In this document: piece after piece, positions 1-64,000 of the stretch
Position numbering within the stretch: position 1 is the first letter of the stretch
Layout: each line of letters begins with the position of its first letter
Source: Nostocales cyanobacterium
Lineage (GTDB): Bacteria; Cyanobacteriota; Cyanobacteriia; Cyanobacteriales; Nostocaceae
NCBI GenBank assembly: GCA_004292695.1
Contig: RDXV01000004.1
Span: forward strand, 1 to 64,000
Direction of reading: 5' to 3'
Length of the DNA stretch: 64,000 nucleotides
Notes under the pieces: generated by a model
What the model saw: only the letters and a program-made list of their open reading frames with translations
Database searches by the model: none
What the model was told of the DNA's origin: nothing
Program-made: the position numbers and the translations under genes

Positions 1-194
1 TAGCTACTCCTGCGTGTTGTGCCAGTAGTAGTCTTTGTTGCTTGCTTACCTTCAGTTGGGTCTTGAATCCTAGTAGCATAATTGTATTTTACAGCCAAAT
101 AAGCACACATAACAAGAGCCGATGACTTTAACTGGGAGCATAAGTAAGCAATTGTTAGTAATTGTTAGCTTTTGGCTTACTGTTAATTAACCTT

Positions 195-236
195 CTGTCA
201 CCTGTCACCTGTCAACTGTCAACTGTCCCCTGTCCC
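195..236. repeat. Heptanucleotide tandem repeat at the trmD 3' end
   Basis: Six consecutive 7-bp units (two CTGTCAC, two CTGTCAA, two CTGTCCC). This is the short tandemly repeated repetitive (STRR) class known from filamentous cyanobacteria. The stop codon and last residues of trmD lie inside it. The same unit family recurs at the gshB 3' end near 28.2 kb. Confidence 0.9.
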
Positions 237-922
237 CTCTCTTCTTGCCATTTTTCCAGTAAATCGGGACGACGGGAAGCGGTGCGTTCTATTTGTTGTT
301 GAAAACGCCATTTGGCGATCGCCGCATGATTACCACTCAGTAGTACATCGGGGACTTGCCAACCGCGAAAATTAGCGGGGCGGGTATATTGGGGAAAATC
401 TAACAAACCTTCCTCAAAACTTTCTGCTTTGAGAGATTCTACCTTACCTACAGTTCCCGGTAATAGACGGACAACCCCGTTTAATAAAGCCATAGAAGGA
501 ATTTCCCCACCTGTGAGGATAAAGTCACCTAAAGAGACTTCCCTTGTTACCAAATTTAAAACCCGATCATCTACCCCTTCATAGTGACCACATATCACCA
601 CTAATTGGTCGTAATTTGTGGCTAATTCGCGCAGCAAGGGCTGATTAATCTGTTTTCCTTGGGGACTCATTAAAATTACATCTCGACGGGGTAAAATGGG
701 CAAAGATTCCACCGCCGCAAAAATTGGTTCTGGTTTCATCAGCATACCCACACCACCACCGTAGGGTTCATCATCAACCTTACGATGTTTGTCCGTAGTA
801 AAATCTCTAGGATTAACCAGATGTACTTGAGCGATATCTTTGGCTAAGGCTTTACCTAGAAGACCAGAAGTCAGAATAGAGGTAAAACAGTCGGGAAAAA
901 GCGTAACTATATCAAAACGCAC
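212..922 (-). CDS. trmD: tRNA (guanine-N1-)-methyltransferase TrmD
   Basis: SPOUT-family enzyme that transfers a methyl group from S-adenosylmethionine to G37 of tRNAs reading CNN codons, which prevents +1 frameshifting; cytoplasmic dimer. The 236-residue length fits the family. Visible signatures are the N-terminal FDIVTLFPDCF, the YGGGVGMLMKPEP segment, the ICGHYEGVDDRV motif and the trefoil-knot segment SLGDFILTGGEIP. The last residues (GQGTVDS) and the stop codon are encoded by the heptanucleotide repeat at 195-236, so the native C-terminus has been overwritten or extended by repeat DNA. A second heptad array lies 45 bp upstream of the start. It stands alone, with no rpsP or rimM beside it. 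The identification is very secure. Confidence 0.97.
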   Translation of the reverse strand: MRFDIVTLFPDCFTSILTSGLLGKALAKDIAQVHLVNPRDFTTDKHRKVDDEPYGGGVGMLMKPEPIFAAVESLPILPRRDVILMSPQGKQINQPLLRELATNYDQLVVICGHYEGVDDRVLNLVTREVSLGDFILTGGEIPSMALLNGVVRLLPGTVGKVESLKAESFEEGLLDFPQYTRPANFRGWQVPDVLLSGNHAAIAKWRFQQQIERTASRRPDLLEKWQEERGQGTVDS

Positions 923-966
923 AGTAATTCGTATTTAATGACACTAATCTGAGAATTGGGAAAAGC

Positions 967-994
967 AATCAGCAATCAGCAATCAGGAATCAGC
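967..994. repeat. Heptanucleotide tandem repeat upstream of trmD
   Basis: Four consecutive 7-bp units of AATCAGC (third ends in G), with partial units on both sides. STRR type. Together with 195-236 it brackets trmD. Confidence 0.85.
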
Positions 995-1739
995 AAATAA
1001 CAGCAGCGGTACAATTAGGGAATTTTGAGAGCGTATTTCATTTGCATGAGGTATGGAGTGATTAATTTTGATCTTCCACACTGTCAGAGTTCGATAGATG
1101 ATGTCTGTACTGAATTAGTTGGGAATCTGTTGTTACAGGAAATTTAGACCCTCCTTATCCTCCTTATTTTGTTATTATTCCTTGCATATAGGGCTTAAAA
1201 GCTGATAGCAGACAAATAATGGCTAAAAGCTGAAAATTAGGTATCCAGTAAACGAAAGTAGTCACAGGGAGGTAGTATTTAGAAGTAAACTTCATCAATA
1301 GTATCTAAAATTACCAGAAACCTGGTTTTTTAGTACCATCAAAAGTTTTTCTAATTACTTAATTTATGTTTAAATGTTGTCACAACTAAATCTAAATTAA
1401 TAATCTCACCAAAAGTTAACAACTTCCAGGATGCATCGAGCCAGCCTCAGAAAAAGAGTGTCAAGACCTGCCTGCCCCAAATCCAGAAAGGAGACATAGA
1501 GTTCAACCACTATTTTGCCAATCTGGAAAAGTGAATAGGTGAAAAACAAGTCGCTGGCGACGAGGACAACGGACATGACTTTAACTGAGGCATCGTGTGC
1601 GTTGAGTGAGAAGATGGAGAGACGAAAATCGCCACTCCAAACTGATCAAATAGTGTCCTCTCAAAGAAGCAAAGGGAGAAAAACAACAGGCTATCAAACC
1701 TCGTTAAATTCACCTGAAGTTGTTGACCGGAGAAACACA
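995..1739. other. Non-coding stretch between trmD and cphB
   Basis: No supported gene is seen on either strand. An in-frame extension of cphB back to 1539 exists, but the residues before 1740 are low-complexity and unlike cyanophycinase. The cphB promoter presumably lies here, but I cannot place it. Confidence 0.6.
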
Positions 1740-2603
1740 ATGCAGCAATTAAAAGCTAAATCGCTGGAAATGAGGACACCCCAAGCAACTAAAACCGCCG
1801 TTCTAGTTATCGGAGGCGCAGAAGACAAAGTTCACGGACGCGAAATCTTGCGGACTTTTTTTGCCCGTGCTGGCGCAAACAAAGCTTACATCACAATTGT
1901 GCCATCAGCCTCCCGTGAACCAGCCATCATTGGTGGTCGGTATATTCGCATTTTTGAAGACATGGGCGCTCAAAAAGTCGAGATTTTAGATATCCGTGAG
2001 CGGGAACAATGTGACAAGCCAGAGATTCGAGAATCTTTGGAATCTTGTACAGGTGTGTTTTTGACAGGAGGAGACCAACTCAGACTTTGTGGAGTTCTGT
2101 CAGACACACCAGCAATGGATATCATTCGGCAGCGAGTCAGAGCAGGACAACTAACCTTAGCCGGAACAAGCGCTGGGGCGGCAGTAATGGGACATCACAT
2201 GATTGCTGGCGGTGGGAGTGGCGAAACTCCCAATCGTTCCCTTGTAGACATGGCGACAGGTCTGGGATTTATCCCAGAAGTGATTGTAGATCAGCACTTT
2301 CATAACCGTAACCGGATGGGAAGACTGATTAGTGCGATCGCCGCCCATCCTGATCGCCTTGGTATTGGCATTGATGAAGATACCTGTGCTGTGTTTGAAC
2401 GTGATGGTTGGTTACAAGTCATGGGTAAAGGTAGCGTGACAATTGTTGATCCGACAGAACTCACTCACACCAATGAACCTCATGTTAGTGCCAACGAACC
2501 TTTAACAGTACACAATTTACGTTTACATATCCTCAGCTATGGAGATAGATTCCATCTTTACCAACGTACTGTATTACCAGCAGTACACAGAATTTCCAGC
2601 TGA
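1740..2603 (+). CDS. cphB: Cyanophycinase (cyanophycin-specific exopeptidase)
   Basis: Serine-type exopeptidase of the S51 family that releases beta-Asp-Arg dipeptides from cyanophycin (multi-L-arginyl-poly-aspartate), mobilising stored nitrogen in the cytoplasm. The nucleophile-elbow motif GTSAGAAVMG holds the catalytic serine. PSASREP, TGGDQLRL and DQHFHNRNRMGRL are family motifs. I chose ATG 1740 because a GGAGAA ribosome-binding site lies just upstream and the resulting 287 residues match the usual length. An ATG at 1539 would add 67 unconserved residues. cphA follows 182 bp downstream on the same strand, the usual cphB-cphA order in cyanobacteria, so the two are probably co-regulated. 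Confidence 0.95.
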   Translation: MQQLKAKSLEMRTPQATKTAVLVIGGAEDKVHGREILRTFFARAGANKAYITIVPSASREPAIIGGRYIRIFEDMGAQKVEILDIREREQCDKPEIRESLESCTGVFLTGGDQLRLCGVLSDTPAMDIIRQRVRAGQLTLAGTSAGAAVMGHHMIAGGGSGETPNRSLVDMATGLGFIPEVIVDQHFHNRNRMGRLISAIAAHPDRLGIGIDEDTCAVFERDGWLQVMGKGSVTIVDPTELTHTNEPHVSANEPLTVHNLRLHILSYGDRFHLYQRTVLPAVHRISS

Positions 2604-2630
2604 AGGAATAGTGTATACCCGGTGATAAGT

Positions 2631-2737
2631 TAATTGACCGCTGGCTAATTTTTTAGTGCCAATCATCATTGGCTAAATGGACAAATACCATTTAAAAAGA
2701 AAAAACTGTTTGTCATGAACAGTTTAGCGGTCAATTA
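2631..2737. repeat. Inverted-repeat element between cphB and cphA
   Basis: A perfect 12-bp inverted repeat, TAATTGACCGCT at 2631-2642 and AGCGGTCAATTA at 2726-2737, encloses 83 bp. Just inside the right arm there is an 8-bp hairpin, AAACTGTT and AACAGTTT (2703-2725). It could be a small MITE-like insertion or a regulatory or terminator structure in the cph operon. Confidence 0.7.
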
Positions 2738-2785
2738 CAGTAAGAAACTAGAATTTTGGTTCCGAATCTCCATCTACCTATTCCC

Positions 2786-5488
2786 ATGAGAATCCTCAAG
2801 ATCCAGACCTTACGCGGCCCAAACTACTGGAGCATTCGACGCCATAAACTGATCGTCATGCGCCTTGATCTAGAAAGCCTTGCGGAAACGCCCTCCAACG
2901 AAATCCCCGGTTTCTACGAAGGATTAGTGGAGGTGCTGCCCAGTCTGGAGGGTCATTATTGTTCCCCCGGATGTCGTGGCGGGTTTTTGATGCGGGTACG
3001 AGAAGGAACTATGATGGGTCACATCGTAGAACACGTAGCCCTTGAACTTCAGGAATTGGCGGGAATGCACGTAGGTTTTGGCCGCACCCGTGAAACTGCC
3101 ACGCCTGGAGTTTATCAGGTAGTGATAGAGTACCTAAATGAAGAGGCGGGACGATATGCTGGCCGTGCAGCGGTGCGCCTATGCCAAAGCATTGTTGATC
3201 GCGGTCGTTATCCCAAAGCTGAATTAGAGCAGGATATCCAAGACTTAAAAGATTTTTGGCGTGATGCTTCTTTAGGTCCTTCCACAGAAGCTATTGTCAA
3301 AGAGGCTGAAAAACGCGGTATTCCTTGGATGCCTTTAGCTGCACGCTATTTAATTCAGCTAGGTTATGGTGTTCATCAAAAGCGAATGCAAGCAACAATG
3401 ACCAATAACACAGGTATTCTCGGTGTGGAATTAGCCTGTGATAAGGAAGCTACTAAACGCATCCTTGATGCTAATGGTGTTCCTGTTCCTAGAGGTACAG
3501 TAATTAACTTCTTGGATGATCTGGAAGAAGCGATTGAACAAGTAGGTGGTTATCCTATCGTGATTAAGCCTTTGGACGGTAATCACGGACGTGGTATCAG
3601 TATTGATATCAGAAATTGGGATGACGCTGAAGCCGCTTATGAACTGGCTCGACAAGTTTCTCGTTCTATCATTGTGGAACGTTATTATGTCGGCCGTGAC
3701 CACCGAGTTTTAGTAGTGGATGGTAAGGTTGTTGCTGTTGCAGAACGAGTACCCGCACACGTAGTTGGTGATGGTAGATCCACTATCGCTGACTTGATTG
3801 ATGAAACTAATAAAGACCCCAATCGTGGCGAAGGTCATGATAAGGTTTTGACTAAGATTGAACTTGACCGCAGTAGTTACCAACTTTTAGACCGTCAAGG
3901 TTATACCTTGGATAGTGTTCCCCCGAACGGTACTATCTGTTATCTCCGATCTACGGCTAACCTCAGTACAGGTGGTAGTGCTATTGATCGTACTGATGAA
4001 ATTCACCCGGAAAATGTCTGGTTGGCACAACGGATCGTGAAAATTATCGGTTTAGATATTGCTGGTTTAGATGTAGTAACAACTGATATTAGCCGTCCTT
4101 TGCGAGATGTTGACGGTGTGATTGTTGAAGTCAATGCTGCTCCTGGTTTTCGGATGCACGTTGCCCCTAGTCAGGGTATCCCTCGCAACGTTGCTGGAGC
4201 GGTGATTGATATGTTGTTCCCCAATGAAAAGCCCAGCCGTGTACCGATTCTCAGCGTTACAGGTACTAATGGTAAAACTACTACTACTCGTCTGTTAGCA
4301 CATATCTATAAACAAACGGGTAAGGTTGTTGGTTATACCACTACTGATGGTACTTATATCGGTGACTTTTTAGTAGAGGCTGGTGATAACACTGGACCAC
4401 AAAGCGCTCATGTGATTTTGCAAGATCCCACTGTGGAAGTTGCTGTATTAGAATCTGCTCGCGGCGGTATTCTCCGCTCTGGTTTAGGTTTTGATGCTGC
4501 TAATGTGGGTGTGGTTTTGAATGTGGCCGCAGATCATTTAGGTATTGGTGATATTGATACTATTGATCAATTAGCTAATCTTAAAAGTGTGGTAGCTGAA
4601 GCTGTGTTTCCTGATGGTTATGCTGTTCTCAATGCAGATGATCAGCGGGCAGCAGCTATGGCAGATAAAACAAAGGCCAATATTGCCTATTTCACTATGA
4701 ATCCTGACTCTGAACTGGTGAGGAAACACGTTCAGAAGGGTGGAGTAGCAGCGGTATATGAAAATGGTTATTTGTCAATTGTTAAGGGTGATTGGACTCA
4801 CCGCATCGAACGAGCAGAAAATATCCCTTTAACAATGGGTGGTAAAGCACCATTTATGATCGCTAATGCTTTGGCGGCTAGTTTGGCGGCTTTTGTGCAA
4901 AATGTCACCATTGAACAAATTCGTGCTGGTTTACGGACTTTCCGCGCTTCTGTGAGTCAGACACCGGGACGGATGAATTTATTTAATTTGGGTAAATACC
5001 ATGCTTTGGTAGATTATGCCCACAATCCTGCTAGTTATGAGGCTGTTGGTTCTTTTGTGAGAAATTGGACCACTGGACAGCGCATAGGTGTGGTGGGAGG
5101 CCCTGGCGATCGCCGGGATGAAGATTTTGTCACTCTGGGTAAATTAGCGGCGGATATCTTTGACTACATTATTGTCAAGGAAGATGATGACACTAGAGGA
5201 AGGCCAAGGGGTTCAGCTTCAGATTTGATTGTTCAAGGTATTAATCAGGCTAAACCTAATTGCCGTTATGAATCAATTCTGGATGAAACCCAAGCCATTA
5301 ATAAAGGTTTAGATATGGCCCCTGATGGTAGTCTAGTGGTGATTTTACCGGAAAGTGTTAGTCGTGCTATTCGGTTGATTAAGGTGCGGGGTGTACAGGA
5401 AGAAACACAACCACAGAATGCAAATACTACTATCAGTGATTCCCAAAATGGGGTAGCTCCTTCTTCTGTGGTTAACACCCTACTGTAA
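2786..5488 (+). CDS. cphA: Cyanophycin synthetase
   Basis: ATP-dependent, non-ribosomal synthesis of cyanophycin from L-aspartate and L-arginine; cytoplasmic, forms storage granules. About 900 residues, the normal length. The N-terminal region is typical of cyanobacterial CphA. It is followed by an ATP-grasp domain (roughly 220-480, with the HGRGISID segment), which adds aspartate, and a Mur-ligase-like domain with the P-loop TGTNGKTTTTRL near residue 492, which adds arginine. I took ATG 2786 (MRILKIQTLRGPN) because it is the conserved family start; an in-frame ATG at 2756 adds ten unconserved residues. It follows cphB in the same direction with an inverted repeat between them. Confidence 0.97.
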   Translation: MRILKIQTLRGPNYWSIRRHKLIVMRLDLESLAETPSNEIPGFYEGLVEVLPSLEGHYCSPGCRGGFLMRVREGTMMGHIVEHVALELQELAGMHVGFGRTRETATPGVYQVVIEYLNEEAGRYAGRAAVRLCQSIVDRGRYPKAELEQDIQDLKDFWRDASLGPSTEAIVKEAEKRGIPWMPLAARYLIQLGYGVHQKRMQATMTNNTGILGVELACDKEATKRILDANGVPVPRGTVINFLDDLEEAIEQVGGYPIVIKPLDGNHGRGISIDIRNWDDAEAAYELARQVSRSIIVERYYVGRDHRVLVVDGKVVAVAERVPAHVVGDGRSTIADLIDETNKDPNRGEGHDKVLTKIELDRSSYQLLDRQGYTLDSVPPNGTICYLRSTANLSTGGSAIDRTDEIHPENVWLAQRIVKIIGLDIAGLDVVTTDISRPLRDVDGVIVEVNAAPGFRMHVAPSQGIPRNVAGAVIDMLFPNEKPSRVPILSVTGTNGKTTTTRLLAHIYKQTGKVVGYTTTDGTYIGDFLVEAGDNTGPQSAHVILQDPTVEVAVLESARGGILRSGLGFDAANVGVVLNVAADHLGIGDIDTIDQLANLKSVVAEAVFPDGYAVLNADDQRAAAMADKTKANIAYFTMNPDSELVRKHVQKGGVAAVYENGYLSIVKGDWTHRIERAENIPLTMGGKAPFMIANALAASLAAFVQNVTIEQIRAGLRTFRASVSQTPGRMNLFNLGKYHALVDYAHNPASYEAVGSFVRNWTTGQRIGVVGGPGDRRDEDFVTLGKLAADIFDYIIVKEDDDTRGRPRGSASDLIVQGINQAKPNCRYESILDETQAINKGLDMAPDGSLVVILPESVSRAIRLIKVRGVQEETQPQNANTTISDSQNGVAPSSVVNTLL

Positions 5489-5579
5489 TTTGATGTGGGG
5501 GCAATTCATGAATTGTCCCTACTGATGATTTTTCTTGGTTTTATTAGTTCGTTTATTAGTTCGTTGGGTAGTCGGTTTT

Positions 5580-5705
5580 TTTGTCAGAATCAGGATGTCC
5601 AGGATTTAAGGATTTACAGGATGGGAAAGGATATAAATTGTGGTATTTATTGCAGTGCTTTTTTGTCTGAATCAGGATATCCAGGATTGAAGGATTTTCA
5701 GGATG
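5580..5705. repeat. Two reverse-oriented copies of the 49-bp dispersed repeat
   Basis: Copies at about 5580-5623 and 5662-5705 read as complements of the units at 12142-12337 (core motifs AATCAGGAT, CCAGGAT and TTTCAGGATG). The second copy runs into the next gene and supplies its ATG at 5703. Confidence 0.8.
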
Positions 5706-6050
5706 AAAACTGAAGCAGAATATCAATCAGCATTACAAGAAATTGAAAAGCTTTTATTTAATAAAAATAGAACCACAGAAGAAGATGCTTTATATGATTT
5801 ATTAGTAATGTTGGTAGAAAAATATGAAACCGAAAATCATCCTTTAGAACCTGCAAAACCTCAGCAAGTTTTACAACATTTAATGGAAGAAAGGGGAATG
5901 AATGAAGCAGATTTATTAAATATTTTAGGTCTTAAAGAAGGTGATCAGGAAATAGTAACCGCTATTCTCCAAGGTAATGATGTGATTAGTGCAGAACAAG
6001 CTGAAGTTTTAGGTAAATATTTTCATGTTCCTTCTAGTTTATTTGTTTGA
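5703..6050 (+). CDS. HigA-like antitoxin or HTH regulator, without a visible toxin
   Basis: A 115-residue protein of the HigA / COG5499 type. The N-terminal half is helical and acidic. The C-terminal helix-turn-helix resembles an XRE domain (LMEERGMNEADLLNILGL, then VISAEQAEVLGKYFHVPSSLFV). In HigBA systems it neutralises and autorepresses the HigB mRNA interferase, but no HigB-like frame is seen upstream or downstream. It may be an orphan antitoxin or regulator. The start codon lies in a copy of the 49-bp repeat (GGATTTTCAGGATGA), so the repeat insertion may have removed the toxin gene or created the present start. The 3' end overlaps the converging gene at 6034 by 17 bp. Confidence 0.75.
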   Translation: MKTEAEYQSALQEIEKLLFNKNRTTEEDALYDLLVMLVEKYETENHPLEPAKPQQVLQHLMEERGMNEADLLNILGLKEGDQEIVTAILQGNDVISAEQAEVLGKYFHVPSSLFV

Positions 6051-6249
6051 TTATTGATAATTTGTGTCTATTTTCTACACATTCACGCAGATAAAGATGA
6101 ATTAAATTCACATAAGAAATGCCAGTTTCTTGAGCTATTTCTTCAAAATATTGAATTACATCCTGTTCTAAATCAATTGTGACTTGTTTTTTCAACTGTT
6201 TAGAATAAGGATTTTTAATGGATTGAGAAAAATCATAATTTTCTCTCAT
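6034..6249 (-). CDS. BrnA/CopG-like antitoxin, without a visible BrnT toxin
   Basis: A 71-residue protein. The N-terminal YDFSQSIKNPY segment, followed by KKQVTIDLEQDVIQYFEEIAQETGISYVNLIHLYLREC, is the pattern of BrnA-type or ribbon-helix-helix antitoxins. Such proteins bind DNA as dimers and neutralise a partner RNase. No BrnT frame lies upstream or downstream, so it is either an orphan or controls another gene. Its 3' end overlaps the end of the HigA-like gene. It lies 22 bp downstream of the dynamin operon's last gene on the same strand and may be co-transcribed with it. Confidence 0.7.
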   Translation of the reverse strand: MRENYDFSQSIKNPYSKQLKKQVTIDLEQDVIQYFEEIAQETGISYVNLIHLYLRECVENRHKLSIIKQIN

Positions 6250-6271
6250 ATTATATCAACTCTTGATGTTG

Positions 6272-6673
6272 CTATTTATTTTCATGTTTTAATTTCTGAT
6301 CATATTTTCGTTGCAAGTAAGATTTACCAGCGCGAAATGCTGCTGAAGATAGAGATTTAGTTAATGATTTTTTTGCAGTATTTGTTTCTGCTTGTTCTGC
6401 TATTTTTTCATTTTTGATTTCCAAATCTGGTAACAAGAAAATTACTATGAAAAATACACCTATAATAATTGCAATAAAGCCTTCTATTTTACCCCATGTA
6501 AACTTGATAAATAATTCTATCAATAGCATTATAAAGCCTGATATACCATGCCCTGCATAACCATCATCAAAATTATCCATCAAGTGAGGATATTTAATTT
6601 CTAAAATACCAATTCCTATCAGGATAAATGAAGGAATTATACATTTTATTCTTTCTATGATAGTCATTTTCAT
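6272..6673 (-). CDS. Small membrane protein, last gene of the dynamin operon
   Basis: A 133-residue protein of no family I recognise. Hydrophobic segments lie at about 10-26 (IIPSFILIGIGILEI), 46-60 (GFIMLLIELFIKFTW) and 63-82 (EGFIAIIIGVFFIVIFLL), so two or three membrane helices. A charged C-terminal tail rich in Lys, Ser and Ala follows and probably lies in the cytoplasm. The start overlaps the stop of the upstream 438-residue gene in an ATGA junction, which indicates translational coupling and a shared function. A role beside a membrane-remodelling GTPase is an inference from position only. Confidence 0.75.
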   Translation of the reverse strand: MKMTIIERIKCIIPSFILIGIGILEIKYPHLMDNFDDGYAGHGISGFIMLLIELFIKFTWGKIEGFIAIIIGVFFIVIFLLPDLEIKNEKIAEQAETNTAKKSLTKSLSSAAFRAGKSYLQRKYDQKLKHENK

Positions 6674-7986
6674 TTCTCCTCATAAGGTAAAAGATATAAA
6701 CCAGGTGGTGTATTTTCATCAGGTAAAATATCTTTACTACTTTTGACATTTTCCCTTTCACATAAAACAGCAAAAGATTGTAAACTATTTAATCTCGCTA
6801 AAAGTTCGCTGAGGGTATCTAAATATTCAGCTATAGCAATTTGGCGATGTGTCCAAATTTCATCCCATTTGCTACTATAAGACATTTCAAATTCCACATC
6901 TATATTAGTTTTTTTGCGGCGAATATCTTCAGGTGATAATGTAGCATCTTGGGGGTAAATTTGGGTAATTCTTTCTACTCGTTCCGGTGTAATATGGTCT
7001 TGAAAACGAGAATGTGTAAAGCGATAAGTTGTAGATAAATAACGGTTTTCATCTGTAATTAATTGATTTGCCCAGTTTTGGGCTATTTGTTGAAATTTAT
7101 CTACTTCTATGGTTAATAATTCTCTAGCTTGTTGATGTTGTCCAATTTCTAATAATAAATTAGCTTCTGTTGCTGTTGCTACCGCCCAACCTTGAATAGC
7201 AATATCTGTATTTAGCATTAATTCCGCGTCTAATGCTGGGGAAATTTGTAACGCTTGATTTGATAAAAATAAACGTACTCTATTAGCTACTTTTAAAGAT
7301 TCTCTTGGTGATTCGTTGGGAAATAGTTTTCTGTCGTTTAATTCGGCATTTAATGAAGCAATTTCTTTAATTATCATTGCTTGTTGAATATGAGAAATTG
7401 CTTTAGCTAAATTTTGTTGTTTTTGGCGATTATCTTCTACTAATAGATATAAATAGGCCAGTTGTCCAGAAATTATATCTAATCTATTTTCTACCCTATT
7501 TAAACCTTTTTCTAAGTTATTAAAACCTTGGTTTAATTGATTTTCAATTCTGTTTAAGCCAGATTCGATTCGTTCAAATCCTGCTTCCATTGACTGTTGA
7601 ATTTGACCTAACTTGTTTTGAATTTGATGTAATTTATAACCCATGTAAGCAAAACCAGCAATACTAACACCAAGATTTAAAACACTTGCACCAGCAGCTA
7701 TTTGAGTTAATCCCATTACTGATGATAAGGTTTTTTCAATTCCCATTAATTTGTGATAGGTTAATCCATGACCTATAACATCTATTCCTCCTAAGACGGG
7801 GGAAAATGGAATACTTACTAATTTGTTAGTTAGTCCTGGTGTTTCTGCTAAATGGCGAACTATTTGACCTGCTTTTTCTGTACCAGCAGTCCAGCGAATA
7901 ACGCTACCATAGCGTTGCATTGAACCATTTAATAAACCTTGGATAATTTCTGGACTATTTAATAAAAGAGTGGTGTCAATTAACAT
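6670..7986 (-). CDS. Coiled-coil protein with a hydrophobic hairpin, dynamin operon
   Basis: A 438-residue protein with no function I can assign. The N-terminal 90 residues are mixed. A hydrophobic stretch at 93-117 (IAAGASVLNLGVSIAGFAYMG) is followed by a regular amphipathic repeat at 118-170, with near copies GLNRIENQLNQGFNNLEK and GLNRVENRLD. A second hydrophobic patch follows at 171-184, then a helical C-terminal half with no motif. A hydrophobic hairpin next to a long coiled coil is the general plan of membrane-inserting or alpha-pore-forming proteins, but this is an inference. It lies 17 bp after the 306-residue gene and overlaps the next gene by 4 bp, so it is firmly part of the operon. 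Confidence 0.8.
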   Translation of the reverse strand: MLIDTTLLLNSPEIIQGLLNGSMQRYGSVIRWTAGTEKAGQIVRHLAETPGLTNKLVSIPFSPVLGGIDVIGHGLTYHKLMGIEKTLSSVMGLTQIAAGASVLNLGVSIAGFAYMGYKLHQIQNKLGQIQQSMEAGFERIESGLNRIENQLNQGFNNLEKGLNRVENRLDIISGQLAYLYLLVEDNRQKQQNLAKAISHIQQAMIIKEIASLNAELNDRKLFPNESPRESLKVANRVRLFLSNQALQISPALDAELMLNTDIAIQGWAVATATEANLLLEIGQHQQARELLTIEVDKFQQIAQNWANQLITDENRYLSTTYRFTHSRFQDHITPERVERITQIYPQDATLSPEDIRRKKTNIDVEFEMSYSSKWDEIWTHRQIAIAEYLDTLSELLARLNSLQSFAVLCERENVKSSKDILPDENTPPGLYLLPYEEK

Positions 7987-8003
7987 TATATTATCTCCTA
8001 ATT

Positions 8004-8924
8004 TTAACGATTATAAACTGCAAAATCTCCGTAGGCTTCCATTTGTAATCTAGGTGATATTTGAAAATCAACTGTTAAATCACTTAATTTACGAAAAGCA
8101 TCATATCTATCCAGTTGATTAACATTAGGTTTAAAACCTGGATCAATTTGTTTTATTTCAATAGAAACTAAATGAATATCATATTCTGATTCTTGTCCAG
8201 AATATACTTGATAACGACTAATATTAGATTGTATTGTTTTATAATCTGCTTCTGAACCTGTCCATAAATATTTGGTTAATTCATAAAGATTTTCTCCATC
8301 ATTAAAATCAATACTTCTTTTTTCTAAAATTGAATTAAGAAAATCTATTTGTGATGCTGAAATTACTAACACTAAAAACTGTTTAGTAATTCTTTCTATT
8401 GAAGGAGTTTGTATTGCAGGAGATGGAGAATTAGAAACATATTCATTTTGTCTTATTTCTGGTCTACGAGTTGGTTGTTGTGCTTGTTCTTTTTGGCGGT
8501 TAATTATGTAAACCCAATAACCAACCGCTACAATAACAAAGCCGATAAGTACAATAATTTTCATATTGTCACTCCTTATAGACATCCGAGATAAAAATGA
8601 ATTAACACGATAATAAAATTCATTATCAGTATTAAAGATTTTAAAATTCCCAAAAGGAATGGGTATTTCAACACTTTTTTTTTCTGTTAGACTTTCTGTT
8701 CTCAAATATTTAGTAAGTTCTATAACTGCATCTAATTGAGAATTTATAAGAATAAAGTTAGTTATATTTTCATTTTCAGATATTTTCAATTGCAAAGTCC
8801 AGGATTGAACAGCATAATATAACTTTAGATTAAAAGGGATATTCTGTAACGGACGATTATATCTTCTTTGTAGTTCGTAACTAACTTGATCAGAAACTTG
8901 TTCTAGTAGTTTAATAAAACTCAT
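8004..8924 (-). CDS. Single-span membrane protein with two similar halves, dynamin operon
   Basis: A 306-residue protein with one clear membrane helix at 122-141 (IIVLIGFVIVAVGYWVYII). Similar segments occur on each side: N-terminal SQLDAVIELTKYLRTE and C-terminal ENLYELTKYLWTG, both preceded by a hydrophobic strand (WTLQLKIS, FLVLVIS). This suggests duplication of one domain. A consensus ribosome-binding site and ATG occur inside the gene at 8564, just before the membrane helix, so a 186-residue short form, or a fusion of two once-separate genes, is likely. It lies between the GTPase gene (85-bp gap) and the coiled-coil gene (17-bp gap). I do not recognise the family. Confidence 0.75.
   Translation of the reverse strand: MSFIKLLEQVSDQVSYELQRRYNRPLQNIPFNLKLYYAVQSWTLQLKISENENITNFILINSQLDAVIELTKYLRTESLTEKKSVEIPIPFGNFKIFNTDNEFYYRVNSFLSRMSIRSDNMKIIVLIGFVIVAVGYWVYIINRQKEQAQQPTRRPEIRQNEYVSNSPSPAIQTPSIERITKQFLVLVISASQIDFLNSILEKRSIDFNDGENLYELTKYLWTGSEADYKTIQSNISRYQVYSGQESEYDIHLVSIEIKQIDPGFKPNVNQLDRYDAFRKLSDLTVDFQISPRLQMEAYGDFAVYNR
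8562..8576 (-). promoter_or_regulatory. Internal ribosome-binding site and ATG in the 306-residue gene
   Basis: On the minus strand AGGAG, a 7-base spacer (TGACAAT) and an in-frame ATG stand inside the open frame. The ATG is codon 121, directly before the membrane helix. Spacing and sequence are better than those of most starts in this window. Confidence 0.65.
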
Positions 8925-9009
8925 GATGTGTTAATCATCAAAATTGTATAAAGAAAAGGATTTTTGAAAGTCAGAATAGAATACTCTAACTGATTCGCTC
9001 AAATCATAA

Positions 9010-11721
9010 TTAAAATTCATTAAAATCTTCTTTTAACTTTTGATAAAGTGCATTCGCGCTATCTTTTTTTAATTCAAAATCTTGCCAAAATAGTTTTTCT
9101 TGTTCAAAATTTTCCTCAATAATCCTTAACTGCTTTTCTAACGCACGTTCAGCTAAATTAGTAATATCATTAACTGATTCTTCAAAAATACTACTAACAT
9201 AATCTAATCTTTGTAAAATCCAATCTAGTAAAATATCCCATAAACTGTCTTTTCCTTTCTCAATTCCACTTAACCATTGTTTAGCCATTAAATCAGGAGA
9301 CGGTAAAAATAACTCCACATATTCAATGTCAGCAGTAATATCACGAGTTACTGCTTCTGTATAATTACGAGTAACTGGCCTGCTTTTGGTTCTACTTTTT
9401 GTGCTTTTATAACACGAACCACTTTGATAGTATTCTGTGTAATTTTCATATTCTGTTTTAGTGCGTGTTTCGTATTCTGTTTTTTGCCCAACTACCTCTT
9501 TTTTCTTAGTTTGGTTTTGTTTAATGTTAGCTTCTAAATTAAAAAAGTTCTTTGGTAAGGTTGGTAAATTCTGAGATAACTTCTTGCGTAGATCACTGAT
9601 AGCTGCTTTTTCAAGGTTAATTGAAGATGCAAAAGTTTCTTCTGATAAGCAGATTTTCAATCTTTTGACTTGTTCTCGAATTAATGATTCTAAAGCCTGT
9701 TCAAAATCTTTAGCTTTTCCTTGGAGAGAAAACTCTGCTCTTCTTGTTATAGCTTGTCTCATATAGTGATATAACCTTCTCACATCACGTTCATCATGTT
9801 CAAGTTCTTTTTTACCATTATTATCATCTGCTCTAACACTTTTGAATAAATATTCTGACTGTCGAGAAAATTTACTCAGTCTGCGACTAACATTATCATA
9901 GGTTTTGGCAATGTCATCAGCTAACGCAGGTGGTGTCACTTCCTGAAGTTTATCTTTTAACTCAAAAGCTCCTAGATTGTTCTTTAAAGAGTCACGAACA
10001 GGAACAACTAAAACTTTAGTTAAGTCACCTTCCACTTCGTCAATTGCAGAAAATATTTTATCAAATCCCTTACGTTTCTTTTTTTTTGCATCTTGTTGAA
10101 TTTTGATTGTAGTTTTAGGATCATTTGTTTTTAGTTCTCCTATTAATTGTTTAATTTCTGACTTAAACTCTTTATCTATTTTTATGATATTTGACTGTAA
10201 CTCTAGGCGAATTTTAGTTATTTTATCCCTTTCTAATTGAACCTGTTCCTGATTGTAAATTTTGCGAGTTTGAATTAGAACATCTAGCAGGTCTGATAAA
10301 GCTAAATATTTCTCAAATACTTCCACTAATGCAGGAAATATTACCAACTTATCAAATGATTCTTCTACTCTTACTTGAAAACGTCGCCAAAGTTCTTTAC
10401 CCCCACTCCATTCTAAACAATATGAAATAATTTCCTGCATTGTCTGATCATCAATAGGTTTATCAGCATCTACTTTATCTTCAATCTCACGAAACCATGT
10501 TTTTAGATCACGGTTTTCAACCACGTGAGAGCGAAAAACTTCCGCAGATTTTTGAAACACAGATGGAAGAGATTTTAAAACTTCCCGTAAATCAGTATTT
10601 TCAGCATTACTAGAGCGAAAAATATCCGCAGATTCTTGAAAAATAGATGGAATGTTTTTTAATTTTTTCTGTATATTCTGTTGTATATTTTGGGGTTCTG
10701 TTTCTGGCTGAATAGCCGTATATTGAGATTTGATAGTATTCATACAATCCGTAAACATAGCTTTCAAAAATGCTAATCTTGTCTTTTCATCAACTTTTGA
10801 TGGTTGATTTAAAGCACCAGCACCCCAAGCACATTGGGCATAATATAAAAGACGAGCATTAAAAGGTAAAACATCAGGCAATTCAGCCAGTGATAATGTC
10901 TCTTTAATTTCTTCCCTTAACTTATTAATTCTCACTTCTAAAGGTAAATCATCCGCACCACGTTGATCAACTCGATTTAAAATAAAAATCATCGAGTCTG
11001 TACGCCCTTGTAAATATTCAACTACCTTTTTTAATTCTTCTAATAATCGTTTTCTATGACTATCATCAACCTGCATATAGTCCAAAGCAACTAAACTAAA
11101 TGCTTTATTAACTTGCTGTTGAATAGTTGCCAAATTAGTCCGATCTTGTACTGATTTTAAACCAGGTAAATCAATTAATTCTACTCCTATTCCTGGAGGT
11201 AAACCTAATAAATTAGGATCACAAGCTGGTAATAAACTCACATAAGCTGTTATTTGGGGTGCTACATATTCGCGTTTTTGTCTTGCTTCATGATAGGAGT
11301 GCATTACTGAACGAATACGTTGATATAAGTCATCATTAGTTAATCCTGTCCATTCTCCCGTTTCCCAAGCTGCATCTTGGGTTTTTTCAATAATTAATTT
11401 TGACTCTGAAGAATGTTTGAGAGTTAACACTCCTCCACTCATTTCTCCTGCTTCAATGGGCGCAATTTTTCGCCCTATTAAAGCATTAACAATAGTTGAT
11501 TTTCCAGAGGATGTTGTACCAATAGTAGCAATACGAAAACTGGGATTTTCTAATCTTTCTACTGCTTCTTCAAAAGCATCTAAAAAACCATCTAATGCTG
11601 ATTTAATTCCCGGATCTGCAAATACATCAGGAGAAGAATTAACTAAGTTAGCAATTGAGTTACCTAATTCGTTTAATAGAGTGCGGGCGTTGTTTAATTT
11701 GGCATCAATATTCATTACCAT
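9010..11721 (-). CDS. Dynamin-like large GTPase
   Basis: A 903-residue bacterial dynamin-family protein. GTPase motifs are clear: G1 GTTSSGKST at about 68-76, G3 DLPG at 184-187 and G4 NRVD at 249-252. Helical stalk regions follow, including a basic KKKKRKGF segment and a tyrosine- and threonine-rich insert (YENYTEYYQSGS) in the C-terminal third, then a long helical tail. An 84-bp in-frame tandem duplication gives two 28-residue copies at 357-384 and 385-412 (IPSIFQESADIFRS and LPSVFQKSAEVFRS). Dynamin-like proteins bind and reshape membranes, and some serve in phage defence (for example the LeoA-type Eleos system). It is the first gene of a four-gene minus-strand operon with membrane partners. 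Another ATG lies two codons in. Confidence 0.9.
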   Translation of the reverse strand: MVMNIDAKLNNARTLLNELGNSIANLVNSSPDVFADPGIKSALDGFLDAFEEAVERLENPSFRIATIGTTSSGKSTIVNALIGRKIAPIEAGEMSGGVLTLKHSSESKLIIEKTQDAAWETGEWTGLTNDDLYQRIRSVMHSYHEARQKREYVAPQITAYVSLLPACDPNLLGLPPGIGVELIDLPGLKSVQDRTNLATIQQQVNKAFSLVALDYMQVDDSHRKRLLEELKKVVEYLQGRTDSMIFILNRVDQRGADDLPLEVRINKLREEIKETLSLAELPDVLPFNARLLYYAQCAWGAGALNQPSKVDEKTRLAFLKAMFTDCMNTIKSQYTAIQPETEPQNIQQNIQKKLKNIPSIFQESADIFRSSNAENTDLREVLKSLPSVFQKSAEVFRSHVVENRDLKTWFREIEDKVDADKPIDDQTMQEIISYCLEWSGGKELWRRFQVRVEESFDKLVIFPALVEVFEKYLALSDLLDVLIQTRKIYNQEQVQLERDKITKIRLELQSNIIKIDKEFKSEIKQLIGELKTNDPKTTIKIQQDAKKKKRKGFDKIFSAIDEVEGDLTKVLVVPVRDSLKNNLGAFELKDKLQEVTPPALADDIAKTYDNVSRRLSKFSRQSEYLFKSVRADDNNGKKELEHDERDVRRLYHYMRQAITRRAEFSLQGKAKDFEQALESLIREQVKRLKICLSEETFASSINLEKAAISDLRKKLSQNLPTLPKNFFNLEANIKQNQTKKKEVVGQKTEYETRTKTEYENYTEYYQSGSCYKSTKSRTKSRPVTRNYTEAVTRDITADIEYVELFLPSPDLMAKQWLSGIEKGKDSLWDILLDWILQRLDYVSSIFEESVNDITNLAERALEKQLRIIEENFEQEKLFWQDFELKKDSANALYQKLKEDFNEF

Positions 11722-11980
11722 TGAGTTTACCTTTTGATAATCTTGGTTGATGAGGTGTAATAAAAAGCAGAGTTAGATAATGGTTTAAATCCAGGATGTA
11801 GACAGATTAGACTTAAAATATAAGCAAGATTGAAAACACGGATATGAGTAATACCCTTGCAATAGTAAATATCATAACTATGTTTAAGTGTGATTGTAAA
11901 TACTTCTTGTGTGAATTTTTTGATAATTTTGTTCAAATAAATACATAAAGATTCAATTTTTTTAATAATCTAATAATCCA

Positions 11981-12068
11981 ATCATCCAATCATCCAATCA
12001 TCCAATCATCCAATCATCCAATCATCCAATCATCCAATCATCCAATCATCCAATCATCCAATCATCCA
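11981..12068. repeat. Octanucleotide tandem repeat, 11 units
   Basis: Eleven perfect copies of the 8-bp unit ATCATCCA, preceded by one imperfect unit (ATAATCCA). It abuts the 75-bp hairpin element on its right. Copy number is likely to vary between strains. Confidence 0.95.
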
Positions 12069-12141
12069 GGGAATAAATTCCCTGTCTAAAAGCTAAAGTC
12101 GGTTAAAACCGACTAGAATCTAATGTAATTTACTATTTAAC
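12067..12141. repeat. 75-bp two-hairpin element, copy 1
   Basis: It contains two perfect 8-bp hairpins with 2-nt loops: CAGGGAAT/ATTCCCTG (12067-12084) and AGTCGGTT/AACCGACT (12097-12114). Copy 2 at 13021-13095 differs at one base. Both copies run directly into 49-bp repeat units. Confidence 0.9.
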
Positions 12142-12337
12142 AATCACATCCTGAAAATCCTGAAATCCTGGAAATCCTGATTCAGACAAAAATCACATCC
12201 TGAAAATCCTGAAATCCTGTAAATCCTGATTCAGACAAAAATCACATCCTGAAAATCCTGAAATCCTGGAAATCCTGATTCAGACAAAAATCACATCCTG
12301 TAAATCCTGAAATCCTAGACATCCTGATTCAGACAAT
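12142..12337. repeat. 49-bp tandem repeat, four units
   Basis: Units start at 12142, 12191, 12240 and 12289, an exact 49-bp period. Each opens with AATCACATCCTG, contains several AATCCTG submotifs and closes with GATTCAGACAA. The last unit abuts the stop codon of the DUF29 gene. Single copies occur near 5.6, 12.95, 13.1, 13.75 and 14.8 kb. The long-repeat type resembles LTRR repeats of Anabaena. Confidence 0.95.
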
Positions 12338-12789
12338 TATTCTTCCCAAAAATCAACATTTAACATTGCTTCAATATCACAACTAAATGGCCACGTATCA
12401 GGAAACTCAAACTGTGGATAACCATTGCGGACAATTTTTAGAGCATCTGCGTAAGATTCATCAAACACTTGGCTAAAATAAGGCTTGAGACTAGGTGAAT
12501 TTTTGAGTAACTTTCTAATTGCAATCCTCTGTTTAATAATTGATTCTAACCACCCACGATAACAATTTGGCATATTCACATAATTCCGCTTGAGAATATG
12601 CTCTAAAAGTTCTACTAACCTATTTTCAAGTTCACGTTTATCTGAGCGCCCCAAGTCCTCTATCTCCTCAATCAAATTCTCAAAATCTAACCCCTCAATA
12701 TTCCTATTTCGTAACTTGTTGACTGTATCCTCAATCCACAGTAAATAGTCTTGTTCATATAAAGATACTACAATCGGTGTCTTTGTCAT
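12337..12789 (-). CDS. DUF29 family protein
   Basis: A 150-residue DUF29 protein, a family expanded in cyanobacteria with no firmly known function. Recognisable pieces are YEQDYLLWIEDTVNKLRNR, the LIEEIEDLGRSDKRELENRL helix, the RGWLESIIKQR segment and the FPDTWPFSCDIEAMLN tail. I prefer ATG 12789 (MTKTPIV). An in-frame ATG at 12813 adds eight residues encoded by a fragment of the dispersed repeat (TTTACAGGATG), which is probably not native. The stop codon touches the four-unit 49-bp array. It stands alone between two repeat clusters. Confidence 0.85.
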   Translation of the reverse strand: MTKTPIVVSLYEQDYLLWIEDTVNKLRNRNIEGLDFENLIEEIEDLGRSDKRELENRLVELLEHILKRNYVNMPNCYRGWLESIIKQRIAIRKLLKNSPSLKPYFSQVFDESYADALKIVRNGYPQFEFPDTWPFSCDIEAMLNVDFWEE

Positions 12790-12949
12790 TGCTGTACATC
12801 CTGTAAATGACATAATTCCATTGTGAGTGAAATTATTTGTAATTTTTAACTAGACAGCTAACCTGTAAACTAGCAAATTTGATACGATTTAACTTATTTT
12901 AATATTTTGCTGATTCACGGTATATTCACTAAGTATAGCATATAGTAAT

Positions 12950-13144
12950 AAATCACATCCTGAAAATCCTTAAATCCTGGAAATCCTGATTTTGACAAAA
13001 AATCACATCCTGAAATTACACAGGGAATAAATTCCCTGTCTAAAAGCTAAAGTCGGTTAAAACCGACTAGAATCTAAGGTAATTTACTATTTAACAATCA
13101 CATCCTGTAAATTCTGAAATCCTGGAAATCCTGATTCAGACAAT
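12950..13144. repeat. Composite repeat cluster: 49-bp units split by the 75-bp element
   Basis: One complete 49-bp-type unit and the start of a second (about 12950-13016) are interrupted by the second 75-bp two-hairpin element (13021-13095), which is followed by another unit (to about 13144). The arrangement suggests that the hairpin element and the repeats move or amplify together. Confidence 0.85.
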
Positions 13145-13196
13145 TGATACTTTATAATTAATCAATACAAGTATAACTTTTCAAAAGGTAAGAGTT

Positions 13197-13412
13197 ATGA
13201 ACCGATGGGAAAATTTAGACGCAATAGAAAGACAATCTGATAAAGTAAGTGGTGCATGGGTATTTCGAGGAACAAGAGTTCCGGTAGCTGCATTATTTGA
13301 AAATTTGCGTGATGGTGCAACAGTAGATGAATTTTTGGAATGGTTTCCACCTGTTCAAAGATCACAAGTTGAAGCTGTACTTAATTATGAGCTTGAAAAA
13401 TTAGCTGCTTAG
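13197..13412 (+). CDS. DUF433 antitoxin
   Basis: A 71-residue DUF433 protein. GAWVFRGTRVPVAALFENLRDGATVDEFLEWFPPV is the diagnostic segment, and the fold is a winged or homeodomain-like DNA-binding helix set. DUF433 proteins act as antitoxins for DUF5615 PIN-like toxins, and the next gene is exactly such a protein, 2 bp downstream. An AAGG-type ribosome-binding site precedes the ATG. A copy of the 49-bp repeat ends about 50 bp upstream and may hold or displace the promoter. Confidence 0.9.
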   Translation: MNRWENLDAIERQSDKVSGAWVFRGTRVPVAALFENLRDGATVDEFLEWFPPVQRSQVEAVLNYELEKLAA

Positions 13413-13414
13413 AT

Positions 13415-13735
13415 ATGAAAATTCTTTTTGATCAGGGAACTCCTGTACCATTACGGAAATATTTAACAGATCATTCTGTAACGACAGCTTACGAAGAAGG
13501 ATGGTCTAATTTATCAAATGGAGATTTATTAAAAGCTGCTGAATCTCAAGGATATCAAATACTTATAACAACAGATCGGAATTTGCGTTATCAACAGAAT
13601 TTGAGCGATCGCCAAATTGCAATTGTGGTTTTACTGTCAACTTCATGGCCAAAAATTCGTACACAAGTTGAGAAAATTTGTTCTATTATCAATGCAACTG
13701 AGCTTGGTGATTATCAAGAAATTACCATAATCTAA
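13415..13735 (+). CDS. DUF5615 PIN-like toxin
   Basis: A 106-residue PIN-like protein of the DUF5615 / Mut7-C type, the putative nuclease of a type II toxin-antitoxin pair with the DUF433 protein. The N-terminal MKILFDQGTPVPLRKYL carries the first acidic residue, and ILITTDRNLRYQQNL carries the later Asp and Arg typical of the family. The canonical second acidic residue is replaced in part (usually LLxxAE; here LLKAAESQGY). It follows the antitoxin at 2 bp in one operon. Target and toxicity are unknown. Confidence 0.85.
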   Translation: MKILFDQGTPVPLRKYLTDHSVTTAYEEGWSNLSNGDLLKAAESQGYQILITTDRNLRYQQNLSDRQIAIVVLLSTSWPKIRTQVEKICSIINATELGDYQEITII

Positions 13736-13740
13736 CAAGT

Positions 13741-13784
13741 ATCATCCTGAAAATCCTTAAATCCTGGACATCCTGATTCTGACA
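13741..13784. repeat. Single degenerate copy of the 49-bp repeat
   Basis: It contains CATCCTGAAAATCCTTAAAT, then CCTGGACATCCTGATTCTGACA. It lies between the toxin gene and the Rpn-family gene, about 20 bp before the latter's start. Confidence 0.8.
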
Positions 13785-13805
13785 ATAACATAAACAGGGG
13801 CAATA

Positions 13806-14753
13806 ATGACAGAAACAACCGCCAATTATGATCAAACATGGAAAGAAGCAATTACCCAATATTTTGAATCATTCATGGAATTCTTTTACCCCAACCTACA
13901 CGAAAAAATAGATTGGAGTAAAACCCCCATTTCCCTAGATAAAGAACTAGAACAAATCACCGCAGCTAGTCAAACAAAAAAACGTTATGCGGATAAACTC
14001 TTTCAAGTTTGGTTAAAAAACAATCAAATTATTTGGATTTTGATTCATATTGAAGTACAAAGTCAATATGATCAAGAATTTACCCAAAGAATGTATATCT
14101 ATAACTATCGTTCTTTTGATTTATTTCATAAACCAGTTATCAGTTTAGCTATCTTAGGAGATGAAGACAAAAAATGGCGACCGAATAGTTATGAATATGG
14201 AATAGATGATAGTTTCGTAAAAATGCAATTTAGTATTGTGAAGCTATTAGACTATCAATGGGAAGACCTGACCACCAGTAACAATTTATTTGCTATAATA
14301 GTCATGGCACATCTGAAAACCAAAGCCACGACTAAAGACTTAACTCAACGAGAACAATGGAAATGGAACATAGTCAGACCATTATATCAAAAGGGTTTAA
14401 CTAGATTTGATATTATCAATTTAGTTAAATTCATTGATAAAATGATGACTTTACCACCACCATTACAAACCTCATTCAACCAGAAGTTAGAACAGCATGA
14501 AAAGGAGTTAAATATGCCTTTCCTAAGCACAATTGAAGAAATGGCAGAAGAAAGAGGTACAAGAAAAAGTTGCCAAAACAATATTATCAAAATTCTGTCC
14601 AACAGATTTAATAATGTTCCTGAATTGATGAGTGATGCTCTCAAGAAAATCGAAGATATAACTATTCTAGAAAATCTGCTTTTATCAAGTATCAATGTTA
14701 ATTCTTTGGAGGAATTTCAAAAGTTAATTGACGTAGAATTACAGCAGCATTAA
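13806..14753 (+). CDS. Rpn family recombination-promoting nuclease / putative transposase
   Basis: A 315-residue PD-(D/E)XK-type protein of the Rpn/YhgA family. The nuclease core is seen in YADKLFQVWL followed by WILIHIEVQSQYD (acidic residue in the first strand, ExQ in the second). The MYIYNYRSFDLF segment is also typical. A C-terminal region of about 60 residues resembles DUF4351. Rpn proteins promote RecA-independent recombination in E. coli; many cyanobacterial paralogues are uncharacterised. A ribosome-binding site (GGGG) lies upstream. It is flanked on both sides by 49-bp repeats, which fits recombination-prone DNA. Confidence 0.85.
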   Translation: MTETTANYDQTWKEAITQYFESFMEFFYPNLHEKIDWSKTPISLDKELEQITAASQTKKRYADKLFQVWLKNNQIIWILIHIEVQSQYDQEFTQRMYIYNYRSFDLFHKPVISLAILGDEDKKWRPNSYEYGIDDSFVKMQFSIVKLLDYQWEDLTTSNNLFAIIVMAHLKTKATTKDLTQREQWKWNIVRPLYQKGLTRFDIINLVKFIDKMMTLPPPLQTSFNQKLEQHEKELNMPFLSTIEEMAEERGTRKSCQNNIIKILSNRFNNVPELMSDALKKIEDITILENLLLSSINVNSLEEFQKLIDVELQQH

Positions 14754-14810
14754 TGATATAATATCCCTGATTCTCTATTAATAAAAAACCAGGGATTTAT
14801 TGAATATTTT

Positions 14811-14855
14811 CATCCTCAAAATTCTGTATATCCTTAAATCTTGGACATCATGATT
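14811..14855. repeat. Degenerate copy of the 49-bp repeat
   Basis: CATCCTCAAAATTCTGTATATCC and the following TGGACATCATGATTGAGA match the repeat with several changes. It is the right-hand limit of the repeat-rich block that starts near 5.6 kb. Confidence 0.6.
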
Positions 14856-14864
14856 GAGAAAATA

Positions 14865-15323
14865 TCATCGAATTGCTTTAGATTCACATTCCCGTTTTGT
14901 GATAAAATGCCGATAACGAAACATCGCCTCTAACTGAGTTTGTATCAACCAACCAGCAGCAAATTCTACCCCATCCCCACCAGGAAGAACATAAGCAATA
15001 TTATCAGTTAACTTCGTCTTTCCATCTTCTTCCGTGAACTCATGACGATGTACCCAAGACTCAAAAGGTCCTGATATTTGTTCATCAGTAAACAGACGAT
15101 ATTTTTCAAACTTAGTATGACGCGCTAACCAAGTTAACGGTAAGGGTCCAACAAACAGTTTAAATTCAGTTATTGCACCTTCATCAAGTCCACCTTCACG
15201 ACGCAGAACCTGTACAGGTTGCCAAGGTGGTGTTAATAACTGTAAGATATCAGTCCTTTCATGGAATTTCCAAACGACTTCCACAGGTGCATTAATGACA
15301 GAAGAATGAGTAAAGTGCAGCAT
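14865..15323 (-). CDS. SRPBCC (START-like) family protein
   Basis: A 152-residue single-domain protein of the polyketide cyclase/dehydrase-like SRPBCC superfamily, which binds small hydrophobic ligands in a deep cavity. The N-terminal FTHSSVINAPVEVVWKFHER, the ITEFKLFVGPLPLTWLARHT strand, the FESWVHRHEF segment and the C-terminal helix (LIQTQLEAMFRYRH) are typical. The ligand cannot be inferred. It is the last of three minus-strand genes with the CPXCG protein and the radical SAM enzyme; gaps are 30 and 6 bp, so they may be co-transcribed. Confidence 0.85.
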   Translation of the reverse strand: MLHFTHSSVINAPVEVVWKFHERTDILQLLTPPWQPVQVLRREGGLDEGAITEFKLFVGPLPLTWLARHTKFEKYRLFTDEQISGPFESWVHRHEFTEEDGKTKLTDNIAYVLPGGDGVEFAAGWLIQTQLEAMFRYRHFITKRECESKAIR

Positions 15324-15353
15324 GAAACCAATAACCTAAACTGTTACCTCTAA

Positions 15354-15542
15354 TTAACCTTCATATTCGGTGTCTATTTCAATATCTAGCGTATCTTCAT
15401 CAATTCTGACATATAAAATATTGGGACGACAGCAAACCTGACAATCTTCTACATAATTTTGCTGCATTCCTGCACTAAAATCAATAAAAGTTGTGTTTTC
15501 TTCCCCACAATAAGCACAATAAAATTCTGCGGTGTTTTGCAT
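15354..15542 (-). CDS. CPXCG-type cysteine-rich small protein
   Basis: A 62-residue protein. FYCAYCGEENTTFIDFSAG and YVEDCQVCCRPN give two CxxC-type knuckles (CAYC, CQVC), the CPXCG zinc-ribbon family. The acidic C-terminus (DEDTLDIEIDTEYEG) also fits. The function is unknown. It lies 6 bp downstream of the radical SAM gene, probably in one operon. Confidence 0.85.
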   Translation of the reverse strand: MQNTAEFYCAYCGEENTTFIDFSAGMQQNYVEDCQVCCRPNILYVRIDEDTLDIEIDTEYEG

Positions 15543-15548
15543 TTTTCC

Positions 15549-17192
15549 TTACCTCTGCATGGTTATCATTTCTGCACTAGACCGAAAATGACCCATTGCT
15601 TCAGTCAAATGCTTTATTAGTGTAGACTGTGGTAAGGGTCCTTGCAAGTGATTCCAAGGTAAAATTTGCTCAGTTGACCAATTACTATAAACATAAAAAT
15701 CTAAATCGGGAACTTTTCCCTTTAATTCCTTAAAAGCTCGTTTATAACTTCCCAAAGAATCACCAAAACCACGAGTTAATTCTAACAGATAAGAGAGTCG
15801 GCGATCGCCTCTAGATAACAAAGCCTGAATCACAGACCAATTATAACTTTCTGGGCGAAAATCTATACCTTGGGGTTTTAACTGTTTTTGTAATAACTTT
15901 AACCGCTTCTCAGCTTCCTTATTTACCCCAAACCACTGAAAAGGAGTATGGGACTTAGGAACAAATGTACTACATCCTAGAGTTAACCGCAAACCAGGAG
16001 CAGCTTTTTTAACATCCTTCATCATTGTCACCGTAGCATCTAAATCTTCCGATTCTTCCCCAGGAATACCCACCATCCCATATAATTTTAAACTTGATAA
16101 ACCCCCAGCTTTCGCATTAATTCCCGCTTGAATAATTTCCTCATTTCCTAATTTTTTATTAATAATTTCCCGCAGTTTTTCTGAACCACTTTCCACCGCA
16201 ATAGTCAAAGAACGAGTATCACGTTTTGCCAAAGTTGCAGCTAACTTTTCCGTTACCGTATTCGTCCTTACCGAAGCAACACTCAATCTAACATCATCAT
16301 ATTTTGGACGACTAATATAATCTAATAAATCAGAAAATTCAGGATGTTGAGTAACGGAAGCACCCAACAAACCCAGACGGTTAGTAACTTTTAAACCCTG
16401 TTCGATAGCGGGAATTAAAGAATTTTCCAAACTCGCAGTTCTAAAAGGTAAAGTTAAATAACTCGCTAAACAAAAGCGGCACATTTCAGGACAACTCCGC
16501 ACCACTTCCACCATAAAAATATTTTCCCAAGCTGATTTTTCTGTAACAACAGTAGAAGCAGAAAGAGTATTTCCTCGGTAAGTTTGCTTTTGAATAACCG
16601 CTGGAATATCGCTATCAATAGGATTTATAGATTTGATTTCTCCATCATCACTAACATATTCAACTGCATATAAACTAGGAATATAAATACCCGGAACTTG
16701 CGCTAAACGTCTTAATTTTACTTCCCTTTGGGCATTTCTCACTTCTTTATAAGCATCAATAAAATTACCTAACAAAAATTCCCCATCACCCAACAAAATC
16801 ACATCAAAAAAATCTGCAAAAGGTTCAGGGTTAGCAGTCAAAACCGGACCACCACCAAACACCAAAGGATGATTTTCTGTTCTTTCATTAGCACGCAAAG
16901 GAATTTCTAAAGATTCCAAAAGATTGAAAATATTCACATAATCTAATTCCCAAGAAACAGAAAAACCTAATATTTCTGGATTTCTCGGAAGCGGTTCTTG
17001 AATATCAGTAAATAAACGACTCACCTGTAAATCATCACGCATTGCTAAAGTTGCCCAAACCACCTGATACCCAAGACTGGTAATACCCACAGTATACTCA
17101 TTTGGGAAAGCGAAAATTAAAGGAATAGCATCAGTTTGGGGAGTTGCAGGAGTAAATAACAGACGTTCCGAGTTAAAAACAGATGAAGTCAC
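15549..17192 (-). CDS. Radical SAM protein with B12-binding-like N-terminal domain
   Basis: A 547-residue protein. The N-terminal 150 residues show a cobalamin-binding-like Rossmann arrangement (SWELDYVNIFNLLE, VFGGGPVLTANPEPF, ILLGDGE). The radical SAM domain carries CPEMCRFCL near residue 235, a CX3CX2C motif for the 4Fe-4S cluster, followed by LGASVTQHPEF and SVRTNT. It is most like the broadly conserved B12-binding-domain radical SAM proteins of bacteria with unknown substrate. It is first in a likely operon with the CPXCG and SRPBCC genes. Family assignment is secure; the substrate is not known. Confidence 0.9.
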   Translation of the reverse strand: MTSSVFNSERLLFTPATPQTDAIPLIFAFPNEYTVGITSLGYQVVWATLAMRDDLQVSRLFTDIQEPLPRNPEILGFSVSWELDYVNIFNLLESLEIPLRANERTENHPLVFGGGPVLTANPEPFADFFDVILLGDGEFLLGNFIDAYKEVRNAQREVKLRRLAQVPGIYIPSLYAVEYVSDDGEIKSINPIDSDIPAVIQKQTYRGNTLSASTVVTEKSAWENIFMVEVVRSCPEMCRFCLASYLTLPFRTASLENSLIPAIEQGLKVTNRLGLLGASVTQHPEFSDLLDYISRPKYDDVRLSVASVRTNTVTEKLAATLAKRDTRSLTIAVESGSEKLREIINKKLGNEEIIQAGINAKAGGLSSLKLYGMVGIPGEESEDLDATVTMMKDVKKAAPGLRLTLGCSTFVPKSHTPFQWFGVNKEAEKRLKLLQKQLKPQGIDFRPESYNWSVIQALLSRGDRRLSYLLELTRGFGDSLGSYKRAFKELKGKVPDLDFYVYSNWSTEQILPWNHLQGPLPQSTLIKHLTEAMGHFRSSAEMITMQR

Positions 17193-17487
17193 AGGTTCTG
17201 ATTAAAAGCAATAAATTTTCTCAATATAATTTTAACTCAAATTAGCTATTATCGGCACATTGATAGAATGCAAAGATAAAAACCGTATTTTTTACCCCTG
17301 AATTCTCTTGTATATTATTGATTAGGAGCATCCCAATTTTAACAAAATAAATGCGGTGATACTCAAAAACCTCTTATATCCTCTTACCTTTGCGTTCTTT
17401 GCGTTCTTTGCGGTTCAATCATATCAAGTCATGGAAAATTTTATTTCCCTAGATACAATAAAGTTAAACATTTGGGATGCTACCCAT
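17193..17487. other. Intergenic stretch with a short GCGTTCTTT repeat
   Basis: No gene seen. CTTTGCGTTCTTTGCGTTCT near 17390-17412 is a 9-bp tandem repeat that recurs in related forms near 53.1 and 55.4 kb. Confidence 0.6.
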
Positions 17488-17742
17488 TTACTTATATTTA
17501 ACCTTCAACCAGAGAATAATTAAATTAAAAAACAAAGTCAAACTATTAGCAAGAATAATCGGTAAAGCTCCCAAAATAATCCCATAAATCAACCATAAAA
17601 ACAAACCACTGATAAAAGTAATTAGCATCACATAAGAAACATCCTTAGCTGACTTAGTTTTCCATGTTTGAAACATCTGCGGTAAAAAAGCAACAGTAGT
17701 TAAAGTTGCAGCAGCTAAACCTATAATAGTAATTAAATCCAT
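17488..17742 (-). CDS. SemiSWEET-type sugar transporter
   Basis: An 84-residue membrane protein with three predicted helices: 4-19 (IIGLAAATLTTVAFLP), about 37-57 and 61-81. FLPQMFQTWKTKSAKDVS holds the PQ-loop motif. SemiSWEETs are the single three-helix half of SWEET transporters and dimerise to move sugars down a gradient across the cytoplasmic membrane. Length and motif fit well. It stands alone, and the substrate cannot be read from the sequence. Confidence 0.9.
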   Translation of the reverse strand: MDLITIIGLAAATLTTVAFLPQMFQTWKTKSAKDVSYVMLITFISGLFLWLIYGIILGALPIILANSLTLFFNLIILWLKVKYK

Positions 17743-17788
17743 TTTCTTGAATGGTTAGAATCAAAGTATTATCTTATAATATAGCAGT

Positions 17789-19705
17789 TTATTTGTTATT
17801 TATTTTATCCTTCTGTTTTTTAAGATATTTTTTAGCCCAGTTATAGCGTTTTTCATCTTTATTCAAAAGATAGTTAACCAGTTCTTGACGCTGTTTTTCA
17901 TCCTTTATCTTTTTCACAATTGACTTCATTTCTGAATCCATATCTAAAGGTTTAGCACCTCGTTTAATAGCTTCATTAAACCAATATTCACCATCTGAAT
18001 ATTGATATCTTTCAAAACAAATAGCACCCATTAATGTATAGGGATGGTGACTATCTGGTTGAAATTTCATTGCTTGACGAGCGCAATTTTCCGCACTCTC
18101 TAAGTTATCAATATCTCTAAAAGCACCACCCCTAGTCGTTAATAAAGCTGACTTGAGTTTATTATCAGAAATTTTATTCAGTGGTAAGTCATCTGTTAAC
18201 TGTAATGCTAAATTAGATTTTTCTGCTTTACGTAAATGACTACTAGCATTCACTAAATTCCACCTGTTACCAGTTCGTTTAAATTCCTGTTGATAAAAAT
18301 TAGCTTCGATAATGTTATATTGAACAAATATTTTAGCGTAGAAAAAATTATTTTCCTGTAACCAAACAACATCTTGAGGTTCTATTCTCTCACCTTTTTC
18401 TAATTTTTGCAAGATATCACATAAAGGATTTTGCAATGAATTATCCTTATATTCTCTAACACCATATTTTGATTTAAGTAACTCAAAGTGTTTTTCTGTC
18501 ATCAAAATAATAATATCTTGATAATCATTTAATTTTAACCATTCAATTTCTGCATCATTTAATAACTTGAATGATTCTACTTTTGATTTTAGTTTATCTG
18601 AATATTTTTCTTTAGCAGTTTTGACAATATCATCATAACCATTATTTTCTAACCATTGAATATTGTCATCTGTGAAAAAATCTAAACTTCCTATTTTTGA
18701 TTTGAGGAAATCAGCATATTTATCATTGACGATTTTAACTGTATCCAGCAACTTACGCTTTTTCAAATAATTTACATCTTGCTCACCTAAATAATTACCA
18801 GAATCAACTTTTTTGAGTATTTTATAAAGATGAGATTTAGGAGAAGTATCTTCAAAATCAGTTGCTTGATATTTAATCTTTAAATCAGCAAAATCTCGCG
18901 TTTTTTCCTCTTCCTCAGCAATAGCAATAGTTTCAGTTAATTCTTGTTCTTTCAACCAAGCAATTTCTGTATCAATTAAACTTTCTTGAGATGCCAATTT
19001 TTTGAGAATCTGATATAACTGACTACCTACAGATTTACTTTTATATTTAGTAGCTTGATATCTTTCTTTTAACGATGTAAATTCATTTCTTCTTTCTGCT
19101 TCTTGTTGTTTAACAAACCCTAAAGTTTCTAAAAGTTGGTTTTCCTGTAACCACTTATATTCAACCTCAGTTAACCTTTCAGCAACATCTATTTTTTTGA
19201 GAATAGAATACAATTCACTATCAAGATCAGAATTTCGATATTCACTTGCTTTATATTTAGACTTTAAATTTAAAAATTTCCTAGTTTCTACAGCAAAAAT
19301 ATTGATTTTACTGAAACCATGAGCAATTAACCAATTAGATTCTTTCTCAGTTAAAAAATCACCTGCATTAATCCTAATTAAAATGAAATATAAAGGACTT
19401 ATCGCCCAATCAATATTATAATTATTAACTTGATACTTATATTTTAAACTATTAAATTCAACTCCTAATTTTATCCGTTCTTTGCTTTTTTGTTTTTGTT
19501 CAACTCTAATAAAATTAGCAGTATTTAAAAGTTGCTCTTTCTGTAACCAAATATATTCTAAATCACTCAGTTCCAATCCTAAATCAGCTTTTCTGAGAAT
19601 GAAATAGAGTGGACTATCAGGAGAAGTATTTTCATAATTACTAGCCTGATATTTTTCTTTTAAAGCCGCAAAATGTTGAGAATTAATTTCATATTCTTGA
19701 GTCAT
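17789..19705 (-). CDS. Multi-repeat protein with about eight 60-residue units and a TPR-like end
   Basis: A 638-residue cytoplasmic protein made of degenerate repeats. Each full unit reads F-x-x-LK-x-KYQA-x-x-Y, then S-x-LY-x-ILKK, then L-x-x-x-E-x-x-WL-x-x-x-x-L. I count five full units in the first 310 residues, two shortened ones (YADFLKSKIGSLDFF..., YSDKLKSKVESFKLL...), and one more full unit near 410-470. A TPR-like segment follows (SAENCARQAMKFQPDSHHPYT...). I chose ATG 19705, with AGGGTG 6 bases upstream, over a GTG three codons earlier. Such proteins are usually scaffolds, but I cannot name a function. No operon partner is evident. Confidence 0.8.
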   Translation of the reverse strand: MTQEYEINSQHFAALKEKYQASNYENTSPDSPLYFILRKADLGLELSDLEYIWLQKEQLLNTANFIRVEQKQKSKERIKLGVEFNSLKYKYQVNNYNIDWAISPLYFILIRINAGDFLTEKESNWLIAHGFSKINIFAVETRKFLNLKSKYKASEYRNSDLDSELYSILKKIDVAERLTEVEYKWLQENQLLETLGFVKQQEAERRNEFTSLKERYQATKYKSKSVGSQLYQILKKLASQESLIDTEIAWLKEQELTETIAIAEEEEKTRDFADLKIKYQATDFEDTSPKSHLYKILKKVDSGNYLGEQDVNYLKKRKLLDTVKIVNDKYADFLKSKIGSLDFFTDDNIQWLENNGYDDIVKTAKEKYSDKLKSKVESFKLLNDAEIEWLKLNDYQDIIILMTEKHFELLKSKYGVREYKDNSLQNPLCDILQKLEKGERIEPQDVVWLQENNFFYAKIFVQYNIIEANFYQQEFKRTGNRWNLVNASSHLRKAEKSNLALQLTDDLPLNKISDNKLKSALLTTRGGAFRDIDNLESAENCARQAMKFQPDSHHPYTLMGAICFERYQYSDGEYWFNEAIKRGAKPLDMDSEMKSIVKKIKDEKQRQELVNYLLNKDEKRYNWAKKYLKKQKDKINNK

Positions 19706-19806
19706 AAAATGCACCCTAAAATAAAATAAATATCTTTCACAACCTAAATGCTAGAGAAAGAGTATTCATCATGAATACTCCTTAAAAAATCAACTAAAAT
19801 TCACCA

Positions 19807-20037
19807 CTAATAACGATTTTTATAGTAATCTAAAATCTGCTTTACCCTTGTTTCCGCATCAGATGTCCAAGAAACAGACAAACCAGCAATTTGACTTTGA
19901 TAATAGTCAAACTCTGAAGAAGTTTGAGGAATTAAATCTACACTTACCCCTTCCAATTGTCGCAAATGTGCAGCTATTTCTCGATATACCGCCAAAGGTA
20001 AATTAGGAAATTCAATGATTTTGTGAGTTTGCTCCAT
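19807..20037 (-). CDS. Conserved small hypothetical protein
   Basis: A 76-residue soluble protein (IIEFPNLPLAVYREIAAHLRQLEGVSV, ending in a basic VKQILDYYKNRY helix). It reads like a real gene: biased composition, good start, and the typical pattern of a cyanobacterial conserved hypothetical. No motif is recognised. It lies upstream of the repeat protein on the same strand with a 101-bp gap. Confidence 0.65.
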   Translation of the reverse strand: MEQTHKIIEFPNLPLAVYREIAAHLRQLEGVSVDLIPQTSSEFDYYQSQIAGLSVSWTSDAETRVKQILDYYKNRY

Positions 20038-20154
20038 AGAAATAAAATAAAACCGGAAATATCCGGTTATGAAACTTTGTTTTCTGCCATTAATGTAACC
20101 GTGTACAAATTAATAACTGTACTCAAATCACAATCAAAACAGTACCACAAAATT

Positions 20155-21081
20155 TTAAAGAGGTGAATTCATCGCAATTGAATTTCCTACAGAAGCAGTC
20201 TTAGATGGATCAGTTTTGGGTTTTGCTCCCACCGCTTTAGCAACCTCAATTCCGTACTGTTCAAACACCACAATTGGATCAGAACCACCATTCATTTCAA
20301 TTCGTTTTACCAAAACACCATCAGCTAATCTTTGTCCAGCTTGAACATGACGGCTAGTTCTTTCACCAGGTACTTTAATAATCGCTTTGGGTTGTTTACC
20401 AATTAAAACCACACCGCTCACATAAACTGCTTCTGCTGTTTCTGGTTTTGGTGGTTCAGGTAGAACAGGTTCTAACTTTTTAGGAGTTACAACTTGAGGT
20501 ATAACCTTGGGCAGTACCGGTGCTACAGGTGGCTTAGGTTTGGGTAAGGAGGCAATTGTATTACCAGTCCTCACATTTGGTCTTCCTTGGGCTGTACCTT
20601 GTGGCTGTCTTGGTGTTCCTAGCTGTATTGGTTGTCTAAGTTGTGGAGGTGTATTTTGATTTCCACCCCTTGTTTGCTGTGTTGATGGTGTTCTAATTTG
20701 CTCCACAGGCAAAGGTGGAGGTATAGGTACTGGTTTTGGATTCAGAGAAGGAATAGACCTTGGAGAAATCACAATTTCCCCAAAAGGATCATTTCTTCCT
20801 TGTCTTATTTCCTTAACACGCACCTCTGGCTTAGTGGGTTCAGTTAAGCCGGGATTTTTGGGAGCAAAAACAGAACCAACTGTGGGAACAACTTCAGGAG
20901 TAGATCCAGGAGATGATCCGTCAGTGGATGGTTTTGTCGCTGTTGTTGTATCCTGGTTAGCTGGAGGATTTTGTGATGTGTCCTTAGGTGTCGGTGGAAT
21001 AGTTCCAGTGTCTCCTATCGTACATCCGGCGATCGCCAGACTGAAAATAGCCGCAACTGCAATTTTAGAATTTATGCCCAT
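20155..21081 (-). CDS. Proline-rich lipoprotein with a C-terminal PilP/GspC-like domain
   Basis: A 308-residue exported protein. The N-terminus KIAVAAIFSLAIAGC is a lipoprotein signal with lipobox LAIAGC; the Cys is the lipidation site. About 180 residues of Pro-, Gln- and Thr-rich linker follow, then a compact domain near 220-290 (VYVSGVVLIGKQPKAIIKVP, and later GVLVKRIEMNGGSDPIVVFEQYGIEV) that resembles the beta-rich HR domain of PilP/GspC. It may span the periplasm in a pilus or secretion apparatus, but no pil gene is adjacent. I chose ATG 21081 (AGAAGAG ribosome-binding site and signal peptide) over the upstream frame to 21141. It lies 178 bp downstream of sigF on the same strand. Confidence 0.75.
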   Translation of the reverse strand: MGINSKIAVAAIFSLAIAGCTIGDTGTIPPTPKDTSQNPPANQDTTTATKPSTDGSSPGSTPEVVPTVGSVFAPKNPGLTEPTKPEVRVKEIRQGRNDPFGEIVISPRSIPSLNPKPVPIPPPLPVEQIRTPSTQQTRGGNQNTPPQLRQPIQLGTPRQPQGTAQGRPNVRTGNTIASLPKPKPPVAPVLPKVIPQVVTPKKLEPVLPEPPKPETAEAVYVSGVVLIGKQPKAIIKVPGERTSRHVQAGQRLADGVLVKRIEMNGGSDPIVVFEQYGIEVAKAVGAKPKTDPSKTASVGNSIAMNSPL

Positions 21082-21259
21082 TAGCTCTTCTCGATAGCTA
21101 TAGGAAAGTTTGTTTATGAAATTAACACGCCTGAACCACATAATTAAATATTCCAGGCAAAGTCTGTCTTCTTTATAACCTAAATTCTTACTTTGCGCTG
21201 GTTATTTTTAACACTTTCAGATGTAGTAACTAGCTAGTCACTAACCAAAAATTTTAGTT

Positions 21260-22036
21260 TTAGTGATCTCCAGCATTCATAATCTGTTTTAACAAACTCA
21301 GTCCTTTTTTCACCTGGCGAGAAACCGTCACTACACTAATTCCTAAATGTTCTGCAACTTGCTTCTGAGTTAAATCCTGTAAAAACACACATTCGAGAAC
21401 TTCACGAGTCCGATTTTCTAGCTGTACCAGCGCTTGTTGTAATCTGATTTGATCCTCTTGCGCCAACTGGAAACTACGATAACTAGGATCAGGAACTAAT
21501 TCACCCAAACTGGTAGCACCCTCTTCACAATCTTGAATAGGTACATCTAAGCTGAGAGGAGAACGGTTAACCCATGCTAATTTAACTTCCTGCCATTCAC
21601 TGTGGGGAATTCCCAGAGCTTCCGCTATTTCTGCGTCTGAAGGTTGGCGGTTATGTTGTTCCCGTAGAGAACGGCTAATACCGATAGCTTGTTGTTGTAA
21701 GGCTAACCAGCGGCGAGGAATTCGCATAGTTACACCTTTATCTCTCAAATAGTGCTGAATTTCGCCCCGAATATAGGGAATAGCATAGGAACTAAAAGCA
21801 TTACCCTTAGAAAGCTCAAACTTCTCAATAGCTCTAATTAGTCCCATACAACCGACCTGAAGTAAGTCTTCTTGACTTTCTTGACATTGGTTACTCCAGT
21901 AATGAACTTCTTTTCTCACAAGTCCATAATTTAGCTTCACCAATTGATTGCGAATACGTTCTGAAGGACTTTGTTCGTATTCCCGCAAAAGTTGGTAAAT
22001 TTCATGTTTTAGTTCGGTTGTGGCTGTAGTATTCAT
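21260..22036 (-). CDS. sigF: RNA polymerase sigma factor, SigF type (group 3)
   Basis: A 258-residue alternative sigma factor. Region 2 is seen in DLLQVGCMGLIRAIEKFE and SSYAIPYIRGEIQHYLRD, region 3 in PRRWLALQQQA, and region 4 with a helix-turn-helix in LTQKQVAEHLGISVVTVSRQVKKGL. It belongs to the SigF/SigB/SigG-like group that in cyanobacteria controls pilus and stress genes. Its neighbour upstream is psbO, an arrangement I recall for Nostocales. The next gene downstream, a lipoprotein with a PilP-like domain, would fit a pilus regulon, which is an inference. Confidence 0.92.
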   Translation of the reverse strand: MNTTATTELKHEIYQLLREYEQSPSERIRNQLVKLNYGLVRKEVHYWSNQCQESQEDLLQVGCMGLIRAIEKFELSKGNAFSSYAIPYIRGEIQHYLRDKGVTMRIPRRWLALQQQAIGISRSLREQHNRQPSDAEIAEALGIPHSEWQEVKLAWVNRSPLSLDVPIQDCEEGATSLGELVPDPSYRSFQLAQEDQIRLQQALVQLENRTREVLECVFLQDLTQKQVAEHLGISVVTVSRQVKKGLSLLKQIMNAGDH

Positions 22037-22676
22037 AGCACATTGAGGTTGTGAAGTGGTATTTTTTTTAATCGCTTTTTAATTTAGGTCCCGTCATCTT
22101 GGGAAAAATCATCAGACTGTTTACAACTAACTCATAAACTTGTAAACAATGTTTGTAGACAGTGTGCGAGAAAGTCTGGAGGATGAAATCAAAAATACTT
22201 AGGCCTTCCCAAAGATGATGTTGTGAGTTTTTAATTAGTTGGACTTGAGTAGAACTTAGAACTGTGTCGCTTATTAAACAGCTAACCTAGAATCAAAGTA
22301 TACAATTAAAGCACCAATGTCAAACCGAAATCGTACCTAAATTTAGCAAGTTCCCAAAATTAATATAAGATATACCTATAAGTATCTACTCCTTAGATAC
22401 AATTTAATTTTCGCTGAGAAACAGCTATCAATTAGTAAGGTCACGTAAGTAAATCTCTAAACTTCACTTATTCTTAACACAAGTAGTTAAATATCAGTCA
22501 ATTTACTGATGAGAATATACAGAAACTTCACACAAGAATAAAAAAACGATGAAATTTATAGTCATAAAAAAAACCCACTGACCCGTAGACATAACAGGAC
22601 AGTTAGGTTAATTTTTGTTAATTAAGTATTTGTTAATTAAGGGTTGCTATTCCCGTAGCTTACCCAAATTTCTGGA
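22037..22676. other. Intergenic stretch between psbO and sigF
   Basis: No gene is seen on either strand. Apart from a possible psbO terminator at 22566-22607, I find no clear structure. The sigF promoter should lie here, but I cannot place it. Confidence 0.5.
22566..22607 (-). terminator. Possible rho-independent terminator of psbO
   Basis: On the minus strand an imperfect stem, CCTAACTG with CAGTGGG, is followed directly by eight T residues, 70 bp after the psbO stop. The stem is weak (one bulge and one mismatch). Confidence 0.35.
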
Positions 22677-23510
22677 TTAGGCGCGATTTGTTTGTACACG
22701 ACCATAGAATAAACCACGAACTTTCACCTCTTTAGGTTCACCAGCGCCCAAATCGGTATCAGAAGGCTGTTCACTGACAAAAGTACCAGCAATTTCTCCA
22801 GTAACACTATCAACTTTAGCTACTTGTAAAGAAATCTTACCGTTAAGAATATCCGCACGTTTAACATTGGCGCGAACTAATTCTTCATCGTCAGCTTGAG
22901 CAGGTAAAGCTACCGCATTATCATAACCGCTAACAATACCACGACCTTTGGGATCTAAGAAAGCAGCACCACGATAGGAAGGAACTTTAAAAGAACCTTC
23001 AAAGTCAGTGGAAGTGTTAATACTGGTCGAATTAGGCTGTGTTTGTGCCACCAAATTTTTGATAGTAAACAAGAAAGGAACTGACTCACCACCAGGTAAC
23101 TTCACGGTGATAGCTTGGAAGTCCAGACCATCTTGTTCCACAAAAGTCAGACTCTTATCTGGGTTAATTTTCAAATCACCTTGTACTTGGTCAATAGTAG
23201 AAGTGTAGCGAGTTAACAACTTACCAGCTACAAACTCAGCTTCTTGTCTCTTATTAGCAGGTTCTTCTTTAACAAAGTAATTGGTTGGTTCTAAGCAAAG
23301 TTCTGTAATGCTATAGGAAAGACTATCATCTAAAGCAATAGAACCCCGGCTAGTTTCTGCCAATTGAGGACACTTGTTAGCCAAACCAGTACCTCTAATT
23401 TGTTCATAGGTGAGTAAATCTTTGCCGTTGGAAGCGGGCGCTTCACTACAAGCAGTTATTAGTCCCAAACACAAAGCTAAAAAAGCAACTATTAAAGCGC
23501 GATACCTCAT
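22677..23510 (-). CDS. psbO: Photosystem II manganese-stabilising protein PsbO
   Basis: The 33-kDa extrinsic subunit of the oxygen-evolving complex. It sits on the lumenal side of photosystem II and stabilises the Mn4CaO5 cluster. A lipoprotein-like signal (RYRALIVAFLALCLGLITACSEA) leads to a mature domain with the conserved LTYEQIRGTGLANKCPQL, the second Cys in TELCLEPTNYF (the disulfide pair), GRGIVSGYDNAVALPA, and the C-terminal VKVRGLFYGRV. I chose ATG 23510 because GAGG lies 6 bases upstream and the usual cyanobacterial start is MRYRALIV; an ATG at 23528 adds six residues. Monocistronic. Confidence 0.97.
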   Translation of the reverse strand: MRYRALIVAFLALCLGLITACSEAPASNGKDLLTYEQIRGTGLANKCPQLAETSRGSIALDDSLSYSITELCLEPTNYFVKEEPANKRQEAEFVAGKLLTRYTSTIDQVQGDLKINPDKSLTFVEQDGLDFQAITVKLPGGESVPFLFTIKNLVAQTQPNSTSINTSTDFEGSFKVPSYRGAAFLDPKGRGIVSGYDNAVALPAQADDEELVRANVKRADILNGKISLQVAKVDSVTGEIAGTFVSEQPSDTDLGAGEPKEVKVRGLFYGRVQTNRA

Positions 23511-23927
23511 GGTCAACCTCAATGTCATTAATATCTAAATTGTCAAAATACTCTACTAAATGTAATTAAACGCATTTTTTCCAGGATGGAAGTTTTAGCT
23601 GGTTAAGCGTTCAACCAAAATTAAAACTTTGGTAACACTGAGCAGAGTTTGGCTAAATTGGTGAGTAGGCCATAACACAGAAACGCCTCAAGGTATCCTG
23701 TACTGAACAAGAAGTGGGCTATACTTCGTGGATTGCTTTTGCATCAACAAAACAAAAGCGGCTTTACTCAAGTCTTTTATATTATGTATGTATTGCCAGT
23801 ACACACAACTGGGACAAAAAGCTAACTGATGTTAACCATAGCCAGTTTTTGTTTCCCGCTTGATTCTGAAAGTGTTGGAACTATCAAGTGAACAGGCTGA
23901 TACGGCCAACCTGACCGCTTCTTAACC

Positions 23928-24129
23928 TCAATCAATGACAGCATTTACATCTAGAGTCACACTCAAAACCACACTTATCACATTTGAACACCCTTTGAGA
24001 TAATGACAGAGATAATTTTTTCTCAACACAGCTACAGCGGGTTCTACTACTGGGATCAAATCTATCCACTACAACTAAACTTACTCCCACATAGTTGAAT
24101 TTTATCTTGAATCTGTCTGTTAAACTCAC
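23928..24129 (-). pseudogene. TnpB (IS200/IS605-type) C-terminal remnant
   Basis: About 65 codons match the zinc-ribbon end of TnpB: VSLVVVDRFDPSSRTRCSC..., then LSLSQRVFKCDKCGFECD. The first CxxC knuckle is corrupted (CSC instead of CxxC). After FECD the frame shifts: in the next frame DVNAVID and a stop restore the usual DxNAAI ending at 23928. No RuvC-like upstream part, TnpA or terminal structure is seen. This is the decayed end of an IS605-family element. Confidence 0.8.
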
Positions 24130-24169
24130 AAAAACCTATCTCGCTTACATCCTACTCACCACAACTTAT

Positions 24170-24481
24170 ATGAATATTAATCCTGATAATTCATCTGATC
24201 AGAATTTGTCTGTGCAGTTGCAATCTGTTAAAATTGCCATCCAGGATGCTACTCAAACTTGTCAAGGAAATGTAATATTACTATTAGCTTTGCTCAGGCA
24301 GTTAGAAAATTTACATAGAGAAATTCGGGATGGAGTTTTTCAGGAAAGTTTGCCTGATAATCGTCAAAGACTCTATGCTTTACTCAAAGATATTGAATCT
24401 CAAGGTGGTTGGCCTTATATTGAACGGATGCGGCTACAGGCATTCTTAGCCAATTTGTCAGATGAAATTGAAAATAAATAA
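24170..24481 (+). CDS. Conserved hypothetical protein
   Basis: About 103 residues from ATG 24170 (MNINPDNSSDQNLSVQL). A mostly helical protein: LQSVKIAIQDATQTCQGN, then LLALLRQLENLHREIRDGVFQESLP, and a C-terminal RLYALLKDIESQGGWPYIERMRL. The frame continues upstream to 24095, but that part overlaps the TnpB remnant and looks unrelated. I recognise the style of a cyanobacterial conserved protein but no function. It lies upstream of ftsQ on the same strand with a 233-bp gap. Confidence 0.7.
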   Translation: MNINPDNSSDQNLSVQLQSVKIAIQDATQTCQGNVILLLALLRQLENLHREIRDGVFQESLPDNRQRLYALLKDIESQGGWPYIERMRLQAFLANLSDEIENK

Positions 24482-24714
24482 TAGGGTATAAAAAATACCA
24501 GTATATAGGAATTTGCCATACTGATAATTATTTACTGGTTTTCCGTCATCTTCATTTGACTAGGGACTAGCATAGAAACTAATGAGGGGTATGATCCGTT
24601 ACCAAAAATTATTTAAACCTGTTAAATTATCAAGGATTTTAAAATTTTTGCTAGAAAAACTAAATTTAGCACTTGATCCTATAAGAATTAGACTGCAACC
24701 ACAGAGGGGTTTTA

Positions 24715-25599
24715 ATGGCAGGTATCATCTCAGTTTCCCGTAAAGATTTAGCCAAACGTCGTCAAAAGCTACGTCAGCAAAGACGGATTAAAATTATTCA
24801 AACTATCTGGAGAACATTAGCCGCTTCGGGTATGGCAGGTGGACTACTGTGGTTAACTGTCCAACCGATTTGGGTACTGAGGACTCCTACCCAAGTAGTC
24901 ATGACATCAAACAATCAAATACTATCCTCACAAACAATTGAATCACTTTTGGCTCTTTCCTATCCCCAGTCTCTCTGGCGAATTGAACCAGCTAGTATTG
25001 CCGAAACATTGAAACAACAGCCAGCAATATCACAGGTAAATGTCAGCCGTCGTCTGTTTCCCCCAGGGCTAATTATCGAAGTTCATGAGAGATTACCAGT
25101 AGCAATTAGTCAAATAGCACCCACACCAAATATTAATAAATGTCAAACTCAGTCCCCAACCTCAGCAAATTCTGAAACACAACCCAAAAATTCATGTTTA
25201 AAAAATCCCAAAACTCAGAACAAACAAAATCAGGTTAATTTATTAGACGCTAATGGAGCTTTGATCCCCTGGGAAAAATACACTGCGCTTAATCCTAATG
25301 GTAAATTACCTAGCTTGAAAGTAGTTGGTGTCCCAGAACAATATCGTGCCTACTGGAATCAACTTTACCAAGCTGTTAGTCAGAGTTCTGTTCAAGTTAC
25401 AGAAATTGATTGCCAAAATCCCAGCAATATTATTTTGAAAACTGAACTCGGTCCTGTACACCTTGGTGTTCCTACTCAATTAGCAGAAAAATTTCATGTA
25501 TTAGAGCAAATTCAACAAGCACCGTCAAAACCAGATTCTAAACAAATAGGCTATATTGATATAAAAAATCCTAATTCTTTGTTGTTACATATTAATTAA
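24715..25599 (+). CDS. ftsQ: Cell division protein FtsQ/DivIB
   Basis: A 294-residue bitopic membrane protein of the divisome that links FtsZ-ring proteins to septal wall synthesis. A basic cytoplasmic tail (KDLAKRRQKLRQQRRIK), one membrane helix at about 36-55 (AASGMAGGLLWLTVQPIW), a POTRA domain (QTIESLLALSYPQSLWRIEP..., SRRLFPPGLIIEVHERLPVA) and the FtsQ beta domain follow. A Gln-, Ser- and Asn-rich loop (about 135-170) interrupts the beta domain, longer than in proteobacteria but common in cyanobacteria. ftsZ follows after 975 bp on the same strand. Confidence 0.93.
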   Translation: MAGIISVSRKDLAKRRQKLRQQRRIKIIQTIWRTLAASGMAGGLLWLTVQPIWVLRTPTQVVMTSNNQILSSQTIESLLALSYPQSLWRIEPASIAETLKQQPAISQVNVSRRLFPPGLIIEVHERLPVAISQIAPTPNINKCQTQSPTSANSETQPKNSCLKNPKTQNKQNQVNLLDANGALIPWEKYTALNPNGKLPSLKVVGVPEQYRAYWNQLYQAVSQSSVQVTEIDCQNPSNIILKTELGPVHLGVPTQLAEKFHVLEQIQQAPSKPDSKQIGYIDIKNPNSLLLHIN

Positions 25600-26574
25600 T
25601 TGCTCTAATTGCTCAAAATTGCTCCAATTGCTGTTATTTAGCTGAAAAACATCAGTATTACTTTACGGCTGACCTGAATCAGAAAGTAGTCAACACAAAA
25701 CGAAAATTGAGGATTTCTATGTAGTGATGGCAAATAAGTTTACAAGCTATATTCAACTTAGTGCTAAAACAATCGTGATTTTTTGCGTCTAAAACCATAG
25801 TTTAATATTTTAAATTTTAAAATAAACTTAGACTCACAAGCGTAAGTTTGGTGAATCAGTCTTGTTTTTGTGTCAGCAATCTGAGAAAATTCTGTGGAAA
25901 AGACTCAGCTTGATTCTGAAACTAACAATATCTCTAATCAAGAAATTTGCTAGTGTTTAGACTATCTTAGACAACATTACATATAGTTGTTTCTATTGAT
26001 TACTGTGACTATCTGCCGAAAGTTGTCAGTTAATGATGTTTGTTTCTACTCCATCAAATTGTCTCACAACTATCCAAAGATACGTCAATTTAAGTATTTT
26101 AAAAAATAAGAACAGAAAAACTATACAAATAGTAACTCAGAATTTATGTCAGAAATATGGAAAAAGGAACTGATGAGACTGTAAAATTAACTACTAACGA
26201 ATATTTAATTGCTAACATCAGAATCAGGAGGAACTATAGGATAATAGGAACATTGACATACGGAGATAAATTAGGAACATAGGATGGTAAATATTAGTAT
26301 TTTAGCTCCTAAAATCGGCTACACAAGTCAACTTGCCTGTAGAGTAGATATACTTTTTAAGAATTAGAGTTGTGACTTCCCTGTGGGTGACACACTAAAA
26401 TATAAGTTTTTAGTTTATGCCACGTTCCACTATCTCCAGCCGAATTGCTCAGGTTAAGCAGTGTTGATAAAAATAAAAGGCAGTACCATAAATAGTTATA
26501 ATTTCTAACTTAACTATAGTGGACTCTGAAGTGAACAACACCAAAAACTCGTTTATCTATCTTTCATAAATCCG
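25600..26574. other. Long leader between ftsQ and ftsZ
   Basis: 975 bp with no supported gene on either strand. It is AT-rich and has no clear tandem repeat. A long untranslated region with several promoters upstream of ftsZ is usual in filamentous cyanobacteria. I see no site I can name. Confidence 0.5.
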
Positions 26575-27879
26575 ATGACACTTGATAATTACCAAGAGCT
26601 TATCTATCAAAACACCCAATCAGTAGGACAGCAAGGACTATCTGTAGCGGTTAATTCCCATAATCCTTTCAGTAGTTCCTCTTTAAACTTTGGACAAAAT
26701 CACGATAAAAAGATGCCTGAACCCAGTCTTATTGGTGAAATTGTACCCGGCCGAGTTGCCAATATTAAAGTTATTGGTGTCGGTGGTGGTGGTGGCAATG
26801 CTGTTAACCGCATGATCGAATCAGATGTCTCTGGTGTGGAGTTTTGGTCAATAAATACCGATGCCCAAGCTCTCACCTTAGCTGGCGCTCCCAGTCGGTT
26901 ACAAATTGGACAAAAGTTAACTAGGGGTTTGGGTGCAGGTGGTAATCCTGCGATTGGCCAAAAGGCGGCGGAAGAATCCCGTGATGAAATTGCTACCGCT
27001 TTAGAAGGGGCAGACTTAGTATTTATTACCGCTGGTATGGGTGGTGGCACAGGTACGGGGGCTGCGCCAATTGTGGCGGAAGTGGCTAAGGAAATGGGCG
27101 CTTTGACAGTGGGTGTCGTTACCAGGCCATTTGTGTTTGAAGGTAGAAGAAGAACTACCCAAGCAGAACAAGGTATTGAAGGTTTAAAAAGTCGGGTAGA
27201 TACCCTCATTATTATTCCTAATAATAAGTTATTAGAGGTAATACCAGAACAAACCCCTGTACAGGAAGCATTTCGTTATGCTGATGATGTTTTACGTCAA
27301 GGTGTACAAGGTATTTCTGATATTATTACTATTCCTGGGTTGGTGAATGTTGACTTTGCTGATGTTAGGGCTGTTATGGCAGATGCGGGATCTGCCCTAA
27401 TGGGTATTGGTGTCAGTTCTGGTAAGTCAAGGGCAAGGGAAGCGGCAATTTCGGCTATTTCTTCACCATTATTAGAATGTTCTATTGAAGGTGCTAGGGG
27501 TGTTGTATTTAATATCACTGGTGGTAGTGATCTGACTCTCCATGAGGTAAATGCAGCAGCAGAGACAATTTATGAGGTAGTTGATCCCAACGCTAACATC
27601 ATTTTTGGTGCGGTGATTGATGATAGGTTACAGGGAGAAGTGAGAATTACAGTAATTGCCACTGGATTTACAGGAGAAATCCAAACAGCAGCACAACAAA
27701 CTACTAATACTCCCAGAGTAGTAGCTACACCGACTAAGCGAACTGGAACACAACCAGGGATGATTCAACCGAATGTTAATCAACCTAGTCAAGCTAGTCC
27801 AACACCAGAACCCAAGGAAAAACCCATTTTAGATATTCCTGATTTTCTACAACGGCGACGCACTCCACCCAAAAATTAA
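26575..27879 (+). CDS. ftsZ: Cell division GTPase FtsZ
   Basis: Tubulin homologue that polymerises at mid-cell to form the division ring. The core starts at about residue 60 ([18 protein letters not shown]) and has the tubulin signature [10 protein letters not shown] near residue 156 and the T7-loop-like [11 protein letters not shown]. The C-terminal linker is short and Pro/Gln/Thr-rich and ends in the conserved peptide region [11 protein letters not shown]. The roughly 60-residue N-terminal extension is a feature of Nostocales FtsZ. A later ATG within the extension (MPEPSL...) cannot be ruled out as the start. 434 residues. Confidence 0.97.
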
Positions 27880-28143
27880 GTAATTGTAGATTTGAAATTT
27901 TAGATTAAATTTGCAGTCTTAGTTTTAGCTAAGTTCTGAACACAATTTCTTAGTTTTAGGAGAGTTGGATGAGAACGATTTTTCCTTTCAGCAGGAATAA
28001 AATGCAAGGTTTTTTAGTTCCCATCTCATAAAAACTTGCACTTTTTAAATTTCCAACAGCCTCAAATTCTTTACCTGTAATGTTTTCGCATTGATTCAGC
28101 AAGCACTATCTAGGGGTTATTGAAAAGGTCTTTTCGTGAAGTC
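27880..28143. other. Intergenic stretch after ftsZ
   Basis: No gene and no convincing terminator is seen. It runs into the heptanucleotide arrays at 28144. Confidence 0.5.
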
Positions 28144-28246
28144 AGGGAATAGGGAACAGGGAACAGAGAACAGTTTCAATTATCTGTTAACTGTTAACTG
28201 TTAACTGTCACCTGTCAACTGTCAACTGTCACCTGTCACCTGTCAA
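28144..28246. repeat. Two heptanucleotide arrays at the gshB 3' end
   Basis: Four units of AGGGAAC type (28144-28171) are followed after 12 bp by nine units of the CTGTTAA / CTGTCAA / CTGTCAC family (28184-28246). The gshB stop codon lies in the last unit, the same position as the related array at trmD. Confidence 0.9.
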
Positions 28247-29202
28247 TTTCTTTCTAGCCATTTAATAACTTGAGCAGCGATTTGAGTACCATCTAAGCGA
28301 TCAATTTCTCTAACGCCTGTAGGACTGGTAACATTCACTTCCGTTAGATAACCACCAATGACATCAATACCAACAAAAATTAACCCATCTTGACGTAGTT
28401 TTTCTGCCAAAACATTGCAAATTTCCTGCTCTCTAGGGGTAATTTCTGTTTTTGCCACTGTACCACCGGTAGCCATATTATTGCGAAAATCACCACTACT
28501 AGAAAGGCGGTTGAGCGCACCAATTGGTTCACCATTGAGGAGAATAATTCGTTTGTCTCCGGCTTTAGCTTCTGGTAAATATTGCTGTACCATCACAGGT
28601 ACTTTACCCTGAAGTGTACTTAACTCAACAATAGAATTAAAATTGCGATCGCCAGATTGCAAAAATAAGATCCCCTCCCCAGCTTTATTCCCCAGAGGTT
28701 TAAGAATGGTTGCACCTTGAGCTTCCACAAATTCACGAATCACTTGTTTATCAGCGCTAACTATGGTTTTGGGAATACATTCAATAAACTGGAGAGCATA
28801 CATTTTTTCATTTGCTTTCCTAATTCCATTGGGGTTATTAATCACCAACGTTTTAGTTTGATCAATGTAGTCCAAAATATAAGTAGCGTAGAGGTAAGAA
28901 TCGTTAACTGGTGGATCTGTCCGCATAAATACAGCATCCATAGATTCCAACTCTGCAAAAATGCTTGTACTTAACTTATACCAGGGATTTGCTGCTACCC
29001 AACGGCCTTGGGATAACTCCACAGGTATCATTTCTACCCGTTTGAGTATAGCCCAGGCTTTGCTATCCACAACATTTAACCAGTTAGCCTGAGTGATCCA
29101 CACCTCATGTCCAAGAATTTGTGCAGCTTCCATCAATGCAACACTGGTATCATGACATGGATCAAGCTGATGGATGGGATCAATAATAAAAGCCAGTTTC
29201 AC
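28243..29202 (-). CDS. gshB: Glutathione synthetase
   Basis: ATP-grasp enzyme that joins gamma-glutamylcysteine and glycine to form glutathione; cytoplasmic. The N-terminal KLAFIIDPIHQLDPCHDTSVALMEAAQ, the ATP-grasp segments TILKPLGNKAGEGILFLQSGD and VMVQQYLPEAKAGDKRIILLNGEPIGALNRL, and the metal-site FVGIDVIGGYLTEVNVTSPTGVREID are all present. I chose GTG 29202 (KLAFIID start, GAGG upstream); the upstream frame to 29223 begins only with a TTG. About 319 residues, normal. The gene is downstream of grxC on the same strand, so glutathione synthesis and use are linked. The stop codon lies in a heptad repeat. Confidence 0.95.
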   Translation of the reverse strand: MKLAFIIDPIHQLDPCHDTSVALMEAAQILGHEVWITQANWLNVVDSKAWAILKRVEMIPVELSQGRWVAANPWYKLSTSIFAELESMDAVFMRTDPPVNDSYLYATYILDYIDQTKTLVINNPNGIRKANEKMYALQFIECIPKTIVSADKQVIREFVEAQGATILKPLGNKAGEGILFLQSGDRNFNSIVELSTLQGKVPVMVQQYLPEAKAGDKRIILLNGEPIGALNRLSSSGDFRNNMATGGTVAKTEITPREQEICNVLAEKLRQDGLIFVGIDVIGGYLTEVNVTSPTGVREIDRLDGTQIAAQVIKWLERN

Positions 29203-29279
29203 CCTTTCTACCTCAATGCTCAAGAATTTAATTTTTATCCCTTGTAACCAGAAAAAACACCATGAAAACAGTTGTTGTT

Positions 29280-29345
29280 ATTTCTTGGAAGTGGTTGACC
29301 ACTTGTTAGGCAATTCTCCGGGGAGAGGATCATCTCAAAAAGAAC
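29280..29345 (-). promoter_or_regulatory. Hairpins in the gshB leader
   Basis: A perfect stem AAGTGGT/ACCACTT with a 2-nt loop (29289-29304) and a TCTCC/GGAGA stem just beyond (about 29315-29326) lie 85-125 bp upstream of the gshB start. They may be an mRNA leader structure. No known riboswitch class is recognised. Confidence 0.35.
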
Positions 29346-29412
29346 CAAGTAAGTCGGCTTGAAAAAAAACGAGGTGTGTTACAAGATGTAAAATTCCTCA
29401 AAGTCTCTTCAC

Positions 29413-29446
29413 TATTGCCTTTTGCCTTTTGCCTCTTGCCTTGCCT
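29413..29446. repeat. Short heptanucleotide array
   Basis: Three units of TGCCTTT/TGCCTCT and partial TGCCT units, downstream of grxC. STRR type. Confidence 0.75.
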
Positions 29447-29489
29447 CAACGATAAATTTCAACGCCTACCTACTTATATGAAATTTTGC

Positions 29490-29759
29490 CTAGACTTTAT
29501 TACCTGTAAGAAGCGCGTCTAGTTTACCTTGACGTTCTAGGGCATAAATATCATCACAACCGCCAATGTGATCATCATTAATGAAAATTTGAGGTAGAGA
29601 ACGTTTGCCATTTGCTCTTTGAGCCATTTTATTTCTTGCTACTTCATCGCCGTCAATGTTGTATTCAAGGAAATCAATTCCTTTATTTAATAAAAGGTTT
29701 TTTGCACGGATACAAAATGGGCAAGTAGTCCAAGTGTAAATTTCTACTTTTGCAGTCAT
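29490..29759 (-). CDS. grxC: Glutaredoxin 3
   Basis: An 89-residue dithiol glutaredoxin that reduces disulfides and mixed disulfides with glutathione. Active site CPFC in YTWTTCPFCIRAKNLL, the cis-proline segment SLPQIFINDDHIGG, and the GGCDDIYAL end are standard. It is followed by gshB on the same strand. A terminator between hflX and grxC indicates its own promoter. Confidence 0.95.
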   Translation of the reverse strand: MTAKVEIYTWTTCPFCIRAKNLLLNKGIDFLEYNIDGDEVARNKMAQRANGKRSLPQIFINDDHIGGCDDIYALERQGKLDALLTGNKV

Positions 29760-29805
29760 AACATCCTCAAGTTGAGCAAATACTTTTCAATTTTAGCTTA
29801 AACAG

Positions 29806-29843
29806 CAAAAAGCCTCTCACTGCAATGGCAGAAGTGAAGAGGC
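29806..29843 (-). terminator. Rho-independent terminator of hflX
   Basis: On the minus strand the stem GCCTCT-(T)-CACT pairs with AGTGAGAGGC (one bulge), a loop of about 11 nt is present, and TTTTT follows. It sits 32 bp after the hflX stop and before grxC. Confidence 0.75.
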
Positions 29844-29874
29844 GAAAATGGCAGGGTACACCCTACACCGAGTC

Positions 29875-31617
29875 TTAACCGCAATCTACGGCATATTCTA
29901 TCAGTTCGGATAAACGCATTCGTAAGGTTTCTAAACCTAAGCGTTGACTGGCAGAGATGAACACGGCCAAGGGAAACTCTTCCCGTGCTAAAGCCAAAGT
30001 TTCACTATCCACTTGATCAATTTTGTTGAACACAACCAACGCTGGTCCAGGGGTAATTGGCATTTGTGCCAAAATATCCCGTACTGCTCGAATATGACTC
30101 AACCAGGCAGGATGGGATAAATCTACTAAATGTAGTAGGGCATCCGCTTCTGTGACTTCCTCCAAAGTGGCTCGGAAAGCATCCATTAAAGAAGCAGGTA
30201 ATTCGTGAATAAACCCTACAGTATCCGTGATCAGGGTTTCCTGGGGTTCATTGGTATCTGCATGGGGAATAATCAGACGACGGGTAGTAGGATCAAGGGT
30301 GGCAAATAATTGATCTGCTGTGTAAACTTCGGCGTTAGTCAAAGCATTGAGCAGGGTAGACTTGCCAGCGTTGGTATAACCCACTAAAGCCACTGAGGGT
30401 ACTTCCCGATGCTGTCGTCGTTGCCGTAAACGACAACGATGGGCTTGTAGCTGGTTTACTTCTTGTTGTAGTCGAGAAATTCGCCGTTGAATTGCCCGTC
30501 TTTCGGTTTCTAGCTTGGTTTCACCAGGTCCGCGAGTCCCTATACCGCCCCCTAGTCTGGACATGGCACGGCCTCGACCGGTGAGTCGTGGCAGCATATA
30601 TTCTAACTGTGCCAGTTCTACTTGTAATTTACCAGCACCAGATTGAGCGCGTTGGGCAAAGATATCTAATATTACTTCTGTGCGATCTACGACTCTCACA
30701 CCTATTTGCGCTTCTAGGTTGCGGGCTTGAGCAGGGGAAAGATCCCGATCAAAGACTACTAGGTTAGCTCCCAAGGTTTGGGCTGTGAGGGCGACTTCTT
30801 GTACTTTACCTTCACCGATGACGGTTTGGGGATGGATGCGGGATCGTTTCTGTTGTAGTGTCTGCAAGACATCACCGCCGGCAGTGTCTACTAACCTTGC
30901 TAGTTCGGCGATGGTGTCTTGGAATTGCTGAGGTGTCATGTCGTTGGTTTGTACTCCAACTATGACTACCCGATCATGATCCGCGTCTACTTCTTGGGCG
31001 ATGTATTCCCGTTGAAATTCCTCTTCTAGACTTTCTACTAGATCGAGAAAGTCCTGATCGGCGATCGCCTCTAAACTTAAAGGTGGTGATACGTGGGCAT
31101 ATAAAGCCGAGTCTGGGGTAATAATTCCCAATGACTGGGTTAAAACTAATTGTTTGCTGTTAGCTACTAAGTGAGCTAAATAGGCTTCTTTGACGTAACC
31201 AGTTGCACCCCCACCTCGGCGAGTAAATCCTGTACCCGTAATATTCAGCACTACTAAAGCATCTAATCTTTGTAATGCCATTGCTGTTAGTGCTGCCTCG
31301 TTGGGTGCTTCTGGCTTGAGATGGGTAGCTATACAACGAATCCCACTCAGACGTTCTGCACCATAACGAGGTAGTTCTAAGGGTGGTATTTGGGTTTGAC
31401 GCGGCGTGCCTACCCCCACCCGGATTACTTGTCCGCGACGGTTGAGATAGGCACATACTGGCTGATTTAATTCCGTGCTAATTGCTGCCAGTCGTTGAGC
31501 GAACTCCGGTGTTGTGATGCGATCGCTCGATATACGCTGGTGGTACAGCCGCTGTAGTTGCTTTAGCTGGCTGGACTTTAAACCTTGGAGATTTCCGAAG
31601 ATAGTCTCTATAGGCAC
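29875..31617 (-). CDS. hflX: GTPase HflX
   Basis: A 580-residue translational GTPase that binds and splits stalled or stressed 70S ribosomes. The HflX domain holds VIGEGKVQEVAL and the glycine-rich SRLGGGIGTRGPGETKLE. The G domain has GYTNAGKSTLLNAL (G1), DTVGFIHELP (G3) and NKID (G4). It has about 180 extra N-terminal residues (GNLQGLKSSQLKQLQRLYHQ...) compared with E. coli HflX; this extension is normal in cyanobacteria. The start codon is GTG at 31617. A hairpin terminator follows. Confidence 0.94.
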   Translation of the reverse strand: MPIETIFGNLQGLKSSQLKQLQRLYHQRISSDRITTPEFAQRLAAISTELNQPVCAYLNRRGQVIRVGVGTPRQTQIPPLELPRYGAERLSGIRCIATHLKPEAPNEAALTAMALQRLDALVVLNITGTGFTRRGGGATGYVKEAYLAHLVANSKQLVLTQSLGIITPDSALYAHVSPPLSLEAIADQDFLDLVESLEEEFQREYIAQEVDADHDRVVIVGVQTNDMTPQQFQDTIAELARLVDTAGGDVLQTLQQKRSRIHPQTVIGEGKVQEVALTAQTLGANLVVFDRDLSPAQARNLEAQIGVRVVDRTEVILDIFAQRAQSGAGKLQVELAQLEYMLPRLTGRGRAMSRLGGGIGTRGPGETKLETERRAIQRRISRLQQEVNQLQAHRCRLRQRRQHREVPSVALVGYTNAGKSTLLNALTNAEVYTADQLFATLDPTTRRLIIPHADTNEPQETLITDTVGFIHELPASLMDAFRATLEEVTEADALLHLVDLSHPAWLSHIRAVRDILAQMPITPGPALVVFNKIDQVDSETLALAREEFPLAVFISASQRLGLETLRMRLSELIEYAVDCG

Positions 31618-31739
31618 TTATGACCAGTAACCTGGCCCCCCCGAATAGTTAGTTATATACAGCATATTGCAGATCAATGAGGTACAGAATCAACATTTAA
31701 ACCTACACAGAAAATCAGTTTCACTTCTGAATCCTGTAC

Positions 31740-31759
31740 GGGCAAACGGCCGTTCGCCC
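31740..31759. repeat. Dispersed near-palindrome
   Basis: GGGCAAACGGCCGTTCGCCC is palindromic except for one pair. This 20-bp element is common in Nostocales intergenic regions as I remember it. It lies between hflX and the gene ending at 31789. Confidence 0.7.
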
Positions 31760-31788
31760 CTACTTCTGACTTCTGCTGTATGTTGATC

Positions 31789-32421
31789 TTAACCTATCAC
31801 ACGGGAAGCGTATTTGTCAGTTGGTGGATGGTGGGAAATTTGAGATTGTCCCAAATAACTATTACTAGATTCTTCTTCCTCTAAATGTGGAATTGAATTT
31901 AATTTCAAAACATTTAAAGATTTCCAATCAAAAAAATCTTGGCAGCGATGGATAAAATAGTCAATTACAAAAGGTTGAGCAATAAACACTAAACTCACAG
32001 GAATGTTGTCTCTAAAACTTTCTCGCAATTTATTGAGGTGATCTAAAATTGGCGGTACACTGCTCAAATTACTAGAATATGCTTCTGTAATTTCCCCAAA
32101 TGTATTTTTTTCATATTTATACAGTGAATGTTCTAAACCATGAATCAATAAGATATCAAATTGCTTATTTTTATACAGGTTTAAAACTCGACTGTATAGA
32201 GCATTAATTGGTTCTACAAGATGCAGTATTTCTAGTTTTTTTTCTGGGATATCACGAATAATTCGCAAAAAGACTTTTTCAACTTCTATAGATGTACATT
32301 CAACAAAAAATAAGCCAAACTCGTTTATGCTTTTTCTCTTCAGAGCATTTATTAAAGTTTGATATTCTTCATATTCTTCAGGTGGTAAGTCTTGATCCCA
32401 GTCAATATATTGTGAATTCAT
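31789..32421 (-). CDS. P-loop-less ATPase-like protein, paralogue of the 33.9-kb gene
   Basis: A 210-residue protein similar over its whole length to the first 190 residues of the 33924-35498 product. Shared blocks: DLPPE/DLPPD, LRLVEP-type LHLVEPINALY, FDILLIHGLEHSLYKYEKNTFGEITE, PPILDHLNKLRESFRD, IDYFIHRCQDFFDWKS. The order of strand-helix blocks (a Walker-B-like DILLIHGLE, a sensor-like LVFIAQPF) resembles an AAA/STAND ATPase, but the P-loop position reads FFVECTSIEVE, with no GK[ST]. It overlaps the upstream AAA ATPase gene by 4 bp, so the two are coupled. It may be a regulator or adaptor of that ATPase, which is an inference. Confidence 0.75.
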   Translation of the reverse strand: MNSQYIDWDQDLPPEEYEEYQTLINALKRKSINEFGLFFVECTSIEVEKVFLRIIRDIPEKKLEILHLVEPINALYSRVLNLYKNKQFDILLIHGLEHSLYKYEKNTFGEITEAYSSNLSSVPPILDHLNKLRESFRDNIPVSLVFIAQPFVIDYFIHRCQDFFDWKSLNVLKLNSIPHLEEEESSNSYLGQSQISHHPPTDKYASRVIG

Positions 32422-33743
32422 GGGAGATTTTCTAGAGCTTCTTTAAATTCTTGTATGCCTTGAATCAGAGGGTGGATATCATACCAACGTTGCATTTCCC
32501 CATCTTCATCCAAATAGCGATATTCTAAAAGACAGCGATTGAACATCAAACTCCGATATTGATCATCGTTGATAATTCGCTTAGAACGTGAGACTTCTGC
32601 CAGTAGAATCCATTGTTGATTTTCTACTGCACGTCTGTATGTATCCCTGGCCTGAGTGATGGCGCGTCGAACTGCTCTTTCGGAAATTGGTAAATCTTGA
32701 GTGCGTCCTATGGCATCCTGAGTTAACAATAGCAGATTTCTCACATGACCTCCACTCATTAAACAAAGTCTTTCTAATGTTTCTGGAGTGTCAAATATTT
32801 CGGTTTCTATGGATTTATCTGGTGCAAACTGTCTAATTCTCCTAGCAATTACCTCTTTAACTTTACTTATCCCTGGTTGATAAATTTCACCATGAGGAGT
32901 TTTAACCATTACCATAGGCAAAATTTGGGGATCACCATATATATCTCGTAAATCGGTAGCTCTGGTAGAATAAACCATAGCAATGGGAACTGTATAAATT
33001 AAATGACAATCTAAGGCTTTTAACTGTTCACAACGATCTAAAAACACCTCTTCATAGTTAGTTCTTTCTCCATCTTTTACTAATACCATCCGGTCTAAAT
33101 TATCAATAATTACTGCTAACTGATTTCTATTGGCTGGCAGTCGCTTTTTGACATCAGCGATAAATTCATTTAAAACTTTAATTAATGTAACGGTGTGAGG
33201 ATTGACTTTATCACGAATTTGTTGTCTTAATTCCGGTACTGCTCTTAAATTTGCTGTTAATTTGGCAAACTGACAAATTTGCATTTCTACATTCATGTTT
33301 TCAATTTGAATTTCTGTCAGTGCTAAATCTTTTAAATCTTGCCAACGTTCTTTGAGCCAATTTAGTACCGGTTGAGGATCACCTATTGTTTTTAGGTCTT
33401 GTAATAACCTCCTGGTACAGGCTAATAAAATATCTGTATATTGGGCATCTTCAGAATCTATATCTTCTTCATCGGCGGCAAAATAAACGACATAAAATTT
33501 TCTGGCTTCCAAATAATCTTTTAATCTTAATAATTCTGTAGATTTACCTGCACCACGATGGCCGGAGTATAATTGACAGGTATTTTGATTTGCTAATTGA
33601 ATTCTATTTCCCAATTCTTCTAAAATATCTGCGTCTCCCCTGACATCTTGACAGTCTACATAGTTGGGATCTCCTGCGGGTAGGGGCTGAAATGGATTAA
33701 AAGCATTATATAGTTTTTTTAGTAGTTCAGAATTACTGGACAT
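32418..33743 (-). CDS. AAA family ATPase (STAND-like)
   Basis: A 441-residue P-loop ATPase. Walker A GHRGAGKSTELLRL is at about residues 61-74 and Walker B LAVIIDNLDRM near 207. Arginine-rich C-terminal helices follow (LMSGGHVRNLLLLTQDAIGRT), ending in a winged-helix-like segment (YRYLDEDGEMQRWYDIHPLIQG). It is a conserved ATPase of cyanobacteria usually annotated only as an ATP-binding protein. Downstream the 210-residue paralogous protein overlaps it (ATGA). Upstream the TPR paralogue lies 180 bp away on the same strand. The three look like one regulated signal-sensing unit; the target is not known. Confidence 0.85.
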   Translation of the reverse strand: MSSNSELLKKLYNAFNPFQPLPAGDPNYVDCQDVRGDADILEELGNRIQLANQNTCQLYSGHRGAGKSTELLRLKDYLEARKFYVVYFAADEEDIDSEDAQYTDILLACTRRLLQDLKTIGDPQPVLNWLKERWQDLKDLALTEIQIENMNVEMQICQFAKLTANLRAVPELRQQIRDKVNPHTVTLIKVLNEFIADVKKRLPANRNQLAVIIDNLDRMVLVKDGERTNYEEVFLDRCEQLKALDCHLIYTVPIAMVYSTRATDLRDIYGDPQILPMVMVKTPHGEIYQPGISKVKEVIARRIRQFAPDKSIETEIFDTPETLERLCLMSGGHVRNLLLLTQDAIGRTQDLPISERAVRRAITQARDTYRRAVENQQWILLAEVSRSKRIINDDQYRSLMFNRCLLEYRYLDEDGEMQRWYDIHPLIQGIQEFKEALENLP

Positions 33744-33923
33744 AAGTAAATAACCTGGTTTGTTTCGGGTAAATAATATACTAATTCCTGTATAATGCCT
33801 ACTGGCTGATACCCCCTATTAGCTATCGTGTAGGGTGCAGGGTGTGGGGTGTGGGGTTTTTACCTTTTATTTACCTATCCTACGCAAACTTTATTTTTTC
33901 ATTTTTTTGGGTAATTCCTATTA

Positions 33924-35498
33924 CTAATTCATGCCTTTTTTAATTAGTTCCTGAAAGCGTATATCTTCACGAATATCAACAAAATCTAAATCAGCGGCTG
34001 CCATTTTGGCAAATTCTCTAGGTTTGAGATTAATTGCTTGCTCTAAATTTTTGAGAGCTTGTTCTGTGTTACCTTGTGCGGCATAACAACAGGCTTTGTT
34101 ATACCAAGCGTAATGATCATCTACTTTAATTTTTAATGCCTGATCATAAGAATATATTGCTTCTTCAATTCTGCCTAAATCATCTAGTGCATTACCTCGA
34201 TTATTCCAGGCATAATGATCACGGGGTTGAATTTTTAAGGCTTGATCGTAGGATATAACAGCTTCTTCATTCTGTCCTAATTTTCTCAGAGAAATTCCTC
34301 GGTTATACCAAGAATAATGATCATCAGGGTTAATTTTCAATGCCTGGTTGTATGATATTACTGCTTCTTCATACCTGCCTAAGTTGCGTAAGGCAATACC
34401 GCGATTATTCCAAGCATAGGAATCTTGAGGATTGAATTTAATCGCTTGATTATATGATAATATCGCTTCTTCATTGCGCCCTAAATTCCTGAGTGCATTA
34501 CCTCGGTTGTACCAACAGTAAGAATGATTAGGTTGAAATTCTAGAGCTTTTTCATAACAAACAATTGCTTCTTGATCACGTCCTAAATTACGTAAAGCAT
34601 TGCCCCGATTATGCCAAGCATAATAATCATGGGGCTTAATTTTTATGGCTTGATTGTATGATAATATTGCTTCTTCGTTTCTGCCTAAACTCAATAAAGA
34701 ATTACCACGGTTATACCAGGTACAATTATCGTTTGGAGTGATTTTTAATTGTTGCTCATAAAATGTAATTGCTGTTTCATATTCATCAGCAGAATATAGT
34801 AAGTTACCCAATTCAAATAATAAGTTAGCTTTAGTAGTATCTGTTTGATGCTTGTCTGTGAGTAATTCTTGAATTTCTAGAACTTTCTCGATTTTCTGCT
34901 CAGGGGTGAGTGTGAGATATTTTTCATAGTCACCTTCTAAGACAAGACGACGAGATTCTTCAGCAACTAATTCTGGGGTTGTGGGTAATTCATATACTCC
35001 TGATCGCCAATCAAAAAAGTCTGGAGCGCGATGGATCAGATAATTTAGAGAAAATGAACGTAGTAAAAATACGAAACAGAAAGGAAAATCATCTCGAAAT
35101 CTTTCTCTTTGTTGATTGAGATGATTTAAGATTGGTGGAACTTTAGTTAAGTTAATAAATTGACCTTCTGTAATTTCTCCAAAGTTTCTTTTTTCATATT
35201 TATATAGTGAATATTCCAAACCTTTAATTATTAAAATATCAGTTTTTTCTTTTTGTAAAAAAGATTCTACTTGCTGATATAGTTTATCAATTGGTTCAAC
35301 TAAACGTAGAACTTTAATATTTTTGTGGGGCAGATCATGGGGAATTTGATTAATAAAATGATCTGATTCTACAGGATTGCATTGTACAAAGTATAAGCCA
35401 AATCCTATTTTTCTATCTAAAGCACAGAGTAAATCTTGATATATTTCTTGTGGATCTGGGGGTAAGTCATCATCCCAGTGACTATAAATAAGTGTCAT
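33924..35498 (-). CDS. TPR protein with an N-terminal P-loop-less ATPase-like domain
   Basis: A 524-residue protein. Residues 1-190 are the same domain as the 210-residue gene at 31789 (DDDLPPD, LRLVEPIDKLY, TDILIIKGLEYSLYKYEKRNFGEITE, FVFLLRSFSLNYLIHRAPDFFDWRSGVYEL). From about 215 on there are eight or so 34-residue tetratricopeptide repeats of the form AWxNRGNALRNLGRxEEAIxSYxQALKIxPxD. TPRs bind partner proteins. The layout (degenerate nucleotide-binding fold plus repeats) resembles sensor proteins of the STAND class. The likely partner is the AAA ATPase next door. Confidence 0.85.
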   Translation of the reverse strand: MTLIYSHWDDDLPPDPQEIYQDLLCALDRKIGFGLYFVQCNPVESDHFINQIPHDLPHKNIKVLRLVEPIDKLYQQVESFLQKEKTDILIIKGLEYSLYKYEKRNFGEITEGQFINLTKVPPILNHLNQQRERFRDDFPFCFVFLLRSFSLNYLIHRAPDFFDWRSGVYELPTTPELVAEESRRLVLEGDYEKYLTLTPEQKIEKVLEIQELLTDKHQTDTTKANLLFELGNLLYSADEYETAITFYEQQLKITPNDNCTWYNRGNSLLSLGRNEEAILSYNQAIKIKPHDYYAWHNRGNALRNLGRDQEAIVCYEKALEFQPNHSYCWYNRGNALRNLGRNEEAILSYNQAIKFNPQDSYAWNNRGIALRNLGRYEEAVISYNQALKINPDDHYSWYNRGISLRKLGQNEEAVISYDQALKIQPRDHYAWNNRGNALDDLGRIEEAIYSYDQALKIKVDDHYAWYNKACCYAAQGNTEQALKNLEQAINLKPREFAKMAAADLDFVDIREDIRFQELIKKGMN

Positions 35499-35851
35499 AT
35501 AGTTTATATACGTAGATGCTGTTATTTATATATGAAAAGTTATTATTTAATCATACTAAATTATTTTTGTGTTTGAGGTTAAAGGCTGCTGTATTATCAA
35601 GATATTTTGATTATTTTGCTGATGGTCAATATCATTAAAATGTAAAATTATCAATGATCAATTTTAATATTATAAATATTAATATTCTAAATGTTAATAT
35701 TCTAAATGTTAATCTATGAGTATTGTGGCATTTTTAAAAATTTGCAATAAATTGAGGTTTGGGGTTTGGTGAAAAACTCTTCATATATTTTTATTTTTCG
35801 AGTGCATCGGTATTATTGCTTGGTAGTATATTCCCTGATAATCTCCATAAT

Positions 35852-35966
35852 TCAGGACTTACGCAGAAGCAGTTATGGAATATTGAACTGCAAAGATCCC
35901 AAAGCACGCAAAGGCAAAAGGTTTTAATGAATATGGAGTTAAACGTTGATTGTGCGTAAGTCCTGA
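35852..35966. mobile_element. MITE with 14-bp perfect terminal inverted repeats
   Basis: TCAGGACTTACGCA at 35852-35865 and TGCGTAAGTCCTGA at 35953-35966 enclose 87 bp with no gene. AGGACTTACGCA is a common end of small non-autonomous elements in cyanobacteria. A lone copy of AGGACTTACGCAG occurs at 50138-50150. No clear target-site duplication is seen. Confidence 0.8.
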
Positions 35967-36006
35967 TGATTTAATTGCTCAGAATTATAATTTGATGATA
36001 ATTTTT

Positions 36007-36522
36007 CTAACCTTCGTCCTCCTCAGTCATACCAGGATTAATTAACGTAATATCGTATTCACTAGCATCTGTTTGTTCTGTTGGTTGAGAATTTTTTAAC
36101 AGATAATAAATAGCTCGGACATGAGGACCAAATATGATTTCGTCTTCATTTTTGAGGTCATGGGCGGCTGTTTTGCGTCCGTTGATCATCAAACCATTGG
36201 AGCTAGGTTTTCCTTTGGGATCGCCGTCAACAATGCGGTAATAGAAACCTGGGGTGTTACTTTTTCGTGGTAATCTAACTAGGGTGGCATGATGACGAGA
36301 AACGAATTGAGAAACAAGACGGATATCACATTTTTTATCCCTACCGATAGTATAGACGGGATTATTTAAAGGACGTTCTTTCCTGCCTTGATCGTCTTCA
36401 ATTATAAGGAGATGGTTTTCACTCAGTTCAGCTGACATTGAAAGATGGTTGTTGTTGTTGTTTAAATTATGGGAACTTTGATTTTCAGATACAAAAATTT
36501 GCTTGCTGTTGTTGTTGACCAT
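36007..36522 (-). CDS. FHA domain protein
   Basis: A phosphothreonine-binding forkhead-associated protein. The FHA core is VYTIGRDKKCDIRLVSQFVSRHHATLVRL (Gly-Arg, Ser, His as binding residues) followed by DGDPKGKPSSNGLMINGRKT. An acidic tail follows. Two ATGs are possible: 36522 (with an Asn-rich leader of low complexity) and 36438 (MSAELSENHLLIIEDD, the form I think is native, 144 residues); the frame further up to 36549 has only a TTG. FHA proteins of this size usually read kinase outputs. The nearest kinase-like gene is the fragment at 60.2 kb, too far to link. Confidence 0.9.
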   Translation of the reverse strand: MVNNNSKQIFVSENQSSHNLNNNNNHLSMSAELSENHLLIIEDDQGRKERPLNNPVYTIGRDKKCDIRLVSQFVSRHHATLVRLPRKSNTPGFYYRIVDGDPKGKPSSNGLMINGRKTAAHDLKNEDEIIFGPHVRAIYYLLKNSQPTEQTDASEYDITLINPGMTEEDEG

Positions 36523-37021
36523 GTTGCAGATAAATTTTGTGATATTCAATTTAATAAACTCGAAAATTACATATTATTAAATTGGATATAAGTATACTGG
36601 TAGGCGTGGCTTTGATTTCAGGTTTTACAACTTTTAGATTTACCTTTGGTCAACGAATCACTACTTAATAGATTTTAGACTTCTGAGCAAAAATAGGTAT
36701 ATTCTGTCAAGAAGTGCTAATTAAGTTCATGATGATAATTCAAGAGTCAGAAGTCAGATTATTTTGATCAATCAATAGATTACCAAATAATGATGGTTTT
36801 GATATCTGTGATTTTGCTGACTGCTGACAACTGAATACTTATATTAAATGTTTGCTGTTACTGGCAAGGTATGTGATCACATTTTTCTGTGACTGATAGT
36901 GCTGGAACTATCAATTTACCATTGACGGTAATGGTGGATGTTTGGTTTTAAGAATGCTTAATTAGATACTTTTGGCGATCTAATCTATCAAATTTACTTA
37001 ATTTACCTCCTAGTAATAATT
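36523..37021. other. Intergenic stretch upstream of the FHA gene
   Basis: No gene is seen. It is AT-rich and holds no repeat that I can relate to others in the window. Confidence 0.5.
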
Positions 37022-39421
37022 TTAATGCTGATGAGTAAAACTTCGCAATAAGACTGAGTTTGTTACCACACTCACTGAGCTAAAAGCCATGAGTGCAGCA
37101 GCACTAGATGGACTAAGAACGAAGTTAAAATTAGGTAGTAAAACCCCAGCGGCTAAGGGAATACCGATAGTGTTGTAAGCAAAAGCCCAGAATAAGTTTT
37201 GACGTATTTTCCCAAATGTAGCACGACTAAGTTGAATTGCTGCTACTACATCGCTAAGTGAATCACGCATTAAGATGATTTCGGCGGTTTCCATTGCTAC
37301 GTCTGTGCCTGAATGTAAGGCTATGCCGACATCTGCCTGAGATAGTGCGGGAGCGTCGTTGATACCGTCCCCTACCATAGCGATGATAGATGGGGTGGTG
37401 TTTGCTGATGTTTGTAAATATTGGATGGTGCTGGCTTTTTTGGCTGGGGGGATACCTGCTATGACGTTGGTTTGCTCTAGTCCTAGTTGTTGGGCGATCG
37501 CGTTGGCTGCTTCTGCTCTGTCACCACTTAATAACATGACTCGCAAGCCCATATTTTGTAATTGTTCTACTGTAGTTTTAGCTTCTGTTCTCAGGGTGTC
37601 ACTGACGGCGATGACTCCAACTAAGGTATCTTCTATGGCGATATTAATGACTGTTTTACCTGCTGCGGCTAGGGTTTCTATCTGTGCTTGGGCGGTGTCA
37701 CTAATTGTAATTCCGTGCCAGTTTAACCATTCTCTATTTCCTAACAGGATAGTTTTGTGATCCACTACGGCGGATACTCCCATTCCTGGTTCGGTGTGAA
37801 ATTGTTCTGCGTTGGGAATAGATAGGTTTTGTGTTGTGGCTGCTTGGTTGATGGCTGTGGCCAGGGGATGATAAGTACCGCTTTCGACGGCGGCGGCTAG
37901 TTGTAAAAGGGCTGATTTTTCTATGTCTGTAAATAATAAATAGTCGGTAATTTGGGGTTTGCCTGTGGTGAGAGTGCCGGTTTTGTCAAAGACGATGGTG
38001 TTTAATTTGTGGACTTTTTCTAATACGTCTCCGCCTTTGATCAATAACCCTTGTTCTGCACCTATTCCAGTACCTACTAATATGGCTGTGGGTGTGGCTA
38101 GTCCTAATGCACAGGGACAGGCTACTACCATGACGGCGATCGCCAATTTTAAACTTATTAATATTCCTGAGTTGTCTATTTTGTCTATTGTGGCGACTTG
38201 CTGGTGTACTCCATGACTGAGCATTTCCATGGTGGTGGTAGAGATGTTAACCTCTGGCCAAATATGAGTTCCCCAGAAGTACCAAAATACAAATGTCAAT
38301 AAAGAAGCAGTTAAGACAAAGTATGTAAAGTAACCTGCTACTGTATCCGCTAATTTCTGTACTGGTGCTTTTCGAGTTTGGGCAGCTTCTACTAGGGCGA
38401 CAATTTGGGCTAATGTGGTGTCATTTCCGGTTCTGGTAGCTTGGATGGCGATCGCCCCAGACTGGTTAATTGTACCAGCGGCGACATGATCTCCCGGTTG
38501 TTTGATTACTGGTACTGCTTCCCCGGTTAACATGGACTCATCTACAGTAGTTTGTCCATACTTAACTTCTCCATCTACGGGAATTTTATCCCCTGGTAAA
38601 ACCTGTAACCATTCACCCACTTTCACCTGTTCGGCGGGTATTTCGATCACATTTGCCCCAGCAATGTATTTCTGTGAGTCTGGGTTAATAATTAATTTAG
38701 CTATTTGTGGTTGCAGGGCTAATAATTCCCGAAATGCTGATGCGGCTTTACTTCTGGCTTGTTTTTCTAAGGTTCTTCCCAAGAGAATAAACCCTAACAT
38801 CATCACTGGTTCATCAAAAAAGCATTCCCAACCCATTTGGGGAAATAATAAAGCTATCAAGCTGGCAGTATAAGCGGTGAGTGTTCCCAAACTCACCAAG
38901 GTATTCATATTTGGCGCACCCCGTCGCCAACCTAACCAACCGTCTTTAATAATGGGAAGTCCGGGAATAAGTAAGGCTACTGTTGCTAGTCCACAATGAA
39001 ACCAGATGTTATTTAAAATGGGAAGATGATTACCAAAATGACCAATACCGGAAAATAACAATAATACAAAGGCAATTATTAACTGTCTCAAGGCCTCTTG
39101 CATTTCCTGGTGTTGTCTGACTTCTGGATCAAGTCGCTTTTGATCACTTTGGCTGTTAGCTGTGCGAAGTTGAGTAGGAAAACCCGTAGCGGTTAATGTT
39201 TGTGCTAATGCTTGTGCGTCTACTGTGCCAACTTCTGCTTCCACAACTGCCACTTCTGTAGCTAGGTTAACACAGATATTTTTCAGGTTGGGGTTTTGGC
39301 TGAGTTGTCTTTCTACTGCTTTAACACATCCAGCGCATTTCATACCCCCGACATCTAAAATTATTTTTTCTGTAATTGGGGTATTTTCTGGTATTTTTTG
39401 AGTTTCTGGGACAAGTTGCAT
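37022..39421 (-). CDS. Copper-type P1B ATPase (CtaA/PacS family)
   Basis: A 799-residue heavy-metal transporting P-type ATPase. The N-terminal HMA domain has GGMKCAGCVKAVERQL (CxxC at 29-32). Eight predicted membrane helices include the CPC motif in VVACPCALGLATPTAI near residue 434. The phosphorylation motif DKTGTLT is near 478, TGEAVPV lies in the actuator domain and GDGINDAPAL in the hinge. The CAGCV-type HMA and the CPC motif fit the copper ATPases that feed plastocyanin and cytochrome oxidase; I lean to CtaA, the cytoplasmic-membrane member, on the HMA sequence, but PacS cannot be excluded. Single gene. Confidence 0.9.
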   Translation of the reverse strand: MQLVPETQKIPENTPITEKIILDVGGMKCAGCVKAVERQLSQNPNLKNICVNLATEVAVVEAEVGTVDAQALAQTLTATGFPTQLRTANSQSDQKRLDPEVRQHQEMQEALRQLIIAFVLLLFSGIGHFGNHLPILNNIWFHCGLATVALLIPGLPIIKDGWLGWRRGAPNMNTLVSLGTLTAYTASLIALLFPQMGWECFFDEPVMMLGFILLGRTLEKQARSKAASAFRELLALQPQIAKLIINPDSQKYIAGANVIEIPAEQVKVGEWLQVLPGDKIPVDGEVKYGQTTVDESMLTGEAVPVIKQPGDHVAAGTINQSGAIAIQATRTGNDTTLAQIVALVEAAQTRKAPVQKLADTVAGYFTYFVLTASLLTFVFWYFWGTHIWPEVNISTTTMEMLSHGVHQQVATIDKIDNSGILISLKLAIAVMVVACPCALGLATPTAILVGTGIGAEQGLLIKGGDVLEKVHKLNTIVFDKTGTLTTGKPQITDYLLFTDIEKSALLQLAAAVESGTYHPLATAINQAATTQNLSIPNAEQFHTEPGMGVSAVVDHKTILLGNREWLNWHGITISDTAQAQIETLAAAGKTVINIAIEDTLVGVIAVSDTLRTEAKTTVEQLQNMGLRVMLLSGDRAEAANAIAQQLGLEQTNVIAGIPPAKKASTIQYLQTSANTTPSIIAMVGDGINDAPALSQADVGIALHSGTDVAMETAEIILMRDSLSDVVAAIQLSRATFGKIRQNLFWAFAYNTIGIPLAAGVLLPNFNFVLSPSSAAALMAFSSVSVVTNSVLLRSFTHQH

Positions 39422-39549
39422 AAGATGTAGTTAACTTAGCTACGAAAATTTGAATATGTTATTTAATGCCTGACAACAGACATTTCTTTTTTCAGGTTAG
39501 GCGAAATCTGCAACTATGACCAACTGTAAATGATATTAAGTTTTTTAAT

Positions 39550-39729
39550 TTATTTGCGACTACGGTTTACATAGATGACATAAATTAATGCTAATGCCTG
39601 AAGGGGCATGAAAGCTATGATACTTTTTAAAAGATAGTGGGTTTCTAAGTTGGACATGGCACTAAAATAACCACAGCCAATTAATAGTAAAATTCCCCAG
39701 GTAATTTGTTTATTTTTAATGGTGATCAT
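39550..39729 (-). CDS. Small two-helix membrane protein, 59 residues
   Basis: Translated from ATG 39729: MITIKNKQITWGILLLIGCG, then a short loop (SAMSNLETHYLLKS), then IIAFMPLQALALIYVIYV and a basic end NRSRK. Two hydrophobic helices joined by a short loop and a positive C-terminus are convincing for a real small membrane protein. It lies 91 bp after the DUF2752 gene on the same strand, and TM2-domain genes follow upstream, so it may belong with that group of small membrane proteins. No function known. Confidence 0.6.
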   Translation of the reverse strand: MITIKNKQITWGILLLIGCGYFSAMSNLETHYLLKSIIAFMPLQALALIYVIYVNRSRK

Positions 39730-39819
39730 GAAAGTATAGTTTTGATTTACTAGATAATTATTGAAGTTATCAATTCTTGATGATTGGATAGGAAAATTCA
39801 GGATGTCCTGAAATTTTTT

Positions 39820-40314
39820 TTAAAAGTATCCAGACATTTCCGAAATTGTTTTAAATAGTGGCGAATGGATGAATGAAAGGGTTAATTCTCCTGTTTTTGA
39901 AAGTAAGTAAATCTGTGTACAGTAATTAATCAAAATCATACACAATCCCATAATTTGTATTTTTTTACTTGTGATTATTTGCCAATAAAATGCTTTTATG
40001 GAACTGTTTAAAATAAGTTCCAGTGTTACGTGAACTGCGGTAATGATAAAGCCAAAAAATAACAAAGGTCCAAATAAGTTTTCTGTGATTGCTTGGTGAA
40101 AATCTCCTCTAGCTATAGCCATAAAAGAACTTGTCATACCACAGGTTGGACAGGGAATACCTGTAAAGTGTTTAATTGGACAAACTAAAAATTGCAGTTG
40201 ATAACCTTTGTTATACAAATAAGTACCAAATATAGGGGTACTGGAAAATCCCAATATACCCCAACGGACTAATTTACCATGATATGAAAGCTGATTGTGA
40301 GATATTTTAAACAC
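39820..40314 (-). CDS. DUF2752 membrane protein
   Basis: 164 residues. The diagnostic motif is CPIKHFTGIPCPTCGMTSSFMAIARGDF, with conserved cysteines of the CPxCG kind. Further hydrophobic segments include LLFFGFIITAVHVTLELIL and IQIMGLCMILINYCTQIYLL. DUF2752 proteins are small membrane proteins of unknown function, often next to TM2-domain genes, as here (40377 and 40857). The start is GTG 40314. Confidence 0.9.
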   Translation of the reverse strand: MFKISHNQLSYHGKLVRWGILGFSSTPIFGTYLYNKGYQLQFLVCPIKHFTGIPCPTCGMTSSFMAIARGDFHQAITENLFGPLLFFGFIITAVHVTLELILNSSIKAFYWQIITSKKIQIMGLCMILINYCTQIYLLSKTGELTLSFIHSPLFKTISEMSGYF

Positions 40315-40376
40315 GGATATGACAAAAGATTTAATAACACAACTTTCATTTTAATCAATTCAATCAATATTGATGA

Positions 40377-40643
40377 TTAAAACCAACCTTTTTTATTAGC
40401 AATGTAGGTATTCAAAAATTCATCATCGCTTTTTGTCAGATAAATTATACCCTCTGCTAAACCAATTACACCCATGACAAAACCGCCTATTCCGCAGGTG
40501 AGAAGTGATACTAAAAGCATGATCACACCTTCTTTAGTGTAACCGAGAATAAACTTATGTACGCCCAAAGCACCCAAAAGAATAGCACATATACCTGCTA
40601 AGACTTTTTTGTTGCTGGTATCACTAGGATTGATGTTAGACAT
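40377..40643 (-). CDS. TM2 domain protein (1)
   Basis: 88 residues; two membrane helices, KKVLAGICAILLGALGVHKFILGYT and MLLVSLLTCGIGGFVMGVIGLAEGIIYL, with the conserved HKF turn of the TM2 domain. It ends in NKKGWF, as does the paralogue at 40857 (NKQGWF). Function unknown. It is 62 bp upstream of the DUF2752 gene. Confidence 0.9.
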   Translation of the reverse strand: MSNINPSDTSNKKVLAGICAILLGALGVHKFILGYTKEGVIMLLVSLLTCGIGGFVMGVIGLAEGIIYLTKSDDEFLNTYIANKKGWF

Positions 40644-40856
40644 GATTACAACTACTCCTAAAAGATATATAGAATTGTTAATCTGTGTCCAAATATAGAC
40701 GACAAGATTAACTGACTATAAGTTTTTGCCGATAGTTTACGTTGTAATAATAACCTAACACTTACATAGGTTTGTCAATTTTAACAAATTATAAAGAAAC
40801 TTTTAAGTTGGTGTTGGTGATTACAAAGTATAGGAGAATACAAATTACCTGAATTA

Positions 40857-41132
40857 CTAAAACCAGCCTTGTTTGTTAATAAAGTATGTTTTTACAAATT
40901 CTTCGTGATTTTTATTTAGGTAAATCATCCCTTCAATTAAACCTACTAACTGCATTAATATTAATGTGAATCCATAGGTTAAAGAACCACCAACAATGGA
41001 AATTACTAACATAATAAAACCTTCGGGAGCATAACCAAGGATAAATTTATGTAGTCCAAAACCACCCATGAGAATGCCACAGTAACCTGCTAAAAGTTGC
41101 TTTTTGGCGTAAGATTGATTAACATTTTTCAT
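40857..41132 (-). CDS. TM2 domain protein (2)
   Basis: 91 residues, a paralogue of the 40377 gene: KKQLLAGYCGILMGGFGLHKFILGYAPEGFIML and a second helix TYGFTLILMQLVGLIEGMIYL. The two genes are tandem and 213 bp apart, so they arose by duplication. The second helix differs most (the CGIGG segment is replaced by GGSLTYG). Function unknown. Confidence 0.9.
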   Translation of the reverse strand: MKNVNQSYAKKQLLAGYCGILMGGFGLHKFILGYAPEGFIMLVISIVGGSLTYGFTLILMQLVGLIEGMIYLNKNHEEFVKTYFINKQGWF

Positions 41133-41827
41133 TTTTTCTACTCCTGAATTTATAGGTTTTTAATTTATTGACTTGGCGTATCTATAGCTGAATTAACCAT
41201 AATTTCCTATTGTGGAAATATGGAGCAAAATTTAGTGATGATGAATTTATATCAACTAAATACTAGGTAAATTTTTTACCATCTTTGGTATTAAAAAGGC
41301 TCAAGTTTATGTATGGGAATATTGCCTACTGGCAGAAATTATCTAAGTTTTAGGTTGGGTTGATGTATTCAGCACCTTGTTAATGAATTTATTGGTGTAC
41401 CATTTATCAGGATGGTGGTTAATTTTAGTATTTGGCAGCATTAGCTACATCAAATAGTATTTACAGGTAGATACTGTAATTTCCGGACTTTTTGAATTTC
41501 CTGGTAACGTGTGAGATATATTGTTTATATAAGTTTTCAGACTGATAGTAAATTGATATGAAACTGTATAGATGATGATTTTAATAACTAAAGGCAATTA
41601 AACAGACAGTGATATTAGTGATGTGGTAATTTTTGTTCTGTACAATCTCATATACAATTTACTGAAAACAAAGATACTGACCTGTATTAATCTGAATTAA
41701 TTAATGGAGATTTAGATCAAAAAAATACAGGCTTTGTCATTGTTTGATAAGTGTAGGATTTGGTCTTTAGGTGTGTTTATTTGATTTAATCAAATGTTAT
41801 TGATTTTTGCATCCGTAGTTGTCAGTT
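41133..41827. other. 695-bp stretch without a gene
   Basis: AT-rich; no supported frame on either strand and no tandem repeat. The promoter of the CPBP gene does not lie here (that gene starts at 43396). Confidence 0.5.
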
Positions 41828-43396
41828 CTAATTATTGCTGCTGCCTAAAATAAACAAGCTCAATAGTGTGCCACTATTCCAGAGACTGTGAAGGAGCATG
41901 GGGGCGAGGAGGTTACGCGATCGCGTGTAAACTATTCCTAAGATCATGCCTAATGCTGTGAGTGGTAATATTTCCGATAAGCTGAGGTGAGCTATGGCAA
42001 ATATTAAACTGCTGAGGAGAATAGACACTGAAACGGGAACATAGCGAGTTAAGGAGGGTAATAAGAAACCTCGAAAGAGGAATTCTTCAAAAAATGGTGC
42101 AGCTATGGCGGCGGTAAAGAAGAACATTAATAAGGCGATGTTGTCTTTACTTTCTAAGACTAACTGTAACAGTGGGTTACTACCACCTTGTCCTTGCCAG
42201 AGTTTTTGATTTACTAGGGATACTATGACTACTATGGGTAAAGCTGTACAGTAACCGCCTATTCCCCAGAGTAACCATTTGCTGAAAAGACGGAATTTAA
42301 ACCAGTCTTCTGGGAGGGGAAAATAACGCTTGATGGAAAAATACAGGACTAGGAAAGCTCCTAAAGCTACCATCGTATAACTGACTAAGACGGAAAATGC
42401 TTGAATACGAGCATTGTCTGAAGACTTGGGAAGGGGAATAAAACTAAGTATTTCGGGTATAAATACTTGTCCCATTAATAAAAATCCTAGTACAAATACT
42501 TGGATGATGACATCTGCATTCCAGGGAGTTGTCCAAGGTTTATCAGCGTTTGTAGCTAAAATAGATTCTCTACCTTTGAGTAAAAGCTGAATAATGAAAC
42601 CTACCAAGAGAATGACCCCAATAAATGCTGTTATGCTGGGAATAATGGCAATTATGGCTAATTTCAGGATGGCATCGCTGGCGGTTGCTTGTTGTGAAGT
42701 TTGTATATCGCTTAAAGCGTCCTGTCGTTGTTGGAGTTGATATAACTGAGATAAGGCTGTGAAACGAAACCAACCTTCTAAGTTAGTGGTAATGAGTGTT
42801 TGAGCGTTGGGTAGTAACTGAGGTGAGTTACTCCAAAGTCCAGTTAAAACATTAGCAGTTGCGGTTAATTCTGATGTTGTGTTTACTTGACTCCAAGTGT
42901 TGAGGGCGGCGGCTGTGTCTCCTTGTTGAGTTTGTAAAATGCCCCAGCGCAGGTTTAATTCGTCTTGTAGTTTTTCTAGTTTGCTGATAGTTTTTTCAAT
43001 TTGTTCCTGTTGTGCTTGGAGTGGGTTTTGATCGGCAATGGGATCATTTAGTAGGGGTTGAGTGGGTGTAGTGGTTGTGATCTGTGGCGATCGCAATTTT
43101 TCTAATTGAGCTTCAGTTTGATTTAGGGTGTTCTTAACAGAATCTATAGCTTGTTGATATTGTTTAGAGGCATTTTCTAAAGAATTATCACCTAAAATAG
43201 CTCTTTGTAAAGCAATCAAATTTTCATCACTTTGATCCTCTGGTTGCCAAGCTTGGGCTTGAAGGACGATATTGGTTTGATAGAGTTCTAGACGACTTTG
43301 GAATTGTGGTTTTTGCCAACTAGCAAACAAAGACGCGCCCGAAAAAATCATTGCTAATATTGTTAGCCCAATTAAAACCAACCGTTTAAATGACAT
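41828..43396 (-). CDS. CPBP family intramembrane glutamic protease (Rce1-like)
   Basis: 522 residues. One N-terminal helix (VLIGLTILAMIFSGASLFASW) is followed by a long coiled, Gln-rich soluble region (about 50-230; TLNQTEAQLEKL, QEQIEKTISKLEKL), and then seven or so membrane helices with the CPBP motifs FFEEFLFRGF near 435 (the catalytic EE and R) and SLIFAIAHLSLSEILP (the His). CPBP proteins are type II CAAX-processing-like proteases. The long soluble domain is more common in cyanobacterial members. Single gene; the substrate is unknown. Confidence 0.88.
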   Translation of the reverse strand: MSFKRLVLIGLTILAMIFSGASLFASWQKPQFQSRLELYQTNIVLQAQAWQPEDQSDENLIALQRAILGDNSLENASKQYQQAIDSVKNTLNQTEAQLEKLRSPQITTTTPTQPLLNDPIADQNPLQAQQEQIEKTISKLEKLQDELNLRWGILQTQQGDTAAALNTWSQVNTTSELTATANVLTGLWSNSPQLLPNAQTLITTNLEGWFRFTALSQLYQLQQRQDALSDIQTSQQATASDAILKLAIIAIIPSITAFIGVILLVGFIIQLLLKGRESILATNADKPWTTPWNADVIIQVFVLGFLLMGQVFIPEILSFIPLPKSSDNARIQAFSVLVSYTMVALGAFLVLYFSIKRYFPLPEDWFKFRLFSKWLLWGIGGYCTALPIVVIVSLVNQKLWQGQGGSNPLLQLVLESKDNIALLMFFFTAAIAAPFFEEFLFRGFLLPSLTRYVPVSVSILLSSLIFAIAHLSLSEILPLTALGMILGIVYTRSRNLLAPMLLHSLWNSGTLLSLFILGSSNN

Positions 43397-44069
43397 TTAT
43401 CCACCTTTTACTTACCTGTGGGAGCGTGCGCCCCTTGCAAATTATAAGTTAATTGGCCATCTCTCTGTGTTTAGATTAGCCAGAATAGCCAGACTGTGTT
43501 AAATTACTGGCAACTAATTGTACTGTGTTTCTTGAGTGGGTAACTTAACTTGCCTAACTAAAGACTATTCACACATCAATCATTAGCCATCATATTAACC
43601 TTGAGGTTAGCCTTGAAATAATAGAGAAGATAACAAAAAAGATTCCGATGGCGATCGCCAGAATTTTAAGTTTTAAGTAACCATAAATTCATTCTCACTT
43701 GAGTTTTAAAAATGCACAACAGTTAGTTTGGAAGTGGAATAGTTTGAGTTAATCAGGCAACCAAAATAAACATCCTGAAAAACACAACTACACACAAAAA
43801 CAATGTTTGATAAAAAAGTCAAGTTTAACATTGTCATCAATCGGCTTTATTTGCTTATCATTGTTTATAGTTGGTAATTTAATTTGGTTACAGAACATCG
43901 TCGTAATAGCGAACAATTTTCCAAAAATTATCTAAATGGTTGACGATTTAGATATTAGTCTTTTGCAGTTAGAACAATCGGGAAAAATCAGAGATATAGC
44001 AGATCAATGGCTTAAATAAATGCCAATGTTTAGGAAATTTATTAATTATGCATAGCTGAATAAATGATC
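43397..44069. other. Intergenic stretch after the CPBP gene start
   Basis: No gene is seen; a HIP1-like GGCGATCGCC palindrome lies at about 43651-43660. Confidence 0.5.
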
Positions 44070-44134
44070 AGATCCCCGACTTCTTTGATATTCTTGTCAA
44101 GAAATTGACAATTTATCGCAGCAGTTGGGGATCT
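44070..44134. repeat. AGATCCCCGACTTCTT inverted-repeat element, copy 1
   Basis: AGATCCCCGACTTCTTT on the left and GCAGTTGGGGATCT on the right; the right arm is degenerate (TTGGGG for TCGGGG). 65 bp. Related copies are at 47186, 51690, 60630 and 61725. Confidence 0.85.
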
Positions 44135-44229
44135 AAATATTAGTAAATTTTTATGTTTATGTATATCGGTGATACGTAAAATATGCTTATTATCAGTAAT
44201 GAATAATTATACTGTAAGGTTGACAAATC

Positions 44230-47022
44230 ATGGAAAATAACACTTTAAAATCCTGGCATGATCTATTTTTACACTTAAAAGAACAAGGATATCAAATATC
44301 AGCAGGTTGGGAAAAATCAATAATTGAACCAAAAAATGATAATTTACCACCCATAGAAGTCATTAACATAGCAGAAAATGATTTGATTGTTAATTATGTA
44401 GGAAAAATTGAACTACAAACTCTTAGCAACCAACTTCAACTTACTTCAGAAATCATCAAAAACAATTCTGAATTAGCCAAATATACAGTAGAAAATCCCA
44501 GAATTAATATCCAAGAATGGCAAACAGAATCTATTAATTATCAAGTTAGTATCTCTCAAATTAACCCAGAAAACATTATCAAGTTATTTACTAAAAACTT
44601 AGTAATTAATTTACCTCAATCAATCCAATTAAAACTTGATTCCTTAGAAAATGCTAATTTGATTTTATCAAAGTCAGAAATTTACTTAGAATTCACTGAT
44701 AACATTCAAGTAGATTTAAACGATATTTTAAACTTAGACGTTAATATCCAATTACCATCTATCAACATAGAAGAAATATTTAACAGCTTCATTGCGAAAA
44801 TTTTTGGTAAATCTGAACTTGATATTTCCAATAGTAAACTAAAATTATCAAAAGATAATAACGGTAATCAAATTAACCTCATAGGATTAATCAACAACCA
44901 AGAAATTCAATTAACCTTTGGGAGTAGAACAACAGTAAAATATCAACTAACTGATGATCTTGATTTTAGTAGCTTAACCAAAAACATTCCAGTAATTAAA
45001 GAATTAAAATTAAAAAATGGAGAACTAATTATTAGTGATAAAAACTATTGTTATACACATAAAAAACTAGGAAGAATTAATATTAACAAAGGATTTAACT
45101 TTATTGGTGACATTAAACTAAGTAACTTAAAAACAGAATTTAGTGGTTTTCTCAAAGATCAATTAACAATTGATAAATTAGGTGCTTTAATTAGTTTTGA
45201 TCCAGGTGGTTTAGTATGTTTAACAGGTAACATTCAACAAGATATTAACTTAATTTCCGTCCAAGAATTTCAAGCCAATTTTACCAACTTACTAATTAGC
45301 ATCAAAATTAATAAAAACCTAGAACCAAGTTTTAAACTAATTGGTAACTTAGCTGTACAAGGTTATGATTTAACCCAAGAAAATGAACCCACATTATTTT
45401 TGAATGGAGCGGTTGCACTTGAACCAGAATCATTAACAGCATCCTTTGCTCAAACCGGGGAAAATGCTTGGTGTAACCCCTATGGTTTAGTGGGAACAGA
45501 ACTCAGGAATATTTGTTTTCAAGGAGGAGGAACTTATTTACCACCTTACTTTGATAACTTTGGTTTTATTGGTGATTTGAGATGGGATACCATAGACATT
45601 GAGGTAGCATTCCTCATGGATACCAATGATCCTGATAAATTAGCATTAATGTTAACCACAAATCAACCAGTTAGTCTAGTAAATTTATGGCAAGGTCCTC
45701 TATCTGGTTTTGTATTAAACAAAGTTAATGTTTCCACAGATTTAATTTCTCAAACCTTAGAATTTCTGAATAAATTTTTAGATTTAAGTATAGAATCCAT
45801 TGATAGAGAAAATGATGGTAAATGTGAACCATTAATTAAAATAGTTCCCTTCGCAACCGAAATCGCTGGACAACCAATTTCTGCAGGATTAGAAATTAAC
45901 GGTAGAGTCACAGCATGGAATCATCAAGCGAATTTAATTTTACAAAGTGATCAAACATTCCGGGAAATTGCAGGGACATTAAATGTACCAGAAATTGATT
46001 TAGGAGTAGTTAAAATCGGCGGAACAGATGATAATTGTTTAGATTTGGCATTAAAGGTAACACCAACTGAAAAATACTTATCAGGTGATGGACAAGTTGA
46101 GATTTTTGAGCAAGAAATTGCTAAAGTTGAATTTAAGATTACCCCTACTAATGCTATTTTCAAAGACTTTGATTTGAGTTTTGCTAATTTGATAAGTATT
46201 GATGTTGATAATTTGAGTATAGATATAGAAACAGGAATTGGTAGCGGTTCAGGAAAAATTTTAATTTTAGGAAATCAGATAGCCGGTAGTAAATTTTATT
46301 TAACCAAAACTGGAATTTCTATTCAGAATACATCATTAAATTTAGCGGGCTTTTTAACACTAGAAATTGAGAATTTAACAATTAACTTAGTCAATAATAC
46401 AGCTACAGGAAAAGCTGAAATTACTGCTTTTGAGCAATCTTTAGGTACTGGTACTTTAGCATTTGATCATCAAGCTATTACTATTAATCATGTCTCTTGG
46501 AATTTAGCAAATATAATCAAAATGGATGTTCCTAGTTTTAGTCTTGATTTAACTGATAAAAGTATAGCTGGAGTGGGTGATGTGAGTATTTTGGGGAGAA
46601 AATTCTCTGCGTTAGATATTAGCCTCAATGCTAAAGGTTTTCAATCTGTAGGGGATTTTAATTTTGGGGTTTTAGCTTTTCATGGTGCTACATTAATTCT
46701 CAATAAAGCTAAAGATGGTAATATCAATAATTCAGCGATAATTGCCGGTCATGTTAAGTTGTTTGGGTATGATTTTTTCAATGTCAAAGCGAGTGTGAAT
46801 AGTAGTAGATTAACTCTTTCTAGTAGCTTTAATTTTGGGGGAATTATTATTCTCAAAGGATCTAAAAAACGCAAAAATGCCATTATTACTGTTAAGAAAA
46901 ATCAGAATGGACGCTATCAAGCGATTATATCTGGGCGTTTTTATTTATTCAACCAAGAGTTAACAGCTATTAATATTAAGGATTTACAAAATCTGAAAAA
47001 AGCCACAGAAACATCTAGTTAA
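44230..47022 (+). CDS. Large beta-rich protein of unknown function
   Basis: 930 residues, no signal peptide or membrane helix, AT-rich codon use and many Asn, Ile and Leu residues. Sequence alternates short hydrophobic strands of the type (x)L(x)I(x)L with polar turns. The last 350 residues contain degenerate repeats of 40 or so residues (a block ending in DISLNAKGF; similar LSIDIETGIGSGSGKILILG and FSLDLTDKSIAGVGDVSILG), suggesting a beta-solenoid or AsmA/TamB-like stack. A Cys-containing segment TELRNICFQGGG lies in the middle. I do not recognise a family. It lies upstream of the ABC exporter and convergent with it. Confidence 0.6.
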   Translation: MENNTLKSWHDLFLHLKEQGYQISAGWEKSIIEPKNDNLPPIEVINIAENDLIVNYVGKIELQTLSNQLQLTSEIIKNNSELAKYTVENPRINIQEWQTESINYQVSISQINPENIIKLFTKNLVINLPQSIQLKLDSLENANLILSKSEIYLEFTDNIQVDLNDILNLDVNIQLPSINIEEIFNSFIAKIFGKSELDISNSKLKLSKDNNGNQINLIGLINNQEIQLTFGSRTTVKYQLTDDLDFSSLTKNIPVIKELKLKNGELIISDKNYCYTHKKLGRININKGFNFIGDIKLSNLKTEFSGFLKDQLTIDKLGALISFDPGGLVCLTGNIQQDINLISVQEFQANFTNLLISIKINKNLEPSFKLIGNLAVQGYDLTQENEPTLFLNGAVALEPESLTASFAQTGENAWCNPYGLVGTELRNICFQGGGTYLPPYFDNFGFIGDLRWDTIDIEVAFLMDTNDPDKLALMLTTNQPVSLVNLWQGPLSGFVLNKVNVSTDLISQTLEFLNKFLDLSIESIDRENDGKCEPLIKIVPFATEIAGQPISAGLEINGRVTAWNHQANLILQSDQTFREIAGTLNVPEIDLGVVKIGGTDDNCLDLALKVTPTEKYLSGDGQVEIFEQEIAKVEFKITPTNAIFKDFDLSFANLISIDVDNLSIDIETGIGSGSGKILILGNQIAGSKFYLTKTGISIQNTSLNLAGFLTLEIENLTINLVNNTATGKAEITAFEQSLGTGTLAFDHQAITINHVSWNLANIIKMDVPSFSLDLTDKSIAGVGDVSILGRKFSALDISLNAKGFQSVGDFNFGVLAFHGATLILNKAKDGNINNSAIIAGHVKLFGYDFFNVKASVNSSRLTLSSSFNFGGIIILKGSKKRKNAIITVKKNQNGRYQAIISGRFYLFNQELTAINIKDLQNLKKATETSS

Positions 47023-47047
47023 ATTCATACAGCACATTTTATCTGGG

Positions 47048-47113
47048 TGAGGTACACAAGGGCGGGCAGGATGCCCACCCCACAAGAGTTTTATAATTAA
47101 TATTTGTACCTCA
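47048..47113. repeat. Nested inverted-repeat element
   Basis: Outer arms TGAGGTACA (47048-47056) and TGTACCTCA (47105-47113) enclose an inner hairpin GGGCGGGCA/TGCCCACCC (47060-47080, one G:U-type mismatch). A small dispersed element, probably forming a stable RNA or DNA hairpin. Confidence 0.7.
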
Positions 47114-47185
47114 TGTACCTGAAAACAACAATCCTATTTTTTTAAACTAACCACAGAGACACAGAGGTAGAGAAAGGATTACTAT

Positions 47186-47245
47186 ATCCCCGAATTTTAA
47201 GAGTAATTGATGATTTATGGACAGGATAAAAAAGAAGTCGGGGAT
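47186..47245. repeat. AGATCCCCGACTTCTT inverted-repeat element, copy 2
   Basis: Left arm degenerate (ATATCCCCGAATTTT), right arm AAGAAGTCGGGGAT. It ends right at the stop codon of the ABC exporter gene. Confidence 0.75.
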
Positions 47246-49039
47246 TTATTTGTGATTATCTGCATGATTGATAGTAGCTTTTTTATGTCTATATTCATTT
47301 ATAGATAAAAATTGCCACTGGGAATTTTCAGCAAGTTCTAATACCCATTGATGGTAAGGAAATAAACTTTCTCGGTGTCCTACACTAATATAAGTGGTGT
47401 TAGTTGCTTGTAATTGATGATATAAATTCTGTTCGTTGTTTAAATCTAAAGCACTGGTAGCTTCATCTAAGATGGTAAAACTAGGATGAGAAATTAATAT
47501 TCTGGCAAAAACTAACCTTTGTTGTTCTCCTAAAGATAATGTATTTTCCCAGTTGACTTCTGTGTTTAAACCTTTAACTCGATTGAGTAAATGCTGTAAA
47601 TTCACTTTTTCTAAAACTTCTTCTAGTTTGCTATCACTGATGTTTTTATCTGTGTGGGGATAAAGTAATTGTTCGCGCAAAGTACCTAAAATTATGTAAG
47701 GACGTTGGGGAAGAAATAGTATTTCTTCTGAGGATGGCCTGACTAAACTACCACTACCAGAATTCCACAAACCAGCAATAGCTCTTAACAATGAACTTTT
47801 TCCTCTTCCACTCGGACCAACTATTAATAAACCTTGACCTGATGGGACATTAACTGATAAATCTTCAACAATTACCTTTTCATAATTGGGAGTTTGTAAG
47901 GTCAGATGATCAAATTCTATCTTACGTTCTTCTTTGAATTTAATAGTGCTGACATTTTCAGATTTTTTAATTACTTCAGATAAGGTATCGGAAAAGTTAG
48001 CTAACCTCTCAACATAACTAGAAAATCTGCCTAAACCACCAAATTCAGCAATTAATGTTCCCAAAGCATTGGCAAAGAAAAAACAACATAAACTAGCTTG
48101 GCTAATTTCTCCATAGTCAATTTGATCTTGGATAAATAAGGGTGTGAGAATGAACATAGAGAATAATGTAATAGCTGACTGATATGCTCTATTAAAGATG
48201 TCCTGTCCTCGTTCCCAATTCATTCTATGTTCAGCATTTTTGATCACATTATCAAATTTACGTTTAATGAGATTTAGTTCTTCATTTTCTCCCTGAAAAA
48301 ATGCGATTGACTCAGCATGATTTCTAACATGAGTTAAACAATAATTAAAGTCTGCCTTAAATTCTAATTCTGCTTTATTAATTTCATTGAGTTTTTGAGT
48401 TAAATAAATCGCAACTATATTTCCAATTACAGTATATACAACTAAATAAATTGTTATTTGTACAGAAATAGTCCACAATACAATTAAAAAAGTGAACATT
48501 TCTAGAACTTTTTCAATGAAAGTTGCGGAAAACCTTAAAGCATTTATGGTAATTGGTTCTAATTCTTGGGCTATACGTTGATCTGGGTTTTTAAGAGTGG
48601 AGCGAAGATTTATTTGATAGTAAGCTCGACTGCTAAAATATTTTTCTAAAATGTAATTATTTAACCATTTGTACCAGTCTAAAGAGATTTTTTTACTAAC
48701 GTATCTGGAGAACCCTACAAATAAGACTGTGATGACAATTGCTAGGGTAGAAACCCACAATGTACTAAAATATTTATTAATGTCTCTTTCTTCAATTACA
48801 ATATCAAGAACATAACGATTCCAGTAGCTACTGAAAGCACTCATGGATACTGTTCCCAATATTAATGATAGGAGTAAAAGTAACATTCCCCATGAGCGAA
48901 TTACTTCCGTAAATGCTCTACCTTGGACGTTGGTGGGATACCAATAAGGTTGGGCAACAACTCGGAGGTCTTGCCAAAATTGAGTAAATACGGAGAGGGG
49001 ATTTTTTTTGCTTGGATCACTGACAACTGGGTTAGACAT
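47246..49039 (-). CDS. ABC transporter, fused permease and ATPase (possible microviridin exporter)
   Basis: About 597 residues. The N-terminal permease has five or six predicted membrane helices (MLLLLLSLILGTVSMSAF, LVVYTVIGNIVAIYL) of the SbmA/BacA or ABCD type. The C-terminal ATPase has Walker A GPSGRGKSSLLRAI near residue 405, signature LSLGEQQRLVFARIL, Walker B and D-loop TILDEATSALD, and the H-loop His (VGHRESL). I chose ATG 49039; the frame further upstream to 49060 has only a TTG. 351 bp upstream on the same strand lies a microviridin precursor, and microviridin clusters carry an ABC exporter of this half-size type (MdnE). Export of the modified peptide is an inference from position. 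Confidence 0.85.
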   Translation of the reverse strand: MSNPVVSDPSKKNPLSVFTQFWQDLRVVAQPYWYPTNVQGRAFTEVIRSWGMLLLLLSLILGTVSMSAFSSYWNRYVLDIVIEERDINKYFSTLWVSTLAIVITVLFVGFSRYVSKKISLDWYKWLNNYILEKYFSSRAYYQINLRSTLKNPDQRIAQELEPITINALRFSATFIEKVLEMFTFLIVLWTISVQITIYLVVYTVIGNIVAIYLTQKLNEINKAELEFKADFNYCLTHVRNHAESIAFFQGENEELNLIKRKFDNVIKNAEHRMNWERGQDIFNRAYQSAITLFSMFILTPLFIQDQIDYGEISQASLCCFFFANALGTLIAEFGGLGRFSSYVERLANFSDTLSEVIKKSENVSTIKFKEERKIEFDHLTLQTPNYEKVIVEDLSVNVPSGQGLLIVGPSGRGKSSLLRAIAGLWNSGSGSLVRPSSEEILFLPQRPYIILGTLREQLLYPHTDKNISDSKLEEVLEKVNLQHLLNRVKGLNTEVNWENTLSLGEQQRLVFARILISHPSFTILDEATSALDLNNEQNLYHQLQATNTTYISVGHRESLFPYHQWVLELAENSQWQFLSINEYRHKKATINHADNHK

Positions 49040-49245
49040 TTTTGTATATGTGTTGTGCAATCAGTACGGACAAGGAAATTTTTTGGGATTTTACGTACTT
49101 ATATCATGTCTGTTTGCACACTGGCCATCTCAGCACAAATTTAGTGATTTAAATTATGATTTAAGTTAAAAATATTACTGGTTTAATGAGTACAAAAAAG
49201 TACCTAGTGAGAATTAGTCGTCTAATTATGTATTTTTAACCATTA

Positions 49246-49348
49246 AAAGAAACCTTGTTTGATTTATAAATAAGTTATAAAATTGTGAACTTATTTAATA
49301 GGAGTTTGTACCTAAATATAGGTAACAATCATCAAACAAGATTTCTTT
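49246..49348. repeat. Long inverted repeat between precursor and transporter genes
   Basis: Left arm AAAGAAACCTTGTTTGAT (49246-49263) and right arm ATCAAACAAGATTTCTTT (49331-49348) pair over 18 bp with one C/T difference (a G:U pair in RNA). The 67-bp centre holds a smaller ACCTA-AATA-TAGGT hairpin. It could act as attenuator or processing site between the two genes, or be a MITE. Confidence 0.7.
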
Positions 49349-49389
49349 AATTTGCAAAGGAAAATGAAGGAAATGAAATTTATGTGTAA

Positions 49390-49542
49390 TTACATATCTT
49401 CCCAATCAGAAGGCCATTTCCAAGTCCAGATTGGGGGAAAGGGAAGCGGTTGTGGTTCTGCGGGTTGTTCTTGGGGATCTTCTTCAACCAAGAAGCGGGC
49501 AAAAAATGGTACTGCTTGATTATCTAAGATTTTTTTAGACAT
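49390..49542 (-). CDS. Microviridin (graspetide) precursor peptide
   Basis: A 50-residue peptide. The leader contains PFFARFL (residues 12-18), the hallmark that the ATP-grasp ligases of microviridin clusters bind. An acidic and proline-rich linker follows. The core at the C-terminus is TWKWPSDWEDM (40-50), matching the microviridin core pattern T-x-K-x-P-S-D-W-E. Known chemistry predicts two ester (lactone) bonds from the core Thr and Ser to the acidic side chains and one amide from Lys, giving a tricyclic serine-protease inhibitor. The ATG is 49542. The half-size ABC exporter follows on the same strand. No ATP-grasp ligase (MdnB/MdnC type) or acetyltransferase is found in the window, so the modifying enzymes are elsewhere or lost. 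Identity of the peptide is firm; function and product are inference. Confidence 0.88.
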   Translation of the reverse strand: MSKKILDNQAVPFFARFLVEEDPQEQPAEPQPLPFPPIWTWKWPSDWEDM

Positions 49543-49861
49543 GGTTTTTGTTGTTGATCCTGTTTAGCAAATAGGCAAAGGTTAAAGCAGTTTGAATACT
49601 GATAACCATTGATGAGATGAATATAATCAGTACAATTACATCACCACAAGATAATATAATCCAGGTATCAGGTATGATACTGTAGACTATATATTTCTTA
49701 ATATTAAATCATACATTGTTACATTTAAATTTTAAGGTGTCTAAATATTATTAATGATTTGATAAGGTAAAATAATGAATATAACTATAACATTCAATAA
49801 TAATGATTAGTATTTTAAACACTTGACATATTTGAAATATATGATAGGTAATTTAAGTTAT
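49543..49861. other. Intergenic region upstream of the microviridin precursor
   Basis: AT-rich, no gene seen. It should hold the precursor's promoter and ribosome-binding site; I see no consensus I can place. Confidence 0.4.
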
Positions 49862-50101
49862 TTAGGGGAGCTGAAAAGCATCCGCTTCCGCATGAGTTCT
49901 ACTGATAGGATTAACTTTGAAAGTTATTTGTCTAGAATAGGGATTACTACTAGAATTGATACCAAAAAAACTTTGACCTTCTATTTCTAGTTTAGCGATT
50001 GTTGAGCCATCTGTTTCACTACCAGCAGGAGGTAAACCCAGACTTTGCCTGTATTTAGCTAAGTCATCAAAAATAATGTCCGTTTTTCCTCTCCTTTATA
50101 T
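49862..50101 (-). pseudogene. Remnant of a deaminase-type toxin domain
   Basis: Reading the minus strand from just after a TAA at about 50106 to the stop at 49862, the frame carries DIIFDDLAKYRQSLGLPPAG, then STIAKLEIEGQSFFGIN, then KVNPISRTHAEADAFQLP. This matches the zinc-binding HAE block of deaminase domains at the C-terminus of polymorphic (contact-dependent) toxins. No start codon is present and the frame ends before the second zinc motif (PCxxC), so catalytic residues are missing. It is a broken fragment, perhaps what is left of a toxin cassette. Confidence 0.6.
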
Positions 50102-50137
50102 ACAGGTAAAATTTTACCCTCAAATTTTAACATATAT

Positions 50138-50150
50138 AGGACTTACGCAG
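50138..50150. repeat. Lone MITE end
   Basis: AGGACTTACGCAG matches one terminus of the MITE at 35852. No inverted partner is found nearby. Confidence 0.55.
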
Positions 50151-50203
50151 AAACCTAGTTTCTTAACCTGGAATTTAAGAAAATTGAGTTAATTATAATC
50201 CTG

Positions 50204-50833
50204 CTAACAAGCAACTGCGCTAAGTATATCTAAACTGGTTTGAGCCGCTTCTCTCACATCAGGATGGGTGTCTTTTTCCATTAAACTATTTAAAAAGGGA
50301 ATAGCTTCTACAACTTCTAATTCTCCTAATTCATCAGCTGCACTTTCACGAACTATATAATCATGATCGTTGAGACTTTCTATTAATAAAGGTAACGCTT
50401 TTTCTGGATATAAACGTCGCATAAATCGCAAAACACTACTTCTGACATAAGGAGAAGAATGTTCACGCAAAGCTAATACAGGTTTGAGATTACCAATAAC
50501 TCCTAACCTACTTAAACTATCTATTGCTTCCATGACAATTAATGGACGTTTATCATGAAGATAGTTAACCAGTAAATTCAATAATTCAGATTGAGAAAAT
50601 GGATGTTCTAGCGGTACTTCTGCGAGTGCAAATAAAATTGCTTGCAACTGTGCTGTATTCGCTTTATCAATTTCATTCCATAAGAATTTTATCCCCATTT
50701 CTCCTTGTGTAGCGATGAGGTAGGATACTTCTTGATAGAAAAGTACAGCATCTTCATTTTCAGGTGCAGGAAGTTGAAAAATTCTGATTAGCTGTTCTAG
50801 GTTCAGGTGATCGAGTTCTGGGTAAAAACTCAT
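50204..50833 (-). CDS. HEAT-repeat protein
   Basis: 209 residues of alpha-helical HEAT / PBS-lyase-like repeats: DKRPLIVMEAIDSLSRLGVI, SPYVRSSVLRFMRRLYPEKALPLLIESL, DYIVRESAADELGELEVVEAIPFL and HPDVREAAQTSLDIL. In cyanobacteria such proteins include bilin lyases and adaptor scaffolds; no lyase residues are identifiable. It lies 27 bp downstream of a 74-residue gene on the same strand and could be its partner. If the deaminase remnant was a toxin, an immunity function for this gene is possible, but only by position. Confidence 0.8.
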   Translation of the reverse strand: MSFYPELDHLNLEQLIRIFQLPAPENEDAVLFYQEVSYLIATQGEMGIKFLWNEIDKANTAQLQAILFALAEVPLEHPFSQSELLNLLVNYLHDKRPLIVMEAIDSLSRLGVIGNLKPVLALREHSSPYVRSSVLRFMRRLYPEKALPLLIESLNDHDYIVRESAADELGELEVVEAIPFLNSLMEKDTHPDVREAAQTSLDILSAVAC

Positions 50834-50860
50834 TTGATACCTCCTAATAGTTCATTATTA

Positions 50861-51085
50861 TCACTCCTCATAAGTTTTTATTTCATTAAGATTCATATCA
50901 CGAAATTCACCAGGAAACTCTTTACCTAACTTAGCAGGAAGATTAGATATTTTAATTAATCCATTATCACGTAAAGAATTAAGTTCCTGAATTTTTTCAT
51001 CTGACAACCTTAAACCATATTTATTGGCTAACCTTTCATATTGTGTCAGTATTTTAATTGCCTTTTTCGCATTTTGACTTGTCAT
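50861..51085 (-). CDS. Small hypothetical protein upstream of the HEAT gene
   Basis: 74 residues, basic N-terminal helices (NAKKAIKILTQYERLANKYGLRL) and a C-terminal FPGEFRDMNLNEIKTYEE segment. The last part resembles the short joint before toxin domains in polymorphic toxins, but this is weak. It precedes the HEAT-repeat gene by 27 bp and probably shares its mRNA. Confidence 0.6.
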   Translation of the reverse strand: MTSQNAKKAIKILTQYERLANKYGLRLSDEKIQELNSLRDNGLIKISNLPAKLGKEFPGEFRDMNLNEIKTYEE

Positions 51086-51689
51086 TGTTACCTCAGTTGG
51101 GTGTGATTTTATTCAACCAAACTGGGGTTATCGTGAGAAGAGTGAATAATTGCAGGAAATTGCACTTATAGCTTTTGTAACAAGTTATTAGTAGCTAAAG
51201 CTAGTATATCCTGGCCTTAAACCACAACAATCTAAGCTCTCAGCTTTTGAGAACTATAGTATGTCTAATGGAATTAAGCAGTATCAGTCACTCTACACAG
51301 CGTAAAACCCGCAGATGTAGTAGTTGTTTACTGTTTTTGCCAGAACACACCAACTTCAGGGAACATACTTCATTTATTCTCAGAGTTTCAGAAATCCAGC
51401 TTATTTCCCTAAAATTGGCTCTATCCTTGCTGAAAAACTCTTATGAAGGGGGCTTCACTGTATAAAGTTCGGCCACACCACTGAATGGTTAGTTCTAATA
51501 GGGAACTGAATTTCTAATGCTATTTTAACATATAAATTTTAAAAAGTAGTGATAAAATCAGCTTTACGCAGATACAATAGGCAATTAAGGGGTAACAGTT
51601 ACTTGCTAATCAAAATGCTGTTATTATCCTGAAAATTTTAAAATCCTGAACATTCTTATTTTTAGATTTATTCTAACTAGCAACTCCCC
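51086..51689. other. Intergenic stretch upstream of the 74-residue gene
   Basis: A frame from 51247 to 51465 exists, but its composition and lack of a ribosome-binding site argue against it. A degenerate 49-bp-type repeat (TATCCTGAAAATTTTAAAAT, then CCTGAACATTCTTA) lies near 51625-51660. Confidence 0.5.
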
Positions 51690-51755
51690 AGATCCCCGAC
51701 TTCTCATATCAATTTATAATTTGTGGACACAATAAATCAAAGAAGTCGGGGATCT
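51690..51755. repeat. AGATCCCCGACTTCTT inverted-repeat element, copy 3
   Basis: AGATCCCCGACTTCTC (left) and AAAGAAGTCGGGGATCT (right), 66 bp. It ends 3 bp before the sufS stop codon (minus strand), so it may act as a terminator. Confidence 0.85.
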
Positions 51756-51758
51756 TAT

Positions 51759-53024
51759 CTATTCACCAAACACACTAGCAAAAAATTCTAGCGTCTCTTT
51801 TAAAGCCTTAATAAAAACATCAATTTCCTCACGGGTATTGTAAAAAGATAAACTCACTCTTGCAGTTCCCGCTAAACCTAAATGACGGTGTAAAGGTTGT
51901 GTACAATGATGACCAGAACGAATAGCAACACCTTCTTGATCTAACAAAGTTGCTAAATCATTAGCGTGAACTTCGGAAGCTGTAAAAGCTGCTAAAGCGG
52001 CTCTACCTTCGCCGTTAACATCGGGTTTGGGTCCGTAGATTCTAATTTGAGGTATTTGGGCTAATTGCTCAAATAAATAGGCTGTTAATTCGGCTTCGTA
52101 GGCATGAATTTTATCCATACCAATGTTAGTTAAATAATCTATAGCTGCACCCAGGGCGATCGCCTCACCAATTGCAGGTGTACCGGCTTCAAATTTATGG
52201 GGTAATTCTGTATAGGTGGAATGGTCTAAATAGACTTCAGAAATCATTTCTCCACCGCCCATAAATGGGGGCATTGCTTCTAATATTTCCAATTTTCCAT
52301 ATAAGAAACCAATACCAGTGGGAGCGCACATTTTATGACCGGAAGCTACTAACCAATCACAATCAATTTCTTGGACATTGATAGGAGTATGGGGGACACT
52401 TTGACAAGCATCCATTAAGAATTTCGCGCCATATTTGTGAGTAATTTCAGCAATTTCTTTAACAGGATTTATGCAGCCTAATGTATTAGAAATATGAACT
52501 ATAGAAACAAGTTTGGTTTTTTCGGAAATCAGGTTTTTAAATTGTTCTAAATCAAATGTTTCCTCTGGTGTAAGTTCTATAAATTTTAAAATCGCGCCTG
52601 TTTTTTGGGCGACAAATTGCCAAGGAACGATGTTACTATGGTGTTCCATAACTGAGAGAATTATTTCGTCTCCCGGTTGTAGGTTGTTCATTCCCCAACT
52701 GTAAGCGACTAGGTTAATAGCTTCGCTGGCGTTGCGGGTAAATACTATTTCTTGGCGAGATTTGGCGTTAATGAAATTAGCAATTTTGTCTCTTGCTGCT
52801 TCGTAAGCGTCGGTTGCTTTTGCACTTAAATAATGCGCTCCCCGATGTACGTTTGAGTTATATTTTTCGTAGTAATCACGCCATGCGTTTAATACTGATG
52901 TTGGTTTTTGGGATGTGGCGGCATTGTCGAGGTAAGTTAGGGGTTTTCCGTGTACTTGTTCGTTAAGAATTGGGAAGTCTTTACGAACTTGATCGGCTAT
53001 GGTTTTGATGGATGTGAATGTCAT
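51759..53024 (-). CDS. sufS: Cysteine desulfurase SufS
   Basis: 421-residue PLP enzyme that removes sulfur from cysteine as a persulfide for the SUF pathway. The PLP lysine is in [14 protein letters not shown] and the active-site cysteine in [15 protein letters not shown]. The N-terminal [25 protein letters not shown] is typical. It is the last gene of sufBCDS and separated from sufD by 194 bp of repeat-rich DNA. Confidence 0.97.
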
Positions 53025-53040
53025 ATTTTTAAGAATTTAA

Positions 53041-53160
53041 GAATAATGAACCACGAAGGTACGAAGGAAGCGAAGGTAAGAAATTTTAGAGAGATTGTTG
53101 GTGAGTTTCCCTATTTTAAGAGGAATGAACCGCAAAGTACGCAAAGTACGCAAAGGTAAG
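53041..53160. repeat. Short tandem repeats between sufD and sufS
   Basis: Two related arrays: GAACCACGAAGGTACGAAGG near 53047 and GAACCGCAAAGTACGCAAAG near 53128, the latter with three copies of GTACGCAAA-type units. The same unit type lies at about 55382-55410, upstream of sufC. Confidence 0.8.
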
Positions 53161-53218
53161 AGGTTTTTGAGGGTTTTTTGGTGGTGTTTCCCCACTTTTT
53201 GAGGGTGGGGTTTTTTGG

Positions 53219-54562
53219 TTATTTGTTGGTGAGGGTGATGACGGTTTTTATGAGTTTTTCTCGCAATGATGAAACAGGAATTAGGTTGATAATTTCTGCT
53301 GCGAATGCGTTAACTAATAGTTTGCGTGCGTCGTTTTCATCTATTCCGCGACTTTGCAAATAAAAGATTTCATCATCTTCTAATTGACTGACTGTTGCAC
53401 CATGAGCGCATTTGACGTTATCTGCGGTTATTTCTAGTTGGGGTTTGGTGTCAATTCTGGCTTTTGATGATAATAATAAATTGCGGTTTAATTGTGCTGC
53501 GTCGGTTAATTGTGCGGGTTTGGGTACAAAAACTTTACCGTTGAATACACCATGAGCGCGATCGCCTATAATGCACTTATGTAGTTGTTTACTCACACCA
53601 TGAGGATGATTTAAAGATATAGCACTGTGAGTATCTGCTAATTGTTTATCAGCAATTACTGTTAAACCATTGAGTGTGGTTTCTGTTTGTTCTCCAGTTT
53701 GTAAAATCTCCAAATTATGACGGGAAATTTTACCACCAACGGTTACAGCATTACAGCTATAACGACTATATCGTGCTTGTGTTACCGCAGTTTTACCAAT
53801 GTGAAAAGCAGCATCATGTTCTAACACAATTCTATTGTGATTAACCTGAGCATTTTCATTAACCCAGATTTCCGTCACACTATTATTAAAGTAAACTTTC
53901 TCCTCTTGTGTAACAGGCATCTTGCCTGTTAAATATTCTCCATTACCTGTGATAAACTCTTCAATTAAACTTACCTGAGAGTTACTTTCAGCAATCACCA
54001 AACAACGAGGTTGAGAAATAATAGCACCTTCAGCAGTAACAGAAATAAATAACAAATGAATGGGATTTTCTACAACCACATTTTTACCAACCCAAACCAC
54101 CGCTACATCATTTAAACCAGCAGTATTTAGAGCAGTAAAAACATCTCTTGTTCCCTCAGACTGTGCGAGATATTTTTCAGCGACATCATCACCTAAAACA
54201 TCCAAATTACCAACTTTTAAACCAGCAGGTAAATTTTCAGTATTAGATAAATTCTCTGCAAAAACACCATTTACAAAAACCAAACGGTGAGCAAATTCAG
54301 GTAAACCATTAACAGTAGTTTCCTGAAAAGTAGATAAATTAAAACTTACCTCTTTTAAAGCAGATAAATCAGTAAAACGCCATTCCTCATCGCGGGTATT
54401 GGGAATAACAGAATGACGCACCCACTTAACAGCATCATTCTTAATTTGTTGAATCCAACCGCTTTTTTCTGATGCAGAAACCTGATTTAATAAACCAGTT
54501 AAAAAAGCATCTCGATCTAATAAAGAATCAGAAATAGAACTAGGAGAAACTTCAATAGTCAT
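53219..54562 (-). CDS. sufD: Fe-S cluster assembly protein SufD
   Basis: 447-residue beta-helix subunit of the SufBC2D scaffold that builds Fe-S clusters. Family motifs include LLSSKARIDTKPQLEITADNVKCAHGATVSQLEDDEIFYLQSRGI and the C-terminal ARKLLVNAFAAEII. I chose ATG 54562 (MTIEVSPSS), 2 bp after the sufC stop (TAATCATG); an upstream in-frame start at 54601 lies inside sufC and is unlikely. A 21-bp palindrome inside the gene adds a short TGKMPVTQEE peptide. It is the third gene of sufBCDS. Confidence 0.95.
   Translation of the reverse strand: MTIEVSPSSISDSLLDRDAFLTGLLNQVSASEKSGWIQQIKNDAVKWVRHSVIPNTRDEEWRFTDLSALKEVSFNLSTFQETTVNGLPEFAHRLVFVNGVFAENLSNTENLPAGLKVGNLDVLGDDVAEKYLAQSEGTRDVFTALNTAGLNDVAVVWVGKNVVVENPIHLLFISVTAEGAIISQPRCLVIAESNSQVSLIEEFITGNGEYLTGKMPVTQEEKVYFNNSVTEIWVNENAQVNHNRIVLEHDAAFHIGKTAVTQARYSRYSCNAVTVGGKISRHNLEILQTGEQTETTLNGLTVIADKQLADTHSAISLNHPHGVSKQLHKCIIGDRAHGVFNGKVFVPKPAQLTDAAQLNRNLLLSSKARIDTKPQLEITADNVKCAHGATVSQLEDDEIFYLQSRGIDENDARKLLVNAFAAEIINLIPVSSLREKLIKTVITLTNK
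53911..53931. repeat. Palindrome inside sufD
   Basis: TAACAGGCA-TCT-TGCCTGTTA, perfect 9-bp arms with a 3-nt loop. It resembles the dispersed GGGCGGGCAAGATGCCC hairpin family and is read in frame within the coding sequence. Confidence 0.8.
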
Positions 54563-54564
54563 GA

Positions 54565-55350
54565 TTACACACCTACTCCTAAAGCTTCTTCTAATACCCA
54601 ATCATAACCGCGAGATTCTAACTGTAGCGCTAACTCCTTACCACCACTCTTAATAATGCGTCCCTGTGCCATGACATGAACGAAATCAGGAACAATATAA
54701 TCAAGAAGACGCTGATAATGAGTAATCATAATTGTGGCATTTTCAGCATTAGTTAACTGATTCACCCCATTAGCCACAATTTTCAAAGCATCAATATCTA
54801 AACCGGAATCAGTTTCATCCAAAATCGCTAACTTAGGTTCTAAAATAGCCATTTGCAGAATTTCATTCCGCTTCTTCTCACCACCAGAAAAACCCTCATT
54901 TACACTACGATTAAGGAAAGAAGAATTCATTTTCACAACATCCAACTTTTCCTCAACCAAATCATCAAAATCAAAAGCGTCAACCTCTTCCAAACCTTGC
55001 GCTTTTCTCTTTGAATTATAAGCAACCCGTAAAAAATCCAAATTGCTCACACCAGGAATTTCCAAAGGATATTGAAAAGCCAAAAATACACCACTTCTAG
55101 CCCTTTCCTCCGCTTCCATTTCCAGTAAATTCTGACCTTGGAAAATCACCTCACCACCAGTCACAGAATAAGCAGGATGTCCAGCCAAAACCTTAGAAAA
55201 CGTACTCTTACCAGAACCATTTGGACCCATAATCGCGTGAATTTCACCAGCGCGAACATCCAAATTCAAACCCTTCAAAATTTGAGTTCCATCAACATCA
55301 GCCGTCAAATTCTTAACTGATAAAATCACATCACTATTTTCAATAATCAT
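54565..55350 (-). CDS. sufC: Fe-S cluster assembly ATPase SufC
   Basis: ABC-type ATPase of the SufBC2D complex, about 261 residues. Walker [17 protein letters not shown], signature [13 protein letters not shown], Walker [18 protein letters not shown]-loop [10 protein letters not shown] chose ATG 55350 ([15 protein letters not shown]). The frame opens upstream to 55416, but that piece is encoded by a short tandem repeat and is not family-like. Second gene of sufBCDS. Confidence 0.96.
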
Positions 55351-55381
55351 GTTCTCTCTTCTCTCTTCTTTCTTCTCTTTC

Positions 55382-55412
55382 TTTGTGAACTTTGCGTACT
55401 TTGCGGTTCGTT
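55382..55412. repeat. Short tandem repeat between sufB and sufC
   Basis: TGAACTTTGCGTACTTTGCG is the complement of the GTACGCAAAGT unit at about 53130-53155. It encodes an apparent N-terminal extension of sufC. Confidence 0.75.
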
Positions 55413-55440
55413 TCAAAAAAAGAACCTCAAAGAAAACAGA

Positions 55441-56880
55441 TCAACCCACACTACCTTCCAACTTCAAACTCAACAACTTATCAGCCTCAACAGCAAACTC
55501 CATTGGTAACTGATTAAAAACATCCTTACAGAAACCGCTAATCATCATAGAAATAGCATCTTCCGCCGAAATACCACGTTGAGCAAAAAAGAACAATTGA
55601 TCTTCACCAATCTTAGAAGTAGACGCTTCATGCTCAACCTTTCCAGAATTATTCTGAACTTGAATATAAGGAAAAGTATTAGCCTGAGCATTATCCCCAA
55701 TCAACATTGAATCACATTGAGAATAATTTCTTGCACCCGTCGCAGTAGGATTAATCTTCACCAAACCGCGATAACTATTACTAGATTTTCCAGCAGAAAT
55801 ACCTTTAGAAATAATTGTACTGCGAGTGTTTTTACCAATATGAATCATCTTAGTTCCAGTATCAGCTTGCTGCATATTATTGGTTAATGCAACAGAGTAG
55901 AACTCACCCACAGAATTATCACCAACCAACACACAGCTAGGATACTTCCAAGTAATAGCAGAACCGGTTTCTACTTGAGTCCAAGAAATCTTAGAATTGA
56001 CACCTTGACACAAACCGCGCTTAGTTACGAAATTGTAAATTCCACCTTTACCATTTTCATCACCAGCGTACCAGTTTTGCACAGTAGAATATTTAATTTC
56101 CGCATTATTTAAAGCTACCAATTCTACAACCGCAGCGTGTAATTGATTGCTGTCATACATGGGTGCTGTACAACCTTCTAAATAAGAAACATAACTATCA
56201 TCTTCGGCGATAATTAAAGTTCTTTCAAACTGTCCTGTATCACCGGAATTAATGCGGAAATAAGTTGATAATTCCATTGGTGATTTTACACCTTTGGGAA
56301 TATAAACAAAAGAACCATCGCTGAAGACTGCGGAATTTAAAGCAGCAAAATAATTATCAGCAATAGGAACAACGCTACCCAGATACTTTTTCACTAATTC
56401 TGGATGTTCCCGCAATGCTTCGGAAATAGAACAGAAAATAATGCCATCTTTAGCGAGTTTTTCTTTATAGGTAGTCGCTACAGAAACACTGTCAAAAATT
56501 GCATCAACAGCAACGTTAGTTAATCTTTTTTGTTCATTTAAAGGAATACCTAATTTCTCGAAGGTTTCCAATAAAGTGGGATCAACTTCATCTAAACTGT
56601 TGAGTTTTTCTTTCTTTTGTTTCGGTGCGGAATAATAAATGATATCCTGATAATTAATAGGTGGATAGTTGACATGAGGCCAAGTAGGTTCTGTCATCTT
56701 CAACCATTGACGGTACGCACGCAGACGAAATTCAAGCATAAATTCCGGTTCTTCTTTTTTCGCGGAAATTAAGCGAATAACGTCTTCATTTAGTCCACGA
56801 GGGATGGTGTCGGTTTCGATGTCGGTGACAAAACCGTACTTGTAAGGTTGGTTAACTAGGGTTTTGACGGATGCGCTCAT
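55441..56880 (-). CDS. sufB: Fe-S cluster assembly scaffold SufB
   Basis: 479-residue scaffold subunit of SufBC2D on which the nascent Fe-S cluster forms; normal length. Family pieces: [17 protein letters not shown], the [16 protein letters not shown]-like [23 protein letters not shown]-type [74 protein letters not shown], and [20 protein letters not shown]. First gene of the operon, transcribed away from sufR, with two SufR sites upstream. Confidence 0.97.
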
Positions 56881-57001
56881 CGGTTCTCTTGTGTTCTCTT
56901 TAAAGGATATGCGACGGGTTTTATAGCCATTGATAACTTTAATTCCCGTTTTGTGTTACCAATTGCTAACAGGACTGTTAGAATAGGTTTACACACTAAA
57001 A

Positions 57002-57015
57002 CAACTCGGCTGTTG
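57002..57015. promoter_or_regulatory. SufR operator 1
   Basis: CAAC-TCGGCT-GTTG, a perfect CAAC-N6-GTTG inverted repeat. This is the motif reported for SufR binding between sufR and sufBCDS in Synechocystis. Confidence 0.85.
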
Positions 57016-57022
57016 TTTAATC

Positions 57023-57042
57023 TAAATCTATTGTACGATAGA
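57023..57042. promoter_or_regulatory. Inverted repeat between the two SufR operators
   Basis: AATCTAT-TGTACG-ATAGATT, 7-bp arms with a 6-bp spacer, midway between the two SufR sites. Possible third protein-binding site or part of the promoter. Confidence 0.55.
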
Positions 57043-57046
57043 TTAA

Positions 57047-57060
57047 CAACAACAATGTTG
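57047..57060. promoter_or_regulatory. SufR operator 2
   Basis: CAAC-AACAAT-GTTG, a second perfect CAAC-N6-GTTG site, 31 bp downstream of the first sites' right half and about 60 bp before sufR. Two sites, as known in Synechocystis, allow control of both genes. Confidence 0.85.
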
Positions 57061-57119
57061 TTTAAGTCAAATTTTTTAGAGATTTTTTGATTTTTTTGGA
57101 AATTATTATTGGGACTAAC

Positions 57120-57791
57120 ATGGCCACTACCCAGCAGTCCTCTACTAAGCAGGATATTCTAGAGTATCTTTTAAAACACTCTCAAGCTACGGCTATTGAA
57201 CTTGCGGAAATACTAGAAGTCAGTCCCCAAGCGATTCGTCGCCATTTGAAGGATTTGGAGGTTGATGAGTTAGTGATATATTCTATACCTGAAAATTCTG
57301 GTATGGGTAGACCTCAACATATATATAGTTTAAGTCAACGGGGTAAGGAACATTTACAAAAGAGTGTTAGCGGTGTCGGTGGTGGTTATGGTGAGTTTGC
57401 AGTTTCGCTGTTAGATACTTTAGCGGAAACTGTAGGACGTGAGCAATTTAAAACGATTTTACAAAAACAGTGGGAACGCAAAGCGCTGGAATATAGGGAA
57501 AGGGTGGGTACTGGTTCTTTAAAGGAACGGGTTGCCGCTTTGGTGGAGTTGCGAAAAGCTGAAGGTTTTATGGCTGAGTTTCATCCTGTAGAATCTGATA
57601 TTGACAGGGTTGAAAGGTTTTTATTTATGGAACATACTTGTGCTATTTCCAATGTGGCTGAGTCGTTTCCTAGTGTGTGTGGGCATGAGTTAGAAATGTT
57701 TGCAGCAATTTTACCAGATTGTAGTGTGGAGAGGACGCATTGGTTAATTAATGGTGAGCATCGTTGTGGGTATTTGGTGCAGAAAAGGTAG
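57120..57791 (+). CDS. sufR: SUF operon repressor SufR
   Basis: DeoR-type winged-helix repressor that senses Fe-S cluster status and represses sufBCDS and itself. The N-terminal HTH is AIELAEILEVSPQAIRRHLKDLE. The C-terminal four cysteines are spaced C-X12-C-X13-C-X14-C (HTCAIS..., VCGHEL, DCSVER, HRCGYL), the known SufR cluster-ligand pattern. I chose ATG 57120 (MATTQQSS); an in-frame ATG at 57087 adds 11 unlikely residues. It is divergent from sufB with two CAAC-N6-GTTG sites between. Confidence 0.96.
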   Translation: MATTQQSSTKQDILEYLLKHSQATAIELAEILEVSPQAIRRHLKDLEVDELVIYSIPENSGMGRPQHIYSLSQRGKEHLQKSVSGVGGGYGEFAVSLLDTLAETVGREQFKTILQKQWERKALEYRERVGTGSLKERVAALVELRKAEGFMAEFHPVESDIDRVERFLFMEHTCAISNVAESFPSVCGHELEMFAAILPDCSVERTHWLINGEHRCGYLVQKR

Positions 57792-57844
57792 GTGGTGTTG
57801 AACGCGGATGAACGCGGATAGACGCAGATGGGGAAAAATAAAGT

Positions 57845-58039
57845 ATGGAAGTCGAAAAATTATCTGATCGTCAACAAAGATTAGAAAGTTTTTTAGAACC
57901 TGTAAAAGCTGCACATCAATTAGAAGATGATATCAGAAAATATGGGTTAGAAGCGGCTGATTTATATTTTGAAGATATAGATAGTGATTGGTTGGAAACT
58001 TGGGGTGATGATGACGATGACCAGGGTTATTCTAAATAA
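57845..58039 (+). CDS. Small acidic protein next to the PARIS-like genes
   Basis: 64 residues, highly acidic (DIDSDWLETWGDDDDD near the end). Helical N-terminal half (SDRQQRLESFLEPVKAAHQLEDDIRKYGLEAADLYFED). No family known to me. It is 39 bp upstream of the AAA ATPase gene on the same strand and probably in the same transcript. Acidic, DNA-mimic-like proteins are what PARIS is known to sense, but this one may be only a neighbour; that link is speculation. Confidence 0.6.
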   Translation: MEVEKLSDRQQRLESFLEPVKAAHQLEDDIRKYGLEAADLYFEDIDSDWLETWGDDDDDQGYSK

Positions 58040-58078
58040 ATAAAAAATAAATTAGATATAGTCAAAAAGCCAATTATT

Positions 58079-59143
58079 ATGAAAGTTCAAAATATTAAGC
58101 TGAAACATTTTAAGAAATTTCGAGATCAGGAATTAGATTTTACTGATCCTGAAACTGGTTTAGCAGAGAGTTTAATTGTTCTGATTGGTGTAAATGGTGC
58201 TGGAAAAACCAGCATTTTACAAGCTATTGCGTCTACATTAGGTACAGCTACAGGAAGATTTAAAAAACCTAGTGATTTAGATTGGCCAGGTTTTAATTAT
58301 GAATTATTAGGTAGTAATTGGCGCGGATCTCCTACCAATGTCACTATTAATGTACAATTTTCTAAATCAGAATTGCAAACTATAAGCGAATTTCACCAAA
58401 AATTAAGGGAAATGGGACGTGATTTACCAGTTTCTCCTGCTCAAGAATATCTTGTTAATTTAAAATGGCAAGGTGAAAGTGTAACAGCAAATAGCGCAGC
58501 AGAATTATTTCAATTTAAAGGACGAGAATATGCTAAACAATTATCTCGTTCAGAAGGATTTTCAGTTTTTGAAAGAGTGGGTACAGTTTTTTGGTACACA
58601 GAACAGAGAACAGCAACCAGTCTCACTCCTGAAGATCCAGAAAATCAATTAGAAATTACAGATGATATTCTACGCGATCGCCTAGCAAAGTGGCAAATGA
58701 TTCATGAGAAATATAGCAAAAATGGTAAAAGTTTTCGTCCTGGAGCAAAAGACTTGTACGCAGAAATATCAAGAATTTATAAAACCGTTTTTCGAGGACG
58801 TGAATTTGCAGGTTTAGAGATGCGAGATAATATTGATGATATTTTGAGTGAACCTTGGTTTTATTTTTATAATGAACAGAATAAAACTCACTATGAATTT
58901 TCGGAAATGTCTGGGGGAGAGCGTGCTACATTTCCTATATTTATGGATTTTCTAAATTGGAATATTCATAATTCAGTTATTTTAATTGATGAAATTGAAT
59001 TACATTTACATCCACCTATGCAACAAGCTTTACTGAGAACTTTACCGAAATTAGGTAAAAATAATCAGTTTATTATTACCACTCATTCTGATTATGTAGC
59101 CCAATTAGTACCTGAATCATCTATCAGAATCATAGAGGAATAA
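58079..59143 (+). CDS. AAA15-type ATPase, PARIS AriA-like
   Basis: 354-residue SMC/ABC-like ATPase. Walker A GVNGAGKTS at 37-45; signature MSGGERAT at about 276-283; Walker B VILIDEIELHLHP at about 300-312; H-loop ITTHSDYVAQL near 336-346. Without a long coiled coil this is the OLD/AAA15 class. The next gene, 4 bp downstream, encodes a DUF4435/TOPRIM-like protein, which together is the AriA-AriB arrangement of PARIS anti-phage systems (AriA senses anti-restriction proteins and releases AriB). Family assignment is firm; the PARIS function is by analogy. Confidence 0.88.
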   Translation: MKVQNIKLKHFKKFRDQELDFTDPETGLAESLIVLIGVNGAGKTSILQAIASTLGTATGRFKKPSDLDWPGFNYELLGSNWRGSPTNVTINVQFSKSELQTISEFHQKLREMGRDLPVSPAQEYLVNLKWQGESVTANSAAELFQFKGREYAKQLSRSEGFSVFERVGTVFWYTEQRTATSLTPEDPENQLEITDDILRDRLAKWQMIHEKYSKNGKSFRPGAKDLYAEISRIYKTVFRGREFAGLEMRDNIDDILSEPWFYFYNEQNKTHYEFSEMSGGERATFPIFMDFLNWNIHNSVILIDEIELHLHPPMQQALLRTLPKLGKNNQFIITTHSDYVAQLVPESSIRIIEE

Positions 59144-59147
59144 TTAA

Positions 59148-60068
59148 ATGACGGGAGTAGTTCGGAATAAAGTTATTTTTTGTGAGGGTAATCTTGATTT
59201 AGATGTACTTAATAAGGTGATAGAAAATCAATCCAATAGTGTTACAATTGTTGCTAGTGGTAGTAAGTTTAGTTTTTCTGTTTTTATTCAAGCCTATTTT
59301 AAGAATAAAAATGATGAAAATGATGAAAAACAAAATAATGAGGAAAATCAAAAAAATACCAATAAATATCTCATTTTTAGAGATCGTGATTTTGATATTG
59401 AACCTACAGCAGAAATTAAATTACTCCAAATAGATAAATTAGGAAATAGAGCTTTCCTATCCCATCGTACCTGTATTGAAAACTATTTACTTTATCCTGA
59501 ACTGATTCATCAATATTGGATAACCAAATATGCAGAACATTCAGAAAACCCTACCATTTCTAAATGGGGACATGGCAATTCACCAGGAGTTGATAAAATT
59601 ACTCAATGGATAGAAGAAGCTGCAAAAATTTTGCGAGATTATCAAGCTGTTCGATGGGCGTTAGGTAATTTATGTCAACTTAGTGCTAGTAGACAACAGT
59701 TAAAAACAACATGGACTAAGAAAATTCCAGATTCTCTCAGTTTATCTGAGTGTAAAAGTAGGGCTTTGTCTTTAATTAATGACTTTCAAAATACAGTAGC
59801 AGAAGTGAAAAAAGATAAGTTTGAAGAAAGTCTGGATAGATATTTACAACTTTTTCATCAACAGGAATTTTGGCAGGAAAAGCAGTATTTAATTTGGTTT
59901 AATGGGAAAGATATTTACAAAGCACTGCACAAAATCAGTCAAGATAAAACACGCCCATATAAATCATATATTTCTATGGATAAATTTTCTAAATGGGCAG
60001 TTAATTATATTGACATTAATCAATACCCTGATTTGATTGAATTGAAAAATAAAATAGAACAGCTTTAG
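59148..60068 (+). CDS. DUF4435 TOPRIM-like effector, PARIS AriB-like
   Basis: 306 residues of DUF4435 type. The TOPRIM-like acidic residues are visible in VIFCEGNLD (Glu near 13) and in YLIFRDRDFDIE (the DxD near 79-81). A low-complexity Asn/Glu/Lys insert (NKNDENDEKQNNEENQ) lies between them at about 52-70. The rest is helical. In PARIS the AriB dimer is the toxic nuclease (reported to cleave a tRNA). It follows the AAA15 gene by 4 bp. The insert is not seen in the best-known AriB proteins as I recall them, so this is a divergent subtype. Confidence 0.8.
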   Translation: MTGVVRNKVIFCEGNLDLDVLNKVIENQSNSVTIVASGSKFSFSVFIQAYFKNKNDENDEKQNNEENQKNTNKYLIFRDRDFDIEPTAEIKLLQIDKLGNRAFLSHRTCIENYLLYPELIHQYWITKYAEHSENPTISKWGHGNSPGVDKITQWIEEAAKILRDYQAVRWALGNLCQLSASRQQLKTTWTKKIPDSLSLSECKSRALSLINDFQNTVAEVKKDKFEESLDRYLQLFHQQEFWQEKQYLIWFNGKDIYKALHKISQDKTRPYKSYISMDKFSKWAVNYIDINQYPDLIELKNKIEQL

Positions 60069-60226
60069 AAGAAATATTCTAAAAAGGTAAAAATCAGAGT
60101 GATTACTCATTTCTTCTGGAGTTCAAACAGTTAATTTTACAGGAAAATTGAAAACTTAGCATATCTACCCAAATCATACCCGACTGTGCCAAAATGTACA
60201 TAACTATTTTTGGGCATCTGTAACCT

Positions 60227-60595
60227 ATGGTTTGGCAAAAGGGGTATAAATTACAGGGTGGAAGATACGTTATCGAAAAAGTCCTGGGAGAAGGGGGTTT
60301 TGGAATTACGTATCAAGCACAGCATACACTTTTAAAGCAGTGGGTAGTTATAAAAACGCCTAACGAACGGCTGCAAAATCACCCAGAATACCCCAAATTT
60401 GTCAAGCGATTTATTGAGGAAGGACGCAAATTAGCAAAACTTTCTGAACAACAACACCCGAATATTGTCCGTATTAGTGATTTATTTCAGGAAGGAAATC
60501 TTTACTGTTTAATTATGGATTTTGTTTCTGGAGAAAGTTTATTAAAATTGGTAGAAAGACGAGGAGCTTTACCACCACCAGCATCAAAAGCATGA
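60227..60595 (+). pseudogene. Truncated Ser/Thr protein kinase, N-lobe only
   Basis: 122 codons matching the N-lobe of Hanks-type kinases: glycine loop GEGGFGITYQA, the ATP lysine in VVIKTPN, the alpha-C Glu in FIEEGRKLAKL, then IMDFVSGESLLKLV at the hinge. It stops after RRGALPPPASKA, before the catalytic HRD and DFG motifs. Immediately downstream there is an inverted-repeat element at 60630. It is most likely a broken kinase gene, truncated at or near the repeat. Confidence 0.8.
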
Positions 60596-60629
60596 GAAAG
60601 AAGCAAAAAACCAAAATGATGAAATACCC

Positions 60630-60695
60630 AGATCCCCGACTTCTTTTATAAATTAACATTATTCACCAAAGATTAAACTAAGAAGTCGGGGATCT
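60630..60695. repeat. AGATCCCCGACTTCTT inverted-repeat element, copy 4
   Basis: AGATCCCCGACTTCTT (left) and AAGAAGTCGGGGATCT (right), a perfect 16-bp inverted repeat with a 34-nt centre. It stands just after the truncated kinase. Confidence 0.92.
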
Positions 60696-60813
60696 TTGTT
60701 AACATTCTTCTAAACTCTCTGCGTTCTCTGCGTCTCTGCGTGAGAAAAAACAATTAATCAAAAATTACCACAATATGATTTAATATTATAAAAACAACTT
60801 TACTTTAAACCCT

Positions 60814-61074
60814 ATGGATATCTCACCCAACCAATCATCAACCCAATTTTTAACCCCTGACGAATCTGCACAAGTTGACGCAGCTTTATTATCTTCCCCT
60901 GAAAAATTCTTAACCAGATTGACAATTTCCTCCTTACGGATTTTACAACATATTGCTAAAGAATCTAATGTACCCATTGAAGAACTGACAGCCAAACAAA
61001 TTATTACTTGGTTTGAAACAGATGCCAAAATTAGAAGAGAAAAAGGAGTAGAAGAAGCATTTTTGAAGTGGTAG
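60814..61074 (+). CDS. Conserved small hypothetical protein
   Basis: 86 residues: a helical protein with LTPDESAQVDAALLSSPEKFLTRLTISSLRILQHIAKES and a C-terminal WFETDAKIRREKGVEEAFLKW. It looks like a small conserved cyanobacterial protein. No motif known. It is preceded by a purine-poor leader with no clear ribosome-binding site. Confidence 0.6.
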   Translation: MDISPNQSSTQFLTPDESAQVDAALLSSPEKFLTRLTISSLRILQHIAKESNVPIEELTAKQIITWFETDAKIRREKGVEEAFLKW

Positions 61075-61105
61075 GGGATAATTTATCAGGGGACATAATT
61101 TTATT

Positions 61106-61222
61106 TTGATATATATAACTAAAAGGCGAGTTTTTATAACTCAGTCTTTTGCTATTTTTGGGTTATTAGGACTATCTGTAATTAGTTGTCACCCAAAGAT
61201 AAAAAAATATGAAATTAAATAG
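61106..61222 (+). pseudogene. Out-of-frame lipoprotein signal peptide upstream of the PEBP gene
   Basis: From TTG 61106 the frame gives ITKRRVFITQSFAIFGLLGL, then SVISC, a complete lipoprotein signal with lipobox (VISC), then HPKIKKYEIK and a stop at 61222. A run of seven A residues (61201-61207) precedes the PEBP start at 61209. Removing one A would join the signal to the PEBP frame. It may be a true frameshift, phase-variable tract or sequencing error. Confidence 0.55.
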
Positions 61223-61667
61223 CAATGCTTTTGTAAATCATGGTTTAATTCCTCTCAAATATACCTGTGATGGTGCTAATATTTCCCCTGGTTTAAGTTG
61301 GGAAGAAATTCCTCAAGAAACTCAAAGTTTAGTATTAATTGTTGATGATCCAGATGCACCAGGAAGGACTTTTGTACATTGGGTTGTTTATGATATTCCT
61401 CCCACTGTGAAACAACTACCAGAAAAAATTACCAGTAGTAAAACTATTTCTACAGGTGGTGTACAAGGTAAAAATGATTTTGGTAAATTGGGTTATGGTG
61501 GTCCTTGTCCTCCCAGTGGAACTCACCGTTATTTTTTCCATCTTTATGCTTTAGATAAAAAGCTGAATTTAGAAGCTGGTATGACTAAAAATCAAGTATT
61601 AATAGCAATAAAAGATCATGTTTTAGCTAAAGCTGAATTAATGGGAAAATATGAACGACAAGGTTAG
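61209..61667 (+). CDS. YbhB/YbcL family PEBP (Raf kinase inhibitor-like) protein
   Basis: 152 residues of the phosphatidylethanolamine-binding protein family. Key segments: IPLKYTCDGANISPGLSWEE, VDDPDAPGRTFVHWVVYDIP and YGGPCPPSGTHRYFFHLYAL, which form the anion-binding pocket (Asp-Pro-Asp and His residues). The ATG at 61209 follows a poly-A run, and a lipoprotein signal lies just upstream in another frame, so the native protein may be an exported lipoprotein (see 61106). Biochemical role is unknown. Stands alone. Confidence 0.88.
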   Translation: MKLNSNAFVNHGLIPLKYTCDGANISPGLSWEEIPQETQSLVLIVDDPDAPGRTFVHWVVYDIPPTVKQLPEKITSSKTISTGGVQGKNDFGKLGYGGPCPPSGTHRYFFHLYALDKKLNLEAGMTKNQVLIAIKDHVLAKAELMGKYERQG

Positions 61668-61669
61668 AT

Positions 61670-61718
61670 AATAACATTAACAACATTAACAACATTAACA
61701 ACATTAATAACATTAATA
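61670..61718. repeat. 9-bp tandem repeat
   Basis: About five units of AACATTAAC followed by degenerate AATAACATT units, directly after the PEBP stop codon and before the inverted repeat at 61725. Confidence 0.85.
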
Positions 61719-61724
61719 CAATTC

Positions 61725-61758
61725 AGATCCCCGACTTCTTGAAAAAAAGCAGGGATCT
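61725..61758. repeat. AGATCCCCGACTTCTT inverted-repeat element, copy 5 (short)
   Basis: AGATCCCCGACTTCTT on the left and AGCAGGGATCT on the right with a 7-nt centre; right arm degenerate. It ends 6 bp before the stop codon of the gene at 61765. Confidence 0.75.
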
Positions 61759-61764
61759 ATTCAG

Positions 61765-62403
61765 TTAGTGATTATTATTATTAATTCGAGGACTACGCGC
61801 ACCAGTAACAGCACCAAATAATGCAGCTAATAAACCTAATAAAGAACCTAAGACAAACCACCATAAAATTCTTGATACTGCGGCGGCTAATTCTATGGTT
61901 TGTTCTGCTGTTAATGGCGGGAAAACTTCTGGAATATTAGCACCTTGTTGTCGTAGTTGGCTAATAACTTCTACTACGTTATAAGCTGCTATTCCAAATG
62001 CTCCCCATACGCCATTTGCTAATAGAAAAGAACTTACTGCTAAGGTAGCAGCCCACAAAATTGAACCATTAAGTAATGCTGTATCTCTGTGCATTGGTCC
62101 ACAGGCGCGAGTTGTGATCCAACCACCTAAAAATAGAGAAATTAATAAAGCAATGGTTGACCAAACTCCTACATTACTAACTATCCCAGCGATAATTGTT
62201 GTAGATACTAAAAAGTCTGCAATTCTCGCAGCACCAATAGCACCAAAAAAAGAACTCAAAATTAATTGAGTGGCTAAAGCAACTAAAATACCAGATATTA
62301 TTGGACCCCAACGTACTCTATCTCGATATTCTGCTACCCTTCCTGCTATTACAGATGATTCAGAAGGTAGAATTTCATCCCCCACTCGATTTACATAAGA
62401 CAT
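61765..62403 (-). CDS. Four-helix membrane protein of unknown function
   Basis: 212 residues. Predicted membrane helices near 32-55 (WGPIISGILVALATQLILSSFFGAIGAA), 65-95 (with GVWSTIALLISLFLGGWITT), 105-130 (LLNGSILWAATLAVSSFLLANGVWGAFG) and 175-200 (LWWFVLGSLLGLLAALFGAVTG). A conserved-looking TTRACGPMHRDTALLNG loop lies between helices 2 and 3. This pattern occurs in uncharacterised cyanobacterial membrane proteins. It has a good ribosome-binding site (GGGAG) and stands alone. Confidence 0.75.
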   Translation of the reverse strand: MSYVNRVGDEILPSESSVIAGRVAEYRDRVRWGPIISGILVALATQLILSSFFGAIGAARIADFLVSTTIIAGIVSNVGVWSTIALLISLFLGGWITTRACGPMHRDTALLNGSILWAATLAVSSFLLANGVWGAFGIAAYNVVEVISQLRQQGANIPEVFPPLTAEQTIELAAAVSRILWWFVLGSLLGLLAALFGAVTGARSPRINNNNH

Positions 62404-62618
62404 GGCTTTATTACTCCCTTGCTATTTCAGCAAAGTTTATTTGTTGATGCTTATATTGAAAATTAAATTTCTATTTCATGTTTTTAATATCTATCATCAG
62501 CAAGAGTTAACCACTCTGTCGTAGGTATGAATCAATAGATAACAGAGATAATCTTAATTATTATTACGTCTAATTTTTGATTTTTGATTTTTTATCGTTT
62601 ATTTTTAATTTGTAATTC

Positions 62619-62948
62619 TTAATTTTTAATTCTTACTGCTGTTCCTGTGGCAGTTATTAATAATAAAACTCCAGATTGATCAACATTAATTGTACCTGTA
62701 TCAATTTCAATTCCAATTACTGCATCTGCACCTAATCTTTGCGCCCTTTGTTCTAATTCTTCTAATGCTTTTTTTTGTCCTTCCTCAAATAAACTCTCGT
62801 AGCTACCAGTACGACCACCTACAATATTACGAATACCTGCAAAAAAGTCACGGACTATGTTACTGCCATAGACAACTTCTGCTGTAACAATACCTAAGTA
62901 GGAATCAATAACAGCACCTTGAATTACATCTGTGGTACTTAAAAGCAT
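62619..62948 (-). CDS. YbjQ/UPF0145 family protein
   Basis: 109 residues. Typical pieces: the N-terminal STTDVIQGAVIDSYLGIVTAEVVYGSN, IVRDFFAGIRNIVGGRTGSYE, and the helix KKALEELEQRAQRLGADAVIGIEIDTGTI. The family forms pentamers and is labelled heavy-metal-binding, but the role is unclear. It is monocistronic. Confidence 0.9.
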   Translation of the reverse strand: MLLSTTDVIQGAVIDSYLGIVTAEVVYGSNIVRDFFAGIRNIVGGRTGSYESLFEEGQKKALEELEQRAQRLGADAVIGIEIDTGTINVDQSGVLLLITATGTAVRIKN

Positions 62949-63358
62949 AATTTCACCTCATATACAGCTAACAACTTGATAAATTTTGCCCTTGCATTTT
63001 TTGGGGACAGATTGTTAAAATTTTAGGAACTTTTTAGATATTGTGTGAATCTTGGTACTTTGACGCTACCATAAGTTGAAGTAAAAATTGCACCCATCAA
63101 AAAGTTATTGTTTATGGGTGGGCTAAATACCAGGGCTAAATGTATAAAATACTTCATCTATCTGTATAATCAACTAAGTGTGATAAACATTAAACATTTG
63201 AGATGTTTAATGCTGACAATGGGAATATGTTCATTAATTTAGCGCAAATGAAGAAATAATGGAGAAACACTGTTTTCAAAACTAAAGATTTTTGTTTTAA
63301 TGTACGAACAAAAAAATTTCACTACTTCACTAAAATTTATTTAAGGAATTGACGATTT
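62949..63358. other. Intergenic region before the TPR gene
   Basis: No gene is seen. The stretch should hold the promoters of the two divergent genes. AAGGAATT lies 8 bases before the TPR start at 63359. Confidence 0.5.
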
Positions 63359-64000
63359 ATGTTGTACAAACAAACTTCATTTTTAGTAGCTGTTCTTTTG
63401 TTAGGAAGTGTAGTTACTGTTACTCCTGTAATGGCTCAAAGCTCGGAAACCCTGATAGCACAGGCGAGCAACCCCAGACTTAAAGAGCTTTTAGAACAGG
63501 GAAGAAGATTAGTAGATACAGGAGATTATAATGGCGCGATCTCAGTTTATCAAGAAGCAGCCAGATTAGATCCCAGAAATGCGAGAATTCATTCTGGAAT
63601 CGGTTACTTATACGCTCAACAAAATAATTTTAAATCAGCTTTAGATTCATACCGTCGTGCGATCGCCATTGATGGTAACAACAGTGATTTTTATTACGCA
63701 ATTGGTTACATCAAAGGTAACTTAGGAGACACTAATGGAGCGAAAGAAGCTTACCGTCGTTCCATACAACTAAATCGTGGTAATTTCAATGCTTATTTAG
63801 GTTTAGGTGTTACACAAACTGCATTAGGTGATTATGAATCAGCGATGTGGGCTTATGAAAAAGCAATTGAAATCAATAAGAATAACCCACAAATTTATGA
63901 ATTAATGGGATCAATGTTCAAAAAAAGACAACAAACCCAACAAGCCAGTAATGTATTGAGAAAAGCACTCAGTTTATATCGTAGTAGTAATGATGCAGAA
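63359..64000 (+). CDS. Exported TPR protein (cut by the window end)
   Basis: 214 codons are present; the gene continues past the window. A Sec-type signal peptide, FLVAVLLLGSVVTVTPVMAQ, with cleavage after VMA, is followed by a Gln/Ser linker and five or so tetratricopeptide repeats, such as GDYNGAISVYQEAARLDPRN, NFKSALDSYRRAIAIDGNN and GDYESAMWAYEKAIEINKNN. Such periplasmic TPR proteins of cyanobacteria act as scaffolds; no partner is visible. The ATG 63359 has AAGGAATT upstream. Confidence 0.88.
   Translation, partial: MLYKQTSFLVAVLLLGSVVTVTPVMAQSSETLIAQASNPRLKELLEQGRRLVDTGDYNGAISVYQEAARLDPRNARIHSGIGYLYAQQNNFKSALDSYRRAIAIDGNNSDFYYAIGYIKGNLGDTNGAKEAYRRSIQLNRGNFNAYLGLGVTQTALGDYESAMWAYEKAIEINKNNPQIYELMGSMFKKRQQTQQASNVLRKALSLYRSSNDAE

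Follow-up and report, generated by a model that had tools for sequence, protein, structure and literature searches.

Microviridins are tricyclic peptides that inhibit serine proteases. Class I microviridin clusters, namely, mdnA–E of Microcystis and mvdA–E of Planktothrix, encode a precursor with a PFFARFL leader and a TxKxPSD core, the MdnB and MdnC ligases, and an MdnE-type exporter. As described in PMC7823629, both ligases require the PFFARFL motif of the leader; MvdD/MdnC forms the two esters, and the amide is closed by MvdC/MdnB. According to the same paper, MdnE may scaffold the modification complex, and an MdnD-type GNAT is present only in a subset of the clusters. GUN4 proteins have been described in microviridin clusters of Fischerella and Nodularia (PMC4558948), and microviridin genes beside NRPS clusters have been described as oligopeptide islands (PMC7232259).

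The window analyzed here, a stretch of 64,000 nucleotides from a Nostocales cyanobacterium, lies on contig C162 (80,471 bases) of genome G000 (324 contigs with 5,393,899 bases in total; listed completeness, 99.97%). It contains a precursor and one MdnE-type exporter (E1); both ligases and a second MdnE-type exporter (E2) are encoded on another contig, C320 (Table 1). The locus is like the class I clusters in its leader, core, ligases, and exporter type but differs from them in that the precursor is unlinked from the ligases, that there are two exporters, one per site, and that G000 has no match (E ≤ 0.001) to the cluster GNAT of a relative. The same separation was found in G168, the sole other genome of the genus compared. 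We read this as a broken but maintained pathway in which the ligases would modify the precursor in trans, guided by its intact PFFARFL leader, with a probability of about 0.8 judged from the sequence comparisons.

Table 1. Features at the precursor site (window) and at the ligase site on C320; L014 denotes C320 8000–22405
Feature	Location	Strand	Remarks
930-aa protein without known family	44230..47022	+	Convergent with E1
E1, MdnE-type half ABC exporter	47246..49039	-	597 aa from ATG 49039; alternative TTG at 49060
Structured RNA element, branched hairpin with long outer stem	49244..49352	-	Just 3' of the precursor stop, before E1
Class I (single-core) microviridin precursor, mdnA/mvdE type	49390..49542	-	50 aa, ATG start; sequence MSKKILDNQAVPFFARFLVEEDPQEQPAEPQPLPFPPIWTWKWPSDWEDM
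MdnC-type ligase	L014 8396-9376	-	TIGR04184 550.8 bits (cut-off 475); 5ig9 E 5.4e-159
MdnB-type ligase	L014 9475-10461	-	TIGR04185 517.9 bits (cut-off 425); 5ig8 E 2.8e-144
E2, second MdnE-type exporter	L014 10515-12641	-	708 aa

Precursor, hairpin, and exporter in the window

The original prediction, a microviridin precursor with a PFFARFL leader beside a half-size ABC exporter, gave correct coordinates for both genes and was borne out by family models. The precursor scored 38.5 bits against Pfam PF12559 (cut-off 21) and 31.9 bits against NCBIfam NF033738 (cut-off 26), and the exporter E1 contains the Pfam domains ABC_membrane_2 and ABC_tran. The peptide has a leader with the exact PFFARFL helix motif, a proline-rich linker, and the core IWTWKWPSDWEDM, in which TWKWPSDWED presents one TxKxPSD core followed by acidic residues; both the leader and the core are those of class I. 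In a search of G000 at E ≤ 10, it was the only PF12559 match over the cut-off. A second match, on contig C292, reached 12.1 bits, contained one stop, and was rejected as a precursor.

The core had been called unusual for three Trp residues in WTWKWPSDW; there are four, and the description holds in one respect only. Among 50 distinct single-core precursors, defined as those with exactly one core-motif match, IWTxKWPSDW was common to six, whereas the Trp directly after Thr occurred in the window precursor alone. Residue 5 of the microviridin core is described as governing protease preference (PMC7823629), and Trp at this position suggests a chymotrypsin-like target. The window precursor carries a microviridin core with Trp5, which is absent from the other 49 cores compared. 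The leader of the window precursor reads FLVEED with a proline-rich tail and has no LEEQ/LAEQ motif; the G168 leader carries LAEQ. NosP, a leader protease encoded 0.8 Mb from its cluster, is tied in PMC13039773 to LEEQ/LAEQ leaders, and proline-rich leaders such as that of the window precursor may be cleaved by a protease other than NosP. One M1 peptidase match was found in each of G000 and G168.

Between the precursor and E1, the stretch 49235–49363 (−) folded with −33.2 kcal/mol (z −6.3), and its counterpart in G168, which aligned with it, gave a z of −6.7. Values of z ≤ −5 were found in 15 of 54 stretches of 160 bases 3' of precursors (L099 gave −10.2). In the nearest single-cluster relatives, however, z was only −0.9 to −2.3 (L080–L084) and −3.8 (L089), so the hairpin is a variable feature of these clusters. 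An Rfam identity was rejected, the one match reaching 17.1 bits against a cut-off of 38.3. A possible role of the predicted hairpin would be to balance precursor and exporter levels.

MdnE-type ABC transporters are common but not universal in microviridin biosynthesis; E1 and E2 were so named from cluster position and homology rather than from a family model. The ATG start of E1 fits the G168 homologue better than the alternative TTG. The C-terminal tail of many such exporters (e.g., L014 10515–12641 and L089 5771–7792) is missing from E1 and its G168 homologue.

The 930-aa protein encoded on the other side of E1 matched nothing in NCBIfam at E ≤ 0.001 or in Pfam at E ≤ 1. Homologues with 54–56% identity are encoded near microviridin genes in L089, L098, L101, L115, and L167, and in some microviridin loci the gene adjoins E1 or the ligases. 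A short dispersed repeat (47028–47127), with many partial copies among the matches listed in G000, separates this gene from E1, and a similar stretch was seen by eye at L014 8301–8355, 3' of the MdnC-type gene on C320. The repeat was rejected as the cause of the split because G168 lacks it; there, the distance from the E1 stop to the 930-aa gene is only about nine bases. Between the precursor and sufS, the window contains a HEAT-repeat gene and a 74-aa ORF (50204–51085, −), for neither of which a homologue was found in the G168 locus, L078.

The separate ligase site and its counterpart in a second species

The original prediction had noted no ATP-grasp ligase in the window and proposed that the ligases act from elsewhere or that the locus is reduced. 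A search of the whole G000 genome with TIGR04184 (E ≤ 10) gave three matches: an adjacent pair on C320 and a 12-bit match on C183, with none on C162. Both proposals are partly true: the ligase pair is on C320, and the window locus corresponds to part of a cluster that relatives carry undivided. The refuting outcome, a genome with no ligase, did not occur, since G000 has one intact MdnB/MdnC-type pair, transcribed in the order E2, MdnB-type, MdnC-type. Among solved structures, the MdnB-type ligase matched chain 5ig8 best and the MdnC-type ligase 5ig9; we take 5ig8 to be MdnB and 5ig9 to be MdnC, which agrees with the MvdC/MvdD family names. The suggested search for a GNAT acetyltransferase failed: with the cluster GNAT of the relative G203 as the query, no match was detected in G000 at E ≤ 0.001, and in G168 the only match spanned 48 residues in an ORF of 56 aa. 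The microviridin cluster has therefore lost genes. On C320, an NRPS gene lies directly beside E2 without an IPMS-like gene, and a gene judged by eye to be TPR/CHAT-like comes after the MdnC-type gene; GUN4 is on a third contig, C209.

Genome G168 consists of two contigs, the main one of 5,144,906 bases; at E ≤ 0.001, it gave a single match to PF12559 and two to TIGR04184. Its precursor, MPSKILEPQVKPFFARFLAEQEPPEKPEEPQPAPQPASPPPIWTFKWPSDWEEI, is 66% identical to the window precursor. As in the window, its gene is adjacent to E1 (85% identical), and the two are flanked by the 930-aa gene and sufS; sufS, sufD, sufC, and sufB are 88–95% identical between the two genomes. The MdnC-type ligase is on the same contig as the precursor at a distance of 1,202,639 bases by starts (about 1.20 Mb); in G000, the ligases are on another contig. 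The order at the G168 ligase site is E2, MdnB-type, MdnC-type, GNAT remnant, and GUN4-domain gene. An NRPS on the E2 side (72% identical) is common to both ligase sites, whereas the other flank differs, and the site in G000 is the more broken of the two. Since the separation recurs in a related species, the parts probably still cooperate at a distance.

Substitution rates between G000 and G168 (NG86) were obtained for the five core genes. The dN/dS value was lowest for the MdnC-type ligase (0.07), followed by E1 (0.12), the MdnB-type ligase (0.15), and E2 (0.16), and was highest for the precursor (0.33, calculated over 50 codons). The dS values at both sites were 0.65–0.75, and those of comparison genes were 0.42 (sufS), 0.77 (930-aa gene), 0.82 (CAAX protease), and 0.89 (GUN4). 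Together, these values fit vertical descent of both sites under purifying selection. They also bear on the strongest alternative, a decaying remnant in which a rearrangement parted the precursor from the ligases and no product is made any more. The loss of the GNAT (no match in G000, a remnant in G168) and the displacement of GUN4 to C209 in G000 speak for decay, but all five frames are open in both species, with dN/dS of 0.07–0.33 at dS near 0.7, and both precursors keep the leader motif and all ring-forming positions. We therefore regard decay as unlikely.

The C320 ligases could instead serve another, unrecognized precursor, with the window peptide left unmodified or handled by other enzymes. 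PMC8939145 describes some graspetide ligases whose precursors were not found and may be missed or far away. However, neither G000 nor G168 has a further PF12559 match over the cut-off, and a hidden precursor on C320 was rejected, as a motif scan of 8000–22405 and the genome-wide PF12559 search found none. Moreover, the ligases belong to the microviridin type, and in relatives a precursor of the same type lies between E2 and MdnB; this alternative is decidedly improbable. An assembly artefact, conceivable for a genome in 324 contigs, can be dismissed almost entirely, because the precursor is more than 30 kb from either end of C162 and the same separation is found inside one contig of the two-contig genome G168.

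In the maintained pathway that we favor, the window site would make the precursor and E1, and the C320 site both ligases and E2. The ligases would recognize the PFFARFL helix of the window precursor in trans; the MdnC-type ligase would form two lactones (Thr-Asp and Ser-Glu) and the MdnB-type ligase a lactam (Lys-Asp), in the ring pattern predicted for this core. After ring closure, the leader would be cut off and the product would exit via E1, E2, or an E1/E2 dimer. As a hypothesis, the retention of an exporter at each site would be expected if its function were needed at the place of peptide synthesis as well as at that of ligase synthesis. Having a single precursor, a single ligase pair, and an exporter at either site, the organism offers a natural test of whether MdnE exports the product or scaffolds the ligases.

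Single clusters in relatives and the origin of the split

In Nodularia spumigena, Sphaerospermopsis, and Dolichospermum-type relatives (L080, L082, L083, and L084), the same genes form one cluster in the order NRPS, IPMS-like gene, E2, precursor, MdnB, MdnC, E1, and GUN4. The run from E2 to E1 is thus unbroken there, whereas in our two genomes the precursor and E1 are elsewhere. The G168 ligase site has the NRPS, IPMS-like gene, E2, and GUN4 of these clusters; upstream of E2, its NRPS is 68–72% and its IPMS/homocitrate-synthase-like gene 77–85% identical to theirs, the latter being named from its best NCBIfam models, all below their cut-offs. Since the site keeps the gene order of the relatives, it is the old cluster site minus the precursor and E1. 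The cluster of G203 (L089, a locus that begins at the edge of a contig) is arranged differently: precursor, MdnB, MdnC, patatin-like gene, 133-aa gene, E1, GNAT, GUN4-type gene, and 137-aa gene, followed in the opposite direction by a homologue of the 930-aa gene. An E2-like exporter of G203 is on another contig, with no microviridin gene recognized in 16 kb around.

Quick maximum-likelihood trees with SH-aLRT support were constructed from exporter ORFs longer than 500 aa and ligase ORFs longer than 280 aa; the G203 E2-like exporter was left out, as were the duplicates L100, L111, and L135, which were also left out of the core count. E1 of the window grouped with that of G168 (support 100) and then with that of G203 (99). 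Likewise, the C320 ligases grouped with those of G168 (MdnB-type 99, MdnC-type 100) and then with those of G203 (80 and 87), the MdnC-type ligases of L080 and L082–L084 forming a separate clade. E1 and the ligases, now unlinked, therefore have one nearest relative, the single-cluster genome G203. By contrast, E2 grouped with the cluster-linked E2 of L080, L082, L083, and L084 (100), in line with the site flanks. The trees thus conflict on the origin, with E2 and the ligase-site flanks pointing to Nodularia-type clusters and the ligases, with moderate support, to G203; the cause could be uneven rates or recombination among different types of cluster.

The split may have arisen either by duplication of the cluster and complementary gene loss or by relocation of the precursor and E1 out of the old site. 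Compared with the G203 order, the partition is interleaved: the precursor, E1, and the 930-aa gene are at one site, and E2 and both ligases, plus the GNAT remnant and GUN4 in G168, are at the other. For this reason, duplication with complementary loss is the simpler origin. More tentatively, and with the odds against it, we suggest that a duplicated cluster gave rise to a substrate-plus-exporter module (precursor and E1) and an enzyme-plus-scaffold module (E2, MdnB, and MdnC), which stayed separate while the two species diverged; the proposed export and ligase-scaffold roles of MdnE would then be divided between E1 and E2, which might meet as a membrane heterodimer.

Unlinked precursors in Nostocaceae and described systems

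PF12559 precursor matches were found in 112 of 217 Nostocaceae genomes searched. Linkage was counted in 99 of these 112, from 150 precursor and 150 ligase matches listed; among the matches listed, the precursor was within 20 kb of a ligase in 89 genomes and not in 10, namely, G000, G168, and eight others. A ligase-like ORF was present in the flank examined for four of the eight (L147, L150, L152, and L153), and none was found in the flanks examined for L146, L148, L149, and L151, all of which are multi-core double-glycine precursors. Two of the latter genomes, G137 and G153, contain a single PF12559 match each; sole precursors without linkage to a ligase therefore occur outside this genus as well. 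Further graspetide precursors, mostly multi-core, had no recognized ligase in the flank (L154, L155, L157, L158, L159, L161, L162, L163, and L090). In L085 (genome G102), the leader and core of a precursor (11079–11300, −) are in different frames beside intact ligases and an exporter; G102 is not among the genomes with a PF12559 precursor match in the 217 searched.

An MdnC-type ligase was present in the stretch examined for 33 of 38 E1-clade exporters. Ten of these loci had been obtained otherwise than by the exporter search, eight of them for their ligase or precursor, and a fairer figure is therefore that for loci found by the exporter alone (25/28). The E1-clade loci without an MdnC-type ligase were the window, G168, L105, L113 (at a contig edge), and L116. 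The last appears to be one locus with L165 (8240–13577, +), which encodes a single-core precursor, a patatin-like protein, a 133-aa protein, E1, and a GUN4-type protein, with no ligases in the stretch examined. Lone E2-type exporters, with no precursor or ligase recognized in their flanks, were also seen (L117, L118, L120, L124, L126, L127, L129–L132, and others).

In the literature on split, orphan, or unlinked microviridin, graspetide, and RiPP precursors, covered mostly outside subscription journals, we found no report of a split like this one. Genome mining that looks for precursors next to their ligases would register each half as incomplete. As described in PMC10783134, prochlorosins are alike in that precursors are encoded away from the modifying enzyme (ProcM/SyncM with scattered procA/syncA), but they are lanthipeptides with many precursors per enzyme, whereas here there is one precursor for one ligase pair. 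Closer likenesses are the unlinked graspetide precursors of other Nostocaceae, which have no recognized ligase in the flank examined but occur in genomes that encode ligases elsewhere. They differ from the present case in that L146, L148, L149, and L151 are multi-core double-glycine precursors without E1, and in that L165, which is single-core with E1, belongs to a genome with at least three other MdnC-type loci among the matches listed. A precursor unlinked from its ligases is thus already known in other Nostocaceae, and the present split is a variant of that arrangement.
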